From: Streptacidiphilus carbonis
Lineage (GTDB): Bacteria > Actinomycetota > Actinomycetes > Streptomycetales > Streptomycetaceae
Assembly: GCF_000787775.1 (NCBI RefSeq)
Contig: NZ_BBPM01000019.1
Location: forward strand, 1 to 64,000
DNA: 64,000 nt
Reading direction: 5' to 3'
Shown here: piece by piece, positions 1 to 64,000 of the stretch
Numbering within the stretch: position 1 is the stretch's first letter
Layout of the letters: every line of letters starts with the position of its first letter
Program-made: the position numbers and the translations under genes
Notes under the pieces: generated by a model
Seen by the model: the letters and a program-made list of their open reading frames with translations, nothing else
Database searches by the model: none
Told to the model about the DNA's origin: nothing

Positions 1-353
1 CTGTACGCCCGAGGAGATCCTGCGGGCGATGGCTGCCGTGGGTGCCGCGTCGAGCCCGCAGGCATATCTGTGACTTGGCCTGGACGGCCTGGAGGCAGGA
101 TCGCCTGAGGCGTGGAGTCTGGCGAGGTTCGGCGGGTGTACCAGGGTCGGATTGCGGTCGGTCTGTGACGGCTCCTGTGCGGCGGGTGAGGATCACGTCC
201 CCGAGACCTTGCCATCCGCCTGCTGTCACCGTTAAGAGCGTGGTGGTGAACCGGGTGGTGTTCGGTGGGGGCGGGTTGTGGATGCCTCGGTCGGTCGCGC
301 TTCCGACGCAGTACCGTGGGCCGGTGGATGAGATGCCAGTCCCGACTGCGGGT
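1..353. other. Left edge without a recognisable gene
   Basis: An open frame runs from position 42 into the next gene, but its translation before residue 105 is rich in Arg, Pro and Cys with no recognisable fold and looks non-coding. No clear promoter, repeat or RNA was seen. A truncated upstream gene could end here. Confidence 0.4.
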
Positions 354-713
354 ATGACGATCAGCGTTCGGATGCGCCAGGATGTAGTGATCGTCGATCC
401 GGAGCGCTTTGTCGCTTCGGCCCGCAGGGCCTACCGCGAAGCCTCCCCTGAAATCACCGAGGAGAGGGCAACCGAGGACATCCGCGATGTCTACGACGCT
501 GTGTTGGCTCTGCTGGACCGCTTCGGCCGACTCACAGCCGACACACCGGCGTCCACCGGACTCCCCGGTCAACGGATTCTGGACCGCCCAGACGGGCTCT
601 CACCTGCGGGCGAGCGCAAGCAGATCGTGCTGAACGATCCGCAGCCACTCCAGGACTATGGCTGCTCCATGCCCGAGGAGTACGACCCGTTCGCTATCCC
701 GCCAAGGGTGTGA
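354..713 (+). CDS. Small conserved hypothetical protein
   Basis: A 119-residue protein starting MTISVRMRQDVVIVDPERF and ending near PFAIPPRV. The frame is open further upstream, but the sequence becomes protein-like only here; ATG 333 (MPVPTAG) is the alternative start. It looks soluble, acidic and helical between residues 15 and 60, with no signal peptide or membrane segment. The segments FVASARRAYREA and LNDPQPLQDYG give the impression of a family seen repeatedly in streptomycetes as short orphan genes. No function can be assigned. It stands alone, with a transposon scar downstream. Confidence 0.55.
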   Translation: MTISVRMRQDVVIVDPERFVASARRAYREASPEITEERATEDIRDVYDAVLALLDRFGRLTADTPASTGLPGQRILDRPDGLSPAGERKQIVLNDPQPLQDYGCSMPEEYDPFAIPPRV

Positions 714-807
714 TGGTGTCCACTGCGACAGACTGCTCTGAAACATCATTTCTCTGAGGAAATCTCGAACGTTCGTGCTGGCCGCTCGGTGGGCGTAGAT
801 GAACGGC

Positions 808-868
808 AACGGGCCTCCTGGACGGGAGGGTTGGTCTCGACAACCGCACTCCTACCAAGAGGCCCGTT
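808..868. repeat. Inverted repeat, probable insertion-sequence scar
   Basis: AACGGGCCTC (808-817) and GAGGCCCGTT (859-868) are perfect inverted copies. Just downstream, 890-933 reads as HLTYQCSLVRATPQ and then a stop, resembling the beginning of an IS5-type DDE transposase. The likely explanation is the end of an insertion sequence whose body was lost. A transcription terminator for the upstream gene is the alternative. The rest of 715-1027 holds no other feature. Confidence 0.4.
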
Positions 869-1027
869 AGCCACGCCTAGCGGTCCACCTCACCTACCAG
901 TGCAGTCTCGTTCGGGCTACTCCGCAATGACCGTTTCGATGACACTCCTGGCACACGAGTGTGCGCTGGCAGCCACGCGGCCATACTTGGTCGCTACAGC
1001 AGCTACACCGGAGGGAGCGCGGCGCCG

Positions 1028-4000
1028 ATGCCACCCAAGGGAGGGCTTCCTGACAAGATCGGCAACCGCTACGAGGGCCGACTCGCGGTGTTGCGGCTGC
1101 TGGAGCTCTTGGACGAGGAACACGACTCGGTTCGGATGCGCTTCGAGCACCCCGGCAAGGACGCCTTCGAGTGGTGGGTCGAGCGCGACAACGGCGCCCG
1201 GGTGTACACGCAGGTCAAACGCCAACTGTCCACTGACGACCACTGGAGTGTGTCGAAGCTGGTCGCCAACGGCGTGCTTAAGGCGTTCGGTGAGCAGCTC
1301 CGAGACGACCCCGCGGCAGAGTGCGAGTTCTACTCAACTCTGTCCGCCTCGCACCTGCAGGAGCTGACCGAGAGCGCAGTCTTGGCCAAAGACCTCCAGG
1401 AATTCGAGAGCGTCTTCGCCAAGGCGGAGGACAAGAAGGCCTCCTGGGACAAGACCTGCGGCGTGTGGACCTGGTGGGACCCGGAGGAGTCGTGGCAGGC
1501 CCTCAAGCGCATCAAGGCCGGTGTGATCAGCGAGCGTGACCTGGGGTCCTATCTGGATGTCCGAGCCCGAGTGTTGGTGAGTGGGGTCCCCAGGACAGTC
1601 GTGAGTCTGCTCGGCAGCTATCTGCAAGATCACCTGTCCCAGGAGCTGACGGCCGAGCAGGTGTGGCAGTACCTGGCTACCCAGCAGATGGTCCCCAGCG
1701 ATTGGCGGCGCGATCCGAGCACCCGCGCCAAGGTCAACACGGCCAACCAGCGCTACACAGATGGCGTACGCGCGGACCGGGGGCCCCTGGCCGAGATCCC
1801 GCGGGCGGAGGCGACGAGGATCGCGAGGCTGCTCACCTCCTCCGAGGGACCACGCATCGTCACGGTCACGGGCGCTGCGGGTACCGGAAAGTCGGATGTG
1901 CTGGGCCAGGTCGTCGAACAGCTCATCGCGCAGTCAACTGTCCCTGACGCCCCGCCACTCCTGGTCCTTGCCGCGCGCCTGGACCGCGTGGGCCCATTCC
2001 AGGACGCCGCAGCTCTCGGGGGCCAGCTGGGACTGCCGGAGTCACCAGCCGTGGTGCTCTCACGGCTGGCGGACGGGGGACCAGCGCTGCTGGTCCTGGA
2101 CCAGGTGGACGCCTTCAGTAGCGCATCCGGACGCCATCCGGAGCGCTCCGCGGCGGTCACCGAGGCCGTCGGACAGGCCCAGGCCGCCGGGGTGCGGGTC
2201 CTGCTGGCATGCCGGACCTTCGACTTCAACGAAGACGACCGGCTGCTCGCTCTCTCCGCACCCGCCGATGCAGGGCTGCCCTTCGAGCTGGGCCCCCTGC
2301 CGGTGCCGGAAGTTGACAACGTGCTGGATGGTGCAGGCGTGCCGCCCAGCTCACTCACGAAAACGCTACGGGAACTGCTGCGCACGCCGCTGCACCTGCG
2401 CATGCTCGTGACACTGCGACAGCGCAACGTCCTGGACCTGGCCGGGATCACCACCCGACTGCAACTGTTCAACAAGTTCTTCGACAGCGTCATCGAGGAA
2501 GTCGACCGCTTCCGCCCGAACGCCCCCGTCGAGGACGTGACCGGGCGTCTCGCAGAGCAACTGAGCAGGCGCCAAGAGCTGAACGTCCCCGCAGCGCTCC
2601 TGAGCAACGACCGGCTCACCGTGAGGCACCTCATCAGTGCCGGCTGGCTGCGCAGCCAGGCTGGCCGTATCGGCTTCGCCCACGAGGCGTTCTTCGACTA
2701 CGCCTATGCCTACCACCACATGCGTGCTGGCCTGTCCCTGCTCGACCTTCTGCGCAGCGATGAGCAGTACCTGTTCCGCCGCTCCCAGGTACGTCAGATC
2801 TTGGCCCTGGAACGCGAGGAGGACCGGCCCCAGTACCTGCGTGACGTCCGTGACGTGCTCACGGCCGACGACGTCCGCCCGCACATCAAGGAACTGGTGA
2901 CCGCGGTCGTTGCCAGTGTGCCCGATCCCACGGTGGAGGAGTTGCAGGCACTGATGGGCCTGGGCGACGCCCGATCGGATTCCCTGGCCGAGCGCGCCCA
3001 CGCCCTAATCGCCAGCTCACCAGCCTTCGGTGGACTCCTCCTCACCAGCGGTGTCGTCGAGCGCTACCTCGCCGACTCGGATACCGCTGATCTCGGTGCC
3101 TGGCTGTGCGGGATGTTGGTGCGCAATCACCCCGATCTGGTCGCCCCGCTATTGCAGCCGCATGCGACCGATCCGGCCTGGGCAGACCGGATCATAAGGG
3201 TGATCAACGTGGCGCCGCTGTCGAAGAGTGAGGGCACCGTCGCACTGTTCGAGAGCCTCATCAAGGCCGGGGGCGTCGACGCGGCCCGCCACGACGTGTT
3301 CAACCTTCTGTACGGCACCACCGGCACATCGGCCCCGGTGGGAACCAGGATCGCCCGTGCCTATATGCAGCGCCGGCTGGAACTGTCGGGCGCGGAGCCC
3401 CTGGATCTGCTCGGAGCTAGTCAGTCGGCCCCGGACATTCTGGCCACCTTGGCCAACGATGCCCCAACCGACTTCGTCCACCAGGTCCTTCCCGTCGTGC
3501 GGGCTGCTGGCACAGCCACCCGCACCGGGGAGATCGCCGATGACGGAGAACAGGACACCGCGTTCGGCGCTCGCGCCCAGCAGCACTACGCCCACGGCAA
3601 TCATGCCGTCCTCAGCAACCTGGTCCGCGCGGTACGCACGGCGGCGGTTGCCGGCGACACGGCCACGCTCGCCGCGGTCCGCGACATGGCCGCCTCCCGC
3701 CTGGCCGTCGAGCAGGTACTCGCAGCTGCCGGATTCTCCTCAGGGCATCCCGGGCTCCTGGACGAGGCACTGACCTGGCTGGAGCAGGGTCAGTTCGCTC
3801 TCGCCCAGGGCTGGTCACTGGACCCGCGCGGGCTGTCAGCCGACGTCCTCGCCCAAGTGAGCGAAAAGCTACCCCCCTCGGCGACCAGAAAAGCCCAGCA
3901 ACGTGCATCCTCCGCGACGAGCCCGGTGGAGAGCCAGGGGATGATCCCGCGGGGAGCCGGCGCCCAACGCCTGCTGCGCGCCATTCCTGCGGAGCGCCTT

Positions 4001-5680
4001 GACCCGGCCGTCCTCAGCGTGCGGTCCGACCTGGACCGCGCTCTCGGCACTAGCAGCGGCACGGCGGCTGCCCCGCCGCAGGCCATCGCATCAAGACTTC
4101 AGTCGCCGGTCAGCCTGAATGCCGTCCAGGCGATGACGGACGACCAACTCGTCCAGGAGATGGGACAGTATGCGTCCGACCAGCCCACCTGGCTGCCCAC
4201 GGGCACATTGATCGGCGGAGCCTCCAGCTTCGCGGAGGTGATCACCACGGCGGCCCGGGAGGACCCGGGGCGCTTCACCGCGCTGCTTGAGCGAGAATCC
4301 GCCCTGCCGGCCATCCACGTCACCGCAGTAGTCCAAGGCATGGGCGCGAACTCCCCGACAGCGGCGGATGCCACCGTGTCCCAGATGCTGCGCACCGTGA
4401 AAGCTGCGGCCCTGCACGCCGACGCGCACAGTAACGCGCTGGCCCAGCTGATCGCGCGAACGGCACCGCATCTGACTGACGCGGATCTGGCCCAGGCCGC
4501 TTGCACCGTCGACGATCTCGTGACCATCCTGCGATCGCTCCTCAAGCCACCCGGACCGGATGCGCCCGTGCTCCTTAAGGAACTGCCCCCTGAGCCAGGC
4601 GCTGGTGAACAAGCAGTGCTCACGCTGATGGAACAAGGCCGTGACATGGTCACTGAGCTGCTCAATTGCGTCTGGCAACTGCGTGAGTGGGCTGCGCTGG
4701 ACGCTCTGCGGAGCCTTGCCGATCGCCGGGCGGAAGCAGTGGCGGCGCTCAAGGACGAACTCGTGCGCCTCGCAGCCGGTCCCGACCTCCTGCTTCGCAT
4801 GACGGCTCTGCAGACCGCGAGCATGGCCGGGGTCGTTAACCGTGACCTGCACATGAAGGTCGTAACAGATGCACTGGATGCTCCCGGGCTCACGACCCTG
4901 CCCGGCTCTAAGCTCCCTGCCGACGCCAGGATCCTGCTTGCGTGTCAGCCCCTCTTCGTTCTCCTCCTAGCCCTGGGGCGTGGCAATTACGACGCCGTCG
5001 ATCCGCTCGTCAACCGCATGCTGGACCTTGGCCGCTCTCTCGGGAAGGCACCCCACCGGGTGCTCACCGCTGTCGGACCGTGGGCCGCCCACAACGCAGC
5101 CGCAGTGACCACCTATGCCGCCGCCACTGGCACTGATCCCAAGGCGAACGCCGCCGTGGAACGGCTCGCTGCGGGAACAGCACCCGAGCGCCTGGGAGTG
5201 GCCGATGCTCTGTCAGATCTGCTACCCGTCACGTTGTACTCCCAGGCGCTGATGGAGGTGCTGCTGAAACTGTGCGACGACGACAATGACGACGTCGCCA
5301 AAAGCGCCGGCATGGCCGTGCGTGACGTCACCGCCGCAGATCACCCGAACGTCCAGACGCTGCTGTCGCGCATCCCCGGGACTCGAGCCTTCGAGCTCAA
5401 TCCCCAGCCCTTGGTCAACCTGGCGAAAATCTGCCAGCAAACTCACCCGGGCCTCGTTCTGGACATGGCTGAACGCTTCTTCGTGCTGCACGGGCAGAGA
5501 GCCGGTGACCTCTCTTCCGCCAGTGCCGCTCAGGCGTGGACCCTTGGGGAGATCGTCACCAACATCTACGCCAAGGACCCTCAGACTGCGACCGGACGCC
5601 AGGCACTGAACCTGATCGACACCATGGTCCTGGCCCGAAGCTACGGCCTTGAGGACCGGCTCGGCGATCTCGACCGCTAA
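1028..5680 (+). CDS. Avs-like STAND NTPase with nuclease-like N-terminus
   Basis: A 1550-residue protein. Residues 1-130 resemble a Cap4/DUF4297 or Mrr-type PD-(D/E)xK nuclease: GNRYEGRLAVLRLLELL, then E40, D45 and Q62-V-K64. Residues 282-289 (GAAGTGKS) form a Walker A motif and LLVLDQVDAF (354-363) a Walker B motif. The segments RVLLACRTFDF and LLRTPLHLRML match the NACHT/STAND pattern. The remaining thousand residues are Leu/Ala-rich helices, as in sensor domains. The order effector, STAND NTPase, helical sensor is that of Avs (AVAST) proteins, which recognise phage proteins and then cut DNA; this role is inferred. Start ATG 1028 is chosen because GGAGGG lies at 1010-1015; the frame is open to 959. 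The gene appears monocistronic. A defence or regulatory STAND protein of another family is possible. Confidence 0.75.
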   Translation: MPPKGGLPDKIGNRYEGRLAVLRLLELLDEEHDSVRMRFEHPGKDAFEWWVERDNGARVYTQVKRQLSTDDHWSVSKLVANGVLKAFGEQLRDDPAAECEFYSTLSASHLQELTESAVLAKDLQEFESVFAKAEDKKASWDKTCGVWTWWDPEESWQALKRIKAGVISERDLGSYLDVRARVLVSGVPRTVVSLLGSYLQDHLSQELTAEQVWQYLATQQMVPSDWRRDPSTRAKVNTANQRYTDGVRADRGPLAEIPRAEATRIARLLTSSEGPRIVTVTGAAGTGKSDVLGQVVEQLIAQSTVPDAPPLLVLAARLDRVGPFQDAAALGGQLGLPESPAVVLSRLADGGPALLVLDQVDAFSSASGRHPERSAAVTEAVGQAQAAGVRVLLACRTFDFNEDDRLLALSAPADAGLPFELGPLPVPEVDNVLDGAGVPPSSLTKTLRELLRTPLHLRMLVTLRQRNVLDLAGITTRLQLFNKFFDSVIEEVDRFRPNAPVEDVTGRLAEQLSRRQELNVPAALLSNDRLTVRHLISAGWLRSQAGRIGFAHEAFFDYAYAYHHMRAGLSLLDLLRSDEQYLFRRSQVRQILALEREEDRPQYLRDVRDVLTADDVRPHIKELVTAVVASVPDPTVEELQALMGLGDARSDSLAERAHALIASSPAFGGLLLTSGVVERYLADSDTADLGAWLCGMLVRNHPDLVAPLLQPHATDPAWADRIIRVINVAPLSKSEGTVALFESLIKAGGVDAARHDVFNLLYGTTGTSAPVGTRIARAYMQRRLELSGAEPLDLLGASQSAPDILATLANDAPTDFVHQVLPVVRAAGTATRTGEIADDGEQDTAFGARAQQHYAHGNHAVLSNLVRAVRTAAVAGDTATLAAVRDMAASRLAVEQVLAAAGFSSGHPGLLDEALTWLEQGQFALAQGWSLDPRGLSADVLAQVSEKLPPSATRKAQQRASSATSPVESQGMIPRGAGAQRLLRAIPAERLDPAVLSVRSDLDRALGTSSGTAAAPPQAIASRLQSPVSLNAVQAMTDDQLVQEMGQYASDQPTWLPTGTLIGGASSFAEVITTAAREDPGRFTALLERESALPAIHVTAVVQGMGANSPTAADATVSQMLRTVKAAALHADAHSNALAQLIARTAPHLTDADLAQAACTVDDLVTILRSLLKPPGPDAPVLLKELPPEPGAGEQAVLTLMEQGRDMVTELLNCVWQLREWAALDALRSLADRRAEAVAALKDELVRLAAGPDLLLRMTALQTASMAGVVNRDLHMKVVTDALDAPGLTTLPGSKLPADARILLACQPLFVLLLALGRGNYDAVDPLVNRMLDLGRSLGKAPHRVLTAVGPWAAHNAAAVTTYAAATGTDPKANAAVERLAAGTAPERLGVADALSDLLPVTLYSQALMEVLLKLCDDDNDDVAKSAGMAVRDVTAADHPNVQTLLSRIPGTRAFELNPQPLVNLAKICQQTHPGLVLDMAERFFVLHGQRAGDLSSASAAQAWTLGEIVTNIYAKDPQTATGRQALNLIDTMVLARSYGLEDRLGDLDR

Positions 5681-5690
5681 CAGCCCGCCA

Positions 5691-7425
5691 CTGGGCGGCA
5701 GCAGCTGAGCATCGCCGGCCAAGCAGCCCGCGGCGGGTGGAACTGGGGAGGCACTCGGTGTTCTGATCGCCGCGGTGGTCCTGCTGGTGCCCTTCGGGTC
5801 GATGGCCGCGGCCGGGCTGCCGCTGCTGACCGCGATCATCGGCGTGTGCATCAGCACGGCTGCGATCCTGGCGCTGGGCAGCACGCTGGGACTGTCCTCG
5901 TCGACGGGCACGCTGGCCACCATGCTCGGACTGGCCTGCGGCATCGACTACGCCCTGTTCGTGGTCTCGTGCTACCGCGAGGAGCGGGCCAACGGACACA
6001 CCAGCCAGGAGGCGGCCGGCCTGGCGGTGGGCACCGCCGGTTCGGCGGTCGTCTTCGCTGGCCTCACCGTCATCATCGCGCTGGCCGGGCTGTCGGCGGT
6101 CGGCATTCCGCTGCTGACTAAGATGGGGCTGTCCACCGCCGGGGCTGTGGTCATCGCCGTCCTGATCGCGCTGACGCTGGTCCCGGCGCTGGTCGGGTTA
6201 TGGCCCAAGGCGGTCCTCTCACGCCGCTTCAAGAAGATCGGGCGCCGCGTCCAGGGTGTGGAGGGCAACCGGGGCAGCCGCTGGGCTGGCTTCGGGCGAC
6301 GCCACCCCGTCCCGGTGCTGATCGTCACGGTCGCCGGGCTGGTGGTGCTGGCGCTGCCGGTACTGAGTCTGTAACTGGGCCAGACCGGGGACGAGGCTAA
6401 GTCCACCTCCACCACCGAGCGCCGCGCCTACGACGACCTGGCCAGGGGCTTCGGCCCGGGCTTCAACGGGCCGCTGACCATCGTGGTGGACGCAAGGACG
6501 CCGCGCACCCCAAGGCCGCGGTGGCGACCATCGAGAAGCAGATCGCCGCCACCCCAGGGGTCGTCTCGGTCTCCGCACCCCGCTTCAACACCGCTGGCGA
6601 CACCGCGGTCTTCTCCGCCGTCCCGGCCCAGGCGCCGACCAGTGAGCAGACCAAGAACCTGGTCCACACCATCCGAGGCGAGCGTCCCGCGATCCAGGCC
6701 GCCGCAGGCGGCGCGGTGTTCGAGGTCAGCGGAAGCACCGCACTGAACATCGACGTCGCGCAGAGGGTGCAGGGCGCCCTGGTGCCCTACCTCATCGTCG
6801 TCGTCGGCCTGGCGATCGTGCTGCTGCTGGTGGTCTTCCGGTCCATCGTCATCCCGATCAAGGCCGCCGTCGATTCCTGCTGTCGGTGCTCGCGGCACTG
6901 GGCTGTGTGGTCGCGGTCCTCCAGAAGGGCTGGGGTGCCAGCCTGCTGGGAGTGACGACCACCGGACCGATCATGAGCCTGATGTCGATCTTCCTGGTGG
7001 GCATCGTCTTCGGCCTGGCCATGGACTACGAGGTCTTCCTGGTCTCCCGCATCCGCGAGGCCTACGTCCACGGCGGCGGGTCCGGCCCCGCGATCACCAC
7101 CGGATTCCGCTACAGCGCCCGCGTCGTGGTCGCCGCCGTCCTGATCATGATCTCGGTGTTCGCCGGGTTCATCACCGCCGAGGACTCCATGATCAAGATG
7201 ATCGGGTTCGGCCTGGCCGTGGCCGTCCTGTTCGACGCCTTCGTCGTGCGCCTGGCGTTCGTCCCCGCCGTCCTGGCCCTGTTCGGCGACAAGGTCTCCT
7301 GGCTGCCGGGCTGGCTGGACCGCATCCTGCCCCACCTCGACATCGAGGGCGAGGCACTCAGCCGCCAGCACGCCACCCCCCAGGACCTGGAGCCGGATCC
7401 GGATGACGGCACCGCACCCGAGTGA
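5691..7425 (+). pseudogene. MMPL-family transporter remnant, multiply broken
   Basis: Three consecutive reading frames encode parts of one MMPL (RND-type) lipid or drug exporter. The segments LGLACGIDYALFVVSCYRE and GIVFGLAMDYEVFLVSRIR are the two diagnostic transmembrane repeats. There is no start: homology begins abruptly at about 5691 just after the preceding gene. An in-frame TAA follows position 6371 (LSL, stop, LGQTGD). One base is missing at about 6493 (GACGC-AAG) and another at about 6877 (GTC-GATTCC). The 5' loss and the nonsense codon indicate a true pseudogene, although the two indels lie in homopolymers and could be sequencing errors. The final fragment (6886-7425) is intact to its natural C-terminus. 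Confidence 0.85.
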
Positions 7426-7463
7426 GATCCCACCGACTGCCTGTACTAGCTCAAGAGCGGTTC

Positions 7464-7503
7464 ACGGGATCCCGCCGATCACTACTGATCGGCGGGATCC
7501 CGT
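7464..7503 (+). terminator. Strong hairpin terminator after the MMPL remnant
   Basis: A 17-bp perfect stem (7464-7480 pairing with 7487-7503) closes a six-base loop ACTACT. It is followed by the T-rich stretch TGGTTTTGG. It lies 38 bases after the MMPL stop, so it most likely ended transcription of that gene. The perfect symmetry also fits a bidirectional terminator. Confidence 0.8.
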
Positions 7504-7872
7504 TGGTTTTGGCCCTTGCAGGGTCCAGGAGAGGTCCCGGGCTCCTGCCGGGGCGGGGTATTGCCGCTTGCACGGGAGGTCGACCGTCCTCGGGAGATTC
7601 CGAAGCGGTCTCAGGGCTGCCCAGGCACATCTGCGGGTACGGCCAGCGCAGCGCCCTGGTACTGCGGCCGGCGACCAGGAGATGCTGGCTGTAGCCCTCG
7701 CCCCGCCGTGTCGCTGCCCTGGTTGCCTTGCCGGGACTGCAGCGAAGCGGCCGCACACCTTGGAAGAAGAGCGGCTGACCCAGGCAACGGTTGGCGCGTG
7801 GATCAGGCGCAGCGAGGGCAACTCCACTCCGACGGCTGATCAGAACTGGCCCTTCCAAAAGAGGGTGCCGGT
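7504..7872. other. Intergenic region before the TIGR02391-propeller gene
   Basis: Several short frames overlap here on both strands, but none has a protein-like composition or a good ribosome binding site. It probably contains the promoter of the gene starting at 7873. No convincing -35/-10 pair or repeat was found. Confidence 0.4.
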
Positions 7873-10620
7873 GTGAGTCGGTACATCCAGAATGGGTGGA
7901 TGATGCTGGAGATGCAGAATCAGGCGATTCTGGACTTGATCTACGGTCTGGTCTACCCGGAAGGGGCATGGCCGACCTATCGCACGGTGGACCTGCACAT
8001 GGACAAGTCCCTGGGCATCAGTGACACGCAGGCGGCCCTACTGTCCATTCCGGCGCAGCTGTTGCTGCAGCCGTGGCAGCGGGCTGGGTTCAATGACAGC
8101 GACGAGTTGCGTTTGACCCTGCGCGGGGTCGACGCCGCCGAAGGGGGCCGGCAGGACCTGGACGCTCTCGCGGCCTTCCTGGCCTGGACCTGCGAGCGTG
8201 AACAGGTGGCATCCGTCGATGCAGCGGACTTCGCGGTGACGGGTCGTGAGTACGCCGAAGCTCTTGGCCTGGACCTGGGCCCTTTGCCCGATCCGCAGGA
8301 CCCGCTGGCCCCAGCACCCGGGCCGGTGTCTGCGGATGCGAAGTCGGCGCGGGAGCTGATGACACGCATCCGCGTCCTGGGAATGCTCATGCACAGTTTC
8401 TGGCAGTCGGCGGGATATTCCCCCGCCGGCCCTTGGGACTGGACGTTCTTCATCGACCGGCGTCGACTGCGGCGCTATCGCGGAGCGCGAACCGGCGCCG
8501 ATCTCCTCGAGCTCGAGGATCAGTTCCAGGGCGACGCGACGCCCTCGCCCATTCAGCCGCCCACGGTGGAAGCCGAGAGCCTTGTAGACGTCTCCACTGC
8601 AGTGACGGACACGATGGGCAGTGAGGACGCGGTAGTGGTGCTCCATCGTCGTCCTCACGAGGCGATGATGGCCGTGCTGAGGGACGACATCATCGAGCTG
8701 TGTACCGTGGCGGTCAGTCAGAATCGCTACGACGATGCGATCTTCGAAGCGTTCCGGCACGTTGAGACCACGGTCCAGCGTCGCACCGGCCTCAACGACA
8801 CGATCGGCGGACTACTCCTCCAGCAGGCCTTCCGGGATGAGCCCTACAGGATTCGGGTCTCGGAGCGGAAGATGGACCAACAGCGGCTTCACGACATGTT
8901 CAGTGCCGCCATCGGCCTGCATCGCGGGGACCGTGCCCACAAGAACAAGCCCAATCTTGTGTGCCGCACCCTGCCAGAATGCGTTCGGATCCTCGCCCAC
9001 GCCTGTGTCCTGCTTGACCTCCTCGACCGAGACATGGCTGTCACTCCCGCCATCCGCGGCTATGCCCAGCATGACGATGACACCCTGACTCTGCGGGTGG
9101 TGCGTGCCACCCCCACGACCCGGGTCCTCATCGACGAACAGCCTTGTCGCGTGCTGCGGCGCACCGCTGAGACGATCACCGTGTCGACGGCCGGCATTCC
9201 AACAGACGAACACGATGTTGTGCTGATCGACGGTTCGCTTCAGAGCCCGAGTAAGCCGATCTGGCTGGTGCGCGGCGCGGGTAAGGAAAATTGGTACCGA
9301 GTGGAAGAGGTCGACATTCCGCTCTTCTCGGACCCGGAGTGCAGTCTTCCTCTGGATGCCACGGGGATCCGGCTTGCGACCAGGGAATCCGGGGTTCGTG
9401 GCCAACGCCTGGTGGCAACCAGGAACAGCTACACGCCCGGAGACTACGTCACCTGGCGTTGGGATACCAGCATCCACCTGCCTAAAGCCTGGGCCCGCGG
9501 GCGTAGCAACGAACCGCCGTTCGTCGCCTTCAACAGCTCGACACTCTTTAATGGCGATCCGAAGGCTGCGGCCCACCCGGCCCGCACGATGAAGGTGTCC
9601 CTGGAGCCGCCCCTCATCAAAGCCCGAGTTGGTGAGGCACCGCCGATTCGCGCACTGGTGTGGAAGACGGACGGAACAGCAACCTGGACGGAGGCGATCG
9701 ACAATCCGACGATTCGAACGGACGATGCGAAGACCGTCTCCTACGAAAGGCAGGGCCCGCGGGTCCTGGCACCGGGCCGATGTACGTTGCGTCTGGAGCA
9801 CGACTCGCAGTACGCCGAAGCCGTCGTGGAAGCTGTCGCGCATCCGCGAGGAACGGTCACGGACTGGGTCACTGCCCTTCCTCCGGTCAGCGATCTCGTG
9901 TTTACCAAGAACAAGGGTGTGCTCCTTGCGACCAGGGAAGCCACCGTCTGGCACATTGATGCCAAGACCGGAAAACTGGGGCCGGCGGCAGGCGCCCAAC
10001 TCCAGCCACCCATGTATGGCGGAGTAGACCGGCTGGCACCGGCCCCGAACGGGGACGTGGCCCTCCAGCTCTACGGTGAACCAGACCTGCTCGTCCTCAC
10101 AGGCAACTCGGATCTGAGCTGCAGCTACACCGTCACCAAGCCCGAACCCGAGAACACCATCACCGCGTTCGCCTGGCTCGGAACTGACCTGATCATCGCC
10201 ATGCACAGCCGGACCCTGTGGCGTTACACCCCCGATGGCCAGCACACCCTGCTCGGCCAGAGCCCCAACCCGATCAAGCGGCTGACGCCAGAGCCAAACA
10301 CCGGCAAGCTGCTCGCCCTCACTGGTCACGGGCAGGAGCAGCAGATCTGTCGCCTGGATCCGCGCTCCACGGACACGCCCGAGGATCTGCTCACCGAGCC
10401 GCAGAGGAGCAACACACTCGGGAGCCTCGCGGCTACACCCGACGGGGAGGTCTACGTGACGGACTTCTACGGGGGACGGCTCCTGAGACTCGACTCGGGC
10501 GTTCTCACCACGGTGGCCTCAGGCCTGAAGAATCCGGATGCGGTCTGCATCGACGACATTGGCACCGTGTACGTCGCGGATTTTGCCGATCATGCATCAG
10601 TCCGGCGCCTCCTTCCGTAG
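7873..10620 (+). CDS. TIGR02391 (Ymh) domain fused to a beta-propeller
   Basis: A 915-residue protein beginning at GTG, preceded by AGAGGG at good spacing; ATG 7903 is a possible later start. Residues 1-60 form a helical segment (LIYGLVYPEGAWPTY). Residues about 255-385 match the TIGR02391/Ymh family: a helix with EAFRHVETTVQRRTG, then MFSAAIGLHRGDRAHKNK, whose R351-x4-H356 fits the HEPN ribonuclease motif. Residues about 540-690 look beta-rich and Ig-like. Residues 690-915 resemble an NHL/SMP-30-type propeller (ATPDGEVYVTDFYGGRLLRLD). No signal peptide is present. HEPN-fold proteins often act as RNases in phage exclusion, so a defence role is possible but inferred. Confidence 0.65.
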   Translation: MSRYIQNGWMMLEMQNQAILDLIYGLVYPEGAWPTYRTVDLHMDKSLGISDTQAALLSIPAQLLLQPWQRAGFNDSDELRLTLRGVDAAEGGRQDLDALAAFLAWTCEREQVASVDAADFAVTGREYAEALGLDLGPLPDPQDPLAPAPGPVSADAKSARELMTRIRVLGMLMHSFWQSAGYSPAGPWDWTFFIDRRRLRRYRGARTGADLLELEDQFQGDATPSPIQPPTVEAESLVDVSTAVTDTMGSEDAVVVLHRRPHEAMMAVLRDDIIELCTVAVSQNRYDDAIFEAFRHVETTVQRRTGLNDTIGGLLLQQAFRDEPYRIRVSERKMDQQRLHDMFSAAIGLHRGDRAHKNKPNLVCRTLPECVRILAHACVLLDLLDRDMAVTPAIRGYAQHDDDTLTLRVVRATPTTRVLIDEQPCRVLRRTAETITVSTAGIPTDEHDVVLIDGSLQSPSKPIWLVRGAGKENWYRVEEVDIPLFSDPECSLPLDATGIRLATRESGVRGQRLVATRNSYTPGDYVTWRWDTSIHLPKAWARGRSNEPPFVAFNSSTLFNGDPKAAAHPARTMKVSLEPPLIKARVGEAPPIRALVWKTDGTATWTEAIDNPTIRTDDAKTVSYERQGPRVLAPGRCTLRLEHDSQYAEAVVEAVAHPRGTVTDWVTALPPVSDLVFTKNKGVLLATREATVWHIDAKTGKLGPAAGAQLQPPMYGGVDRLAPAPNGDVALQLYGEPDLLVLTGNSDLSCSYTVTKPEPENTITAFAWLGTDLIIAMHSRTLWRYTPDGQHTLLGQSPNPIKRLTPEPNTGKLLALTGHGQEQQICRLDPRSTDTPEDLLTEPQRSNTLGSLAATPDGEVYVTDFYGGRLLRLDSGVLTTVASGLKNPDAVCIDDIGTVYVADFADHASVRRLLP

Positions 10621-10844
10621 ACATCACATTCCCGCGCTGACGTCCGATGTCGATGTCCCCTCGGCCCTCGCACTGATCCCAGAGCACCCTGCCAAACACC
10701 GCCCCGGCCCCGGACCGCGGGTAGTGCGGGGAGATCGCGGCGCATGCGTGCTGGGTGTGATGCCGGTTTCGGCTCCGCTCTGTCGCGTGAAGCGTCTGTC
10801 CAGGTGGCGTGGTCGGACTCCCTGGTGCGGCAGAGGCACTATGG
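10621..10844. other. Short intergenic region left of the IS3 element
   Basis: This gap holds no gene or repeat that I can support. The sequence runs straight into the left end of the insertion sequence. Confidence 0.4.
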
Positions 10845-11189
10845 GCTTGCCTCACTTTGACGGACACCTGAGATCCGGGGCTTCGGGCCCAGAAGGATGA
10901 TGTCCATCATGGAGAGCATGGGGAAGAAGAAGCCGCGTCCTCGCCGCTCGTTCACGCCGGAGTTCAAGGCCGAGATCGTCGAGCTGTGTCGGCGCGGGGA
11001 TCGCTCGGTCGGCCAGGTGGCCAAGGACTTCGAGCTGACCGAGACCGCCGTGCGTGACTGGGTCAGGCTGGCCGAGGTCGACGCCGGCGAGCGGGAGGGC
11101 CTGACCAGCGGCGAACGCGAGGAGCTGGCCCGGCTGCGGCAGGAGAACCGGCGCCTTCGGGAGGACGTGGACATCCTCCGGCGTGCCAC

Positions 11190-12407
11190 GGTGAACTCAA
11201 CCGGTCAGCGCAACAGGGCTGTGAGCCTATCGGTTGGTGTGTCGTAGTCGAGGGTCTTCCTGGGCCGGGTGTTGAGGCGTTCGGCGATGCGGTCGAGGTC
11301 CTGTTGGGTGTGTCCGGCCATAGTGGTGCGCTTGGGGAAGTACTGGCGCAGGAGGCGGTTGGTGTTCTCATTGGTGCCTCGCTGCCAGGGGCTCTGGGGG
11401 TCGGCGAAGTAGACGGCCAGGCCGGTGGCCGCGGTGACGTCCTTGTGCGCGGCCAGCTCCATGCCGCGGTCCCAGGTCAGGGTCTTGCGCAGGTGGGCGG
11501 GCAGAGTCAGCATCGTGGCGGACACCCGTGCGGTGACGGTGGCGGTGTCGCGGCCGTCGAGCTGGACCAGCAGGGTGAAGCGGGTGGTGCGTTCCACGAG
11601 GGTAGCGATCTGGGTGACGCCACTGCCCATGACCAGGTCGCCTTCCCAGTGCCCGGGGACCAGGCGGTCGCGCACTTCGGCGGGCCGCTCGTGGATGGGA
11701 GTCGCTTCCTTGATCTGCGAGCGCCACTGGCCGGTGACGGTGTTGTGGATGTTGCGGCGGGTCGGACGTCCCGAACGCAGGTGCTGCTGCAAGGACTTGG
11801 CCAGCACTCCGCGCGCCTGCACGAACAGGGATTTGTAGATGGTCTCGTGGCTGATCCGCATCCCAGGGGCATCGGGATGCGCCTTCGTCAGATGGCCTGC
11901 TATCTGCTCAGGCGACCAGTCGTCGGCCAGGCGAGCGGCGACCACCTCCCGCAGGGGCTCGTTCAAGGCCAGCAGACAGGGCTTGGGGCGCCGGGCGCGT
12001 TGCCATGCCCGGTCCTCCGCGTCGACGGCCCGGTAGTGCTCAGCGCCCTTGTTGCAGCCGATTTCTCGGCTGACGGTGGAGGCGGCCCGTCCCAGGGACC
12101 GGGCGATCGCGCGCATCGAGTCCCCGCGGGCCAGGCCCCGGGAGATCAGCTCGCGTTCGCCCTCGGTCAGGAAACCGGGCCGACGCGTGCGGACCGGCGG
12201 GACGTAGCCGCCGTTCGACTTGAGGATCGTGAAGACCGAGCCGGGTGGCCACCCCAGGGCCCGGGAGATCTCACTGATCGACTCGCCGGCCTTCCAGCGG
12301 TCCCACAACTCACGCCTCTGCGCGTCCGACATCCCCGGACGACCCATCCTTGCCATACGCCACACCCTCTCCTACCTCGGGTGTTGCGCTGACCGGTTGA
12401 GTTCACC
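11190..12407 (-). mobile_element. Complete IS30-family insertion sequence
   Basis: The element is 1218 bp with perfect 25-bp terminal inverted repeats at 11190-11214 and 12383-12407 (outer ends GGTGAACTCAACC). It flanks itself with AC on both sides, a 2-bp duplication typical of IS30. Because the flank is symmetric, shorter repeats with a longer duplication (up to CCACGG) cannot be excluded. It carries one intact transposase gene and may still be active. Confidence 0.9.
11205..12365 (-). CDS. IS30-family transposase
   Basis: A 386-residue transposase. The N-terminus has two helix-turn-helix segments (SISEISRALGWPPGSV and SMRAIARSLGRAASTVSREI), the second being the hallmark IS30 DNA-binding motif. 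The catalytic DDE core is visible as GHWEGDL, TWDRGMEL and NENTNRLLRQYFPK. The stop codon lies inside the left terminal repeat and the start lies just inside the right one, as usual for this family. ATG 12347 (MGRPGMSDAQ) is an alternative start. No frameshift or missing catalytic residue was seen, so the enzyme should be functional. It cuts and joins the terminal repeats during transposition. Confidence 0.93.
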   Translation of the reverse strand: MWRMARMGRPGMSDAQRRELWDRWKAGESISEISRALGWPPGSVFTILKSNGGYVPPVRTRRPGFLTEGERELISRGLARGDSMRAIARSLGRAASTVSREIGCNKGAEHYRAVDAEDRAWQRARRPKPCLLALNEPLREVVAARLADDWSPEQIAGHLTKAHPDAPGMRISHETIYKSLFVQARGVLAKSLQQHLRSGRPTRRNIHNTVTGQWRSQIKEATPIHERPAEVRDRLVPGHWEGDLVMGSGVTQIATLVERTTRFTLLVQLDGRDTATVTARVSATMLTLPAHLRKTLTWDRGMELAAHKDVTAATGLAVYFADPQSPWQRGTNENTNRLLRQYFPKRTTMAGHTQQDLDRIAERLNTRPRKTLDYDTPTDRLTALLR

Positions 12408-12433
12408 ACGGCTTTCTTCGCGAAGGAGACCCG

Positions 12434-13305
12434 GTGACGGTGCACCCGTTCATCGAGACGGAGAAGCAGAGCGGCCACAACGTCAAGCGCGCTTGTGAAC
12501 TGCTGAAGGTCTCCCGTGCCGCCTTCTACGCCCGACGCACCGCCGCCCCCAGACCCCGTGCGGTGCGCGACGCTGACCTGACCGGGAAGATCGCCGAGGT
12601 CCACGGGACCTCGCGGGGCAGCTACGGGGCACCGCGCATCCATGCCGTGCTCCAGCGCGACGGCGAGCAGTGCGGACGCCGCCGGGTCGCACGGCTCATG
12701 CGCCAGGCCGGCCTCCAGGGCCGGCACCGCAGGCGGGGCCAGCGCACCACGGTCGCGGATCCGCGCGCCGGCGTGCGGCCGGACCTGGTCCTGCGGGACT
12801 TCCAGCCCGATCCGCAGGCCGTGGATACGCGCTGGTGCGGTGACATCACCTACATCCCGACCGCGGAGGGCTGGCTCTACCTGGCCACCGTCATCGACAT
12901 CGCCTCGCGGCGCGTCGTCGGCTGGGCAACCGCCGACCACCTTCGGACCACACTCGTCGCCGATGCCCTGCGGGTCGCCTGCCACAACCGTCGGCCCGAC
13001 GGCCCGGTGATCTTTCACTCGGATCGCGGCTGTCAGTACACTAGCCGAGAACTCGCTCTTCTTGCAGGCGAGTTGGGTGTCCGGCTGTCGGTCGGTCGGA
13101 CCGGCCAGTGCTGGACAACGCGCTCGCCGAGTCGTTCTTCGCGACGTTGAAGCGGGAGTTGTTCGAGGGCAGGCCCTTGTCGCCTCGGGCAAACACCCGC
13201 ACCGCGATCTTCGAGTGGATCGAAGGCTGGTACAACATACGCAGGCTGCACAGCAGCCTCGGATACCGCAGTCCCACCGAGTACGAGACCGCCCTGGCGG
13301 CCTGA
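12434..13305 (+). pseudogene. IS3 orfB transposase with a frameshift
   Basis: This is a DDE (rve) integrase-type transposase. The frame starting at GTG 12434 contains SRAAFYARR, GSYGAPRIH, DTRWCGDITYIP (first Asp) and FHSDRGCQYTS (second Asp). It fails at about 13110, where TGCTGG-ACAAC lacks one G compared with the expected QCWDNALAES. The rest, including the catalytic Glu in ALAESFFATLKREL and the C-terminal LHSSLGYRSP, continues in another frame to 13305. The loss is in a GGG run, so a sequencing error is possible, but the element is disabled anyway by the split orfA. Confidence 0.9.
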
Positions 13306-13450
13306 CCACCACAACCACGGTGTCCGTCAAAGCGGAGCAAGCTCACTACACCCGCTGGGTTCGTGCGGTGACGATGACGGAGGCCACCTGAGCAGGGCCC
13401 GCCGGCTGGGGGCCGGGTGAAGCTACGAGAGCGTGACTCCATGAGCTTCG

Positions 13451-14197
13451 CTACACGGCGATCTCCACCGTAGCTCGGTCAATCCACCGGGCGAGAACAC
13501 TGAACGCGGACAACTGCTCGAGTGCCTCGTGCTCAGGGAGCTCCGGAAGACCATCTTCGTGGCTGTTCGGATTGCGGATCGCGGCATAGCATCCCTCCGC
13601 GAAGGCCATGACTCCGCGCTGCGTGCCCTTGTACGTGTCGCTGCCGTCGTCAGCGACGATCCGCAGCCGCGGATGGCCGACCAGCGGTGCATTGGTACTC
13701 AGCGCGTCTTGGAAGAGCTTCGTCTCTGAGGCGTCACGGCGGTTCAGCTTGTTCTGCGTTTCAGCGTTGACCTTCCTTGCGGCTGCGGTGACGGCCTCGC
13801 GGAAGTGGCCGCTCTGCCAGAGCGAACGCGCTCCTTCCCATGCCCAAGGATGAAGGGCTGCTGCGGTCATGTGCGGGGCACTGTCACCCAGCTTCTCGCG
13901 GATCTCCTCCTGGGAGGCCAGAACCGCCTTGGCCCGAAGTGCCTGTGTTCGGTGGCTCACCCACTGGCGATTGGCTAGGTTCATGGTCATCTCGAGGGCG
14001 TCCCGCCAGCCCGGGATGAGCCGGTCGAAGATCGGTTCCACAAGGACGAATTGGACGACGATCTCATCACTGCTGCCCCGATGGTGCCGCCCACCCCTGT
14101 CGGGGGAGGTGACGAGATCAGTGAGGGAGATGAACTTGTCGAGCTGTTGGTCGGCCCATTCGGGGGCGGCAATAGTTGTCACCTGTTCACCATGCAT
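13451..14197 (-). CDS. TIGR02391 (Ymh) family protein
   Basis: A 248-residue soluble protein. The C-terminal half matches the TIGR02391/Ymh family: LHPWAWEGARSLWQSGHFREAV (115-136), then KLFQDALSTNAP and GCYAAIRNPNSHED. R208-N-x3-H213 is the HEPN-type RNxxxH motif. The N-terminal 100 residues are unassigned. The protein is clearly paralogous to the one encoded at 15463-16167, sharing LHPW.WE.ARSLW and AIRNP..HE. It is the last gene of a minus-strand trio, 198 bases after its upstream neighbour. An RNase or abortive-infection role is an inference from the fold. The start ATG 14197 has no strong ribosome binding site, so a downstream start is possible. Confidence 0.75.
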   Translation of the reverse strand: MHGEQVTTIAAPEWADQQLDKFISLTDLVTSPDRGGRHHRGSSDEIVVQFVLVEPIFDRLIPGWRDALEMTMNLANRQWVSHRTQALRAKAVLASQEEIREKLGDSAPHMTAAALHPWAWEGARSLWQSGHFREAVTAAARKVNAETQNKLNRRDASETKLFQDALSTNAPLVGHPRLRIVADDGSDTYKGTQRGVMAFAEGCYAAIRNPNSHEDGLPELPEHEALEQLSAFSVLARWIDRATVEIAV

Positions 14198-14395
14198 CTC
14201 CGGTACCTCGCGGTTCCAGCGATCTCGTTGGATCTGTCATGCCGTTGGGAGACTGAGCCTTCTTTGTCCAGCCGAACTGCCACCTTCATGCGCCCGAACC
14301 TGGCCGCAGGGATAGCGGTCGCCGCCCATGCTTCCGTCCGCTGACTATGTCGGCGTCCGGCTGACGTGCACCGACCCGACTTGCCCGCCGCCTTC

Positions 14396-15241
14396 TCAGT
14401 AGAGTGCGATCGCATCGACGACAATGGCTGGACCGGAAATGAAGGCGTGCACATCCTCGGTCGGAAGGTTGAGGTCCAGCTGATCCACCAGTGTTTTCAC
14501 TAGGCCATCCACCTCAGGCATGAGCTTGCGCCGGATCATGTACTCCCAGTCGTGGAGTAGCCACTCTTCGGTGCTGAGATACCCTTCGCTGCTCTCGGGG
14601 ATCAACCGCGAGACGCTCCCCAGGACCCGCAGTTCACGCTCGACTCTGTTGCCTGACGCTTCGTCGATAAAGTGGTCCGGTCTCACGTTGATGTAGACCT
14701 TCAGCGGTAGGGGTGAACCTGTCAGCTCCAGCAAGACGGGGATGGGCAGGAGCTCGTTGCGTAGGTACACCTGCTTCAGCTGCTCGACGACACGCGAGTC
14801 ATGGACGTCGAAGTCGAGAATGCTCTCCAGGTCGCCCTCAGCTGTCTCCAGCAGTCGGCGGAAGATGAAGAACATCTTGCCGGCCAGGCTGGCTGCGGTG
14901 ATTCGTGTGTGCCCTTCGATCTCAACCAGGTCGTCCTTGCTGAGGACTGTGTCAGGGCCAGGGTTGATCTTGACTGTTCCGGTCCTGATCAAGGAGTCGA
15001 TCACCTTGCTGGCTGTGGCCTTCTCCTTCGGATTCAGGGCGTAGGTCGACTGGTACTCGACATCGGTCCCAAGGGATCCTTCCAGCCCAATACCGGAGGT
15101 GCCCAGTTTGCCGCCGCCAGACCGCTTGCGCACTGTCTTCTCAACGATGTCCGCTTGGCGGGGTACGTCGTCGATGTCGTGGTACTCCGCCTGTGCGAGC
15201 AGAGTGTCTGTGTCGAGGTAGATGGGTGACCGAAGCGCCAT
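14396..15241 (-). CDS. Unknown protein, possibly DUF6414-like
   Basis: A 281-residue protein beginning MALRSPIYLDTDTLLAQAEY and ending PAIVVDAIALY. The opening IYLD segment and the internal VLSKDDLVEIEGHTRI, followed by a helix that reads like a membrane-free scaffold, recall DUF6414 proteins, but this rests on recollection and is weak. No signal peptide or membrane span is seen, and no catalytic motif is recognised. It lies between two paralogous TIGR02391 genes on the same strand, with gaps of 198 and 221 bases. This suggests either a shared function or successive duplication around it. Confidence 0.6.
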   Translation of the reverse strand: MALRSPIYLDTDTLLAQAEYHDIDDVPRQADIVEKTVRKRSGGGKLGTSGIGLEGSLGTDVEYQSTYALNPKEKATASKVIDSLIRTGTVKINPGPDTVLSKDDLVEIEGHTRITAASLAGKMFFIFRRLLETAEGDLESILDFDVHDSRVVEQLKQVYLRNELLPIPVLLELTGSPLPLKVYINVRPDHFIDEASGNRVERELRVLGSVSRLIPESSEGYLSTEEWLLHDWEYMIRRKLMPEVDGLVKTLVDQLDLNLPTEDVHAFISGPAIVVDAIALY

Positions 15242-15462
15242 GGTGGGAGTCTCTCACCAACCTCTGACAGCAGCGGGAAGCTACGTCCGAACCACTCATT
15301 TCAGTTCCCTGATTGTGTTCCATGCGACCGAACCGTTGCCAACGGTCGCGGCCCCGGACAGGCTCTGGTAAGTGATCTTGGTGAAGCTGGGAAAGATCAC
15401 CCAAGGAAATCAGCCTGCTTGGGAGGTCGCCCGCCCGCAGACGGCGGGAGCGGGCGGGGCGG

Positions 15463-16167
15463 CTACCTCGATACGGTGCTTGTGTCGATGAGGCGGGCGA
15501 GGACGCTGAGTGCGGCGAGCTGCTCCAGTGCCTCCTGCTCGTCCCATTCGCCGGTTTCGTGTGCGGCGGGGTTGCGGATGGCGAAGAAGACTCCGAGGCC
15601 CAGCTGCAGGGCACCGCGCTGTCGGCTCTGGGTGGTGGGGTTGTCCGGATCTCCGGGGACGCGCAGTCGCGGCTTGCCGGGCTCGGGCGCCCGGTCGCTG
15701 AACGTCTCCTGGACGAGTTTGTCGTCTGCAACGTCGAGGCGGCCCAGCTTGTCCTGAAGGTTGGCATTGATCGCGCTGGCCCCGCGGTGGACGGCCGCGC
15801 GGTAGTGCTTGGACTCCCACAGGCTGCGGGCCGCCTCCCAGATCCACGGGTGGAGTCGGTCCGCGGGCATGCGCGGGGCATCGGGCGCGAGTCGGATACT
15901 CCACTCGTCCTGATCGTCGAGGATCCCCAGGCCCCGCTGCACCTTCCCGGATGCCTCCGATGTCCCCGCCATGCCCTCCAGGTGGAAGTCGGAGAGCTCG
16001 GGGTCCAGCACCTTGAGGATCTGCTTGACCGTCGGCTCCAGTCGCCGCAGCTCGCGGAGGATCCCGGGGGCCCCTCCCTCGTAGCGGTTCGCCCGGTCGC
16101 TCCTGTCGTAGTCGGTGCACAGGGATTCGTAGGCTGTCAGGCGCTGGCGCATCCAATCACGGTCCAT
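15463..16167 (-). CDS. TIGR02391 (Ymh) family protein, second paralogue
   Basis: A 234-residue protein with the same C-terminal domain as its neighbour. The visible motifs are LHPWIWEAARSLWESKHYRAAV (105-126), KLVQETFSDRAP and GVFFAIRNPAAHETG. R198-N-x3-H203 fits the HEPN motif. The N-terminal 100 residues differ from the first paralogue, so the family keeps one conserved domain with variable partners. It is the first gene of the minus-strand trio and is transcribed divergently from the ImmA/IrrE gene at 16453. A role in phage exclusion or RNA cleavage is inferred, not shown. Confidence 0.75.
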   Translation of the reverse strand: MDRDWMRQRLTAYESLCTDYDRSDRANRYEGGAPGILRELRRLEPTVKQILKVLDPELSDFHLEGMAGTSEASGKVQRGLGILDDQDEWSIRLAPDAPRMPADRLHPWIWEAARSLWESKHYRAAVHRGASAINANLQDKLGRLDVADDKLVQETFSDRAPEPGKPRLRVPGDPDNPTTQSRQRGALQLGLGVFFAIRNPAAHETGEWDEQEALEQLAALSVLARLIDTSTVSR

Positions 16168-16402
16168 CTGGGCAGACTAGGGGATCGGATGACCGCGATG
16201 CGGGTCGCGGCCCAACAGGTCCCCAGGTTCGAGTCGGACGAGGTCGACGGTGCCGGCACCTGCCGCCGCGAGGTGCCCCCGGGGGCACGCATCCAACGGG
16301 TCATCAGCTCGGTGCTGCGGAGTCGACGTACTCAATCCCCTTGCAGAACTGCCAGCTTGACTGACCGTCTGCCTTCGCGAGGGGCGTCAGTCGACGATTG
16401 CG

Positions 16403-16414
16403 CGGAATATTCCG
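16403..16414. promoter_or_regulatory. 12-bp palindrome upstream of the XRE-ImmA gene
   Basis: CGGAATATTCCG is a perfect palindrome in an AT-rich patch 39 bases before the GTG of the XRE-protease gene. TAGCAT (16418-16423) just downstream could be a -10 element. It is a plausible operator for the HTH domain encoded by that gene, as in other ImmA-linked repressors. This is inference from position and symmetry only. Confidence 0.5.
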
Positions 16415-16452
16415 TGCTAGCATTTTGAGGACTGATGAGGGGAGGGCGCGTC

Positions 16453-17571
16453 GTGGACGACATGCAAGCTCATGCAGGGATGTTGATGTTGGCTCGGGAC
16501 TCCCGTGCCCTGACGCAGGCTGAGGTCGCTGCGGCGATGACCAAGGCGTCGCCGGGCGGGGAGACCCCGGTGTCCCAGGGCTACGTCAGCAAGGCCGAGA
16601 AGGGGCAGTTGAGCGTTACCGGGCAGCGTCTGGAGCTGTATGCCCGTGCGCTCGGGTACCCGGCCAGGCTCCTGTGTGTGGATCCGCAGGTGCACGGAGT
16701 CGGTGTAGGACTGGTCCACCACCGCAAGCGCGCCTCGCTGGCGGCTGGCGCGCTGCGGCGCATCCACGCCCAACTCGCCTTCACCCGGCTGCAGTTGGCG
16801 GGTATGCAGGAGGCCGCCGGGATTGTGGACCGACCCGTCCAGGTTCCCCGGATCGTGCTGGACCGGTGGACGACCGCGAAGGACACCGCACGCGATGTCC
16901 GCGCCGCCTGGTCGATGCCGAGGGGACCGGTGGTCGACATGGTCGCCACGGTCGAGGAGGCGGGCGCCCTGGTGGTCCTGGCCGACCTGGACACCGACCT
17001 GCTGGACGCGGTCAGCCAGTGGCCCGAGGGCCGCAGTCCGCTGTTCCTCCTCAACGACCGGGCGCCCGGGGACCGGTGCCGTTTCAGCCTGGCCCACGAG
17101 CTCGGCCACCTGGTCCTGCACCACGAGCCCGGCGCCAGCGGCGAGCAGGAGAAGCAGGCGGACGCGTTCGCGGCCGAGTTCCTCATGCCGGCCAACGACA
17201 TCCGCGACTCCTTCGCCACCCCCCTGACCCTGGCCCGCCTGGCCCAGCTCAAGCGCACCTGGCGGGTCTCTATGGCCGCGCTCCTGCGCCGGGCCCAGCA
17301 ACTGGGCGCCGTCAGCGAGTGGCAGCACCGCTCGCTGACCATCGAGATGTCCGCGCTCGGCTACCGCACCGCGGAACCCGTCCAGACCCCGCGCGAACGG
17401 CCCGCGCGCGTGCCCGCCATGGTGCGGGCCCTGCTGTCCGAGGCCCGCGTCCCGCTACCGGACGCCGCTGACAGCGCCTACCTGCTGCCCGAGGACTTCG
17501 AGCGCCTGTACGTCACAGGCACCGCCGCGTTATCCCCGTCCCCTGAACCCGCCCCGAAGGTGAGGCCATGA
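16453..17571 (+). CDS. XRE-family HTH fused to an ImmA/IrrE metallopeptidase
   Basis: The protein has 372 residues from GTG 16453, chosen because GGGGAGGG ends eight bases upstream; ATG 16435 and 16462 are alternatives. Residues 5-65 form an XRE helix-turn-helix (LTQAEVAAAMTKAS, VSQGYVSKAEKGQLSV). The central part holds the zinc-protease motif H215-E-L-G-H219 with the downstream helix KQADAFAAEFLMP, which is the ImmA/IrrE signature. Such proteins sense a signal and cut or displace a repressor, controlling mobile elements or stress genes. Its stop overlaps the ATG of the next gene (ATGA), so the two are translated together. The TGT-like partner suggests that both belong to one system. Confidence 0.88.
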   Translation: MDDMQAHAGMLMLARDSRALTQAEVAAAMTKASPGGETPVSQGYVSKAEKGQLSVTGQRLELYARALGYPARLLCVDPQVHGVGVGLVHHRKRASLAAGALRRIHAQLAFTRLQLAGMQEAAGIVDRPVQVPRIVLDRWTTAKDTARDVRAAWSMPRGPVVDMVATVEEAGALVVLADLDTDLLDAVSQWPEGRSPLFLLNDRAPGDRCRFSLAHELGHLVLHHEPGASGEQEKQADAFAAEFLMPANDIRDSFATPLTLARLAQLKRTWRVSMAALLRRAQQLGAVSEWQHRSLTIEMSALGYRTAEPVQTPRERPARVPAMVRALLSEARVPLPDAADSAYLLPEDFERLYVTGTAALSPSPEPAPKVRP

Positions 17572-18731
17572 CCGACGCCCTGCCCCCGTCCGGCGCGCTG
17601 CCCGGCACCGACATCGCCGTCGGCCTGCCGCAGCCCCGGTCCGACACGCGCATAGCCCCCCTGGCCGGCCGCATGCTGCTCCAGGTCAATCCCCGCAAGG
17701 TGGGCGCGGTGCGCGAGCAGTTGGACGAGGGCCGCTCCGGACTGGTGCTGTGCGGCAAGGATGCCGTCAAAACGGCCGCAGTCCTGCGCCGCGCCAGGTC
17801 GTTCACCGGGGTGCTGATGGTGGACCCCGCCGTCTACCAGAACCTCGTCGCCACCGAGGAGGACCCCTTCCCGCGGCTTGATGACGGCAAGCTGCCGATG
17901 GGAGACCCGCTTGCCCTCTCGGTCTCCGAACAGCTGGAGGCCGGGACCACCGCGGCTGTCACTCCCACCGGTTACATCCGCGCCGAGGACTCCGGAGCGC
18001 TGAAGGCCGCGGTCAAGCGGGTCGCCGCACTGGAGGACCCGAACCTGGTCTTCGCGGCCCCGATCGACGTGATGTGGCTGGCCGACGAGTCCCTGGACCA
18101 GCTGATCGCCTGGTTGAGCAAGGTCCCCGGGCCCAAGGCCGTGATGCTCGGCGGCCAGAAGGACCCGCTTGCCCGCGGCAGGGGCACCGTGGCCAACCTG
18201 TGCCGCCTGCTGTCCGAGGTCCCCGGGACCGCTCTCCTGCGCACCGACCTGGCCGCGCTGGGCGCGCTGGCGCACGGGGCGGCCTTCACGGCCTTCGGCC
18301 ACAGCAGTGCCGCGCGCCACCTCGTCCCGCCCGGCGAGATCGCGCAGAGCAGCCCGGGGTTCGCCAAGTCCCCGCATGTACTCCACCCCCAGCTGATGGA
18401 CTTCTTTCTCGGCTCCACCCTCGCCGACCGCTACGCGGCCGGCGGAGCCCCGGCCTGCGGGTGCAATTCCTGCAACGGGCGCCCGTTGGACGCGTATGCG
18501 ACCAACAAGAACCCGCGGATCGGATGGGCCGCCGCCCACAACGTCGCCATCCTGATGGAATGGCTGCGTACCCTGACCGCGGTCCAGCCTGGAAAACAGC
18601 GGCAGGACTGGTGGCGCGAGCGCTGCCGGACCGCCGTCGCCCAGTACCCGCTCGTCAACGCCACGCTCAACCAGCGCAAGGGCTTCGAGGTCCCCGCACA
18701 GCTCAAGCGGTGGGCTGCCGACCCCCAGTAG
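17568..18731 (+). CDS. tRNA-guanine-transglycosylase-like protein
   Basis: A 387-residue protein without an obvious family name. The C-terminal part has C297-x-C299-x2-C302 followed by H324 in AAAHNVAILMEWL. This strongly resembles the zinc site of tRNA-guanine transglycosylases (CxCxxC...HN), including the helix after the histidine. The preceding sequence alternates strands and helices like a TIM barrel (GLVLCGKDAVKTAAVL, TGVLMVD, NLVFAAPIDVMWLADE). DpdA, a TGT relative, inserts 7-deazaguanine into DNA, so base exchange in DNA or RNA is a possible activity. The TGT substrate loop with its catalytic Asp was not identified. It is translationally coupled to the ImmA/IrrE gene. Confidence 0.6.
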   Translation: MTDALPPSGALPGTDIAVGLPQPRSDTRIAPLAGRMLLQVNPRKVGAVREQLDEGRSGLVLCGKDAVKTAAVLRRARSFTGVLMVDPAVYQNLVATEEDPFPRLDDGKLPMGDPLALSVSEQLEAGTTAAVTPTGYIRAEDSGALKAAVKRVAALEDPNLVFAAPIDVMWLADESLDQLIAWLSKVPGPKAVMLGGQKDPLARGRGTVANLCRLLSEVPGTALLRTDLAALGALAHGAAFTAFGHSSAARHLVPPGEIAQSSPGFAKSPHVLHPQLMDFFLGSTLADRYAAGGAPACGCNSCNGRPLDAYATNKNPRIGWAAAHNVAILMEWLRTLTAVQPGKQRQDWWRERCRTAVAQYPLVNATLNQRKGFEVPAQLKRWAADPQ

Positions 18732-18760
18732 CCAGTCGGGGCCGCCGCAGCTGCCTGGGG

Positions 18761-19375
18761 TCAGGTCAGGCGCGGGTACAGCTCTTCGACGAAGCGCCAT
18801 GCCGCCGAGGTATGGCGCTCGGGCCGGTACACACGAGGCTCCAGCAGCAAGTCCATCTGCTCGCCTGTGCCCGCCAGTACACCCACGCCGTAGAAGGACG
18901 CCTCCGTCAGCGCCTCGTCCAGCCGCGCAGGCCTGCGGTCCAGGAGCATCGCGCGCGCGCAGAACGGCGCGAACCGCCCGGCCAGATCCAGCCCGCTGCG
19001 CCAACCCGTCGCACGGACCACCGCCAACTCCAGTCGCAACGGACGCACGGCCTGCCGCACCACTGAGCGGCTCTCCAGCGTGACAGCCCCCGCGGGCAGC
19101 GCCCGCACCGCAGCGCGCTCGTACCGGTCCAACGAGGCCAACTGCACCGGCAGGCCGACCGGCAGGGTCAACAGCGTGTCCAGCGCGTCCCGGTCGTCGA
19201 GCGAGGCAGCCGACGAGCGCGTACGGCGCTCGTGCTCGGGTTCGTCCACCCGGTAGAACAACAAGGTGTCCAGGCCCATGACTTGGACGCAGCGGGCCCG
19301 GCAGCCGGCGGGTAGCAGCGAACTGGACGCCTGCCGTACCGAGCTGCCCACCGCAGGGCTCGCCAAGGTCACCAT
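18761..19375 (-). CDS. Hypothetical protein paired with a winged-helix regulator
   Basis: A 204-residue protein rich in Arg, Leu and Ala, with no signal peptide or membrane span. The segments LPVGLPVQLASLDRYERAA, LRLELAVVRATGWRSGLD and FYGVGVLAGTGEQMDLLLEP appear protein-like, but I recognise no family. It lies 48 bases downstream of the winged-helix gene on the same strand and is probably co-transcribed with it. It converges on the TGT-like gene, with stops 30 bases apart. It could belong to the same functional island. The exact start is uncertain because the first 30 residues are Ala/Ser-rich. Confidence 0.55.
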   Translation of the reverse strand: MVTLASPAVGSSVRQASSSLLPAGCRARCVQVMGLDTLLFYRVDEPEHERRTRSSAASLDDRDALDTLLTLPVGLPVQLASLDRYERAAVRALPAGAVTLESRSVVRQAVRPLRLELAVVRATGWRSGLDLAGRFAPFCARAMLLDRRPARLDEALTEASFYGVGVLAGTGEQMDLLLEPRVYRPERHTSAAWRFVEELYPRLT

Positions 19376-19423
19376 CGCCTGCCTGCCTCACCCGATCGCG
19401 GCCGCCTCGGGCGGCCTCGCCGA

Positions 19424-19753
19424 CTATCCAACTCTTGTCACCGCAACCGCATCCGGCAAACGCTCCAACAGGCCCCGGAACAGCCGCCACAGCTCCGCGT
19501 CGCCGGCACGCCGGTACCACTGCCGCCTCTCCCCGGCGGGTCGAGGCAGCCGCTCGGCCAGGCCCGCGGCGATCAGAGCCCGCATCGGGGCCTGATAGGC
19601 GCTCGCAGGAGCGCCCAGCTCAAGCGCGAGATCACCCAGGCAGACGCCGGACTCCGGTGCACGGGCCAGCGCCAGCAGCACCTCGGCGCGGTAGCGGTTG
19701 CCGAGCAGGAGTGCCGAGAAGTCTCTCGTCCACTGCGGATGGTTCGAAGACAC
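19424..19753 (-). CDS. Winged-helix transcriptional regulator (ArsR/MarR-like)
   Basis: A 109-residue DNA-binding protein. The segment RYRAEVLLALARAPESGVCLGDLALELGAPASAYQAPMRALIAAGLAERL reads as a winged helix with the recognition helix around residues 45-62. No metal-binding cysteines are present. The GTG start is fixed because TGA lies in frame two codons upstream. The start lies inside a large AT-rich palindrome, so the message is probably leaderless or repressed at its very start. It heads a two-gene minus-strand operon with the hypothetical protein downstream. Autoregulation is a reasonable inference. Confidence 0.75.
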   Translation of the reverse strand: MSSNHPQWTRDFSALLLGNRYRAEVLLALARAPESGVCLGDLALELGAPASAYQAPMRALIAAGLAERLPRPAGERRQWYRRAGDAELWRLFRGLLERLPDAVAVTRVG

Positions 19754-19784
19754 GATTCATGATTCATGATTCATGAATCGTGTC
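19749..19784. promoter_or_regulatory. AT-rich palindromic operator over the regulator start
   Basis: GACACGATTCATGA (19749-19762) and TCATGAATCGTGTC (19771-19784) are perfect 14-bp inverted repeats with an eight-base spacer. GATTCAT occurs three times in tandem within it. The GTG start of the winged-helix gene (19753) lies inside. Such AT-rich order is striking in this GC-rich DNA and suits an autoregulatory operator. Confidence 0.75.
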
Positions 19785-20068
19785 CCGCTAGTCAAGCTCC
19801 GCGGCGCAGACCAACCCCGCGACGCCTTCCCCGATGGCGCTGCCGGTGGGTCACGCCGAGCACGTACGGGTCACTGCGGCCAACGGCAATCAGAAGCGTC
19901 TGCTTGTTCGCGCAGGATGGCCCCGGCGGGCCGTGCGCGCAGATCCGGAGGGACCCGGCTGCCGCGGCCGGCGGCAGGCCGCGCCAGTCCAGCCGCGCCC
20001 TTGGGGCCAGGCGGTCCCGGCGCCGACTCCGCAGGTGGCGGCCCTGTGCTGCAGGGGGCGTGTTGCGG
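19785..20068. other. Intergenic region without clear features
   Basis: Overlapping open frames exist on both strands, but their translations are Arg/Pro-rich and lack any recognisable motif. The region should hold the promoter of the winged-helix operon reading leftwards. Nothing else could be supported. Confidence 0.35.
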
Positions 20069-20398
20069 TCAGCGCTGCTCGTCGGAGCGTGGCCCAGGAA
20101 GTTCTTCGGCGTTCCACTGCAGATGATCCGGCCACAAGGGCACGCCCAGGGCGACCTCCAGGTCGACCACAGTCAGGAGATCGGGCCAGACGGTGCCGTT
20201 GAGGACATTGGTGACGACCTGGCGGTTGACCCCGCTGCGCTGTGCTACCGCGTTGGCACTCAGCCCTTGCGCCTCCATGGCCTCCGCGAGAGCGCGGGCG
20301 ACCGCCTGGGCGACCTGGGCGCCCCGGTGTGCCTTCATCCGGGCAAAGGGCCAGTCGCCGGCGGCGATGTAGCCGCACGGTCGGATTCCACGTCTCAT
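20069..20398 (-). CDS. Small XRE-type helix-turn-helix protein
   Basis: The core residues are VAQAVARALAEAMEAQGLSANAVAQRSGVNRQVVTNVLNGTVWPDLLTVVDLEVALGVPLWPDHL, split here only for reading: helix 2 and recognition helix lie around LSANAVAQRSGVNRQVVTNV. This is the lambda-repressor-type fold used by antitoxins and phage repressors. The ATG at 20398 (MRRGIRPCG) is preceded closely by GGAGGA, too near for ideal spacing, so a start a few codons inside such as MKAHRGAQ is possible. The frame is open to 20626, but that extension looks non-coding. No partner toxin is evident next to it. Confidence 0.65.
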   Translation of the reverse strand: MRRGIRPCGYIAAGDWPFARMKAHRGAQVAQAVARALAEAMEAQGLSANAVAQRSGVNRQVVTNVLNGTVWPDLLTVVDLEVALGVPLWPDHLQWNAEELPGPRSDEQR

Positions 20399-20460
20399 TC
20401 CTCCAGGCACGCCTACCAGTGTGGCCGAGGTGCGCTCGGCGTGCGCCCACGACCCGGGGA

Positions 20461-20476
20461 TGCTACTTGTATAGCA
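20461..20476 (-). promoter_or_regulatory. Putative promoter/operator of the XRE gene
   Basis: TGCTA and TAGCA are inverted around CTTGTA. On the minus strand this gives TATACA, a good -10 element, about 70 bases before the XRE start. It is a plausible autoregulated promoter, but no convincing -35 element was found. Confidence 0.4.
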
Positions 20477-20527
20477 AGAGGAAGCAAGGCTGTGGGCAGA
20501 AAGGAGCGAAACCCAGGGAGATTCAGC

Positions 20528-20581
20528 ATGGCCGGCGTGCATATCCGGGGAATCCGCCTGGTCCGGTGGGCTGACCGGTGA
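20528..20581 (+). CDS. Possible 17-residue peptide
   Basis: ATG at 20528 is preceded by AGGGAG at suitable spacing and encodes MAGVHIRGIRLVRWADR followed by TGA. It is a short basic amphipathic peptide between two divergent DNA-binding genes. It could be a leader peptide or chance. No family is recognised. The rest of 20399-20899 holds a -10-like TAGGAT (20850-20855) upstream of the gene at 20900 and nothing else certain. Confidence 0.25.
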   Translation: MAGVHIRGIRLVRWADR

Positions 20582-20899
20582 ACGCGGACGTCGGGCGTCA
20601 ACTTGGGACCTGTTGCTCCGGGTCACGCTCGCGAGTGATTGTCCGGAGCGGTTGCAGCCAACTCACGTGCGTGGTCGCGGTGTCGGAAGGTGGCACCGCG
20701 GGTGCACAGGAGTCCTGTTGCGGCCGTACGGGGACTGGCACCGGCGCGGCCTGCGCCAGCACCGGGTTCCGTCGGACATGCCCGCCAGGCAAAGGGCCCG
20801 CGCCTGTGCAGCTGCCGTTCCCACAGATATGCCCTGCATGTTGTCGATCTAGGATCCAGACGGTTACACAAAGAGTCCACCTGTAGGCGAGGAGTAGTG

Positions 20900-21850
20900 A
20901 TGGCTCGTCCGGCGCAGGGCAGGCGCGACCAGTTGGCGCGCCCGCTGCCGACGATTCGCGTGAAGATGCCCGATCAGATCGTGATCATGCGGGCCGCATG
21001 CGGACAGAAGGTTGCGTTCACCAGCCGTCAGATCGCCGACGCCGTCGGAATCGCCCACGAGCGGACGGGCCTGGTCATGGGTTTCCTGGTCTCCTGCGGG
21101 CTCCTCACCAAGGTGAGCGGCCACGGCATCTACCTGGTGAACCCGCGTGGCGCGCGCGTCGCAACGGCTTGGTCCCAGGACGAGTCGCTCGGGCGGGTCG
21201 AACTCGCCCGCAACCTGGGCAAGTCCTGGTTCGCCAGGGCGACTCTGAAGGCCCTCGAAGGCGATTCAGGGACTCGGACGAAGGTCATGAACCGGCTGAT
21301 GGGCGTCGCAAAGGCGCCTGAGGTTCGCCGGGCCGAGGTCGATTTGCTCATCGAGTGGCTGCTGGAGGCACGCCTCCTCCTCCCAAGCTCCGAGGAGGGC
21401 TACGTGCACTGGAACGAGCAGGCCCTCGACCCGATCCACCACACACCCACCCCGCAGGCCCAGCAGGCCCCGCAGGAGACCCCCTTGTTCGAGGACGTCG
21501 AGAGTGAAACCGAGGCTAGTCCGGAAGCCGTTCGCACGCCGCCGGGCGAGCCGACTGCAGACGACTGGGTGAAAGAAAGTGAGCCTTCGCAGCCGAAGGC
21601 GGACGAGGAGTCCAAGGCTGATGGAGAGGCTGAGGCGTATATCCCGCCTCAGCGGGAGCCCCATCCCGAGGCGACTGCGCCAACCTCGCAGCTGAGTGGA
21701 CTCGCGCAACTCGCGGAACTCGCAACCAAGCCGATTCGGCTCCCTGAACTGATTCGTCTGACCGAAGACGAACTGCTCGCACTGCACCGCAGCCTGCGCA
21801 GCTTCGCCACTGTCCTCGCCGCGCCGAACGGAGAAAGCCTGCGCCTGTGA
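20900..21850 (+). CDS. Winged-helix protein with a disordered acidic linker
   Basis: The protein has 316 residues from ATG 20900, preceded by AGGAG at five bases. The frame is open upstream to 20639, but that stretch lacks protein character. Residues 25-80 form a helix-turn-helix region (VAFTSRQIADAVGIAHERTGLVMGFLVSCGLLTKV). Residues 150-245 are rich in Glu, Pro and Gln and probably disordered. A C-terminal helix (LPELIRLTEDELLALHRSLRSFATVL) may mediate contact with a partner. It is the first gene of a plus-strand set with a recombinase-like and a DDE-like gene, and may be the DNA-binding or targeting subunit of that set. Confidence 0.6.
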   Translation: MARPAQGRRDQLARPLPTIRVKMPDQIVIMRAACGQKVAFTSRQIADAVGIAHERTGLVMGFLVSCGLLTKVSGHGIYLVNPRGARVATAWSQDESLGRVELARNLGKSWFARATLKALEGDSGTRTKVMNRLMGVAKAPEVRRAEVDLLIEWLLEARLLLPSSEEGYVHWNEQALDPIHHTPTPQAQQAPQETPLFEDVESETEASPEAVRTPPGEPTADDWVKESEPSQPKADEESKADGEAEAYIPPQREPHPEATAPTSQLSGLAQLAELATKPIRLPELIRLTEDELLALHRSLRSFATVLAAPNGESLRL

Positions 21851-22013
21851 GTAGACATTTCGACCTCCGCCCCGTCCGACCGCCCCCTACGACGATCCTC
21901 GCGAAGTTTTGCGGGCCCGGCGCGCCTCGACCCTAGACAAGTTTTCGGCGCGACCGGACCCTCCTCCTCCACCACTCACCACCACGCACCGCGCGGTAGA
22001 AGGGGGCTTCGGC

Positions 22014-22160
22014 ATGCCCTCGTTCAAGAGAGCTCACCCCCACGGTAGCGGCAATTTCCAGCCCGTCCCAGGCGCGTCACACCTTCGAATGGAATCGCGC
22101 AACATCACGAACGGTCACTCGTTTACGACACTCAACGCGCCGGAGGTTGCCGATGCCTGA
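22014..22160 (+). CDS. Small hypothetical protein overlapping the recombinase start
   Basis: ATG 22014 follows an AGGGGG sequence and opens 48 codons (MPSFKRAHPHGSGNFQPVP... to VADA). The stop TGA overlaps the beginning of the recombinase-like gene by eight bases. This arrangement is common for translational coupling, which is the main argument for it being real. No family is recognised. The remainder of 21851-22013 holds no visible feature. Confidence 0.35.
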   Translation: MPSFKRAHPHGSGNFQPVPGASHLRMESRNITNGHSFTTLNAPEVADA

Positions 22161-23079
22161 CACGAGCAGCATTCGGACCGCGGTCTGCCTCGTGGCCAGG
22201 GCCTGGGACCGTAAGGCATCGCAGGGTCTCCTGCGCCGCCAGAGTCTGGACAAGCTGATCACCGTCAGCGAGCGGTTCCTCCGTTTCGCCGACGCCCTGG
22301 ACATCTTCGAGATGAAGGACGTCGACGAGCGTCTCCTCCAGGCGTTCATCGACGCACCAGGGCGGGACCGCCGCGGCCGAATCAATGCCGAAGGACCCGC
22401 CGAGGCAACCCGACGTAGCAGGCGCTGGACGCTGTCGCTGTTCTGCGCCGAAGCCCGACGCCTGGGCTTGACCACCCTGTGCCCGATCCTGGACACGTCG
22501 CCCATCGCGCACACGCCCTCGCCCAACCAGTGCGACCTGACCCCGGACGACATCCGCACCCTGCGCTTCCACGCCGAACGCGGCATGCCCCACACCCGGC
22601 ATGCCAGCATCCTGGCACTCCTGCTCGCCGGACTGGGCACTGGAGAGATCGGCCTGGCCAGCACAGCGGATCTCGACCTCGAACACCGCCGCATCTGGGC
22701 GAGCGGAACCCAGCAACTCGCCGCCCGCTTCTGCGCCTTGGACGAATGGTCCTGCTCAGTTCTGGACCTGCGGGCAGCCCACGTACGCCGCCGTGCCGGC
22801 GCACAGCAACCCGTTCCGCTCACCATCCAGGCAGCCTCCAGCGACTACACGACCCAGGCCAGCATCTGCACCGCATTCGGGGACATCTCCCGCCGCAGCG
22901 GCGCGCTGTCCAGCGGGCGACGCGCCAAGCCCCGCGACGTCACCGCATATACCGCCGCACAGACACTCGCCGACACCGGCCACATCACTCAAGTCGCCCT
23001 GCGCCTGGGCGTGGCGTCGCTCGACGTGGCAGCCCGACGTGCAGGCCTGCGTTGGGACCAGAACCGGGGGCAGCGATGA
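22153..23079 (+). CDS. Tyrosine-recombinase-like protein, catalytically doubtful
   Basis: A 308-residue protein, started at ATG 22153 because CGGAGG lies six bases upstream. The N-terminal 100 residues resemble a SAM-like core-binding domain (LDKLITVSERFLRFADAL). The second half has HTRHASILALLLAGLGTGEIGLASTADLDLEHRRIW, which fits the first part of the integrase catalytic domain. However, the usual R of the TGLR motif appears replaced (GLGTGEI), and no clear HxxR or active Tyr is visible. It may be an inactive or divergent recombinase working with the next gene, which it overlaps by ATGA. Confidence 0.55.
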   Translation: MPDTSSIRTAVCLVARAWDRKASQGLLRRQSLDKLITVSERFLRFADALDIFEMKDVDERLLQAFIDAPGRDRRGRINAEGPAEATRRSRRWTLSLFCAEARRLGLTTLCPILDTSPIAHTPSPNQCDLTPDDIRTLRFHAERGMPHTRHASILALLLAGLGTGEIGLASTADLDLEHRRIWASGTQQLAARFCALDEWSCSVLDLRAAHVRRRAGAQQPVPLTIQAASSDYTTQASICTAFGDISRRSGALSSGRRAKPRDVTAYTAAQTLADTGHITQVALRLGVASLDVAARRAGLRWDQNRGQR

Positions 23080-24572
23080 CCTCCGAGCCGAAGCCTCCAG
23101 CGAAAACGCCGAGCAGCAAACCCAAAAGGGCCAAGCCGTACACGATCGGCCCCATCCCCGACGACGTCTTCGGATCCGCCGCTGACAAACCCGAACCGCG
23201 AGGACCCCAGGCTCCGCACATCACCCCCGACCGGCGCTTTGCTGCGCTTGCCCACAATCAGCAGCTCTACCAGGTCGCCACGACCGTGCTGCCGGACAAG
23301 CCCGACGGGAGCAGTGGGCGACCTCCTGGCTTCCCGCCCTACGTCTATCTCCTCTTCGCGGCGAGCATCTCCATCTTCGGCTCCGCCCGCAGCACCCAGG
23401 CCCATCTGCAACGACCCCTCTACTGGGACATCGTCAGAGAGGGGGTGACCGCGTGCCTGGGCACCGAGGAAGCCGGCCGCCTCGCGGACGTCGGCCCTAC
23501 CTCGAGCCAGTGGTACTACTACCGCCACAAAATGCTCGACACCTTGCCCGGACTCCGCGAGGCCAGCCGCGATGCCTGGATCGCGCAAGCCTTCGACGTC
23601 GGCCTCCTCAGCGCTGACGGTCCCCGGGGGACCTGGATCCGTCCCCACCGCAGTCAGGTAATCCACGGAGACGGAACAGTGATGAAACCCCCCACTGATC
23701 AGACGGAGGCGGTCACCGTGGATCAAGAAACCGGCGAAATCCGCAACCACTACATCGACCCCGACGCCAGCATCCAGACCGAGGGCGGCGACCGCCAGGT
23801 CTACGGAAACAAATTCATCACCATCGCCACCCGCCTCGCCAGTACCCCGCACAGCCGGATGATCCTCAATCTGGACGCCGTCCGGCACCGCTCCAAGCAG
23901 CTCGACCCCGAGAAACTCGACGAGGCCGCAGCTGCCGTCAAGATGACCACCGAGGTCCTCGCAGCCGCCCCCGGCGTCAAAGCCGTCACCTACGACACGG
24001 CACTTCGTGGCGTCCACCGAGCACCACTCATCCGCCAAGGTGTTGTCGTCTTCACGCGCCAACATGACGGGATCAGGCCCCACGAAATCGTGGAATTCAG
24101 CGAAGGAAAATGCACCCACTCGCTGTACGCAGCAGCCGGCCGGGTATGCGAACGTCGGATCACCGTGGACGGAAATACCCACTACGCGCCCCTCCCGGTA
24201 CGCGAACTCGAAGTCCGCGGAAAGGAAAAGATCCGCTTCTACCACCTTGTTGAGATCCCGTGCCCCCGAGGAGGACACGTCGCGAGGATCCGCGTGGACG
24301 AAACGCAGGAGGATCGAGAAATCGAGGCATCCGGGCAGGCCAAGAAATTCAACCGGACCGAGCACCTCCGCCAGGTTCCGCCCGAGACCCCGGCCGGCCG
24401 ACGTCTTCTGGGATTCCGTCAGGACAGTGAATCTACAAATTCTCGCCTCGATCAGGCATTCCCCCACGGGAGGCTGCCGGCGTACGGCTCCAAAGCCGGA
24501 CTGCTCCTCGTGATCGGGTTCGCCTGGGCGCAGAACGCGCTGACCCACGCGCTCCATCGACTCCGCAAGTAG
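23076..24572 (+). CDS. DDE-transposase-like protein of unknown family
   Basis: The protein has 498 residues from ATG 23076, overlapping the previous stop by four bases. After a basic, disordered 50-residue start comes a domain with HGDG (D199), then KAVTYDTAL (D307), and a late GFRQDSESTNSRLDQAF (E452) followed by a helix with FAWAQNALTHALHRL. The spacing and context fit an RNase H-fold DDE transposase, with an insertion between the second Asp and the Glu. The segment DPDASIQTEGGDRQVYGNKFI matches the strand before the second Asp in such enzymes. I cannot place it in an IS family. It may act with the recombinase-like and wHTH proteins upstream. Confidence 0.55.
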   Translation: MTSEPKPPAKTPSSKPKRAKPYTIGPIPDDVFGSAADKPEPRGPQAPHITPDRRFAALAHNQQLYQVATTVLPDKPDGSSGRPPGFPPYVYLLFAASISIFGSARSTQAHLQRPLYWDIVREGVTACLGTEEAGRLADVGPTSSQWYYYRHKMLDTLPGLREASRDAWIAQAFDVGLLSADGPRGTWIRPHRSQVIHGDGTVMKPPTDQTEAVTVDQETGEIRNHYIDPDASIQTEGGDRQVYGNKFITIATRLASTPHSRMILNLDAVRHRSKQLDPEKLDEAAAAVKMTTEVLAAAPGVKAVTYDTALRGVHRAPLIRQGVVVFTRQHDGIRPHEIVEFSEGKCTHSLYAAAGRVCERRITVDGNTHYAPLPVRELEVRGKEKIRFYHLVEIPCPRGGHVARIRVDETQEDREIEASGQAKKFNRTEHLRQVPPETPAGRRLLGFRQDSESTNSRLDQAFPHGRLPAYGSKAGLLLVIGFAWAQNALTHALHRLRK

Positions 24573-24821
24573 CCACCCACCCGCCCGAGGCCAGGCCTGC
24601 GCCGCCCCTGGCCTGGCCTCGACACACCCGCCTGACGTCCCCTGTCACCCGCAAGATCACCACAGGCCGCTACTGCTGCCCACGACCGCATCCAGAGGCG
24701 CTACACTGTGGCACGTGCAGCTCCCTCGGGGGCTGCCGTGTTGGATCTGATGGCATAACTGGACAGAGATTTATTCGGAGAATTCCGAGGGAATTTCAGA
24801 CAGGTTTTCCGACAGATCCCC
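24573..24821. other. Intergenic region before tRNA-Arg
   Basis: An imperfect hairpin at about 24714-24741 (CACGTGCAGC ... GCTGCCGTG) may terminate the upstream module. TACACT at 24709-24714 resembles a -10 element. The A/T-rich stretch 24770-24815 probably contains the tRNA promoter. Confidence 0.4.
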
Positions 24822-24894
24822 GCCTTAGTAGCTCAGGGGATAGAGCACGGCTCTCCTAAAGCCGGTGTCGCAGGTTCGAATCCTGCCTAGGGCA
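24822..24894 (+). tRNA. tRNA-Arg (anticodon CCT)
   Basis: A 73-base cloverleaf. The acceptor stem GCCTTAG pairs with CTAGGGC, with one G-U pair. The D arm begins GCTCAGGGGATAGAGC. The anticodon stem CGGCT/AGCCG encloses the loop CTCCTAA, giving anticodon CCT, which reads AGG. The T arm is GCAGGTTCGAATCCTGC. CCA is not encoded. It is followed by a strong hairpin terminator. Degenerate related sequences lie at about 25.4 kb and 26.7 kb, suggesting its use as an integration site. Confidence 0.95.
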
Positions 24895-24924
24895 CACGCC
24901 GCCGAGACATCGGCACGCACGACA

Positions 24925-24966
24925 AAGGCCCAGGTCAACCGGAACAAAGCCGGAAACCTGGGCCTT
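24925..24966 (+). terminator. Hairpin terminator after tRNA-Arg
   Basis: AAGGCCCAGGT (24925-24935) pairs perfectly with ACCTGGGCCTT (24956-24966), with an inner CCGG/CCGG pair around AACAAAG. It lies 30 bases after the tRNA and is the likely transcript end. A degenerate copy of its left half occurs at about 25456-25472. Confidence 0.85.
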
Positions 24967-25418
24967 GACCGTTCTCGGGGTTATCTGGCGCGGCGGGCGC
25001 GCCGTGCCAGATGTGGGGGCAGATCCAAACGCAGGGTTCCGTTGTCGCTCCGCGCGGGTCGGTCTCTCGACGCATCCCCCACCTCGGATAAGTGAGACTT
25101 TCCCACTCCCTGCCGAGGGTGCGCTCGGCGACCGCTGTAGCCACCAGCGCGACCGATTCGGTTGGGCCGGGCATGCCGTCGAAATCCGGTGCCACGGAAC
25201 AACCTTCAGGTACATGGGAAGCCGTAGCGGTCGAGATCGACGAGGACGCGCGACAGGAGCACTGCAGGGAGATCCGCGGTCTGCCGAACAAGGCCGGACA
25301 GCGGCTCGCGAACCGATGATCGGGTGTTCGCAGCAGGGCGCGACGTTCGGATTGCCAACGCAGATCTCCGCTGGATGACGGGGTGGCAGGACCGACCCCA
25401 TACAGGTGGATTCCTTCC

Positions 25419-25472
25419 TGGGGTACGCCGCGCCGAGTTTCGGCATGCACGACAAGCGCCCAGGTCAACTGG
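25419..25472 (+). repeat. Degenerate copy of the tRNA 3' flank
   Basis: About 54 bases resemble 24887-24941, the last bases of the tRNA plus its downstream flank. Shared blocks include CGCCGAG, TCGGCA, GCACGACAA and GCCCAGGTCAAC. Such a copy is expected after insertion or loss of a tRNA-targeted element. The rest of 24895-25559 has no supportable gene; antisense open frames here read through the tRNA complement. Confidence 0.6.
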
Positions 25473-25559
25473 TGTGTACTGGGGACCGGGCCTCGGGTGG
25501 GCATTTTGCCGTCCGCTTCCATGCCGCCGGGCCGACGGTGGATGCGGCATCCTGGGAAC

Positions 25560-25880
25560 ATGAGCAGGTATGCAGCGGCGAAGCCGTACACGGTGCCCCT
25601 GTCGCTCGATGAACTGGGCGGGCCGACGGAGGGGGTCATCCGGCTGCCTCGGCACATTGACTGGGGGCCGGACTACGGTTACGAGCTGACCGACGAAGCC
25701 GACCTCGCGGTGATGTACGAGCGGGTGATCCGTGAAGCCCAGACGGTGGAAGACCTGGCCGGCTTCCTGGACGCAGCCACGCTGCGACGTCTGTGGGCGA
25801 GCCTGATCATCCCCGCGCCGGCGAGGGTGTTGTGGGAGGGTCGCTTTCCGGAACTGGCCCGACGAGCGGCTGCGGCGTAG
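25560..25880 (+). CDS. Hypothetical protein coupled to an AbiEii-type gene
   Basis: A 106-residue acidic protein (MSRYAAAKPYTVPLSLDELGG ... PELARRAAAA). It is helical, has no membrane span, and belongs to no family I can name. Its stop TAG overlaps the GTG of the nucleotidyltransferase gene (TAGTG), so the two are translationally coupled. By position it could be the cognate antitoxin or a partner subunit, but it lacks the winged helix of classical AbiEi antitoxins. The frame is open upstream to 25383; ATG 25560 is chosen because the protein character begins there. Confidence 0.6.
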   Translation: MSRYAAAKPYTVPLSLDELGGPTEGVIRLPRHIDWGPDYGYELTDEADLAVMYERVIREAQTVEDLAGFLDAATLRRLWASLIIPAPARVLWEGRFPELARRAAAA

Positions 25881-26528
25881 TGGAAGAGCTGCACCATCGC
25901 CTGATCAGGATCGGGCTGGACGCGCTGGCGGACGACTTCGGCTACGCCTTGGCCGGTGGGTACGCCATCCAGGCCCATCACGTCGTTCAACGCCTCAGCG
26001 ACGACGTGGACCTGTTCACTCCGATCGATCGTCGCAGCGAGATGCCAGCGGCAACGGACCGAAATCGTGGGGGCGTACGAGCAAGCGGGCTTTCGCGTCG
26101 AGCGGGGTCACTGCTCGGATACGTACGTCCGCCTCCAGGTCACCGATCTCGGCACGGGTGCAACCTCCAAGGTCGAACTTGTCGCGGAGTTCCTCGAGTA
26201 CGAGCCTGTTCCATCAGAGTTGGGTCCTGTGCTGCATCGGGACGACGTGGCTGCAGGGAAGATGGAAGCCTTGTTCACCCGTGCAGAGGCTCGTGACTTC
26301 ATCGACGTGGATGCCCTGCTGGGCGTGGGCTACACCCGCCAGCAGCTGATCCAGCTCGCCGCCCAACGGGACGCGGGGTTCGACCTCGCCGTACTTGCCG
26401 ACATGTTCGGCAGTGTGGGGCGCTTCAATGATCGTCAGTTCACTGCCTATGGAGTGGATGCCGAGCGGGTGTGCGCGATCAGAGCTCAGTTCGCGGACTG
26501 GCGAGAGGAACTCAGGCGACTCGGATAG
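25880..26528 (+). pseudogene. AbiEii/AbiGii-type nucleotidyltransferase, frameshifted
   Basis: The GTG at 25880 opens a frame with LAGGYAIQAHHVVQRLSDDVDLFTP, the GG...DxD active site of AbiEii-type toxins and DUF1814 nucleotidyltransferases. At about 26055 the frame shifts: CGAAATCG carries one extra A compared with the expected DRIVGAYEQAGF. The rest (KVELVAEFLEYEP, KMEALFTRAEARDFIDVDAL, typical of the family) continues in another frame to 26528. Joined, it would encode about 215 residues. Such toxins transfer nucleotides to tRNA or other targets and are held in check by a partner. The indel lies in an A run and may be an error. Confidence 0.8.
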
Positions 26529-26658
26529 GCGACTGCTCGATCTCCGTTTGAATCGCTCGCCGTGCCAGATCCGTGCCAGATGGGGGAGCGACGAGCGGGC
26601 ATCCACGGTCACCGGCGGGCACCCGACCCACCGGGGCCACCCACCTGGGCACGCGCCG

Positions 26659-26720
26659 GCTCAGGGGCCTGATTACTTCCAGGCGCTCCTGAAGCCGGCG
26701 TCGCAGGTTCGAATCCTGGG
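26659..26720 (+). repeat. tRNA-like remnant related to tRNA-Arg
   Basis: GCTCAGGGG (26659-26667) is followed by CTCCT, AAGCCGG and the block GTCGCAGGTTCGAATCCTG (26699-26717), which is identical to the T arm of the tRNA-Arg at 24822. The anticodon region is altered and five bases longer, and the acceptor stem does not fit, so it is not a functional tRNA. It most likely marks an old attachment site. The surrounding 26529-27086 contains no gene that I can support. Confidence 0.7.
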
Positions 26721-27086
26721 GCCGCCGCGGTGATCGTCATGGTCGCCGCTGGGCCGCAGGCGCTGCGCGAGAGCGAGCGGGCGTCAGGAACCTTGCGCCT
26801 GCCTGTGGACGGCCCCGCCGACCAGCTCGAACGATGCCGGCTGCAGTGGCAGCGGCTCGGGGAGGGTGCCCCAGCCGCCGACCCGAGCGATGGGCGGAAA
26901 GCGGGCACCGGATGGCGAATCGCAGACGGAATTTCCGCAATGGAGACTTCGCCGACGACTGGCCCTTGGTATCAAGGTCAACGCCACTTGGCTTGAGTTG
27001 ACCGGATAGAGCGCTGGACTGCATGGGTCGTGTCCCGTGGAGGGTTTTCCCGGCCGAATGCGGAACTGCGACCGTCAGATGGAAAG

Positions 27087-27115
27087 CGGCGGCTGCACAC
27101 GAAGTGCAGCCGCCG
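27087..27115 (-). terminator. Terminator behind the lanthipeptide precursor
   Basis: CGGCGGCTGCA (27087-27097) pairs perfectly with TGCAGCCGCCG (27105-27115) around a seven-base loop. In the direction of the precursor gene it lies about 30 bases after the stop codon, so it probably ends a short precursor message. Confidence 0.75.
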
Positions 27116-27145
27116 TGGCGTCGACGGTCGCTTGGCTCGGACCCG

Positions 27146-27319
27146 TCAACAGCCCCAGTTCGAGTTGCAGCACATCGAGTTGTAGCACGCGCTGCCGTCG
27201 CTGGTGGGCGTGCTCAGCGCGCTCAAGTCCGTGTCTCCGGACATCGCGACGAACTCGACATCCAGGTCGAACAGGTCCGCTGCGTCAAGTGCCATCGGCT
27301 CTCCGAGGACCGCGTTCAT
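27146..27319 (-). CDS. FxLD-type class I lanthipeptide precursor
   Basis: A 57-residue peptide. The leader holds F17-D-L-D20 followed by VEFVA, the FxLD recognition motif for class I (LanB) enzymes. The C-terminal core carries S36, T37, T39, S40, S43, S48 and S53 together with C45, C50, C51 and C57, ending YNSMCCNSNWGC. Up to four (methyl)lanthionine rings are possible. The ATG follows GGAGGGGG at six bases, an excellent ribosome binding site. The gene is divergent from lanB, 279 bases away, and has its own terminator. Leader cleavage probably lies between residues 30 and 40; the site is not evident. Confidence 0.88.
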   Translation of the reverse strand: MNAVLGEPMALDAADLFDLDVEFVAMSGDTDLSALSTPTSDGSACYNSMCCNSNWGC

Positions 27320-27598
27320 GACATACCCCCTCCATGTAGGACCGCCCCGTGCGGCCGCTGCCCTGTTGTAGCACGGCCCTGAATTGCGGTCATTTCATGA
27401 AGCGGTGCCTCCTATTCCGCCGCTATCGCGCGACCAGGCGACTTCCACCGCCTTGCGGCCAAGACCAGCGCAATTCCGTTCGTCAGCAGTCCGCCCCCTG
27501 GCGTGAAAATTTCACAGCGCATTGCCAACAGCGCACAGGGCGCTGTTGAATCAGCGGCCAGGGCGCACGGGACCGCCCATGGTACGAGGAGAGAGGAC
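27320..27598. other. Divergent promoter region of the lanthipeptide locus
   Basis: This gap separates the precursor (leftward) from lanB (rightward). A possible -10 element for the precursor is TACAAC (minus strand, near 27366-27371). The frame of lanB is open to 27503, but ATG 27599 has the ribosome binding site. No inverted repeat suitable as an operator was found. Confidence 0.4.
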
Positions 27599-30500
27599 AT
27601 GACTGTGGGTCTTATCTTCCAGGCCGCACAAGTCGCGCTCGTACGCACACCGCTGCTGCCCTCCGCGGCTGCGCAGGCCACCCGGGTCGACCTCTCACCC
27701 GGAGTGAGCGGCTACCCGCAGCGGCTCGCGGAGTACCTGTGCCGACTGGCGCGCGATCCTCTGCTGCGCGAGGCAGTGGAGGTCTCAAGTTCCTCACTCA
27801 TGAACACCGTGTACCGAGTCGAGCGCGGCGATGAAGTCGCCGAGGCCAAGCTCGAACGCGCGGTGTTCGCCCTGACCCGCTACCTGCTGCGCATGTCCGG
27901 TCGCCCGACGCCGTTCGGCCTGTTCGCCGGGGTGGCACAAGCCGGCTTCGGCGATCGCACCGTGGTACGTCTTGGCAGCGACCATCGCAAGGCCGTCAGG
28001 GTCGACACCGATTGGATCGCGACTCTGGTCAGCACGTGGGAGCAGGACGACGTCGTGCTCCCACAACTGCAGGTGGTGCACAATGATTTGTGCTTCATGC
28101 GCGGCGACCGTCTCGTGCTGCCGTATGTGCGCGGCGACGCGACTGCTGCGGCCGCGCAGCGTACTGCGCCGGCGTCCGGCACAGCGACGCTGATGCGTGA
28201 GCTCAATGTCCGGGCAACTCCCTTGGTCTGCGCCGCGCTCGCACGCACCGCCGAGCCGATCGGCTTTGGCGCACTCCTCCGGGCTCTGCGCAGCGATTTC
28301 CCCCAGGCGCCGGACACAGCGATCTCAGGCATGCTGCGCGACTTGATCCGCCGGGAGATCTTGCTGACCGAACTGCGTCCGGCCCAGTGGAGCGACGACC
28401 CGCTGCAGCATGTGCGCGACAGGCTTCCGGCCGGTGACGGCCGCAGTCGGCTCGACGAGGTCGCCCGGTTACTCGCGGACTATGCTTCCCAGCTGCCGGG
28501 CGAGGGTATCCGCGCCTGGCGGTCGGCACTCGGCACGATGCGCGACCTCGCGCCCAGTGAGCGCCCGCCGATCCAGGTCGATGTCGCGCTTGACGCGCAG
28601 ATCCAGCTGAACGCCGCGGTCGCCGGAGAGGTGGAACGCGCCGCGACGGCTCTGTGGCGCATGGCCCCGCCGCGCAACGGCCCGGCGCACCTGCGCGAGT
28701 ATCTCGACGCTTTTATCGAGAAGTACGGCATCGGGAGGTACGTCCCCCTCGTCGACGTCCTCGACGAGCATCGCGGTCTTGGGCCGCCGGCCGGATACCA
28801 ACTTCCCAGCGGGGGGCGTCGGCTCGACACCGCGACCCAGAAGCAGGACGGCGAAGGCGCACGCGAACGCTTGCTCGCCGAGTTGGCGCTGGCCTCGCTG
28901 AGCCACGATGCCGGCGATGCCGAAGTGGTGCTCGACAACGCGCTGCTCGACCGCTTGGCGCAGTCGGCCGAGGCGCCGCCCGTGGCCGGGTCCGAGTTGT
29001 GTGTGCAGCTGTTCGCACCGAGTGCGGCGGCGCTGGACGCGGGAGACTTCCAACTGGCCGTTGCGCCAGGCGGCGGCTCGTTCCGGCCCGGTGCCATGCT
29101 CGGACGCTTCGCGCGGCTGATCGGAGCCGAGGACTCCTTGCGTGCGGTCAATGATGCGGCGTACCGGCCCGATGGCGACGACACACGTGACCCCCTCCTC
29201 GCTCAGCTGTTCTTCCAGGCGCGGCTCGACCGAGCGGCGAACGTGGCCCAAGTGCCCGCCGTGCTTCCGCACGCGATCACGGTCGGGATGTACGCGGGTC
29301 CGCCCGGAGCGACCGTCATCGACCTCGCCGACCTCGCGGTGGTGGCGGATCGCGAGCGACTCTCTGTTGTGTCCATGCAGCTCGGCCGCGAAGTGGTTCC
29401 GCTCATGCCACACGTTCTCGCGGTCGACCGGGCGGCCCCGAACGCGGCGCGCTTTCTGAGCGAGGTGGCCAACAGCGGCTTCCGGCATTGGGCCGTGTGG
29501 TCGTGGGGTTCCTTGGAGGTGTTGCCGCGACTCCCTCGGGTGCGCTACGGCCGCACGATCCTCGCTCCCGCGCGCTGGCGGCCCGACACTGTGATCGCTG
29601 CGGCTGCGTCGGACGCCGGCACTGACTGGGGACGGGACCTGGTGGCATGGCGCGAGCGATGGCGTGTGCCGGACCGGATCCAGGTGATGCTGGGCGACCA
29701 TCGGGTTGATCTCGACCTGCGAGTGCCGCTGCACCAGCAGCTGCTCCGTCACGAACTGCGCCGGCATCCGGACATGCTCGTGCTGGAGTCGCCCGGCGGC
29801 CGACTGTCGCCCACCGGCTGGTTGTCCGGGCACGCCAACGAGATCGTCGTGCCCCTGGTGGCACGCGAGCAGCCGCGGCGTCCACGGATACCCGTCCGGT
29901 CGGCGGCATCGACCGCACGCGCACGCATGGTGCATCCGAGGTATCAGGTAGGCGGTGAATGGCTGTACGCGAAGGCGTATGCAAGCCCTGAGCTGCAGGA
30001 CGCCTTACTGGCACGGCAGGTGGCGCAGTTGGTCCGAGCGCTGCCCGAGGACGTGGACCGGTGGTTCTTCATCCGGTACCGCGATCCCCGACCGCACCTG
30101 CGGCTGCGGTTTCACGGCGACCCGGAGGCGTTGGCCACGCGCCTGGTGCCATTGCTGCACCAGTGGGCGCAGACGTGCATCGACGCCGGGTCGATCAGCG
30201 AGCTCCTCCTCGCGGCGTACGAGCCCGAAGTACACCGCTACGGCGGCGCGGAGGCGCTGACCGCGGCGGAGGAGCTCTTCCACGCCGATAGTGAGGCGGT
30301 ACTCGCGCAGTTGCGGCTCCCCAAGCCGGTCGCTGCGGCGGTGCCCGCCCACATGATGGCGGCCGCGAACCACAGCGCGCTGCTGGACGGACTGGGTGTG
30401 GCGGATTGGCCGCGCTGGGTGCGCGACGCCTATCCGATGAAGCATCACGACGTATTCCGGCAGGAGCGGGGACTCGCGCTGCGCCTGGTGGATCCGGCGG

Positions 30501-30790
30501 ACCCCGGGGCGGCGTTGCTGGCACTGCCAGGCGCACAAGGAGTGGCGGACACCTGGTTCCGGCGGCAGAAGGCCGCGATCCGCTATGGCGAGGTGCTGCG
30601 CGCTCAAGGCGGAGAGGCGCTGGTTCTGGATTGCGCGGGCAGCGTGCTGCACATGCATGCGAACCGGCTGCTGGGCGTGGACCGGGAGGCGGAGGAACGC
30701 TCGTACGCCCTGCTCCATGGAGCCGCGCGCGCCTTCCTCGGGCGCACCGCCGCCGCCGCTGCCGGTGCCGGTGCCGGTGCCCTCGGATGA
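27599..30790 (+). CDS. lanB: Lanthipeptide dehydratase LanB, full length
   Basis: A 1063-residue class I dehydratase. It uses glutamyl-tRNA to activate Ser/Thr of the precursor and then eliminates glutamate to give Dha/Dhb. The glutamylation domain covers about residues 30-750, with the conserved RPTPFGLFAGV at about 100-111. The elimination (SpaB_C) domain covers about residues 785-1045, starting WLYAKAYASPELQD and including WFFIRYRDPRPHLRLRFHG. Both halves are present in one chain, as in LanB and unlike split thiopeptide enzymes. ATG 27599 is chosen because GGAGAG precedes it by about seven bases. The end overlaps lanC by ATGA. The C-terminus is an Ala/Gly tail. Confidence 0.93.
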   Translation: MTVGLIFQAAQVALVRTPLLPSAAAQATRVDLSPGVSGYPQRLAEYLCRLARDPLLREAVEVSSSSLMNTVYRVERGDEVAEAKLERAVFALTRYLLRMSGRPTPFGLFAGVAQAGFGDRTVVRLGSDHRKAVRVDTDWIATLVSTWEQDDVVLPQLQVVHNDLCFMRGDRLVLPYVRGDATAAAAQRTAPASGTATLMRELNVRATPLVCAALARTAEPIGFGALLRALRSDFPQAPDTAISGMLRDLIRREILLTELRPAQWSDDPLQHVRDRLPAGDGRSRLDEVARLLADYASQLPGEGIRAWRSALGTMRDLAPSERPPIQVDVALDAQIQLNAAVAGEVERAATALWRMAPPRNGPAHLREYLDAFIEKYGIGRYVPLVDVLDEHRGLGPPAGYQLPSGGRRLDTATQKQDGEGARERLLAELALASLSHDAGDAEVVLDNALLDRLAQSAEAPPVAGSELCVQLFAPSAAALDAGDFQLAVAPGGGSFRPGAMLGRFARLIGAEDSLRAVNDAAYRPDGDDTRDPLLAQLFFQARLDRAANVAQVPAVLPHAITVGMYAGPPGATVIDLADLAVVADRERLSVVSMQLGREVVPLMPHVLAVDRAAPNAARFLSEVANSGFRHWAVWSWGSLEVLPRLPRVRYGRTILAPARWRPDTVIAAAASDAGTDWGRDLVAWRERWRVPDRIQVMLGDHRVDLDLRVPLHQQLLRHELRRHPDMLVLESPGGRLSPTGWLSGHANEIVVPLVAREQPRRPRIPVRSAASTARARMVHPRYQVGGEWLYAKAYASPELQDALLARQVAQLVRALPEDVDRWFFIRYRDPRPHLRLRFHGDPEALATRLVPLLHQWAQTCIDAGSISELLLAAYEPEVHRYGGAEALTAAEELFHADSEAVLAQLRLPKPVAAAVPAHMMAAANHSALLDGLGVADWPRWVRDAYPMKHHDVFRQERGLALRLVDPADPGAALLALPGAQGVADTWFRRQKAAIRYGEVLRAQGGEALVLDCAGSVLHMHANRLLGVDREAEERSYALLHGAARAFLGRTAAAAAGAGAGALG

Positions 30791-32124
30791 CCACTCCTCA
30801 CGCTGCGGCAGTGGATGCCGTGAACGAGATCGCACGCCGACTGGCCGACCCGGAGGCGCTGCGTCACGGCGTACTGCAGGGCGGTGCGTGGGTACAGCAC
30901 GCGCAGGGGGTGCGCGTTCCGGCGTTCATCCCCCTGTCCTTCGGGTCCGGGTATCCCGCGGCCGCGCTGCTCTTCGCCGAACTGGGACGACGGGATCCGT
31001 CGTACCGCGAAGTTGCTCACCGGCATCTCACGAAAGCTGCCGAACATGTCGCCGGCCTCGGCGCCGGCGTCGAGGTCGGCGGGCTGCACGGCGGGATCGG
31101 CGCGCTGGCTTTCGCACTGCGGATGGCCGCGCACCGTGCCGGTGCCTACACGACGATCCTCAAGAAGCTGGACGACGCGCTCCACAGGCAGTGCAGGCGG
31201 CTGGTGGCCTCGGAGACCGACCGGATGGCGCGCGGGGAGCCGGTTGCCTTCCACACGTACGACACGGTCAGCGGGCTCACCGGCCTGGGTCGCTACCTGT
31301 TGCTGGCAGGCGGGCCGGGTCAGGGCGAGCTCAAGGAAGTGCTGGCTTGTCTGGTGGCGCTGACCGAGCCCACAGCGCATGTTGACGGGCGGTCAGCGCG
31401 ACGGCCGGGCTGGTGGGCAGGTCACCCGCCGTTCCTCGGTGAGCGCGGTCCGAGGGAGCATGCGAATCTCGGGCTGGCGCACGGAATCGCCGGGCCCCTG
31501 GCACTGCTCGCGCTGGCCTGGGAGGCAGGAATACGAGTACCGGGGCAGGACCGCGCAGTGCAGCGCGTCGTCGACTGGTTGCTCGACAACCGCGGGTTCG
31601 ATGAAGCGGGAGCCTACTGGCCGGCCTTCGTCGCTGGAGCACCCGCTGGGCCCAGTACCGGTGGACCGCGTGGTGTGCCGAAACGGTGGGGGCCGGCATG
31701 GTGTTACGGCAGTCTCGGCACCGCGCGCGCGGTGCAGCTGGCCGGCCGGGCGTTCAACGAGCGGGAATGGGTTGGCGCGGCAAGCGCGGCGATCACTGCG
31801 GAAGCCGCGCGTATCCAGGAGCTGACGGAGGGCGACTGCGGCCTGTGTCATGGCTGGGCGGGCCACCTACAGGTGCTGTCGCGTTTCGAACGCGACGTGC
31901 CCGGGACGGTACCTGCCGGACTCGCCGACCTGCTCGCGGAGCGTGTGCTGGCGGGTGCGCGCCTGGAGTCGGCGTTCCTCTTCCCCTTCCAGCGCCCGGA
32001 TGGCAGCGTGGCCGACGAACCGGGCCTGCTGCAAGGTGCTGTCGGAGTCGCCCTCGCACTGACGCACTACACGGACCCGGATGCGCCGGGCACGGAATGG
32101 GACGCGGCATTGCTTCTCGGCTGA
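30787..32124 (+). CDS. lanC: Lanthipeptide cyclase LanC
   Basis: A 445-residue zinc enzyme that adds Cys thiols to dehydrated residues and so forms the thioether rings. The zinc ligands are visible as W-C306-Y-G and C354-H355-G in LCHGWAG. The alpha-toroid repeats are marked by GLHGGIGAL, NLGLAHGIAGPLALLA, PAWCYGSLG and PGLLQGAVGVALAL. Its ATG overlaps the lanB stop, so the two are made in equal amounts. No LanT transporter, LanP protease or immunity gene follows in the next several kilobases. Confidence 0.93.
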   Translation: MTTPHAAAVDAVNEIARRLADPEALRHGVLQGGAWVQHAQGVRVPAFIPLSFGSGYPAAALLFAELGRRDPSYREVAHRHLTKAAEHVAGLGAGVEVGGLHGGIGALAFALRMAAHRAGAYTTILKKLDDALHRQCRRLVASETDRMARGEPVAFHTYDTVSGLTGLGRYLLLAGGPGQGELKEVLACLVALTEPTAHVDGRSARRPGWWAGHPPFLGERGPREHANLGLAHGIAGPLALLALAWEAGIRVPGQDRAVQRVVDWLLDNRGFDEAGAYWPAFVAGAPAGPSTGGPRGVPKRWGPAWCYGSLGTARAVQLAGRAFNEREWVGAASAAITAEAARIQELTEGDCGLCHGWAGHLQVLSRFERDVPGTVPAGLADLLAERVLAGARLESAFLFPFQRPDGSVADEPGLLQGAVGVALALTHYTDPDAPGTEWDAALLLG

Positions 32125-32152
32125 CTGAATGCCGGGGCATGCGCCTGGATTC

Positions 32153-32758
32153 CTACGTCGCCCGGGTCGGGCGGCGTTGGACGACGTCGGCGGTGACTGT
32201 TGTTACCAGGTTGTGGACGGCTGTGGTGGGGCTGGAGTCGCGGTCGGCGAAGAGGAGGTGGCCGCCGCCGACCAGCGAGAGGGTGAGGGAGTCGATGTCG
32301 GCGTCGGCGGCGATGCGGCCCAGTTCGCGCTCGTCGGTGAGGTAGGCGGCGACCGCGGCGGTGGCCTGGGTGAGGATCGCGATGCCGCCTCCGGGCCTGG
32401 CCTGCCGCAGGCGTGCGCGGAGCTCGTCGCGGAAGGTGATGAGCGGGATGATCGCCACCGGGACCGGGCCGAAGAGCGCGGTAAGCGCGGCGGTGAGGTT
32501 GTCGGCCACGGTGCCGGTGCCGGCGGACTCGCGCAGCGCAGCCGCATGCGTTTCGAGTTGGTCGGCCCGGTCGAGCACCAGGTCGGTGAGGAAGGCGTCG
32601 AAGTCGGCGAAGTGCCGGTGCAGGACACCTTTTGCGCAGCCCGCCTCGTCGGTGACGGCCCGGCTGGTCAGGCCGTTCGGGCCGTCCCGCAGCAGTACGC
32701 GTTCGGCGGCGTCGAAGAGTTGCTGCCGCGCGTCGCGGAGGTGCACCCCAGTCGGCAC
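32153..32758 (-). CDS. TetR/AcrR-family repressor
   Basis: The protein has 201 residues from GTG 32758 (VPTGVHLRDARQQLFDAAERVL). The DNA-binding domain has the expected TetR motif (LTSRAVTDEAGCAKGVLHRHFADFDAFL, residues 30-57). The C-terminal ligand domain is not assigned to a subfamily. The frame is open to 32962, but that extension runs across the operator and into the methyltransferase gene, so it is unlikely. It is divergent from the methyltransferase, with two tandem palindromes between them, the standard layout for a TetR repressor controlling itself and its neighbour. Confidence 0.88.
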   Translation of the reverse strand: MPTGVHLRDARQQLFDAAERVLLRDGPNGLTSRAVTDEAGCAKGVLHRHFADFDAFLTDLVLDRADQLETHAAALRESAGTGTVADNLTAALTALFGPVPVAIIPLITFRDELRARLRQARPGGGIAILTQATAAVAAYLTDERELGRIAADADIDSLTLSLVGGGHLLFADRDSSPTTAVHNLVTTVTADVVQRRPTRAT

Positions 32759-32804
32759 TCGCGGATCCTCTCGCTCACGTGAACCTGTCGGCAATCGTTG
32801 CCCA

Positions 32805-32840
32805 GTGGGCGAACGCCCACTAAGGTGGGCGCATGCCCAC
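32805..32840. promoter_or_regulatory. Two tandem palindromic operators for the TetR repressor
   Basis: GTGGGCGAACGCCCAC (32805-32820) and GTGGGCGCATGCCCAC (32825-32840) have identical GTGGGC/GCCCAC arms, separated by only four bases (TAAG). The second contains the ATG (32833) of the methyltransferase. Repressor binding would therefore block the methyltransferase start directly and could also cover the repressor's own promoter. Confidence 0.88.
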
Positions 32841-33696
32841 TCTACCGCGAGAGCAACCGGACCCGCCCCCGACGGAGTCGCACCGGGCCAGGCGGATGGC
32901 CGAGTCCTTCGGTGTGGACGCGCAACGCTACGACCAGTCCCGGCCGGGCTATCCCGAGGCACTGGTGGCGCGGATCGTTGCCGGAAGCCCCGGGACCGAC
33001 GTGCTCGACGTCGGCTGCGGCACCGGTATCGCAGCCCGTCAGTTCCAGGCCGCCGGCTGCACCGTGCTGGGCGTCGAGCCCGATGTGCGGATGGCGGAGT
33101 TCGCGCGGGCCCGGGGACTGCAGGTCGAGGTCTCGTCCTTCGAAGCCTGGGAGTCGGGCGGCCGGAGGTACGACGCGGTCGTCGCCGCCCAGTCGTGGCA
33201 CTGGGTGGATCCGGTCGCCGGTGCCGTGAAAGCGGCGGAGGTGTTGCGCCCGGGAGGTCGGCTGGCGATCTTCGGGCACGTGTACGAGCCGGCGCCCGAG
33301 GTGGCCGAAGCCTTCGCCGCCGTCTACCGCCGGGTGGTGCCCGACTCTCCGTTCAACCGCCCGCAGACCCGGAGTCCGCTCGACCTGTACCAGGCGATGT
33401 ACGCGAATGTCGCCGACCGGATCCGCGAGGCCGGGATCGAGGCAGGGGTTGGGGCTGGGGCTGGAACCCGGTGCTTCGACGAACCCGAGCAGTGGCGCTT
33501 CGACTGGGAGAAGTCCTACACCCGCGACGCGTGGCTGGAGCTGCTCCCCACCACCGGCGGCCTCACCCAGCTCCGCCCCGAGCAGGTGACCGAGGTCCTG
33601 GACGCGGTCGGCGCCGCCATCGACTCCCTGGGCGGAGCCTTCACGATGACGTACACCACCCTGGCCACGACCGCCGTACGAACCGACGCCATCTGA
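32833..33696 (+). CDS. Class I SAM-dependent methyltransferase
   Basis: A 287-residue enzyme. The SAM-binding fold shows VLDVGCGTGIAARQF (motif I), VLGVEPDVRMAEFA (acidic loop) and DAVVAAQSWHWVDP (motif IV/V). The type is Methyltransf_11-like, and homologues act on small molecules; the substrate is unknown. ATG 32833 lies within an operator, with no Shine-Dalgarno sequence before it, so it is probably leaderless. It is divergent from and likely repressed by the TetR gene. It is not the PIMT-like methyltransferase often found with FxLD lanthipeptides, so a link to that cluster is unproven. Confidence 0.88.
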   Translation: MPTLPREQPDPPPTESHRARRMAESFGVDAQRYDQSRPGYPEALVARIVAGSPGTDVLDVGCGTGIAARQFQAAGCTVLGVEPDVRMAEFARARGLQVEVSSFEAWESGGRRYDAVVAAQSWHWVDPVAGAVKAAEVLRPGGRLAIFGHVYEPAPEVAEAFAAVYRRVVPDSPFNRPQTRSPLDLYQAMYANVADRIREAGIEAGVGAGAGTRCFDEPEQWRFDWEKSYTRDAWLELLPTTGGLTQLRPEQVTEVLDAVGAAIDSLGGAFTMTYTTLATTAVRTDAI

Positions 33697-33756
33697 TCGA
33701 CCCCGGCCGACGGCGGTTTGCTACCGTCGTCCGGGTCAGGTCAACAGTTCGGGGGC

Positions 33757-34980
33757 ATGGGCATGGCAGGGTTCAAGACACCTCCGCAGAGCGACTTCCA
33801 CACCTACTCGGGGCTGATGACCACTCAGGGCGGGCATCTCTCCACGCTCAACCAGTGGTGCGGCAACCAGTGTTCGGAGACCACCGGACTGGACGGGCTG
33901 CTGATGCTGCTGCGGCCGGTGGTTCCGGAGTTCTCCGGCTTCTTCTCCGAGAAGATCAGCCAGTGCGTGCGCGGGATGGCCCTGGTCTCCTCCAAGGTGA
34001 ACCAGACCAGCGCCGAGTACTTCAGCACGGACCAGGACGTGGCCGCCCAGCTGGCCAAGCTCTACCCGGCGCCGATCACCGGCTTCCCCGACGTCGGCGC
34101 CATTCCCGGCACCTCGCTCGTCGGCAACTTCACCGACCAGGACGTGACCCTGACCGAGCCCGCCAGCGGTGCCGAGGACACGGCCAAGAACATCGAGCAC
34201 CAGCTGATGATCATCCGTCAGGGCTTCGGCGCGGGACCGCTGGCGACGGCGGAGAAGGTCTTCAAGTACTTCACCGGCCAGAGCCTGGTCGGGCTGCTGC
34301 TCGAACCGCTGGCCGGGAAGTACGGGCAGTTGCTGTATCTGCACGACGCCTACGGCCAGCTCGGCGACGGCCTCTACACGGTCGCCGGAACGATCAGGAA
34401 GGGCTCCTGGGGACTCGCCCAGGAGTGGACCGGATCCGCGGCCACAGCTTTCGACTCCTACCTGTTCAGCTGGAGCATGGGGATCGGCGGGCTGGGCGAC
34501 GCGGCCAAGGTCGTGGCGAAGATCTACAAGGACGGGTACGACGCGGTCGTACTGCTGGTCCAGGCCGCGCTGCGGGAGATGGACTCGCTGCTGAACAACG
34601 TACTGCCCAAGCTGGCCGAGGACGGCGGCGAGATGGTGGAGGGCGATGCCGCGATCGAGGCAATCGGGGGCGGTCCCGAGGACCCGGTCGCCGATGTCGT
34701 CGCCGGCGTGTTCACGGCCTACAAGATGTACAAGATATACAAGGACATAGCCCTGGCCATCACGATCATCAACGCTGTCGAGACCATCTTCACCTCCATC
34801 CAGAAGGCGATCAAGGGCATCGAGAACGGTGTGCAGGCCGTCGCCAAGATGATCAACTCGCCGATGCCGACCATCGGCAGCCTGGTCAACGACGTCGAGA
34901 ACCGCGGCTTCGACTTCGAGAAGGGCGCCTGGGATCCCACCCTCGGTGCGGTCAGGGTCGGGATGCTCCCCTCGGCCTGA
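33757..34980 (+). CDS. WXG-like secreted/scaffold protein of unknown function
   Basis: The protein has 407 residues from ATG 33757; ATG 33763 is equally possible, and the frame is open to 33718. Most of it is helical. The segment LAQEWTGSAATAFDSYLFSW (about 220-239) contains a W-x-G turn between two helices, as in WXG100 or ESX-secreted proteins. A C-terminal Lys-rich helix (YKMYKIYKDIALAITI) follows. It lies first in an operon with two small genes of unknown role. A type VII secretion substrate is a reasonable guess, but no EccC-type gene is in the window. Confidence 0.55.
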   Translation: MGMAGFKTPPQSDFHTYSGLMTTQGGHLSTLNQWCGNQCSETTGLDGLLMLLRPVVPEFSGFFSEKISQCVRGMALVSSKVNQTSAEYFSTDQDVAAQLAKLYPAPITGFPDVGAIPGTSLVGNFTDQDVTLTEPASGAEDTAKNIEHQLMIIRQGFGAGPLATAEKVFKYFTGQSLVGLLLEPLAGKYGQLLYLHDAYGQLGDGLYTVAGTIRKGSWGLAQEWTGSAATAFDSYLFSWSMGIGGLGDAAKVVAKIYKDGYDAVVLLVQAALREMDSLLNNVLPKLAEDGGEMVEGDAAIEAIGGGPEDPVADVVAGVFTAYKMYKIYKDIALAITIINAVETIFTSIQKAIKGIENGVQAVAKMINSPMPTIGSLVNDVENRGFDFEKGAWDPTLGAVRVGMLPSA

Positions 34981-35022
34981 GCTCCCCGCGCTCCCCGCTT
35001 CCCACGATCGGAGAACCGCCCC

Positions 35023-35316
35023 ATGTCATCAGCCTTCCACGGCAGCGGCCTAGGCGGCCGGCCCCTCGGTGAACGGGGCGGGCAGCGCAGCCCGTCCGCG
35101 CCGCCGGCGGCCCCTCCCGCAGACGCGCCGCCGCAGGGCACCGTCGCGGACTCCTGGCAGGCGGCCACCGAGAGCCCGGAGCAGCGGGCCATCGCCGCGC
35201 GCATCTATGCCGAGCTCAAGGCCGGTGCCGACGTCGACCAGGTCCGGCACCTCATCGGCCAACTGGAGCAGACAGTGAAGAGCCGGGCCCGCTCGGTCGG
35301 GAGGGGGCGACGATGA
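35023..35316 (+). CDS. Small hypothetical protein, second gene of WXG-like operon
   Basis: A 97-residue protein. The first half is Pro/Ala/Gly-rich and disordered; the second half is helical (EQRAIAARIYAELKAGADVDQVRHLIGQLEQTVKSRA). It begins 42 bases after the WXG-like gene, with GGAG upstream, and overlaps the following ATG by four bases. The design suggests a chaperone or adaptor, but nothing identifies it. Confidence 0.6.
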   Translation: MSSAFHGSGLGGRPLGERGGQRSPSAPPAAPPADAPPQGTVADSWQAATESPEQRAIAARIYAELKAGADVDQVRHLIGQLEQTVKSRARSVGRGRR

Positions 35317-35930
35317 TCGAGCAACTGCGCGAGTGCACGCTCACCAGCAGGCACACCCTGCACAGCACCACCTTCGAGGTGTCCGTCGACGTCGAAGGGC
35401 AGCCGAAGCCGGTCGCGCGCCTGCACAAGGACCATGTCTTCACCTCCGTGCACGCGCTGTCCGTCCTCACCGGTCCTGGCCTGGACGTGCTGGAGGGGTG
35501 GGTGACGCCGCGCTGGGCGGCGACTGCGGATGAGCAGCGGACCCGGATCGGCACGGTGGACCACAGCGACAGCCGGGTGGTCGGCGGCGAGCAGTGGACC
35601 TTCGAGCAGCACGGCCTGCCCACCCTGGTCGGCCGTCCGACCGGCGCTACCCGGGCCCGCTACAGCGGCCCGCTCAACCTGGTGCCGATGAAGCGAACCA
35701 TGGACATGCTCTTCAGCTACCGGGTCCGGTTCCAGGGCCCCGGGTCCGAGGGCTTCGAGTTCGCCCGGCTGACCGGTACCGGGCACCCCCGCTATTCGCT
35801 CCACCTCCACGACGACCGCGTCAGTACCCTGCTCGCCCTCTCGGCGGTCTACTACTACGACCGCGTCCTTGACGACGCCCCCCGCAAGAGCCTGATGAAC
35901 ACCTTCGGGACCTTCCTCCCCGGCAAGTGA
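35313..35930 (+). CDS. Hypothetical protein, third gene of WXG-like operon
   Basis: A 205-residue, beta-rich soluble protein (FEVSVDVEGQPKPVARLHKDH, RYSGPLNLVPMKRTMDMLFSYRVRFQ). Its N-terminus overlaps the previous gene by ATGA. The C-terminus ends with LSAVYYYDRVLDDAPRKS. No domain is recognised. Gene order and couplings place it in the operon of the WXG-like protein, so it may act in the same process. Confidence 0.65.
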   Translation: MIEQLRECTLTSRHTLHSTTFEVSVDVEGQPKPVARLHKDHVFTSVHALSVLTGPGLDVLEGWVTPRWAATADEQRTRIGTVDHSDSRVVGGEQWTFEQHGLPTLVGRPTGATRARYSGPLNLVPMKRTMDMLFSYRVRFQGPGSEGFEFARLTGTGHPRYSLHLHDDRVSTLLALSAVYYYDRVLDDAPRKSLMNTFGTFLPGK

Positions 35931-36109
35931 GGCCGCGTCCGGGACCAGGGTCGGGGGCCCGGGACCCCGGGGGTAACCGCGGGGTGGAGTTGGGTGGTTC
36001 CCGCATTACGGACGGTGTCCGGGATTCCTAGTGTGATCTTCGGAGGCACGCAGCCGCGTGCCCGTGGCCCGGGGAGTTGCGATTCCCCCGTCCGATCGGA
36101 GGTCCCACG

Positions 36110-36904
36110 GTGATCGAAGCCCGTGGCCTGAGCAAGAAGTACGGCGGAGTGCAGGCGGTGAGCGATCTGAGCTTCGAGGTCCGGCCCGGCGTGGTGACCG
36201 GGTTCCTCGGGCCGAACGGCTCGGGGAAGTCCACGACGATGCGGATGGCGCTGGGACTCGACGCGCCGGACCGGGGCACGGTCAGGATCGGCGGTCGGCG
36301 CTACCGCGATCTGGCCTGGCCGTTGCGCGAGGTCGGTTCGCTGCTGGAGGCGCGCTCGTTCCATCCGGGCCGAAGCGCGCGGGCGCATCTGAGCGCCCTG
36401 GCGGCCGGCAACGCCATCCCGGCGTCCCGGGTCGGCGAGGTGCTGGAGCTCACCGGCCTGGCGGGGGCGGCGGGGCGCCGGGCCGGGAAGTTCTCCCTCG
36501 GCATGGCCCAGCGCCTGGGCATCGCGGCGGCGCTGCTGGGCGATCCGGGGGTGCTGCTGCTCGACGAGCCGATCAACGGGCTCGACCCCGAGGGCATCCG
36601 GTGGATCAGGGACCTGATGAAGTCGCTGGCCGCGGAGGGCCGGACGGTGTTCGTCTCCAGCCACCTGATCAGCGAGATGGCCCTGACCGCGACGCGGGTG
36701 ATCGTGATCGGCGGGGGCCGGCTGCTCGCCGACACCACGGTGGACGAGTTGTCCGCCGGGGCGGCGTCGCTGGAGGACGCGTTCCTGCAACTGACCTCCG
36801 CCAGCGCCGAGTTCCGCGCGGACGGCGGAGAGCGCAGCCCCGGCGGCCGGGCGGGCGGAGACTCCGGATACTCCCAGTACCCGATGGCGAGGAGGTCGTC
36901 ATGA
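36110..36904 (+). CDS. ABC transporter ATP-binding protein
   Basis: The protein has 264 residues from GTG 36110, preceded by GGAGG at good distance. The Walker A is GPNGSGKST, the signature FSLGMAQRLG, the Walker B VLLLDEP, followed by HLISEM with the switch histidine. The type is that of CcmA/antibiotic-resistance exporters such as DrrA. It pairs with the ABC-2 membrane protein that overlaps its stop by ATGA. The operon continues into a two-component pair, which suggests sensing and export of peptides or drugs. Confidence 0.93.
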   Translation: MIEARGLSKKYGGVQAVSDLSFEVRPGVVTGFLGPNGSGKSTTMRMALGLDAPDRGTVRIGGRRYRDLAWPLREVGSLLEARSFHPGRSARAHLSALAAGNAIPASRVGEVLELTGLAGAAGRRAGKFSLGMAQRLGIAAALLGDPGVLLLDEPINGLDPEGIRWIRDLMKSLAAEGRTVFVSSHLISEMALTATRVIVIGGGRLLADTTVDELSAGAASLEDAFLQLTSASAEFRADGGERSPGGRAGGDSGYSQYPMARRSS

Positions 36905-37740
36905 CCGGGATCACTGTGAGCGGCACGGACAACGCGAGCGGCACACGCGGCCGGAGCCGCGCCGTCAGCGGCGGGCACTACCGGTTCCGGCATGCCGCCC
37001 GGATGGAGTGGGTCAAACTCCGTACCCTGCGTTCGACCTGGTGGACCCTGGGGATCACCGCGGTCGGCGCGGTGGCCATCGGCGTGGGCGTCGGGGCCGG
37101 CACCCGTGACGGCTCCGGCGACCTGACGAACAACGCGCTGGTCGGGATGGTCCCCGGGCTGCTGCTCACCGGGGTGCTCGGGGTGCTGGTGACGACGGCC
37201 GAGTACAGCTCCGGCATGATCCGCTCCACGCTGGCCGCGATCCCGCGCCGACCGCTGGCGCTGGCGGCCAAGGCCGCGGTGTTCGGCGCGCTGGCGCTGG
37301 CCTTCGGGGAGCTCGCCTCGTTCGCCTCCTTCTTCGCCGGCGGGGCGGCCCTCGGGCACGGCATCGCGGCGCCCACGCTGGGCCGGCCGGGCGTACTGCG
37401 CGCCGTGGTGTTCTCCGGGATGAGCTTCGCCCTGATCGGTCTGATCGGCGTCGGCCTGGGCGCCATCGTGCGCCACACCGCGGCGGCGATCGCCATGGTG
37501 GTCGGGGGTGTGTACGTGCTGGGGCAGGTAGTCGGCGCGCTCGCACACGCGGCGGCGCCGTACATGCCGATTCTGATCGTCGCGAACTCGCTCAGCACCA
37601 CCAGGCCGCCGACCTGCAGCGCGGGCTCCGGATCGTGCCCGCAGATGCTCTCGGCCTGGTCGGGTCTCGGCATGCTCGGCCTGTACGCCGCGGTGGTCCT
37701 GGTCATCGGCGGGTGGCTGCTCGCCCGGCGCGACGCCTGA
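36901..37740 (+). CDS. ABC-2 type membrane permease
   Basis: A 279-residue protein with six predicted membrane helices (for example WTLGITAVGAVAIGVGVGAG, VVFSGMSFALIGLIGVGLG). The cytoplasmic RxEWVKLRTLRSTWW start is typical of ABC-2 permeases that work with CcmA-type ATPases. It overlaps the ATPase gene by four bases and probably forms a homodimeric exporter with it. The substrate is unknown. Confidence 0.88.
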   Translation: MTGITVSGTDNASGTRGRSRAVSGGHYRFRHAARMEWVKLRTLRSTWWTLGITAVGAVAIGVGVGAGTRDGSGDLTNNALVGMVPGLLLTGVLGVLVTTAEYSSGMIRSTLAAIPRRPLALAAKAAVFGALALAFGELASFASFFAGGAALGHGIAAPTLGRPGVLRAVVFSGMSFALIGLIGVGLGAIVRHTAAAIAMVVGGVYVLGQVVGALAHAAAPYMPILIVANSLSTTRPPTCSAGSGSCPQMLSAWSGLGMLGLYAAVVLVIGGWLLARRDA

Positions 37741-37762
37741 GCGGGGAAATAGGATCAGCGGC

Positions 37763-39172
37763 ATGGGCAGCAAGGGGCCGGGGAGCAGGAGCGGGCCGGT
37801 CAACGCCGTCCCGCGGGCCCCGTTCGGGCGGCGGGCCCGGCGGGAGCTGGCGTTCTGCCTGCTCGGGCTTCCGTTCGTGGTGCTCAACGCGTTCACGGTC
37901 TTCTTCGCCGTGGTCCTGCTGCTGACGCTGACGGGTCGGCAGCCGTGGACCGTCGACGACAACCCGAGTCCGTGGACCGTGCTGGTGGCGGTGTCCGTCG
38001 TGGTGCTGCTGACCTTGCTGCTGGTGGTGTCGGGCGGCGCGCGGCGGCTCGGCGCGAGCTGCCGGTGGGCGGTCGGCTTCCTGCTCGGCGAGCAGGTCGC
38101 GGCTCCGCCGCCGCCCCCGGGGCGGTCAGGACGGGGACGCCGGGGCGGGGGCGGACTGCGCGCCGCGCTGGGCGACGGCCCGTCGTGGCGCGCGGTGGCG
38201 TACCTCTTCCTCAAGCTGCCGACCGCGCTGCTGGAGGCCTATGCCGCCCTGGTGTTCTGGGGCGCGGGACTGGTGAACCTGACCTACCCGTTCTGGTGGA
38301 ACTCCTTCCGCAACCACCCCGACGGCACGCGGCTCAGCCCGGTGCCCGTGGTGACGCCGTTCGACTGGTCCGGCGCCGGGCACTTCCAGATCACCACCTT
38401 CCCCGGCACCTTCGCCGCCCTCGGCGCGGGCGTGGGCATGCTGCTCGCCGCCCCGTGGGTGACCAGGGCCGTGGTGGCCGGCGACCGGTGGCTCATCCGC
38501 AACCTGCTCGGTCCGCGGCCGCTCGCCCAGCGGCTGACCGACCTCGAACACACCCGCGCCCTGGCGGTCGACGACGCCGCCGCACGGCTCCGCCGCCTGG
38601 AGCGCGACCTGCACGACGGCGCCCAGATCCGGCTGGCCACCCTGGCGCTGAACCTCGGCATGGCCAAGCGGAAGCTCGGCGAGAGCGGCGCGGTCCCGCA
38701 CCCGGACGAGGCCAGGGAGCTGGTGGACGCCGCACTCCAGGGCGCCAAGGACGCGCTGAGCGAGCTGCGGGAACTGGCCCGCGGCATCCATCCGGCGGTG
38801 CTCGACACCGGCCTCGCCGACGCGCTCGCCACACTCGTCGCGGGCAACGCGGTCCCCACCGAGTTGACCGCGGACATCACGGTCAGGCCGACTCCGGCGA
38901 TCGAGACGATCGCCTACTTCTGCACCGCGGAACTGCTGGCCAACGCCACCAAGCACAGTGGGGCCGGGCTGATCGCGATCGAGGTGACCCAACGGGCGGA
39001 GGTCCTGGTGCTGCGGATCGCGGACGACGGGCGCGGCGGGGCGGACCCGGCCCGCGGCAGCGGCCTGTCCGGGCTGAAGGACCGGGTCGCGGTGGTGGAC
39101 GGCAGACTGGACATCACCAGCCCGCCCGGCGGTCCGACCCGGGCCACCGTGGTACTCCCCCTTCGCGCCTAG
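37763..39172 (+). CDS. Sensor histidine kinase, NarL/DesK type
   Basis: A 469-residue kinase. Four membrane helices lie in the N-terminal 220 residues. The dimerisation helix carries LERDLHDGAQIRLATLAL (HisKA_3, His in LHDGAQ) and the ATPase domain shows ELLANATKHSGA and ADDGRGG. A Pro-rich loop follows residue 110. It lies 22 bases after the permease gene and ten before its response regulator, so all four probably share a message. Such kinases commonly sense cell-envelope stress or peptides. Confidence 0.9.
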   Translation: MGSKGPGSRSGPVNAVPRAPFGRRARRELAFCLLGLPFVVLNAFTVFFAVVLLLTLTGRQPWTVDDNPSPWTVLVAVSVVVLLTLLLVVSGGARRLGASCRWAVGFLLGEQVAAPPPPPGRSGRGRRGGGGLRAALGDGPSWRAVAYLFLKLPTALLEAYAALVFWGAGLVNLTYPFWWNSFRNHPDGTRLSPVPVVTPFDWSGAGHFQITTFPGTFAALGAGVGMLLAAPWVTRAVVAGDRWLIRNLLGPRPLAQRLTDLEHTRALAVDDAAARLRRLERDLHDGAQIRLATLALNLGMAKRKLGESGAVPHPDEARELVDAALQGAKDALSELRELARGIHPAVLDTGLADALATLVAGNAVPTELTADITVRPTPAIETIAYFCTAELLANATKHSGAGLIAIEVTQRAEVLVLRIADDGRGGADPARGSGLSGLKDRVAVVDGRLDITSPPGGPTRATVVLPLRA

Positions 39173-39182
39173 GAGTCCGCTG

Positions 39183-39827
39183 ATGCGCATCGTGATCGCC
39201 GAGGACGCGGCCCTGTTCCGGGCCGGGCTGGTGCGGCTGCTGGAGGACGACGGCCATACCGTGTGCGCCGCGGTGGCCGACGGCGGCGCGATGCTCTCCG
39301 CGGCGGTCGAGCACCGGCCCGACGTCGTGATCGCGGACATCCGGATGCCGCCCACCTTCACCGACGAGGGCCTGCGCGCCGCCCTCGAACTGCGACGCAC
39401 CCACCCGGACACATCCGTCCTCGTCCTGTCCCAGTACATCGAGACCCGGTACGCGGCCAGCCTGCTGCACGGCAGTCCCGCGGGCGTGGGCTACCTGCTC
39501 AAGGAGCGCGTGGCCGACGTCGCGGAGTTCACCGACGCCGTCACCCGCGTGGCCGCCGGCGGGACGGCGCTGGACCGCGAGGTCGTCAGCCAACTGCTCG
39601 CCGCCAGCCACCGCACCGGCGGGCTCGACCCGCTGACCCCTCGGGAACGCGAGGTGCTCGCCCTGATGGCCGAGGGCCGCTCCAACACCGGCATCGCCGC
39701 AGCCCTCGTGCTCACCCTCGGAACGGTCGAGAAGCACATCGCCAGCATCTTCACCAAGCTCGACCTGCCGCCCTCGGAGGGCGACAACCGCCGCGTACTC
39801 GCAGTTCTGCGCCACCTCGACGCCTGA
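39183..39827 (+). CDS. LuxR/NarL-type response regulator
   Basis: A 214-residue regulator. The receiver domain has acidic residues EDAALF and the phosphoacceptor in VVIADIRMP. The C-terminal LuxR helix-turn-helix is PLTPREREVLALMAEGRSNTGIAAALVLTLGTVEKH. It is partner of the kinase just upstream and may control the ABC exporter genes at the head of the operon. Confidence 0.92.
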   Translation: MRIVIAEDAALFRAGLVRLLEDDGHTVCAAVADGGAMLSAAVEHRPDVVIADIRMPPTFTDEGLRAALELRRTHPDTSVLVLSQYIETRYAASLLHGSPAGVGYLLKERVADVAEFTDAVTRVAAGGTALDREVVSQLLAASHRTGGLDPLTPREREVLALMAEGRSNTGIAAALVLTLGTVEKHIASIFTKLDLPPSEGDNRRVLAVLRHLDA

Positions 39828-39903
39828 CCTGCCGGGGAACGTCTGTGCGGGGGCGGGGCGTTCTTTCGGGGTGGGCGGATTCGGGATCATCAGCGAAGTG
39901 TTC

Positions 39904-40062
39904 ATGCCGAGCAGCCGCTACCGCGAGGAAGAGCGGAACCGGCTTGAGTGGACCCGCGACGACGAGGGGGAGGGCGACCCCTACCGAGGGCCGATAGACC
40001 TGGACGGCGGCAAGGTCGTGGTCCGGCTTCCGGTACCGCCGGACGGGGACGAGGCGGAGTAG
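39904..40062 (+). CDS. Small hypothetical protein
   Basis: A 52-residue acidic protein (MPSSRYREEERNRLEWTRDDEGEGD...). The frame is open to 39871, but the ATG at 39904 gives the more plausible sequence. Charged and short, with no known family. A hairpin terminator follows 11 bases after the stop, which supports a real transcription unit. Confidence 0.45.
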   Translation: MPSSRYREEERNRLEWTRDDEGEGDPYRGPIDLDGGKVVVRLPVPPDGDEAE

Positions 40063-40072
40063 TCCTGAGGAG

Positions 40073-40092
40073 TCCCGGAGAGCGCTCCGGGA
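40073..40092 (+). terminator. Hairpin terminator
   Basis: TCCCGGAG (40073-40080) and CTCCGGGA (40085-40092) form an eight-bp stem with a four-base loop. It lies between the small gene and the converging SUFU gene and may serve both directions. Confidence 0.65.
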
Positions 40093-40143
40093 GACGGTGG
40101 AGCGCGTCGCGGCAGGGGTGCTGCCGTTGCGGGCGTGGGGCGG

Positions 40144-40746
40144 CTACTTCGGTGCGGCGGTGCCGTCCGGGGTCGCCGGGGCGAGGACGTCCCTGGCGTC
40201 CAGGAGGTCGCTGACGAAGGCTTCCGGGGCGGTGGTGAGGGCCTGGGCGCGTTCGGGTTCGGTGATCGGGACGACGTTGATGACGCGGACCGCGGCGGTG
40301 GTGGTCTCCAGGAAGCCCGGCTGGTCCATGGTCCAGGGGCCGGCCAGGAAGGCGTGGTGGTGGGCCGGGAAGGTGGGAAGGTCGGAGCCGAAGGTGACGA
40401 TCTCGCCCCAGCCGAGCGGGCGGCCGAAGGTCCAGGGGTGGGCGGCCAGGTTCGCCAGGTGGATCGCGATGCGTCCTTCGTCCTCGGCGCTGACCGGGCC
40501 GCGTCGCCGCAGTCGGAGCTCCGCGCGGTCGCCGACGGCGCGTCCCTCGGCCGACGGCATCGGCTCGACGGACATGCCGACCGTGGTGAAGACGGTGGCG
40601 GCCGAGGGGTCGGTGGTGCGGTGGACCAGGATGTCGATGCGGGCGAGCGGGCCGGGGCCGTTGTCGAACGCGATGCCGTTGTCCTCCTCTCCCAGTTCCT
40701 GCTGCAGGGCGTGGAAGAGGTCACGGAGGATGACGGGTGCGTTCAT
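40144..40746 (-). CDS. Suppressor-of-fused (SUFU) domain protein
   Basis: The protein has 200 residues from ATG 40746. The pattern fits the bacterial SUFU domain: VFTTVGMSVEPMP, then RAELRLRRRG, LANLAAHPWTFGRPLGWGEIVTFGSDLP and an end with ITEPERAQAL. Bacterial SUFU proteins are often immunity proteins of polymorphic toxin systems, but no toxin is adjacent here. It is divergent from the DinB-like gene, with only 43 bases between starts. A longer frame exists upstream but overlaps the divergent gene. Confidence 0.75.
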   Translation of the reverse strand: MNAPVILRDLFHALQQELGEEDNGIAFDNGPGPLARIDILVHRTTDPSAATVFTTVGMSVEPMPSAEGRAVGDRAELRLRRRGPVSAEDEGRIAIHLANLAAHPWTFGRPLGWGEIVTFGSDLPTFPAHHHAFLAGPWTMDQPGFLETTTAAVRVINVVPITEPERAQALTTAPEAFVSDLLDARDVLAPATPDGTAAPK

Positions 40747-40789
40747 GTTCGGGACTCTACACAGCGCTCGGACGGTAGGGTCGGCGCCC

Positions 40790-41335
40790 ATGACCGACAT
40801 GCTGATCGACGAGCAGGGACGGCCGGAGCCCCCGTTGGCGGCCGACGAGGGCGCGACGCTGGTGGGGTTCCTGGAGTACCAGCGGGCCACCTTCGCCTGG
40901 AAGTTCGCCGGGCTGGACTCGGCCGGGCTGGGCACCTCGATCGCGGCCTCGACGATGACCCTGGGCGGAATGGTCAAGCATCTCGCCCTGGTCGAGAACC
41001 ACTGGTTCTCCCGGCAGCTGCACGGCGCCGAGCAGACCCCGCCGTGGGACGCGGTGGACTGGAAGGCCGACCCGGACTGGGACTGGCACTCGGCCGCCGA
41101 GGACACCCCGGAGCAGTTGCTCGCGCTCTGGCAGGACGAGGTGGCGCGGTCGCGTTCCCTGCTCGCGCAGGCGCTGGCCCAGGGCGGCCTGGACCAGCCG
41201 GCCCGGCGGGTCTGGGCCGACGGCCGGGCGCCGAGCCTGCGCTGGATCCTGCTGCACATGGTCGAGGAGTACGCGCGCCACAACGGCCATGCGGACCTGC
41301 TGCGCGAGGCGGTGGACGGGACCACGGGGGAGTGA
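40790..41335 (+). CDS. DinB/DUF664-family protein
   Basis: A 181-residue four-helix protein. Three histidines of the metal site can be seen: VKHLALVENHW, then LHMVEEYARHNGHADLLRE. This is the DUF664 branch of the DinB family, related to mycothiol-dependent enzymes, which suggests a thiol-linked or detoxifying reaction. The N-terminal segment is MTDMLIDEQGRPEPPLAADEGATL. It is convergent with the response regulator gene. Confidence 0.85.
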   Translation: MTDMLIDEQGRPEPPLAADEGATLVGFLEYQRATFAWKFAGLDSAGLGTSIAASTMTLGGMVKHLALVENHWFSRQLHGAEQTPPWDAVDWKADPDWDWHSAAEDTPEQLLALWQDEVARSRSLLAQALAQGGLDQPARRVWADGRAPSLRWILLHMVEEYARHNGHADLLREAVDGTTGE

Positions 41336-41368
41336 CCGCGCGGAGCGACCGGTCGAGCCGAGGGGCCG

Positions 41369-42061
41369 TCAGCCCAGGTGGTGGCGCTGGGCGTAGGCGA
41401 CGGCGGCGGTGCGGTCGCGCGAGCCGGTCTTGGCGAAGATCCGGTTGATGTGCGTCTTGACGGTGTGTCCGCTGAGCACGAGCGCGGCCGCGATCTCGGG
41501 GTTGTTCAGGCCCCTGGCGATCAGGGCCAGGATCTCCGCCTCGCGCTGGGTCAGCCCGTCCGGCAGCGGGACGGCGCCCGGCCGCGCGGCCGCGGGGGGC
41601 GGGACGGACGGACCGGGGGCGGCCGGAGCGGAGGCGGCGGCCAGCAGGGTGGCCTGCACCCGCGGGTCCAGCACCGCGAGGCCGCCGGCCGCGGCGTGCA
41701 GGGCGCGGGCGATGTCGGTGCGGTCCGCGTCCTTGGTGAGGTAGCTGCGCGCACCGGCCCGCAGAGCGTCCAGGACCGAGCTGTCGTCGGCGTAGGTGGT
41801 GAGCACGACCACGGCGACGGAGGGGTGTTCGGCGGTCAGCCGCCGGGTGGCCCCGATGCCGTCCAGGACCGGCATCCGCAGGTCCAGCAGGATGGCGTCG
41901 GGCCGGTGCTCGGCAACCAGATCCAGGGCCTGGGCCCCGTCGGCGGCGGCGCCGACGACGTCGATGTCGGGCAGGGCGCCGAGGAGCAGCACCAGGCCCT
42001 CGCGGACGCTGGCCTGATCGTCGGCGACGATCACGCGGAGGGGGGTGGTGGCGCCGGTCAT
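41369..42061 (-). CDS. LuxR/NarL-type response regulator
   Basis: A 230-residue regulator with the phosphoacceptor in AILLDLRMPVLDG and the LuxR helix-turn-helix GLTQREAEILALIARGLNNPEIAAALVLSGHTVKTHINRI. A Pro/Ala linker sits at residues 130-155. Its start overlaps the kinase stop by four bases, so kinase and regulator are coupled. Confidence 0.92.
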   Translation of the reverse strand: MTGATTPLRVIVADDQASVREGLVLLLGALPDIDVVGAAADGAQALDLVAEHRPDAILLDLRMPVLDGIGATRRLTAEHPSVAVVVLTTYADDSSVLDALRAGARSYLTKDADRTDIARALHAAAGGLAVLDPRVQATLLAAASAPAAPGPSVPPPAAARPGAVPLPDGLTQREAEILALIARGLNNPEIAAALVLSGHTVKTHINRIFAKTGSRDRTAAVAYAQRHHLG

Positions 42062-43380
42062 GGGTTCAGTCTCCCCGGTCCGGCCGTCGGCGCACCGGCC
42101 GGGTGCGGGACGGCCGGGTGCGGGAGTCGGGCGGTGACGGTCCAGATGTCGCCCTGCGGGCCCGCCGTGAGCGTGCCGTTGAGCAGGCGCAGCCGTTCCC
42201 GCATCCCGATCAGGCCGTAGCCGCCGCCGACGCTGCCGCCGACGCCGGTGGTGCCATGGTCGGCAGCGGTACCGGCGGGGGTGCGGGTCGGGCCGGTGAC
42301 CGGGAGTGCGGCCGGGTCGGTGATCGGGTTGGTGACGGTCACCGCGGTGAGGGCCCCGGTGCTCCGCAGGTGCAGTTCGACCGGCGCCCCGGGGGCGTGC
42401 TTTGCGGCGTTGACCAGGGCTTCCTGCACGATGCGCAGGAGCGCCAGGGTGGCGTCGGGCGGCAGTGGCCGGAGCGGTCCGTCCAGGTCGAGCGAGACGG
42501 CGACGGCGGCGCCGTGCCGGCGGGTGTGGGTGTCGGCCGCGCGGGTGATCTCCTGGTCGAGCGGGAGCTGGTCGGTGCGCATGGCGTGGACCGCCCGACG
42601 GGTCTCGACCAGTCCCTCGGAGGCCATCCGCTGTGCGGCGGCCAGCGTCTCCAGGGCCTTGTCGACGTCCCGACTGTCCGTCAGTACGGCTCTGGCGACC
42701 TGGATCTGGATGCCCAGCGCGCCCAGCGAGTGGGCCAGGACGTCATGGATCTCGCGGGCGATCCGGGCCCGTTCGTCCAGTACCTCGGTGCGCCGCTGCT
42801 GCTCCTGCAACTGTTCGAACTGGGCCAGCAGTGCGGCCGACTGCTCGGCCTGGACCTGGTAGCCGCGCCGGTTGCGCCCCACCAGCAGTCCGACCACCAC
42901 CAGCAGCGGGTAGCCCAGCAGGGTGCCCAGGTTGTCGCCGTAGGCGACCGCGCCGATCGAGGCGGCCAGGATCCCGCCGACGGCCACGGCGCAGGCGGGG
43001 AGCAGCGCGGCCTCGGTCGCCGCGATCATCGTTCCGATCATCGCGAAGGACAGCAGGCTGTCGCCGTCGGGAAGCGCGCAGCCCAGTCCTCCGGCGACGA
43101 CGACCACGGCCAGCACCGGCGTGTGCAGCCGTGGACGGCGGGGCCTCAGGGCCGGGTGCAGGTCGAGCAGGCACCAGGCCGCGGTCCCCAGGCAGAGCAG
43201 GGCGTAGACGGAGAGCTGCACCACCCACGTGCCCGGGCTGACCGACCGGTGGCCGGTGAGCAGCAGCAGGCCCACCAGGAGCAGACCGACGACCCGGATC
43301 AGGCTGCTGGCCCACCGCAGCACGCTCGCGGCCTCGCCGCGCCGTGCCAGGAACCTCGGCGAAGCAGTCACGGTCGTCAC
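42058..43380 (-). CDS. Sensor histidine kinase, DesK type
   Basis: A 440-residue kinase with about five to six membrane helices in the first 170 residues. The HisKA_3 helix is RARIAREIHDVLAHSLGALGIQ (phospho-His in IHDVLAH) and the ATPase domain shows EALVNAAKHAPGA and GYGLIGMRERL. A Gly/Thr-rich insertion at about residues 375-390 is unusual for the family. It pairs with the LuxR-type regulator. The input is unknown. Confidence 0.9.
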   Translation of the reverse strand: MTTVTASPRFLARRGEAASVLRWASSLIRVVGLLLVGLLLLTGHRSVSPGTWVVQLSVYALLCLGTAAWCLLDLHPALRPRRPRLHTPVLAVVVVAGGLGCALPDGDSLLSFAMIGTMIAATEAALLPACAVAVGGILAASIGAVAYGDNLGTLLGYPLLVVVGLLVGRNRRGYQVQAEQSAALLAQFEQLQEQQRRTEVLDERARIAREIHDVLAHSLGALGIQIQVARAVLTDSRDVDKALETLAAAQRMASEGLVETRRAVHAMRTDQLPLDQEITRAADTHTRRHGAAVAVSLDLDGPLRPLPPDATLALLRIVQEALVNAAKHAPGAPVELHLRSTGALTAVTVTNPITDPAALPVTGPTRTPAGTAADHGTTGVGGSVGGGYGLIGMRERLRLLNGTLTAGPQGDIWTVTARLPHPAVPHPAGAPTAGPGRLNP

Positions 43381-43667
43381 TCCTGGGGCTGTGCCGCTGC
43401 TGGGTCCGTGCGGTGGGTCCGTGCGGCTGTCGACGTCCCCGAGGCTAGGCGGCCCGCTGGTACCACCGCGTCACCGCAGGGGTTGATCGGCGGGTGGAGA
43501 TCCCCGTCCGCGGGTTGGTACCGGGGCGGCGGCAAGCTCGTCCCGCGGCTCAACCCGGGGTCCGATCCGGTGCGGGGCACCGGCGAAGAGAGTGGGCACA
43601 TCACCCCGCAGGCCTCCTGCGGATCTCCCGCAGACCTCCCGCAGACCTCTCAGAGGAGTCCGTCGTC
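43381..43667. other. Divergent intergenic region with short direct repeats
   Basis: The region lies between the divergent kinase and membrane-protein genes. Near 43620-43650 the unit CTCCCGCAGAC occurs in near-tandem copies. Their role is unknown. The ribosome binding site GAGGAG for the next gene lies at about 43652. Confidence 0.4.
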
Positions 43668-44210
43668 ATGTCCGAACTCACCCAGGCGATGATCATCAAC
43701 GCCGCCGTCCTGGTGGCCGTGCTCCACTCCGATCTGGGCGCCGAGCGCAAGATCGGCACCTTCCGGATCCTGCGTCCGCTGCTCATCTCGGCCGCCGTGA
43801 TCCCGCTGTTCATCGACCGGCCGGTGACCCGGGGCACCGGCCTGGCCCTGGAGCTGGCCGGGGTCGCCGCGGGGCTGCTCGCCGGCCTGGCCGCCATCGC
43901 GCTGATGGGCGTCCACCGCAGCCCGGAGACGGGCCGGCCGGTCAGCCGGGCCGGGACGCCCTACGCGATGCTGTGGATCGTCGTCATCGGCGCCCGCGCG
44001 GCCTTCTCCTGGGGGTCCTCGCACTGGTTCTCCGCCCAGCTGACCAGCTGGTGCATCGCCCACCAGGTCACCGCCGCGGCCATCACCGACGGACTGATCT
44101 TCATGGCCGTGGCCATGCTGCTGACCCGCACCATCGGCCTCGGCGCGCGGGCCGCCGCCCTGCCCGCGGCAACCCGGACGTCCCGCACGCCGGGCCCGGT
44201 CCGGCTCTGA
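43668..44210 (+). CDS. Membrane protein of unknown function
   Basis: A 180-residue protein with five or six predicted membrane helices (AMIINAAVLVAVLHSDLG, LLISAAVIPLFI, LELAGVAAGLLAGLAAIALMG, AMLWIVVIGARAAFSWG). ATG 43668 is preceded by GAGGAG at about ten bases. No family is recognised. It stands alone after a divergent promoter region. Confidence 0.7.
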   Translation: MSELTQAMIINAAVLVAVLHSDLGAERKIGTFRILRPLLISAAVIPLFIDRPVTRGTGLALELAGVAAGLLAGLAAIALMGVHRSPETGRPVSRAGTPYAMLWIVVIGARAAFSWGSSHWFSAQLTSWCIAHQVTAAAITDGLIFMAVAMLLTRTIGLGARAAALPAATRTSRTPGPVRL

Positions 44211-44219
44211 CGCCGCGGG

Positions 44220-44251
44220 GCGCCCCTGTGTCCCTGCGCCCCTGTGTCCCT
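44220..44251 (+). repeat. Tandem duplication of a 16-bp unit
   Basis: GCGCCCCTGTGTCCCT occurs twice head to tail (44220-44235 and 44236-44251), followed by a partial third copy. It lies in the promoter region of the nitrate-type cluster. Function unknown. Confidence 0.75.
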
Positions 44252-44327
44252 GCGCCTCTGCGCCCATCCGGCGCAATGCGAAGTGGCGTGCAGGGATATG
44301 TTCCTGACAGGGGATTAGTGTCGATAT

Positions 44328-45425
44328 GTGACAGTTGAAGTCGATACGGAACTCCCCGGCGCGCACCGGCAGCCCGGCGCGGACGCCGACGCGGTGGGGC
44401 GCCGGGTGCGCTCGCGGGCCGTGCTGGTCGCCGCCGCCGTGTCGCTGCTGCTGGTGCTGGCGATCGTGCTGGGCAGCCGGGGGCTGCGGGACTTCGACTC
44501 GGCACTGATCCCCTACACCGTGGCCACGATCTTCCTGGCCTTCGGCGTGACCTACCGCTACCTGATGTGGATCTCGGCGCCGGCCGCCTGGCGGCTGTTC
44601 CGGCAGGGGCTGCGGACCGCCTTCTCCCGGGAGAACTTCCGCCGCGCGCCCACCTCGCTGCCCCGGATGGCCGCCACCTACCTCGGCTTCCAGCGCTTCC
44701 TGGGCGCCCGCTCGCACGCCCGTTGGATCGCCCACCAGGCGATGTTCTGGGGCTGCCTGCTGGCGGTGGCCATCACCTTCCCGCTCACCTGGGGCTGGTT
44801 CACCTTCACCGCGTCCAGCGCGGACGGTCCCGGCTACGAGATGCGGGTCTGGGGCTTCAAGGTGCTGGGCTTCTCCTCCAGCAGCTTCTTCGGCTGGGCC
44901 ATGTACCACGGTCTCGACCTGGCCGCGGTGCTGGTCATCGGCGGTGTCGGCTACTTCCTGTGGCGGCGCACCAGGGACCGGGCCGCGACCACCGGGCAGC
45001 GCTTCGGCTACGACTTCCTGCCGCTGCTGGCGCTGCTCACCATCTCGGTCACCGGGCTGCTGCTCACCTTCTCCGAGATCTGCCTGCACGGCGGCGGCTA
45101 TGAGTTCCTGGCCGTGACCCACATGGTCTCGGTCGTGTTCACCCTGGTCTACCTGCCCTTCGGCAAGTTCTTCCACATCGTCCAGCGGCCCGCCGCGGTG
45201 GGGATGGCGCTGTTCAAGTTCCAGTCCCGCTCCCGGGGCGAGGAGCTGTTCGCCTGCCGCCGCTGCGGCACCCCGATCGACACCGTCCCGTACCTGGAGA
45301 ACCTGCGCGGCACCATGCGCGATCTCGACCTCGGCTTCGACGAGTGGGCCGAGTACTGCCCGCGCTGCAAGCGCGTCCTGCGCGGCAGCGCCTACCTGCA
45401 GCATGTGAAGCGGGGATTCAGATGA
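44328..45425 (+). CDS. b-type cytochrome membrane subunit with zinc ribbon
   Basis: A 365-residue protein with about seven membrane helices. Histidines in IAHQAMFW, MYHGLD, VTHMVSVV and FHIVQRP are placed as heme b ligands, as in NarI or DsrM. A C-terminal cytoplasmic segment carries two Cys pairs (CRRCGTP and CPRCKR), probably a zinc ribbon or Fe-S site. It starts at GTG 44328 and ends five bases before the next gene. It likely passes quinol electrons to the molybdopterin subunit. Confidence 0.75.
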   Translation: MTVEVDTELPGAHRQPGADADAVGRRVRSRAVLVAAAVSLLLVLAIVLGSRGLRDFDSALIPYTVATIFLAFGVTYRYLMWISAPAAWRLFRQGLRTAFSRENFRRAPTSLPRMAATYLGFQRFLGARSHARWIAHQAMFWGCLLAVAITFPLTWGWFTFTASSADGPGYEMRVWGFKVLGFSSSSFFGWAMYHGLDLAAVLVIGGVGYFLWRRTRDRAATTGQRFGYDFLPLLALLTISVTGLLLTFSEICLHGGGYEFLAVTHMVSVVFTLVYLPFGKFFHIVQRPAAVGMALFKFQSRSRGEELFACRRCGTPIDTVPYLENLRGTMRDLDLGFDEWAEYCPRCKRVLRGSAYLQHVKRGFR

Positions 45426-45429
45426 TGGG

Positions 45430-47787
45430 GTGTCAGATGGTGTGTCGGATGGCGTGTCAGACGGGATGCTTCCGATGAGCCGCGCCGTCGGGCCGGTCCC
45501 GGTCAGCCTGGACCCCTCGGTCGCCCCGCCGGGCACCCGCAACTTCCGCGACGCCGGCGGCATCCCGGCCGACCAGTGGCACGCCAACCAGGTCAAGCAG
45601 ACCCTGGTGCCCACCCACTGCTGCTTCTGCGGCGTGCAGTGCGGGATGTACCTGCGGGTGGACGAGCGCGGCAAGGTCTTCGGCGTCGAGCCGCGCAACC
45701 ACGACATCAACCGCAGCCGGCTCTGCCCCAAGGGCCTCAACGCCTACCAGCAGGTCAACCACCCCGACCGGCTCACCGCACCGCTGCTGCGCCGCAGCCG
45801 GGACGAGCCGTTCCGGGAGGCCTCCTGGGAGGAGGCGCTGGACTTCACCGCCGCCGAGGTCCGCCGGATCCAGACCGCGTACGGCAGGGACGCCTTCGGG
45901 CTGCTCGGCGGGGCCAGCCTGTTCTCCGAGAAGACCTACCTGGTCGGCAAGTTCGCTCGGGTCGCGCTGAAGACCCGTCATGTGGACTACAACGGACGGC
46001 TCTGCATGGTCAGCGCCGCCGGGGCGAACAAGCTGGCCTTCGGCATCGACCGGGCCGCCAATCCGTTCGCCGACATCCTGCAGACCGACTGCCTGCTGAT
46101 CGCGGGCTCCAACGTCGGCGAGTGCTTCCCGGTGATGACCCAGTACCTGTGGGGAGCCAGGGACCGGGGCGCCAAGCTCATCGTGGTGGACCCCCGGGAG
46201 ACCGCCGTGGCCCGCACCGCCGACATCCATGTGGCGCTGCGCTCCGGCACCGACGCCGCCTTCTTCAACTCGGTGCTGCACGTGGTCATCCGTGAAGGAC
46301 TGACCGACGACGCCTTCCTGGCCGAGCACACCACCGGCTGGGACGAGCTCAGGGCCACCGTCGCCGAGTACCCGCCGAAGCTCGCCGCGGAGATCTGCGG
46401 CATCCCCGACGTGCAGATCGAGCAGGTCGCCCGGATGTTCGGGACCGCCAAGAAGGCCATGGCCTGGCACGCCCGAGGCATCGAGCACCACACCCAGGGC
46501 GTGGAGAACTGCCTGACCGTCATCAACCTCTGCACCGCCACCGGCAACCTCGGCAGGCCGGGGGCCGGCTACGGCACCATCACCGGCCAGGGCAACGGCC
46601 AGGGCGGCCGCGAGCACGGCCAGAAGTCCGACCTGCTGCCGGGCGGACGGTCCATCGCCAACCCCGAGCACCGCCGCTGGATCAGCGAGTTCTGGGGCAT
46701 CGACGAGGCCGAGCTGCCGCAGGCCGGGACGTCGATGATGGAGATGGTCTGGCAGATGCAGCGGCAGGAGATCCGCGGCCTGATCGGGATCTGCAACAAC
46801 CCCTTCGTCTCGCTGCCCAACTACGCCGTGGTCAAGGACGGCTACGACACCCTGGACTTCCACGCCCAGTTCGACTTCTTCCTCTCCGAGACCGCGGCCA
46901 ACGCCCATGTGGTCTTCCCGGTCACCACCTGGGCCGAGGACGAGGGGGTGATGGCCAACGCCGAGGCCAGGGTGGTCAAGCACAACAAGGCCCAGGAGCC
47001 GCCGCCCGGGGTTCGCACCGACACCTGGGTGATGTGCGAGCTGGCCCGGCGGCTCGGGGCGGCGGACAAGTTCGACTTCGCCGGCTCCCGCGAGGTCTTC
47101 GACGAGCTGCGCGCCGCCTCGGCCGGGTCGGTCAACGACTACTACGGGATCACCTACGAGCGGCTGGAGCAGACCGGCGGCATCGCCTGGCCCTGCCCCG
47201 ACCTGGACCACCCGGGCACGCCCCGGCTGTTCGAGGGCGGGCTGACGTACCACCCCGACCAGAAGGTCCATCTGCAGACGGTGGAGTGGCACCCGCCGGC
47301 CGACCGCTTCGACGAGCAGTACCCGATGCGGCTGACCACCGGACGGACCGTGGCGCACTTCCTGTCGGGCAATCAGACCCGGCGGCTGGGCGCCCTGGTG
47401 GAGCAGACCCCGCGCCCCTGGGTGGAGCTGCACCCCAGTCACGGCTACCGCAACGGCGACCCGGTCCGGGTCACCACCCGGCGCGGCAGCGAGGTGCTGC
47501 CCGCGCTGGTCACCGAGGCGATCCGGCCGGACCACGTCTTCATCCCGTACCACTGGCCGTTCCCGACCTCCGCCAACGCGCTGACCATCGACGCGCTGGA
47601 CCCGCGCTCCAAGATCCCGGAGTACAAGGTCTGCGCCTGCCGGATCGATTCGGCCCCCGCCGTGGACCCGGTGCCGGCCCCGCCGATGCCGCCGGGCCGT
47701 TCGGCCTATCCGGAGGCCCAGGCCTCGCGCGACGACCCGCTGCCGCCCAGCTCCCCGCAGGGGCGCGGCACCGGCGAAGTGAGGTGA
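45430..47787 (+). CDS. Molybdopterin oxidoreductase, nitrate-reductase type
   Basis: A 785-residue bis-MGD enzyme. The N-terminal [4Fe-4S] site is CCFCGVQCGM with a later C in RLCPKG. C192 in NGRLCMVSA aligns with the Mo ligand of NapA/NasA. Middle motifs are GSNVGECFPV and GQGNGQGGREHGQKSDLLPG; the molybdopterin-dinucleotide domain begins MRLTTGRTVAHFLSGNQTR. The start at GTG 45430 is chosen because the three VSDG repeats right after it differ only at third codon positions, a sign of translation; ATG 45476 is the alternative. No Tat signal, so the enzyme is cytoplasmic. Confidence 0.88.
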   Translation: MSDGVSDGVSDGMLPMSRAVGPVPVSLDPSVAPPGTRNFRDAGGIPADQWHANQVKQTLVPTHCCFCGVQCGMYLRVDERGKVFGVEPRNHDINRSRLCPKGLNAYQQVNHPDRLTAPLLRRSRDEPFREASWEEALDFTAAEVRRIQTAYGRDAFGLLGGASLFSEKTYLVGKFARVALKTRHVDYNGRLCMVSAAGANKLAFGIDRAANPFADILQTDCLLIAGSNVGECFPVMTQYLWGARDRGAKLIVVDPRETAVARTADIHVALRSGTDAAFFNSVLHVVIREGLTDDAFLAEHTTGWDELRATVAEYPPKLAAEICGIPDVQIEQVARMFGTAKKAMAWHARGIEHHTQGVENCLTVINLCTATGNLGRPGAGYGTITGQGNGQGGREHGQKSDLLPGGRSIANPEHRRWISEFWGIDEAELPQAGTSMMEMVWQMQRQEIRGLIGICNNPFVSLPNYAVVKDGYDTLDFHAQFDFFLSETAANAHVVFPVTTWAEDEGVMANAEARVVKHNKAQEPPPGVRTDTWVMCELARRLGAADKFDFAGSREVFDELRAASAGSVNDYYGITYERLEQTGGIAWPCPDLDHPGTPRLFEGGLTYHPDQKVHLQTVEWHPPADRFDEQYPMRLTTGRTVAHFLSGNQTRRLGALVEQTPRPWVELHPSHGYRNGDPVRVTTRRGSEVLPALVTEAIRPDHVFIPYHWPFPTSANALTIDALDPRSKIPEYKVCACRIDSAPAVDPVPAPPMPPGRSAYPEAQASRDDPLPPSSPQGRGTGEVR

Positions 47788-47797
47788 GCGCAACACC

Positions 47798-48439
47798 ATG
47801 ATGGGCCGCACGCTCTTCATCGACCCCGGACGCTGCATCGGCTGCCAGGCCTGCGTGTCCGGCTGCCGCGAGTGCGACTCGCACCGGGGCAAGTCCATGA
47901 TCCACCTGGACTACCCGGACGAGGGCAGCTCGGTCGCCTCGCTCCCCACGGTCTGCATGCACTGCGAGGACCCGGTCGCGCCCTGCGCCGAGGTCTGCCC
48001 GGCCGAGGCGATCCTGATCAGCCCGGACGGGGTGGTCCACGAGGCCGACCCGACCCGCTGCATCGGCTGCAGCAACTGCGTCAACGCCTGCCCGTTCGGC
48101 GTCCCCAAGATCGACCTCGCGGCGAAGCTGCAGCTGAAGTGCAACCTCTGCTACGACCGGACCTCGCTCGGACTGGCCCCGATGTGCGCGACGGTCTGCC
48201 CGACCGGCGCCCTGTTCTACGGAACCCTGGAGGAGCTGCAGGCCGAGCGGCCGGGCGTGGACGTCTCCAACTGGTTCGAGTTCGGGGACGTGCAGATCAC
48301 CACCGGAGTGGCCATGGTCGTCCCGGCGGACCGGACCAGGGACCCGGTGCCCGGCGGCCTGCCGACGCTCCCGCTGGTGCAGGTCAACGGACGCGACACC
48401 GGCGGACGGGTCGTCAGCGACGCCGGAGGACAGCTGTGA
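47798..48439 (+). CDS. 4Fe-4S ferredoxin-type electron-transfer subunit
   Basis: A 213-residue protein with four cysteine clusters: CIGCQACVSGCRECD, CMHCEDPVAPC, CIGCSNCVNACPFG and CNLCYDRTSL with a later CATVCPTGAL. This matches the DmsB/NrfC/HybA family that binds four [4Fe-4S] centres. It begins ten bases after the oxidoreductase and overlaps the Rieske gene by GTGA. It links the molybdoenzyme to membrane carriers. Confidence 0.9.
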   Translation: MMGRTLFIDPGRCIGCQACVSGCRECDSHRGKSMIHLDYPDEGSSVASLPTVCMHCEDPVAPCAEVCPAEAILISPDGVVHEADPTRCIGCSNCVNACPFGVPKIDLAAKLQLKCNLCYDRTSLGLAPMCATVCPTGALFYGTLEELQAERPGVDVSNWFEFGDVQITTGVAMVVPADRTRDPVPGGLPTLPLVQVNGRDTGGRVVSDAGGQL

Positions 48440-49083
48440 CCGGACCGAACGACACGACCGACCCGGACGGAACCGACCCGGCCGCCGCGGCCCGGGCCGC
48501 CGAGCGGGACGCGGCGCTGCGGGACCGGCTCAGCGCCGACTCGCTCACCTCGCGCCGCGACTACCTGCGGGTGATGACCACCGTCTCCGGCGGACTGCTG
48601 GTCGGCAGCATCGCGGTCTCGGCCGGAGTGCTGCACCGGCACGGCGACGCCGAGGCGGCGGAGGTGCCTGAGCTCAGGGTCGCCGACCGGCTGGCCCGGG
48701 GCGAGGCCGTGCTCTTCAACTACCCCGGTGAACACGACCGGGCGATGGCGGTGAAGCTCGCGGACGACAGCGTGGTCGGCTACTCCACCGTCTGCACCCA
48801 CCTCGCCTGCGGGGTGCTCTGGAAGGAGCACCGCGGCGAGGAGGGCGAGCTGTACTGCCCCTGCCACGAGGGCTCCTTCGACATCCGCACCGGCGCGGTG
48901 ACCGGCGGGCCGCCGCCGCGCGGACTGCCCAAGGTGCTGATGGCGGAACGCGCCGACGGCAGCGTCTGGGCCGTCGGCACGGCCTACTCGGACGAGACCG
49001 CGCGCCATGCGGCCTGCCGCCAGCTCGGCGCCATCCGTCCCGGTACCACCGTGCCGAGCTGCCCGCACAGCGGAGGGAAGTGA
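48436..49083 (+). CDS. Rieske iron-sulfur protein with twin-arginine signal
   Basis: A 215-residue protein. A twin-arginine motif and helix (TSRRDYLRVMTTVSGGLLVGSIAVSAG) sit at residues 38-64. The Rieske centre is CTHLAC and CPCHEGSF, with all four ligands. It starts at GTG overlapping the previous TGA. The protein is probably anchored outside the membrane, passing electrons to the complex. Together with neighbours it forms an unusual but plausible electron chain. Confidence 0.9.
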   Translation: MTGPNDTTDPDGTDPAAAARAAERDAALRDRLSADSLTSRRDYLRVMTTVSGGLLVGSIAVSAGVLHRHGDAEAAEVPELRVADRLARGEAVLFNYPGEHDRAMAVKLADDSVVGYSTVCTHLACGVLWKEHRGEEGELYCPCHEGSFDIRTGAVTGGPPPRGLPKVLMAERADGSVWAVGTAYSDETARHAACRQLGAIRPGTTVPSCPHSGGK

Positions 49084-49089
49084 CCGGCC

Positions 49090-49443
49090 ATGACCTATCC
49101 ACCGGACTACCGCCCCGGCAGCGACGAGCCCCGGCTGAACCGGCCGGTGCCCGAGCGCTATCCGCAGATCCGTTCCACCAGCGGCTATGCCGACCCGCGG
49201 GTGGTGCACAGCGGCCCCGGCCCCGGCGCGGGCGCCGAGCAGGAGCCGGAGCGCTCGGCGGTGCTCAGCGCCCGGCTGGTGGTCGTGCTGTGCGTGGTCG
49301 CCGGACAGCTGTGGGCGCTGAACGTCGGCGTCGACGCCTGGATGCAGGGGCGCACCGGGACGGCCTGGTGGTGCACCGGCTTCGAGGGGCTGTCCTTCCT
49401 GATCGCCCTCGGCGCCTGGTGGCTGGGGCCGCGCGACCGCTGA
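49090..49443 (+). CDS. Small two-helix membrane protein of the nitrate block
   Basis: A 117-residue protein. Residues 1-55 are hydrophilic and Pro-rich; two membrane helices follow (LVVVLCVVAGQLWALNVGVDAW and GLSFLIALGAWWLG). It starts six bases after the Rieske gene and probably belongs to the complex as an anchor. No family name is certain. Confidence 0.7.
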   Translation: MTYPPDYRPGSDEPRLNRPVPERYPQIRSTSGYADPRVVHSGPGPGAGAEQEPERSAVLSARLVVVLCVVAGQLWALNVGVDAWMQGRTGTAWWCTGFEGLSFLIALGAWWLGPRDR

Positions 49444-49555
49444 CTCCATCACCTCGGCCATTCCGAGGACGACTCAGGCATTCCAGGTACACCTCAGCCC
49501 TTCCGAGGACGGCCAGGCCAGTCCACGTACGACGAGGAATGGAACGAACGCAACC

Positions 49556-50827
49556 ATGACGGACACCAAGCCCGCGGTACCCGCTGCCGCCTGGACCAAC
49601 CTGGCCCTGGCCACCGTGGGTATCGCCGTCAACTTCTGGGCCTGGGGCCTGATCAGCCCGCTGGGACCCACCTACAAGCAGCACCTCGGCCTCAGCTCCT
49701 TCCAGCAGTCCTTCCTGGTGGCCGTCCCGGTGCTGGTGGGCTCGCTGGGCCGGATCCCGGTCGGCGCGCTGACCGACAAGTACGGCGCGCGGCTGATGGT
49801 CCCGCTGCTCAGCTTCGCCACCATCCTGCCGGTACTGGCGCTGAGCGTGGTGCACAGCTACTGGCTGCTGGTAGTCGTCGGCCTGTTCCTCGGCATCGGC
49901 GGCAGCTTCTTCGCCGCGGGCGTGCCCTATGTCAACGCCTGGTTCCCGCCCGAGCGCCGGGGCATGGCGATCGGCGTCTTCGGCATCGGCACCGGCGGCA
50001 CCGCCATCGCCGCCTTCTTCACCGCCCGCTTCCTGCGCTGGTACGACAACAGCAACACCATGTTCTACCTGGTCGCTGTGGTATTGGCGGCCTACGGGCT
50101 GGTCGCGGTGCTGGTGGCCAGGGACGCCCCGGGCCGGACCATCCCCGAGCACCTCTTCGGCAAGCGGTTCCACGACGCGTTCCGGCACCCGGCGACGCTG
50201 CCGATGTCGCTGCTGTACGCGGTCGCTTTCGGCGCCTTCGTGGCCATGGGCGTCTACCTGCCCACCTATCTGAAGGAGGCCTACCACCTCACCCAGGACG
50301 GTGCCTCCAGCCGGGCGGCGGGCTTCACCCTGGTCGCCGTGCTGTTCCGGCCGCTGGGCGGCACCCTCTCCGACCGGATCGGCCCGGCCAAGGTGCTGGT
50401 GGCCTCGTTCGCGACGCTGGGGGTGATGGCCGTGTGGCAGGCGTTCCATCCCGGGCTGAACCCCTGGTCCACCATCGCCTTCCTGATCATGGCCGCCAGC
50501 GTCGGACTGGCCTGCGGCGCGGTGTTCGCGCTGGTCGCCATCGTCACCCCGAAGGAGAAGGTCGGCACCGTGACCGGTCTGGTCGGCGCGGCCGGCGGGC
50601 TCGGCGGGTACTTCCCGCCGCTGGTCATGGGCTCGGTCTACGGCAGCACCGGCTCCTATGCGATCGGCCTGATGCTGCTCTCCGACGCCGCCTTCGCCGC
50701 GCTCGTCTACACCGCGGCCCGGCTACTGGGACGCGACCGCCGGGACAGCGCCAACGCCTTCGGCGGTTCAGCCGCGCCGGCGAACCTCCGAGGAGTTGCC
50801 GACGAACTGCCGGGGACTGTTTTGTGA
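49556..50827 (+). CDS. narK: NarK/NasA nitrate/nitrite transporter (MFS)
   Basis: A 423-residue MFS transporter with twelve predicted helices. The nitrate signature is visible as GIGGSFFAAGVPYVNAWFPPERRGMAIGVFGIGTGGT, with a second copy of the Gly-rich helix at AAGGLGGYFPPLVMG. The gene lies 112 bases after the membrane-anchor gene, in an interval with short repeats of TTCCGAGGACG. Import of nitrate fits the molybdoenzyme block. No nitrite reductase is in this window. Confidence 0.9.
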   Translation: MTDTKPAVPAAAWTNLALATVGIAVNFWAWGLISPLGPTYKQHLGLSSFQQSFLVAVPVLVGSLGRIPVGALTDKYGARLMVPLLSFATILPVLALSVVHSYWLLVVVGLFLGIGGSFFAAGVPYVNAWFPPERRGMAIGVFGIGTGGTAIAAFFTARFLRWYDNSNTMFYLVAVVLAAYGLVAVLVARDAPGRTIPEHLFGKRFHDAFRHPATLPMSLLYAVAFGAFVAMGVYLPTYLKEAYHLTQDGASSRAAGFTLVAVLFRPLGGTLSDRIGPAKVLVASFATLGVMAVWQAFHPGLNPWSTIAFLIMAASVGLACGAVFALVAIVTPKEKVGTVTGLVGAAGGLGGYFPPLVMGSVYGSTGSYAIGLMLLSDAAFAALVYTAARLLGRDRRDSANAFGGSAAPANLRGVADELPGTVL

Positions 50828-50966
50828 CGGTCACGGGGAGCGCCGGAGTGTCACAGTGCGTCCATACCTGCCGCCGCTACACTCGCGGAGCCCGAACTGA
50901 GAGTTATCCAGTACCGCACAATCGTGGGCCTCGTGCAGCAGCCGAGGACCCTACAGGGGAATGAAC

Positions 50967-51707
50967 ATGGTAGAGGCTTCTCCCAAGGCCGTTGTCGTCG
51001 TACCCACGTACAACGAGCGAGAGAACCTGCCCGTCCTGGTCGGACTGCTCGATGAGTTGGGGTTGGCGAACCTGCACGTCCTGGTCGTCGACGACAATTC
51101 GCCCGACGGCACCGGCGAGGTGGCGGACAAGCTCGCCGCCGACGCCCCGGACCGGATCGGCGTGCTGCACCGCACCGTGAAGGACGGACTCGGCCGCGCC
51201 TACATCGCCGGGATGACCCGGGCGCTGGACGAGGGCGCGGACATCGTGGTCCAGATGGACGCCGACCTGTCCCACCCCGCGTCGGTGCTGCCGGTCATGA
51301 TCGAGACCCTCACCGGCACGGACGCCGCCGTGGTGCTGGGCTCCCGCTATGTCCCCGGCGGCTCGACCGCGGCGGAGTGGCCCTGGCACCGCAAGGCCCT
51401 CTCCGCCTGGGCCAACCTCTACGTCAACACCCTGCTGCGGCTGCATGTCAAGGACGCCACCGCCGGGTTCAAGGCCTGGAAGGCGGAGACCCTCCGGGCC
51501 ATCGACCTGCCGAGCGTCAACAGCAACGGCTACTCGTTCCAGGTGGAGATGAACTATCGCACCGTCAGGCGCGGCCTGACGATCCGCGAGGTCCCGATCA
51601 GGTTCGAGGAGCGGGTCAAGGGCGCCTCCAAGATGAGCCTGGGCGTCCAGATCGAGTCCGCGCTCGCCCCGTGGAAGCTGCTGCTCGGCGGCGGAAGCAG
51701 GGATTAG
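50967..51707 (+). CDS. ppm1: Polyprenol monophosphomannose synthase
   Basis: The protein has 246 residues; ATG 50967 is chosen because AGGGGA lies six bases before it (ATG 50961 is closer). It is a GT2 enzyme: VVVVPTYNERENLPVLV, VVDDNSPDGTGEVAD, IVVQMDADLSHP (DxD metal site) and EVPIRFEERVKGASKMS. It makes polyprenyl-phosphomannose, used for lipoglycan and protein O-mannosylation. It lacks the Lnt-like acyltransferase domain found in some mycobacterial versions. It appears monocistronic. Confidence 0.9.
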   Translation: MVEASPKAVVVVPTYNERENLPVLVGLLDELGLANLHVLVVDDNSPDGTGEVADKLAADAPDRIGVLHRTVKDGLGRAYIAGMTRALDEGADIVVQMDADLSHPASVLPVMIETLTGTDAAVVLGSRYVPGGSTAAEWPWHRKALSAWANLYVNTLLRLHVKDATAGFKAWKAETLRAIDLPSVNSNGYSFQVEMNYRTVRRGLTIREVPIRFEERVKGASKMSLGVQIESALAPWKLLLGGGSRD

Positions 51708-51777
51708 GCCTCGGCCGCTTCCCCGGCCACCCGTTCCGCTCCCCCCGTTCGGACAGGACCGCACCCCGTCCGGGGGC

Positions 51778-53547
51778 CTACTTCCAAGTGTCGTTCAGGG
51801 TGGCGCTGCCCGAGGCGGGGGTGGTGGTGCTGCGGTTGTCGCCGCTCTCCCAGGTGACGTTCCCGCTGCCGTCCTTCTTGATGTACTTGTACTGGAAGGC
51901 GGTGCCGGCGGGGAGGTTCAGCGTTCCGGTCCAGACCGGGTAGGTCGCGGACGAGAGCAGTACGGCGCTGCCGGTGTCCCAGTCGCCGAGCACCGGGATG
52001 GAGCCGACCACGTAGACGTTCTGGCCGAAGACGGTGGTGGCGTTCTCGCTGAAGGTCTCGCTGACGGTGGTGGCGGCCGACACCCGGTCGGTGCTGTCGA
52101 AGGCCACCGAGTCCTTGGCCGGGACGGTCACACTGGCGTTGCCGCTGCCGTCCACGGTGACCGTGGTGCCGGTGCAGGCGCCGCCGCTGACCGCGCCGTG
52201 GATGGTGTCGCAGTAGATGCCCGCGGCCATTCCCGTGGCGAAGGTCCTGGTCTGGGCGGAGCTCTCGTTGTTGACCGCGATCCAGCCCGCGCTGCCGCGG
52301 CTGAAGGCGATCAGGTCGGAGCCGTCGTCGTACCAGTTCGCGACCGACTGCCCGGCGGTGTGGTTGTGCCAGGCCACCATGTGGTTCACCCCGGTGACCC
52401 GGTCGGTGCACTCCCAGCCGCTGCCGCAGGTGGTGTCGGTGACCATGCCGCTGCTGGTGGCCGGGGGCGAGTCGTCGGAGTTGGTGAAGTCGAAGCCTGC
52501 GTAGACCTCGGGGGTGCCGTAGCCCCAGGCGAGTTCGAACTCGGTGGCGAGGTTGTTCACCGCCCCGGACTTGTAGCTGAGGGTGGAGCCGTTGCGCTCG
52601 GTGTCGTGGTTCTCCACGAACACCAGCTCGTCGCTGCTCGGCAGCAGGCCCCAACTGGAGCCGAAGGTCTTCAGGTTGGCGATGCTGCCGTTGAACTGCT
52701 GGGTGAGGTCGTCGGCGTAGTCGAAGCCGAGCAGGCTGCCGGTGACCTCGAAGGAGGCCGGCGCGAGCTGGCCGGTGCCGCCGGGGATGACCTCCTGGGC
52801 GACGTAGGGGGCGGTGCCGTCGGCGGTGGTGTCCAGCTTGCCCTCGATGGCGGCGAGGTCGGTCTCGCCGATGTGCTTGGCCGCGTCCACCCGGAAGCCG
52901 GAGACGCCGTATCCGATCAGCTTGTTGAGGTACCCGGCGATCTCGGTGCGGACGTAGTCCGACTCCGTCCTGAGGTCGGAGAGGTCCGACAGTTCGCAGT
53001 GGGTGACCTCGTTGTAGTCGTCCCAGTTGTGGATCTGGTCGTCGGACTCGGCGCAGTCCGCCGGGTAGTTGTGGAAGTCGGCACTGGAGTAGAGCCCGGG
53101 GTAGTCGTACTTGGTGTAGCCGGTGACCCCTCCGTAGGAGGAGCTGCCCTGGCCGGTCATGTGGTTGATGACGGCGTCGACATAGACCTTCACCCCGGCG
53201 GCGCGGCAGGTGGAGACCATGGCTTTGAACTGCGCCTCGTTGCCCATCCGGCTGGTGAGGTTGTAGTCCACCGGCTGGTAGACCTCCCACCAGGGGTGCC
53301 CCGAGGCGGTGGTGGAGTCCTCCGGCGGGGCGACCTGGACGCCGCCGTACCCGGCGGGGCCGAGCACCGTGGTGCACTCGTCGGCGACCGAGGTCCAGTT
53401 CCACATGAAGAGGTTGGCGATGACGTCGCCGCTGTTCATGGCCGCGTGCGCGGTCCCGGCGGTGGCGGCGAGGGTGAGCGGGACGATACCCGCGGTGAGC
53501 AGGGCTCCTGATGCGAGCATGGCGCGAAGGCGGGGGCGCGGGCGCAT
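51778..53547 (-). CDS. Secreted alpha-amylase with CBM20
   Basis: A 589-residue secreted enzyme. The signal peptide is residues 1-35, with a typical AHA cleavage end. The GH13 barrel shows D221 in GFRVDAAKH, E252 in VAQEVI and D315 in FVENHDTER, the catalytic triad. A C-terminal starch-binding CBM20 occupies about residues 490-589 (NVYVVGSIPVLGDWDTGSAV). The subfamily is the streptomycete GH13_32 type. A palindrome (53624-53639) upstream could be its operator. Confidence 0.93.
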   Translation of the reverse strand: MRPRPRLRAMLASGALLTAGIVPLTLAATAGTAHAAMNSGDVIANLFMWNWTSVADECTTVLGPAGYGGVQVAPPEDSTTASGHPWWEVYQPVDYNLTSRMGNEAQFKAMVSTCRAAGVKVYVDAVINHMTGQGSSSYGGVTGYTKYDYPGLYSSADFHNYPADCAESDDQIHNWDDYNEVTHCELSDLSDLRTESDYVRTEIAGYLNKLIGYGVSGFRVDAAKHIGETDLAAIEGKLDTTADGTAPYVAQEVIPGGTGQLAPASFEVTGSLLGFDYADDLTQQFNGSIANLKTFGSSWGLLPSSDELVFVENHDTERNGSTLSYKSGAVNNLATEFELAWGYGTPEVYAGFDFTNSDDSPPATSSGMVTDTTCGSGWECTDRVTGVNHMVAWHNHTAGQSVANWYDDGSDLIAFSRGSAGWIAVNNESSAQTRTFATGMAAGIYCDTIHGAVSGGACTGTTVTVDGSGNASVTVPAKDSVAFDSTDRVSAATTVSETFSENATTVFGQNVYVVGSIPVLGDWDTGSAVLLSSATYPVWTGTLNLPAGTAFQYKYIKKDGSGNVTWESGDNRSTTTPASGSATLNDTWK

Positions 53548-53623
53548 GGTGACTCCGGTGGGGTGGGGGTCGGGGTCGTCGTCATGACCATGCTCGCGGG
53601 GGCGGGGTGCGTCAAGGCTTCGG

Positions 53624-53639
53624 AGGAAAGTTCTTTCCT
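53624..53639. promoter_or_regulatory. Inverted repeat upstream of the amylase gene
   Basis: AGGAAAG and CTTTCCT are perfect seven-base arms separated by TT, about 77 bases before the amylase start and 79 before the PhzF gene. It is a possible operator for a sugar-responsive repressor. No direct evidence exists. Confidence 0.45.
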
Positions 53640-53717
53640 GTCCTTGCGAAAAATTGGAGTGGACTTTGCGGTGACCGGCATCGGAACCATCGGACCGCGG
53701 TGCGAGTTCGACCGGGC

Positions 53718-54572
53718 ATGGACAACAGGGACAACATCCTTCGCTATGCGGCGTTCACCACTGATCCCCGCGGCGGGAATCCGGCCGGCGTCGTCCTCGA
53801 CGCGTCCGGGCTGGACGACGCGCGGATGCTCGCAGTGGCGGCCGAGCTGGGGTACTCGGAGACGGCCTTCCTGACCGGGAGCGGGGAACGCGACTACGAC
53901 GTCCGCTACTTCAGCCCCAAGGCGGAGGTGCCGTTCTGCGGGCATGCCACCATCGCCACCGCGGTCGCCCTGGCCGAGCGGATCGGACCCGGACCGCTGC
54001 TGTTCCGCACCCGGGCCGGGGAGGTCCCGGTCGACGTCGAGACCGAGTCGGACGGCGTCCTGCGGGCGACGCTGACCAGCGTCGACCCCCGCGTCGACAC
54101 CGTCCCGGAGGCGGACGTCGCCGAGGCGCTGCGGCTGCTCCGCTGGCGCGCGGACGAGCTCGACCCGGCCATGCCGCCCCGGATCGCCTACGCGGGCGCC
54201 CGACACCTGGTCCTGGCGGCCGGCAGCCGCGAGCGGCTGGCGGAGCTGGACTACGACTTCGAGGGGCTGGCGCACTACATGGAGGCCCGCGAGCTGACCA
54301 CGCTGCAGTTGGTGTGGCGGGAGGACGCGACCACGTTCCATGTGCGTGACCCGTTCCCGGTCGGCGGGGTGGTGGAGGACCCGGCGACGGGGGCGGCGGC
54401 CGCCGCGTTCGGGGCCTACGCGCGGGAGCTGGGGTTGGTGGGCGGGGGAGGCGGGACGCTGACGCTGCATCAGGGGGAGGATCTGGGGCGCCCTGGGGTG
54501 CTCCGGGTGGAGCTGAGGGACGGTGACCGCAGGGTGCGGGTGTCGGGGACGGCGGTGGGGATCGCGGGGTAG
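53718..54572 (+). CDS. PhzF-family isomerase/epimerase-like protein
   Basis: The protein has 284 residues from ATG 53718; the frame is open to 53607, but the PhzF fold begins at MDNRDNILRYAAFT. Conserved motifs are GGNPAGVVLD, LGYSETAFL (catalytic Glu) and FCGHATIATA. The second domain ends with DPATGAAAAAFGAYA. The family contains isomerases and phenazine enzymes; the substrate here is not known. It is divergent from the amylase gene. Confidence 0.88.
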   Translation: MDNRDNILRYAAFTTDPRGGNPAGVVLDASGLDDARMLAVAAELGYSETAFLTGSGERDYDVRYFSPKAEVPFCGHATIATAVALAERIGPGPLLFRTRAGEVPVDVETESDGVLRATLTSVDPRVDTVPEADVAEALRLLRWRADELDPAMPPRIAYAGARHLVLAAGSRERLAELDYDFEGLAHYMEARELTTLQLVWREDATTFHVRDPFPVGGVVEDPATGAAAAAFGAYARELGLVGGGGGTLTLHQGEDLGRPGVLRVELRDGDRRVRVSGTAVGIAG

Positions 54573-54608
54573 GGGTCCGGTCTGTGTTCGAGTGCGGACC
54601 GTAGTCGG

Positions 54609-54665
54609 CTGGTCGCGCAGTTCCCCGCGCCCCTGGGGTGCTGCAACTTCCCACGGTGGTTCAGT
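54609..54665 (+). repeat. Streptomycete intergenic repeat, copy 1
   Basis: The GC-rich box GTCGCGCAGTTCCCCGCGCC (54610-54629) is followed by a hairpin with arms CTGCAACT (54642-54649) and AGTTGCAG (54664-54671) around TCCCACGGTGGTTC. A second copy in opposite orientation lies near 55983-56050, on the other side of the acyltransferase gene. The box is a very common intergenic element in streptomycetes, by recollection. Confidence 0.65.
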
Positions 54666-54716
54666 TGCAGCCCCCGGCCAGCCAGGCAGATCCTGCAGTC
54701 AAGTTACGATCCATGG

Positions 54717-55766
54717 GTGCTGCTCACCCGTCCTGCCGTCGCCGTTGAATCGCCCCCGCGTACCGCGAGGGACCCGTTCTTCGACAATGCCAAGCTGCTG
54801 GTGATCGTCCTGGTCGTGCTGGGGCACTCCTGGGAGCCGCTGGTCGGGCTTCCGGGGGAACGGCCCCTGCGGGCGGCGTACCTGCTGCTCTATGTGTTCC
54901 ACATGCCGGTGTTCGTGCTGGTGTCCGGCTGGTTCTCGCAGAGCTTCCGGGGTGAGCCGCGCCAGCTCCGGCGGCTGCTCACCGGCGTCCTCGCGCCGTT
55001 CCTGCTGTGGAACACGCTGCTGACGCTGTGGGTGCAGTGGCTCGGCGGAACGCGCCTCGCGCTGGCGCCGCTCACTCCCACCTGGGTGCTGTGGTTCCTG
55101 ATGTCGCTGTTCCTGTGGCGGATCACTGCCCCGCTGTGGCGGCTGGTCCGCTGGCCGGTGCCGTCGGCGATCGCGGTGTTCCTGCTCAGCGGCGCCTTCA
55201 CCTTCGGTCCGCTGCTTTCGCTGGCCAGGACACTGGAGTTCCTGCCGTACTTCGTGATCGGCCTGTGCCTGCGCCGTGAGCACCTGGACCGGATGCTCGC
55301 GGTGCGGCACGTCCGGCTGTACGCGCTGGCCGCCTTCGCCGCCGTGGCCGCCCTCGCCTGGGCGGTGGCCCCGGGCACCGACGTGAACTGGCTCTACCGC
55401 AGCGGCTCCAGCGGCTCACTGCACGTCTCCTATGCCCGCTGGCTGACCGAGTCCTCGGTGCTGTTCCTGCTCGGGCTGCTGCTCACCGCGGCCTTCCTGG
55501 CGCTGGTGCCGCGTCGCAGGACCTGGTTCACGGTCCTCGGCGCCGGGACCATGTACGCGTTCCTGCTGCATGCGTTCGTGCAGCGGGCCCTGCTTTTGGG
55601 GGGCTGGTACCACTGGTCGTCGCTGCGCCACCCGGCCGGCTGGCTGCTGCTGACGGCGGGTGCGGTGGCGCTGGCACTGCTGCTCTGCACCACGCCGGTG
55701 CGGCGGGTGTTCCGGGCGCTGGTGGAGCCCCGGCTGAGCCTGCTGCTCCGGTCCGAGCAGTCCTGA
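54717..55766 (+). CDS. Acyltransferase family 3 membrane protein
   Basis: A 349-residue protein with about ten membrane helices. The motif RDPFFDNAKLLVIVLVVLGHSWEPL (with conserved His) and the topology fit acyltransferase_3, as in sugar O-acetylases and NodX/OafA types. Helices include LYVFHMPVFVLVSGWF, PTWVLWFLMSLFLWRI and TMYAFLLHAFVQ. The start is GTG 54717, without a strong Shine-Dalgarno sequence. The target, perhaps a cell-wall sugar or polyketide, is unknown. Confidence 0.85.
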   Translation: MLLTRPAVAVESPPRTARDPFFDNAKLLVIVLVVLGHSWEPLVGLPGERPLRAAYLLLYVFHMPVFVLVSGWFSQSFRGEPRQLRRLLTGVLAPFLLWNTLLTLWVQWLGGTRLALAPLTPTWVLWFLMSLFLWRITAPLWRLVRWPVPSAIAVFLLSGAFTFGPLLSLARTLEFLPYFVIGLCLRREHLDRMLAVRHVRLYALAAFAAVAALAWAVAPGTDVNWLYRSGSSGSLHVSYARWLTESSVLFLLGLLLTAAFLALVPRRRTWFTVLGAGTMYAFLLHAFVQRALLLGGWYHWSSLRHPAGWLLLTAGAVALALLLCTTPVRRVFRALVEPRLSLLLRSEQS

Positions 55767-55982
55767 CGGCGGCATGATCCGGGTCGCCTTCGGCGGCGCG
55801 GACCTGCTGGGGTTCGTCAACGTGGTACCGGGGGCCGGCAGCGGGTGCCCGCGGGCCGGCGACCGGTGCCGAGGACCTTCACGGCCGTGCCCGGCGGCCG
55901 GAGCGGCGGAGATCGGCGTCGACCTGGCGCTGCACTCCGGCCAGGCCGAGGGGCCGCCTCCCGCTGGGCCCGGGCTGCCACC
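55767..55982. other. Intergenic region between convergent genes
   Basis: Located between the acyltransferase and the frameshifted glycosyltransferase. Open frames on both strands have no protein-like features. A terminator-like repeat follows at 55983-56050. Confidence 0.35.
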
Positions 55983-56050
55983 GCAGGTGCACCTTGCCCG
56001 CAGTGGTTCAGTTGCACCTAGACAGGGGCGCGGGGAACTGCGCGACAAGC
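55983..56050 (-). repeat. Streptomycete intergenic repeat, copy 2
   Basis: AGGTGCA (55984-55990) and TGCACCT (56013-56019) form a hairpin that contains GTGGTTCAGTTGCA, as in copy 1. It is followed by AGGGGCGCGGGGAACTGCGC (56023-56042), the reverse complement of the copy-1 box. It lies between convergent genes and may serve as a terminator. Confidence 0.65.
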
Positions 56051-56067
56051 CCCCCGCGCCCGCGCCA

Positions 56068-58205
56068 TCAGCTCGTACTCGTGGCTTTCGCCTTGGTCAG
56101 GTCGTAGACCGTCACCCCGTCCACCGTCGTGGACGAGTAGTGCGCGGCGACCCAGGTGGAGATCTGGGAGGAGTCCGAGCTGCCGCTGCTGCCACCGTTC
56201 GCGCCGGTGCCGCCGCCGATGAAGTAGTGGATCCGGCCGGAGCGGACGTACTGCTCGAACTGGCTGAGGCTCGGGGCGGCGTCGGTGCCGTTGAAGCCGC
56301 CGAGGGCCATCACCGGGTCTCCCGTGGCGAGCTGGTAGCCGGCCGCGTTCTGGGAGCCGATGGCTGCGGCGACCCAGGTGTACTTGCCGGAGTCGGCCTT
56401 CAGCAGTGCGGTGATGGCCGTGCCGGGGTCGGAGCCGTTGAGCAGCGTGCCGACACCGCCGCCACCCACGCCGCCGCCGAAGCCGCCACGCGCACCGCCG
56501 CCGGTGTTTCCGCCGCCGGTCGTGCTCCCGCCGGGCGCGGTGCCGCCGCCGGGGAAGTTGCCGGGGCCGGGGAAGTTGCCGGGGCCGCCCGTGCCGCCAC
56601 CGGCCTGCGGTGCGCCCTGGCCGCCGGTCCCGCCGCCGAACCCGCCGCCGCCGAACCCGCCGCCAGCGCGACGCCGCCTCCGCCACCGCCGCCGAACCCG
56701 CCACCGCCGCCTCCGCCGAACCCGCCGCCCGACACCGTCGGCCCCGCGCTCGGCAGCGAGCCGGTGTGCGCGGTGCCCACCGTCTGCAGGGTGTACGCCC
56801 CCGGTCCGGCCAGCGCCGCGGCCAGGCCCAGCGCCGCAAGCGGGCGGGCGAAGCCGTTCGGCAGCCGGCCCGCGACGACCAGGCCCAGCGCGGCGAGCAT
56901 CCCCCCGATCAGCACCGCGTACCGCAGCCACGGGTACCAGTCCGAGCTGCGCTCCAGCAGGGTGTACGACCACACGGCCGTCACCCCGGTCACCACCGCC
57001 AGCGCCACCGAGGCGAACCATGTGCGCCGCTGCTCCCAGAGCAGCGCGGAGCCCATGCCGACCAGGATCGCGATGTACGGGGCCAGGGCGACGTTGTAGT
57101 AGGGGTGGAAGATGCCCTTCATCAGACTGAACGTCAGGAACGTGGTGACCAGGGCGAGTCCCCACAGCACGAACGCCGCGCGACGGGGGTCCACCCGGGG
57201 CAGCCGCCGGGTCAGCCACAGTCCGGCGGCGAGCAGCAGCAGCGCCGCCGGGAGCAGCCAGGCGATCTGGCCGCCCATGTCGTCGCTGAACAGCCGGGTC
57301 AGCCCGGTGCTGCCCCACATCCCGGTCGCACCGCCGGCGCCACCGCCGCCCCCGCCCACGCTGCCGGTCTCGGAGCCGTCCAGTCGGCCGAACCCGTTGT
57401 AGCCGAAGGTCAGTTCGAGGAAGCTGTTGTGCTGGCTGCCGCCGATGTACGGCCGGTAGGCGGCCGGGGTCAGCTGGACGATCGCCACCCACCAGCCGCC
57501 GCTGATCACCAGCACCACCAGGGCGAGCAGCACCTGCCTGATCCTGCGCCACATCCCGGTCGGCGCGAACGCCAGGTAGGTGCTGCCGAGCGCCGGGAGG
57601 ATCAGGAACGCCTGCAGGGTCTTGGTCAGAAAGGCGAAGCCGACGCAGGCGCCGGCCAGCACCAGCCACCGGGTCCGCGCCTGCTCCTGGGCGCGCAGTA
57701 CGGCGTAGCCGGCCAGGGTGAGCAGCAGCGCCAGCAGCGGGTCGGGGTTGTTGAAGCGGAACATCAGCGCGGCGACCGGGGTGAGCGCCAGCGCGGCGCC
57801 CGCGACCAGACCGGCCTGCGCCGAGAACCGCCGCCGCACGGCCGCGTAGACCACGGCGACGGTGGCGACGCCCTCCAGCGCCTGCGGCGCAAGGACCGAC
57901 CAGGAGTGCACACCGAAGATCCGGGTGGAGACCTCCATGACCCACAGCGACGCCGGGGGCTTGTCGACCGTGATGAAGTTCGCCGCGTCGGAGGAGCCGT
58001 AGAACATGGCCTCCCAGCTCTTGGTACCGGCCTGCACGGCCGCCGAGTAGAACTGGTTGGCCCAGCCGGAAGCGCTGAGATCCCACAGGTAGAGCACGGC
58101 GGTGGCCAGGAGCAGACCGAGGAAGGCGGGACGGACCCAGCGCGGGTCCCCGGCGCGGGACTGCTGTTCCAGCACGACGGGCTGGGCGGCGGTGGTGGAC
58201 GACAT
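56068..58205 (-). pseudogene. GT39-type mannosyltransferase with a frameshift in a Gly-rich linker
   Basis: The frame starting at 58205 encodes a multi-pass glycosyltransferase (SSDAANFITVDKPPASLW, MFRFNNPDPLLALLLTLAGYA, KTLQAFLILPAL, FHPYYNVALAPYIAILVGMG). It is the ArnT/PMT superfamily, probably transferring a sugar from a polyprenyl donor outside the membrane. It reaches a Gly-rich stretch at about residue 510 and then shifts: GGCGGCG-TCGC lacks one G. The remaining 200 residues continue in the other frame: more Gly-rich linker, then YTWVAAAIGSQNAAGYQLATGDPVMALGGF, an extracytoplasmic domain typical of these proteins. Restoring one G would give about 712 residues. The indel lies in a homopolymer and may be a sequencing error. 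Confidence 0.85.
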
Positions 58206-58260
58206 GGCACCAATCTCTCCGGATGGCCTGTCGCCCGCGTATGCCGATGCTGTGAACGCT

Positions 58261-58312
58261 CTGTCAGTTCGGCCTGTCGGTTCCGTCTGTCAGTTCGACG
58301 TGTCAGTTCGCC
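58261..58312. repeat. Four tandem 13-bp repeats
   Basis: Four imperfect units of 13 bp, consensus CTGTCAGTTCGNC, run at 58261-58273, 58274-58286, 58287-58299 and 58300-58312. They lie between the histidine kinase and the glycosyltransferase gene and cover the kinase stop codon. They may be spacer DNA or binding sites. Confidence 0.8.
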
Positions 58313-59886
58313 AGTAGATCCAGATCCTTGGCCGGTTCGGCCGACAGCGGCAGCCGGACCGTGAACACGGTGTTCCCCGGGGTGCTGCGGACGCTGACCC
58401 GGCCACCGTGCGAGGCGGTGACGGCGGCGACGATCGCCAGGCCGAGGCCGGTGCTGCCGGCCGCGCGGGAGCGGGAGCTGTCGCCTCGGGCGAAGCGCTC
58501 GAACACGGAGGGCAGCAGCGCGGGCGGGATGCCGGGGCCGTCGTCCATGATCCGCAGCTCGCAGCCGACGCCGTCGGGGGAGAGCAGCACGGCGGCGGTC
58601 ACCCTGGTCCCGGACGGCGTGTGCTTGCCGGCGTTGGCGAGCAGGTTCACCAGCACCTGGTGCAGCCGGTGGCTGTCGCCGTCCACCATCACCGGGTCGT
58701 CCGGGAGTTGGACCTGCCAGTCGTGGTCGGGGCTGGCCGCGTGGGCGTCCCGGACCGCGTCCATGACCAGCGGCGCGAGGTCCAGCGCCTCGCGGTCCAG
58801 GGGGCGCCCGGCGTCCAGGCGGGCCAGCAGCAGCAGGTCCTCGACCAGCCGGGTCATCCGCGCGGCCTCGGACTCCACCCGGCTGAGGGCGTAGGCGGTG
58901 TCCGGCGGCACGGTCTCGCGTCCACGCCGGGTGAGCTCGGCGTAGCCGGCGATGGACGCCAGCGGCGTCCGCAACTCATGACTGGCGTCGGCCACGAACT
59001 GCCGCACCCGGGTCTCACTCGCGTGGCGGGCGGACAGCGCGTCGGCGACATGGTCGATGAGTCGATTGAGCGAGTCACCGACCTGCCCGGCCTCGGTACG
59101 GGTGTCGGTGTCGCCCTCCGGCACGCGCACCAACTCACCGACCTCGCCCCGGTCCAGCTGCACCCTGGAGATCCGCTGGGCAGTCGCGGCCACCCGGTCC
59201 AGGGGACGGAGGGACAGCCTGATCAGTGCGAACGACGCGAACCCGGTCATCAGCAGGCCGGCCACGGCGACCACCGCCTCAATGGCGATGAGCTCGCTGA
59301 CCGTCGACTGGCTGTCGCTGAGCGAGACCGCCACGAACTGGATCTGGTCGCCCGATTTCAGCGAGCTGACCATGTAGTCCCCGTAGTCGGGAACGGACAC
59401 GGTGGCGTAGTGCGCCCCGCCCCTGGCTTCGGCGACGGCGAAGACCGCTGCCTCACTCGTCGTCAGAACGGCCGCTGCCCGGTTGTTCGTGGTGTTCCCG
59501 GCGCCTGAGTTGTAGCCGGCCGAGATCGTTCCGTCGCTGTCGATGGTGCCGCCGATGGCCTGGTCGGGGAGCAGCCTCGCAAAGCCGAGCACGTCACCCC
59601 CGAACTGGTTGTTCTCCTTGGGCAGGACGGTCGACGTGCCGGGGCCCTGCCTTCCGGAGCCGAGCCCCGCCCCGCCCTGGCCGCCCAGGCCCTGGCCCTG
59701 GCCGGGGATGTGGCTGATCGCCTGGTCCAGCTTGGTCCGTGCGGCAGCGTCCAGGTTCTTCTGCAGCAGCAGCGTGGTCGACAGGGCCATGGCCCCGCTG
59801 ACCACCGCCAGCATCAGCGTCGTGGTCACCAGCAGCCGGGTCCGCAAGGACCATGTGGACCAGCTCCGGACCCGGCTCGGCTTCAT
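58303..59886 (-). CDS. Sensor histidine kinase, EnvZ/CseC-type
   Basis: A 527-residue kinase. A first membrane helix (LLVTTTLMLAVVSGAMALSTTLLL), an extracellular domain with a Gly-rich segment (PGQGQGLGGQGGAG), a second helix (AVVAVAGLLMTGFASFALI), a HAMP linker, and DASHELRTPLASI (phospho-His) lead to the ATPase domain (NLLANAGKHTP, DDGPGIPP, STGLGLAIV). It overlaps the response regulator gene by four bases. Its gene is next to a glycosyltransferase gene; cell-envelope stress is a likely signal, by analogy. Confidence 0.92.
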   Translation of the reverse strand: MKPSRVRSWSTWSLRTRLLVTTTLMLAVVSGAMALSTTLLLQKNLDAAARTKLDQAISHIPGQGQGLGGQGGAGLGSGRQGPGTSTVLPKENNQFGGDVLGFARLLPDQAIGGTIDSDGTISAGYNSGAGNTTNNRAAAVLTTSEAAVFAVAEARGGAHYATVSVPDYGDYMVSSLKSGDQIQFVAVSLSDSQSTVSELIAIEAVVAVAGLLMTGFASFALIRLSLRPLDRVAATAQRISRVQLDRGEVGELVRVPEGDTDTRTEAGQVGDSLNRLIDHVADALSARHASETRVRQFVADASHELRTPLASIAGYAELTRRGRETVPPDTAYALSRVESEAARMTRLVEDLLLLARLDAGRPLDREALDLAPLVMDAVRDAHAASPDHDWQVQLPDDPVMVDGDSHRLHQVLVNLLANAGKHTPSGTRVTAAVLLSPDGVGCELRIMDDGPGIPPALLPSVFERFARGDSSRSRAAGSTGLGLAIVAAVTASHGGRVSVRSTPGNTVFTVRLPLSAEPAKDLDLLAN

Positions 59887-60647
59887 CGGACCGGTGCCCC
59901 CGCGTCGGCCGGCTTCAGTACGTACCCCGCGCCGCGCATGGTGTGGATCATCGGCGCGCGTCCCGCGTCGATCTTGCGGCGCAGGTAGGAGATGTAGAGC
60001 TCGACCACGTTGCCCTGGCCGCCGAAGTCGTAGGACCAGACCCGGTCCAGGATCTGCGGCTTGCTCAGCACCCGCCGCGGGTTCCGCATCAGGAACCGCA
60101 GCAGCTCGAACTCGGTGGCGGTGAGCCTGATCGCGTCGTCGCCGCGGAACACCTCGCGGCTGTCCTCGTCCAGGGTGAGGTCGCCGACGACCAGCACCGA
60201 CTCCGCCCGCGCCGCGGCCGCGCCGCTCCTGCGGAGCAGTCCGCGCAGGCGGGCCACGACCTCCTCAAGACTGAAGGGCTTGGTGACGTAGTCGTCGCCG
60301 CCCGCGGTGAGCCCGGCGATACGGTCCTCGACCGCGTCCTTCGCCGTGAGGAACAGCACCGGCACGTCGTGCTGGTCGGCACGCAGCCGGCGCATCACCT
60401 CCAGGCCGCTGAAGTCCGGCAGCATCACGTCGAGGACCACCGCGTCGGGGCGGAACTCCCGGGCCGCGCGCAGCGCCTCGGCGCCGTCGCCGGCGGTGGC
60501 GGTCTGCCAGCCCTCGTAGCGCAGGGCCATGGACAGCAGATCAGCGAGCGGGGCCTCGTCGTCGACGACGAGGACTCGGACGGGGCTTCCATCAGGTCGA
60601 CGAAGGTCGGTGGAGGCCACTTCGGGGCTAGGGGGCGTCGTCGTCAT
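59883..60647 (-). CDS. OmpR/PhoB-type response regulator
   Basis: The protein has 254 residues from ATG 60647; an open frame to 60863 lacks protein character. The receiver domain shows VLVVDDEAPLADLL and AVVLDVMLPDFSG (phospho-Asp) and DYVTKPFSLEEVVARL. The DNA-binding winged helix shows LTATEFELLRFLMRNPRRVLSKPQILDRVW. It leads the operon with its kinase. Confidence 0.93.
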   Translation of the reverse strand: MTTTPPSPEVASTDLRRPDGSPVRVLVVDDEAPLADLLSMALRYEGWQTATAGDGAEALRAAREFRPDAVVLDVMLPDFSGLEVMRRLRADQHDVPVLFLTAKDAVEDRIAGLTAGGDDYVTKPFSLEEVVARLRGLLRRSGAAAARAESVLVVGDLTLDEDSREVFRGDDAIRLTATEFELLRFLMRNPRRVLSKPQILDRVWSYDFGGQGNVVELYISYLRRKIDAGRAPMIHTMRGAGYVLKPADAGAPVR

Positions 60648-60783
60648 GGCGAGAAGGCTGCAACGACCACATGAGAAACGCATGAGGTCAACCTGTGGCA
60701 ACCCTGTGCTTTGCCTGCCAATTACCTCACAAGAACCCATCAATCCGTTTGACCAGGCATTTTGCCGGGCGCTGCGGTCGGCG

Positions 60784-61554
60784 CTAGAGCAGCCCCAGAT
60801 CCCCGAGTTCCTTGTGCAGGTCGCTTCGGCTGCTGTCGACCGCCGGATTCGCCCCCTGTGCACCCTGCGTGGGCACCATCGTCCTGCCCGAGCCGGAACC
60901 GGGGCCCGAGCCCGGAATCGAACCGGACTCCGAACCGGATCCCACCGGGATCCGGCGGTCCCGCAGCAGCCAGGCTCCGACCGCGCCGCCGACCAGTCCG
61001 CCCATGTGGGCCAGCCAGCTCACGCCGGGGGTGCCGGGCAGCGCGATCGTCACAAGGTAGGCGAACGACGCGGCCATGACCACCCCGATCAGGGTGTCGA
61101 TCAGCCGCCGGTCGAAGATCCCGCGGAGTACCACATAGCCGAAGTAGCCGAAGATCAGTCCGCTGGCGCCGACACTGGCGGTGTTCGAGCTCTGGAAGAC
61201 CCAGACAGCGAGGCCGCTGGTGAGTGCGACCAGCAGGGTCAGCCAGAGGAAGCGGACCACGCCGCGGTAGGCGGCCAGGAAGCCGAAGACGAACAGCGGA
61301 CCGGAGTTGCCCTCGATGTGCTGCCAACTGAAGTGCAGGAAAGGCGCGGTGAGGATCTCGGCGAGCCGGTCGGGGTTCTGCGGGATCACCGCGAACTCCC
61401 GGTCCAGGTCGTAGTCGCCGGTCCAGTTGACGATCTGTAGGGCCCAGATCACGACCATGAAGCCGAACATCACGAAGAACGCCTTGCGCGCCTCCGCGAT
61501 CATCTCCTCGGCGGTCTGCGGCCCCGCCGACTTCCATCCCTGCAACCCGCGCAT
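60784..61554 (-). CDS. Rhomboid-family intramembrane serine protease
   Basis: A 256-residue protein with six or so membrane helices. The catalytic Ser131 lies in VGASGLIFGYFGY and His183 in SWLAHMGGLVGG; HIEGNSGP (79-86) is the loop with the conserved Asn. After residue 195 comes a Gly/Ser-rich tail (GSGSESGSIPGSG), unlikely to be folded. The enzyme cleaves membrane helices of unknown target proteins. It is followed by an aldose epimerase gene on the same strand, but spacing is 75 bases and their roles differ. Confidence 0.9.
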   Translation of the reverse strand: MRGLQGWKSAGPQTAEEMIAEARKAFFVMFGFMVVIWALQIVNWTGDYDLDREFAVIPQNPDRLAEILTAPFLHFSWQHIEGNSGPLFVFGFLAAYRGVVRFLWLTLLVALTSGLAVWVFQSSNTASVGASGLIFGYFGYVVLRGIFDRRLIDTLIGVVMAASFAYLVTIALPGTPGVSWLAHMGGLVGGAVGAWLLRDRRIPVGSGSESGSIPGSGPGSGSGRTMVPTQGAQGANPAVDSSRSDLHKELGDLGLL

Positions 61555-61629
61555 CTGCGCACCCCCTCCGGGCCAACTCTACGGCTCAGGGCTGACGGCA
61601 GGGAGGCGATGGAAGCACAAGTCAGAAGC

Positions 61630-62613
61630 TCAAAGTGCGCGAATGCCCCAGTGGTGGGCGACCCGCTCGCCCGGCTCCAGCCGCACCACGTCCTCGCCGG
61701 TGGCGAAGGCGTTGGGCGGGCAGCTCATCGGCTCGACCGCGACGCCCGCGCGCCGGTACGCGCCGGGAAGGCCGTCGGCCGAGTACACCTGCAGCCAGCC
61801 GATCTCCGGGCCGACCCAGAGCTCCACCCCGCGCCCGCTGCCGCTGCCCCCGCTGCCGCTCCCGGTTCCGCCGCCCCCGCCGGTCAGCCGGACCGTGGCG
61901 CGTCCGTCCGGGTCGCGCCGCAGTCCGGTGAAGGCGGTGTCCAGCTTGGTGGCGCCGATCGCCCGGGCCTTGCGGAAGTCGTAGTCCGTCCCCGCCACGT
62001 CCTCGCGGCCGGTCGGGATCATGCGCTCGTCGACCGGGATCCAGGTGTCGGCCGGCAGTTCCAGCACCGCTTCGTCCAGGCTGCCGGGGCCGAGGCCCAG
62101 GGTCAGGTAGGGGTGCGCGCCGATGCCGTACGGGGCGGCGCTCGGCCCGGCGTTGCGGGCCGCGACCTCGACGCTCAGGCCGTCCTCGCCCAGCGAGTAA
62201 CTGGCCGTCAGTTCCAGGATGTGCGGGTAGCCGTGCATCGGGTAGAGCCGCAGCCCGAAGCGGACCGAGGCGGTGTCCTCGGCCACCACCCGCCAGGGCA
62301 GCCAGCGGACGAAGCCGTGGCTGGCGTTGTGGGTGGCCGGCTCGCTGATGTCGAGCTGCTGGTCACGGCCGTCGAAGGAGTACTTCCCGTCCCGCACCCG
62401 GTTGGGCCACGGCACCAGCAGCTGCCCCGCGCCGCCGGGCGGCATCTGGTCGGACGGGTACTTCACGACCAGCGGACGTCCGCGGTGGCTGAGACCTCTC
62501 AGGCCCGCTCCCACAACGGTGAGCACCGCGCGGTAGTCGCCGTACTCGATCACCTGCTGGGGACCGGTCGGGGAGAGGGATTCGACGTGCTCGCTGCGGG
62601 TCTTCTCAGCCAT
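61630..62613 (-). CDS. Aldose 1-epimerase family protein
   Basis: The protein has 327 residues from ATG 62613 (MAEKTRSEHVESLSP); the frame is open to 62655. Conserved motifs are VPWPNRVRDGKYSFDGRDQQL, HGFVRWLPWRV, PYGIGAHPYLTLG (catalytic His) and VYSADGLPGAYRRAGVAVEPM. It interconverts the anomers of sugars such as galactose or glucose. A Gly/Ser-rich insertion near the C-terminus (TGGGGGTGSGSGGSGSG) is a likely loop. Confidence 0.9.
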   Translation of the reverse strand: MAEKTRSEHVESLSPTGPQQVIEYGDYRAVLTVVGAGLRGLSHRGRPLVVKYPSDQMPPGGAGQLLVPWPNRVRDGKYSFDGRDQQLDISEPATHNASHGFVRWLPWRVVAEDTASVRFGLRLYPMHGYPHILELTASYSLGEDGLSVEVAARNAGPSAAPYGIGAHPYLTLGLGPGSLDEAVLELPADTWIPVDERMIPTGREDVAGTDYDFRKARAIGATKLDTAFTGLRRDPDGRATVRLTGGGGGTGSGSGGSGSGRGVELWVGPEIGWLQVYSADGLPGAYRRAGVAVEPMSCPPNAFATGEDVVRLEPGERVAHHWGIRAL

Positions 62614-62835
62614 GGACACATCGTTGCACGAACAGCCGTGGAACAGTGGCCCCAATGGTCATGGACAGCCCCATGACTGCTAGCCTCATCCATCATTCGT
62701 CATGTGTTCGATCGCCGGGGGATTTGACTTCAGTCGGACGCGACAGCAGACGCGGACTGACGAGACACGCGCATTGGGGGCAGTCCGCCATGTCGTTACT
62801 GCCCCGCTACTCGGATTCAGGGCAGGGGCACTGCG
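62614..62835. other. Intergenic region between divergent genes
   Basis: This gap lies between the epimerase and amidase genes. No terminator, operator or known riboswitch could be recognised with confidence. The ribosome binding site AGGGG of the amidase lies at 62824-62828. Confidence 0.4.
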
Positions 62836-64000
62836 GTGGCAGCAAGGCACAGTCGGAAGAAATCTCGAATAGGCGCCGGAGTCGGCGTCGCACTGGCGGC
62901 AGCAGCGCTGGTGGTGGGAGCGGTCGCGGAAGCGGCGCCCACGAAGCCCGCGCCCGGAGCGGTCGACGCGTCGTCGGCCGCCCTGGCGACCTCGGCCGGG
63001 AGCACGCTGCAGGACGACTTCGCAGCGGCGGCGGCCGAGTTCAAGGTGCCGGAGAGCGTCCTCCTGGCCGTCTCGTACCAGGAGACCCAGTGGGAGTCGC
63101 ACCAGGGTCAGCCGAGCACCACGGGCAACTACAACGTCATGGGGCTCACCCAGGTCGCTGAGTCGACGGCGGCGCCGCTCACGGTCGCCCAGGTCGCGGC
63201 CGAGGAGGACGAGGCGGGCGACGGCAGCAAGCCGCGCACGCCGAGCGCGGCGCTGATGGCGCTGGTGAACGACAGGTCCGCGAGCAAGTCCCCGGCGCTG
63301 CACACGCTGGACACCGCGGCCGGGCTGATCCACCAGCCCGCCACGGCGCTGCGCGGCGACAGCAGGCAGAGCATCCGCGGCGGGGCCGCGCTGCTGGCCT
63401 CGTACCAGAGCAAGCTGAAGCACCCGCTGTCCGGGGACCCGGCCGACTGGTTCGGCGCGGTCGCCGCCTACTCGCAGGCCTCGGACCAGAAGGCCGCCAC
63501 CGGCTTCGCCGACCAGGTCTTCCTGACCATCCACAGCGGTGCCTCCCGCACCACGGCGGACAACCAGACGGTGGCGCTGGCCGCCAGCCCGGCCGTGACC
63601 GTGCCGGCTGCCGCGACCGGCACCCAGCAGACCAGCGGGCTGGGTCTGCGCGCGGCGGCCGTGGGCGCCTCCGCCACTGCGGCGACCGAGTGCCCGACCA
63701 CGGTCACCTGCACCTTCGTTCCGGCCGACGCCAACAACTACTACGCCGGCAACCGTCCCACCGACGGCAACGGCATCACCACGATCGTGCTGCACACGAC
63801 CGAGGGCCCCACCACGGCCGGGGCGATCGCCGAGCTGCAGGCCTCGGGCAACAGCACGCACTACATCGTCGACGCCAACGGCACGGTGACCCAGATGGTG
63901 TCCCTCGAGGACGCCGCAATCCACGCCGCCAACAAGTCGATCAACCTCCACTCGGTGGGCATCGAGAACGTCGGCTTCGCCGGTGGCGGCAGCGCCGCCG
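62836..64000 (+). CDS. Secreted N-acetylmuramoyl-L-alanine amidase, truncated by window end
   Basis: The first 388 residues of a secreted protein run off the window. GTG 62836 follows AGGGG at eight bases. A basic start (VAARHSRKKSRIGAGV) and a hydrophobic helix (ALAAAALVVGAVAEA) form a signal peptide. Residues 60-220 form a lytic-transglycosylase-like or helical domain (PESVLLAVSYQETQWESHQGQPSTTGNYNVMGLTQ). An amidase_2 domain begins near residue 310, with zinc ligands H320 in IVLHTTEG and a His in NSTHYIVDANG. It hydrolyses the bond between muramic acid and L-Ala. The C-terminus and the remaining ligand are outside the window. Confidence 0.85.
   Translation, partial: MAARHSRKKSRIGAGVGVALAAAALVVGAVAEAAPTKPAPGAVDASSAALATSAGSTLQDDFAAAAAEFKVPESVLLAVSYQETQWESHQGQPSTTGNYNVMGLTQVAESTAAPLTVAQVAAEEDEAGDGSKPRTPSAALMALVNDRSASKSPALHTLDTAAGLIHQPATALRGDSRQSIRGGAALLASYQSKLKHPLSGDPADWFGAVAAYSQASDQKAATGFADQVFLTIHSGASRTTADNQTVALAASPAVTVPAAATGTQQTSGLGLRAAAVGASATAATECPTTVTCTFVPADANNYYAGNRPTDGNGITTIVLHTTEGPTTAGAIAELQASGNSTHYIVDANGTVTQMVSLEDAAIHAANKSINLHSVGIENVGFAGGGSAA

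Follow-up and report, generated by a model that had tools for sequence, protein, structure and literature searches.

The TGT (tRNA-guanine transglycosylase) fold has already been co-opted for immunity: DpdA modifies DNA, and Cap10 binds a deazaguanine tag. DpdA works together with dpdB/C and a supply of preQ0, and a further TGT has been proposed for the BREX-related capture systems (PMC12839542); Cap10, from type IV CBASS, belongs to the TGT family and has been reshaped so that it binds a partner carrying a deazaguanine tag (PMC11996544). In RosmerTA the antitoxin, RmrA, is an XRE-ImmA protein, and the toxins of these systems vary widely (PMC10440598). The protein family described here is a new variant beside DpdA, the BREX-related capture TGT and Cap10, and shares with the first two a setting in restriction or defence islands. 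The reading to which we incline, at a little short of even confidence, is that it supplies the effector, of TGT fold with the zinc kept and the nucleophile gone, of an autoregulated, RosmerTA-like toxin-antitoxin module on a mobile island.

The window, i.e., the whole stretch of DNA analysed, is 64,000 nucleotides from Streptacidiphilus carbonis, and the features of the module within it are collected in Table 1. The initial annotation had placed here an XRE-ImmA/IrrE protease gene with a second gene translationally coupled to it, and both points hold. Pfam finds HTH_3 (E 1.7e-5) and Peptidase_M78 (E 2.6e-19) in g1, the HELGH motif is intact, and the ATG of g2 (17568; end 18731) overlaps the stop codon of g1 (ATGA, 17568-17571). 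The preferred start of g1 is the GTG at 16453, with GGGGAGGG ahead of it; a longer alternative is the ATG at 16435. PADLOC's RmrA model covers 344 residues (E 1.2e-58) and, having both the XRE and the ImmA parts of a RosmerTA antitoxin, g1 is RmrA by sequence. The g1-g2 layout is RosmerTA-like in the overlap of an XRE-ImmA antitoxin gene with its partner gene, the defence-island setting and the RmrA match, but the partner here is a TGT-fold protein outside PADLOC's collection, the module has in addition a conserved convergent gene, g3, and g2 often occurs without RmrA.

Table 1. Features of the g2 module in the window
Feature	Positions	Strand	Basis
Perfect palindrome CGGAATATTCCG, candidate g1 operator	16403..16414		GGAATATT core recurs before g1
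g1, XRE-HTH + ImmA/IrrE (M78) zinc protease, RmrA-type regulator/antitoxin	16453..17571	+	Pfam, PADLOC RmrA, HELGH
g2, predicted TGT-fold protein, CxCxxC...HN zinc site, without TGT nucleophile	17568..18731	+	AF2, Foldseek, conservation
g3, convergent partner, 204 aa, family and fold unmatched	18761..19375	-	tail-to-tail adjacency, AF2
g4, small winged-helix (MarR/ArsR-like) gene upstream of g3	19424..19753	-	weak MarR_2 match (Pfam)

What kind of protein is g2? Models from four libraries (Pfam, NCBIfam, PADLOC and PHROGs) give no match to it, and sequence searches against the PDB gave chance matches only. The suggestion that it is TGT-like, with a TGT-type CxCxxC...HN zinc pattern, is nevertheless upheld by structure prediction and conservation. 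In the AF2 model (pLDDT 87.8, pTM 0.86) eight barrel strands (35-40, 57-62, 82-86, 129-131, 160-167, 190-195, 221-226 and 240-244) are followed by a cysteine cluster and then a long helix with H324, which is TGT topology, the zinc subdomain lying between strand 8 and helix 8. When the model was compared with the PDB by Foldseek, TGTs took ranks 1-6 over the full length of g2 (~380 columns, TM ~0.55), and Cap10 of type IV CBASS (9ntn) came at rank 36. The motif, C297-x-C299-x2-C302-x21-H324-N325, arose in 18 of 200,000 shuffles of g2; true actinobacterial TGTs have it as CxCxxC-x25-HN, with a slightly longer spacer. Its four ligands are invariant in all of 23 aligned homologues (28-58% identity) and again in 55 of 55 members of the extended family, where N325 is kept in 46. 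Of the proposed checks, profile comparison with TGTs was the part that gave little, hhalign of the g2 family against actinobacterial TGTs returning a probability of 15.6% (P 0.0017), and the assignment of the fold therefore depends on the structural model, in which the TIM barrel and the CxCxxC...H cluster did appear. Taken together, model and conservation show that g2, as predicted, has the TGT fold and keeps its zinc subdomain intact.

The numbering of the TGT active site used here (D102, D156, D280) is that of the Zymomonas mobilis enzyme. D280, in the sequence MFD, is the nucleophile, D156 serves base recognition and D102 lies in the TDSGGFQ motif. Matched to these manually, by strand order and local HMM alignment rather than superposed coordinates, the inferred equivalents in g2 are A242 for D280 (in strand 8), T134 for D156 (by counting without gaps from Q122, a glutamine common to both) and D86 for D102. 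Among 55 family members position 242 is A in 35, G in 18 and S in 2, and positions 241 and 243 never carry an acid; position 134 is T in 54; and position 86 is D in 53 and E in 2. Near-invariant too are R225 (55), D227 (54), R250 (55) and H251 (52), and in the model D86, R225, D227 and R250 are nearly invariant residues of the barrel mouth. So, set beside bacterial TGTs (PF01702), g2 shares the full-length barrel, the zinc subdomain and motif and the aligned D102, but has its nucleophile and base-recognition aspartates replaced, and the Pfam model matches none of 23 family members. By curated model or aligned catalytic residues g2 is not a TGT; it may bind a ligand or carry out a different chemistry.

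A pocket that has lost its nucleophile while it and the zinc site stay conserved brings Cap10 to mind. Might g2 be non-catalytic and, in a signalling complex with g3 (and g1), bind a modified base, a nucleotide or a modified protein terminus? Cap10 is itself a TGT-family member remodelled for immunity by base binding in place of classical tRNA exchange, and it is among the Foldseek matches. However, TGTs outscore it in that search, g2 being structurally closer to TGT itself, and among the scanned neighbours there is neither a CD-NTase nor a QueC-like Cap9 gene. QueC was not found in the genome either, the sole match over the cut-off of its model being rejected as a GMP synthase gene. A Cap10-like reader or scaffold of this kind is rather unlikely.

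How closely are the neighbouring genes tied to g2? A scan of genome contigs with the single g2 sequence found nothing, and an alignment-based scan found 42 named loci, Streptosporangium, Nocardiopsis, Gordonia and Microlunatus included. In the same family as the host, 28 of 395 genomes have relatives, patchily distributed; more distant actinobacteria also carry them, and the plasmid, phage and viral contig collections searched do not. All 14 copies of g1 with at least 49% identity in the 395 genomes adjoin g2 (a count that takes in the window's own, both copies in genome G102 and a frameshifted copy in G076), and among the matches listed there no g1 relative at or below 40% identity lies beside g2. 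g1 is dedicated to g2. The two G102 copies of the module (L006/L029) are identical and lie ~30 kb from each end of the linear chromosome; the G076 module (L057) is at the very end of a contig, with both g1 and g2 frameshifted.

The palindrome upstream of g1 occurs once in the 8.46-Mb genome. Its core, the GGAATATT element, precedes g1 in 32 of 36 g1-bearing loci, and not one of 26 g1-less loci has it close to g2; the four loci outside the 32 comprise a one-base variant (L035), one cut by a contig end (L057), and two without the element (L099 and L101). The simplest explanation is that it is a candidate operator, to be bound by g1. The element might also be read as a sigma-R -35 element, but in the window's clade no GTT follows it at the customary distance, and where it lies with respect to -10-like sequences differs from clade to clade; for these reasons a candidate operator is preferred. 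From the g1-g2 linkage and the operator-like element we infer protease control of g2. The tree requires g1 to have been gained or lost at least 3-4 times, and g1 is present in 32 of 54 distinct g2 loci, so that, if g2 is toxic, g1 is not its sole antidote, about 40% (22 of 54) being without it.

That the conserved unit exceeds g1-g2 is plain: to the pair are added g3, the operator-like element and often g4. In 50 of 54 distinct full-length loci, the most divergent lineages included, g3 abuts g2 tail-to-tail. Its AF2 model is confident (pLDDT 91.7) and a fold search of the PDB found no match for it, UvrC-like hits at TM ~0.17 being dismissed as noise. g4 precedes g3 in the window and in several Streptomyces, Streptosporangium, Gordonia and Microlunatus loci. 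With g3 so much more constant than g1, and g1 so often gained or lost, the real unit might be the two genes g2 and g3, effector with immunity protein or co-effector, to which g1 was recruited as regulator in some lineages. This we think unlikely: the deep lineages Gordonia and Microlunatus carry g1, g2, g3 and g4, four loci (L050, L052, L098 and L103) retain g2 without g3, and Streptomyces plasmids hold g3 relatives without g2. Three of those four loci are in BREX-2 islands; in L052 PADLOC places g2 between the BREX-2 PglX and PglY/PglZ genes, and L098 and L103 have the same arrangement as judged by gene length and sequence start. One plasmid relative of g3 (L176:4845-5462, NZ_CP108729.1) shares an operon, from which g2 is missing, with genes for a DNA methyltransferase, DUF4326 and phage Gp37/Gp68, and g3 could act more broadly in defence or in modifying nucleic acids.

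The initial annotation also proposed that g2 is an active, protease-controlled enzyme of base exchange on DNA or tRNA in the manner of DpdA, and this proposal is not supported. The fold, the zinc site and the alignment of D86 with the TDSGGFQ aspartate are what it has in its favour, but a Thr stands for D156 nearly throughout and none of the 55 family members has an acid at the aligned D280 position. The genome, furthermore, yields no PF01702 match above cut-off, while 14 of 14 control genomes do, and the check for queuosine or deazapurine synthesis genes thus found neither TGT nor QueC. No Pfam match to dpd genes came from the window genes scanned, and the preQ0 supply and dpdB/C partners that accompany DpdA were not found for g2. 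With both aspartates replaced and the genome lacking TGT and QueC, canonical deazapurine exchange, i.e., classical base exchange by g2, is unlikely, and the proposal as a whole is highly improbable.

The neighbours bear on a possible defence role. Defence-type surroundings, claimed for the window, find support in its relatives: near g1-less g2 lie BREX-2 PglX/PglY/PglZ (L052), a PDC-S37 DUF4011 helicase (L036), Vsr (L040), a NACHT ATPase (L045) and HEC-05 (L096), and these genes support a possible role for g2 in defence. That g2 instead serves nucleotide metabolism or chromosome-arm biology, as an enzyme or as a regulator, and merely sits in islands is scarcely probable, for although some g1-less loci have ordinary metabolic neighbours only, the linkage to RmrA, BREX-2, PDC-S37, Vsr, NACHT and HEC-05 genes recurs and the distribution is patchy. 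Since g2 keeps fold and zinc site, has lost the catalytic acid and recurs next to anti-viral genes in other actinobacteria, it has probably been turned from its ancestral use into a base-binding protein of bacterial immunity and is not a DNA base-exchanger.

How, then, would the toxin-antitoxin module favoured here operate? The XRE half of g1 would repress the g1-g2 operon via GGAATATT, as their co-occurrence suggests, and the ImmA half would sense or execute, by proteolysis, a trigger, for example DNA damage or infection by phage. If ImmA, IrrE and RmrA biology is a guide, that proteolysis would release or derepress g2, which may then bind or act on a nucleobase or nucleic acid through its remodelled pocket (D86, T132-P-T134, R225, D227 and R250). 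Without the TGT nucleophile such a pocket points to a reader of bases or nucleic acid, as with Cap10, or to a different reaction, and the outcome would be a block to growth or to phage. g3, in most lineages an obligate partner, could be immunity protein or co-effector. Against this module count the loci without g1 (22 of 54) or g3 (four), the hhalign probability of 15.6% and the TM of ~0.55.

The family would add another, independent instance of TGT-fold immunity, linked to a protease-repressor and devoid of the canonical nucleophile. With no entry in the four libraries searched, it extends over several actinobacterial families, and brings a candidate operator and a dedicated partner whose fold is unrecognised. 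It is possible, but held tentatively and well below even confidence, that g2 is an immune effector of TGT fold whose chemistry or ligand is new, with the zinc site kept, the nucleophile lost and a new conserved Asp/Arg pocket, under the control of an ImmA protease-repressor and accompanied by that partner. The four genes g1-g4 are a defined unit suited to phage-challenge and structural tests.

The rest of the window has its own points of interest. Just upstream of the module are a DUF6414 gene and three genes with Hypoth_Ymh domains (7873-10620, 13451-14197 and 15463-16167), two of them with weak similarity to PADLOC's Aga_HEPN/PD-Lambda-3_B. Beside the Ymh genes are insertion-sequence remains (10897-13150), by sequence reading an IS30-like transposase inside an IS3-like element. 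A protein of 1573 aa (959-5680) has weak STAND NTPase similarity and is possibly a further defence gene. An AbiEii-type nucleotidyltransferase gene (25793-26528) is apparently split between frames, with Pfam AbiEii at E 4e-7 on its 3' part. At 27503-30790 lies a lantibiotic dehydratase (LanB) gene, which probably marks the start of a lanthipeptide or thiopeptide cluster.
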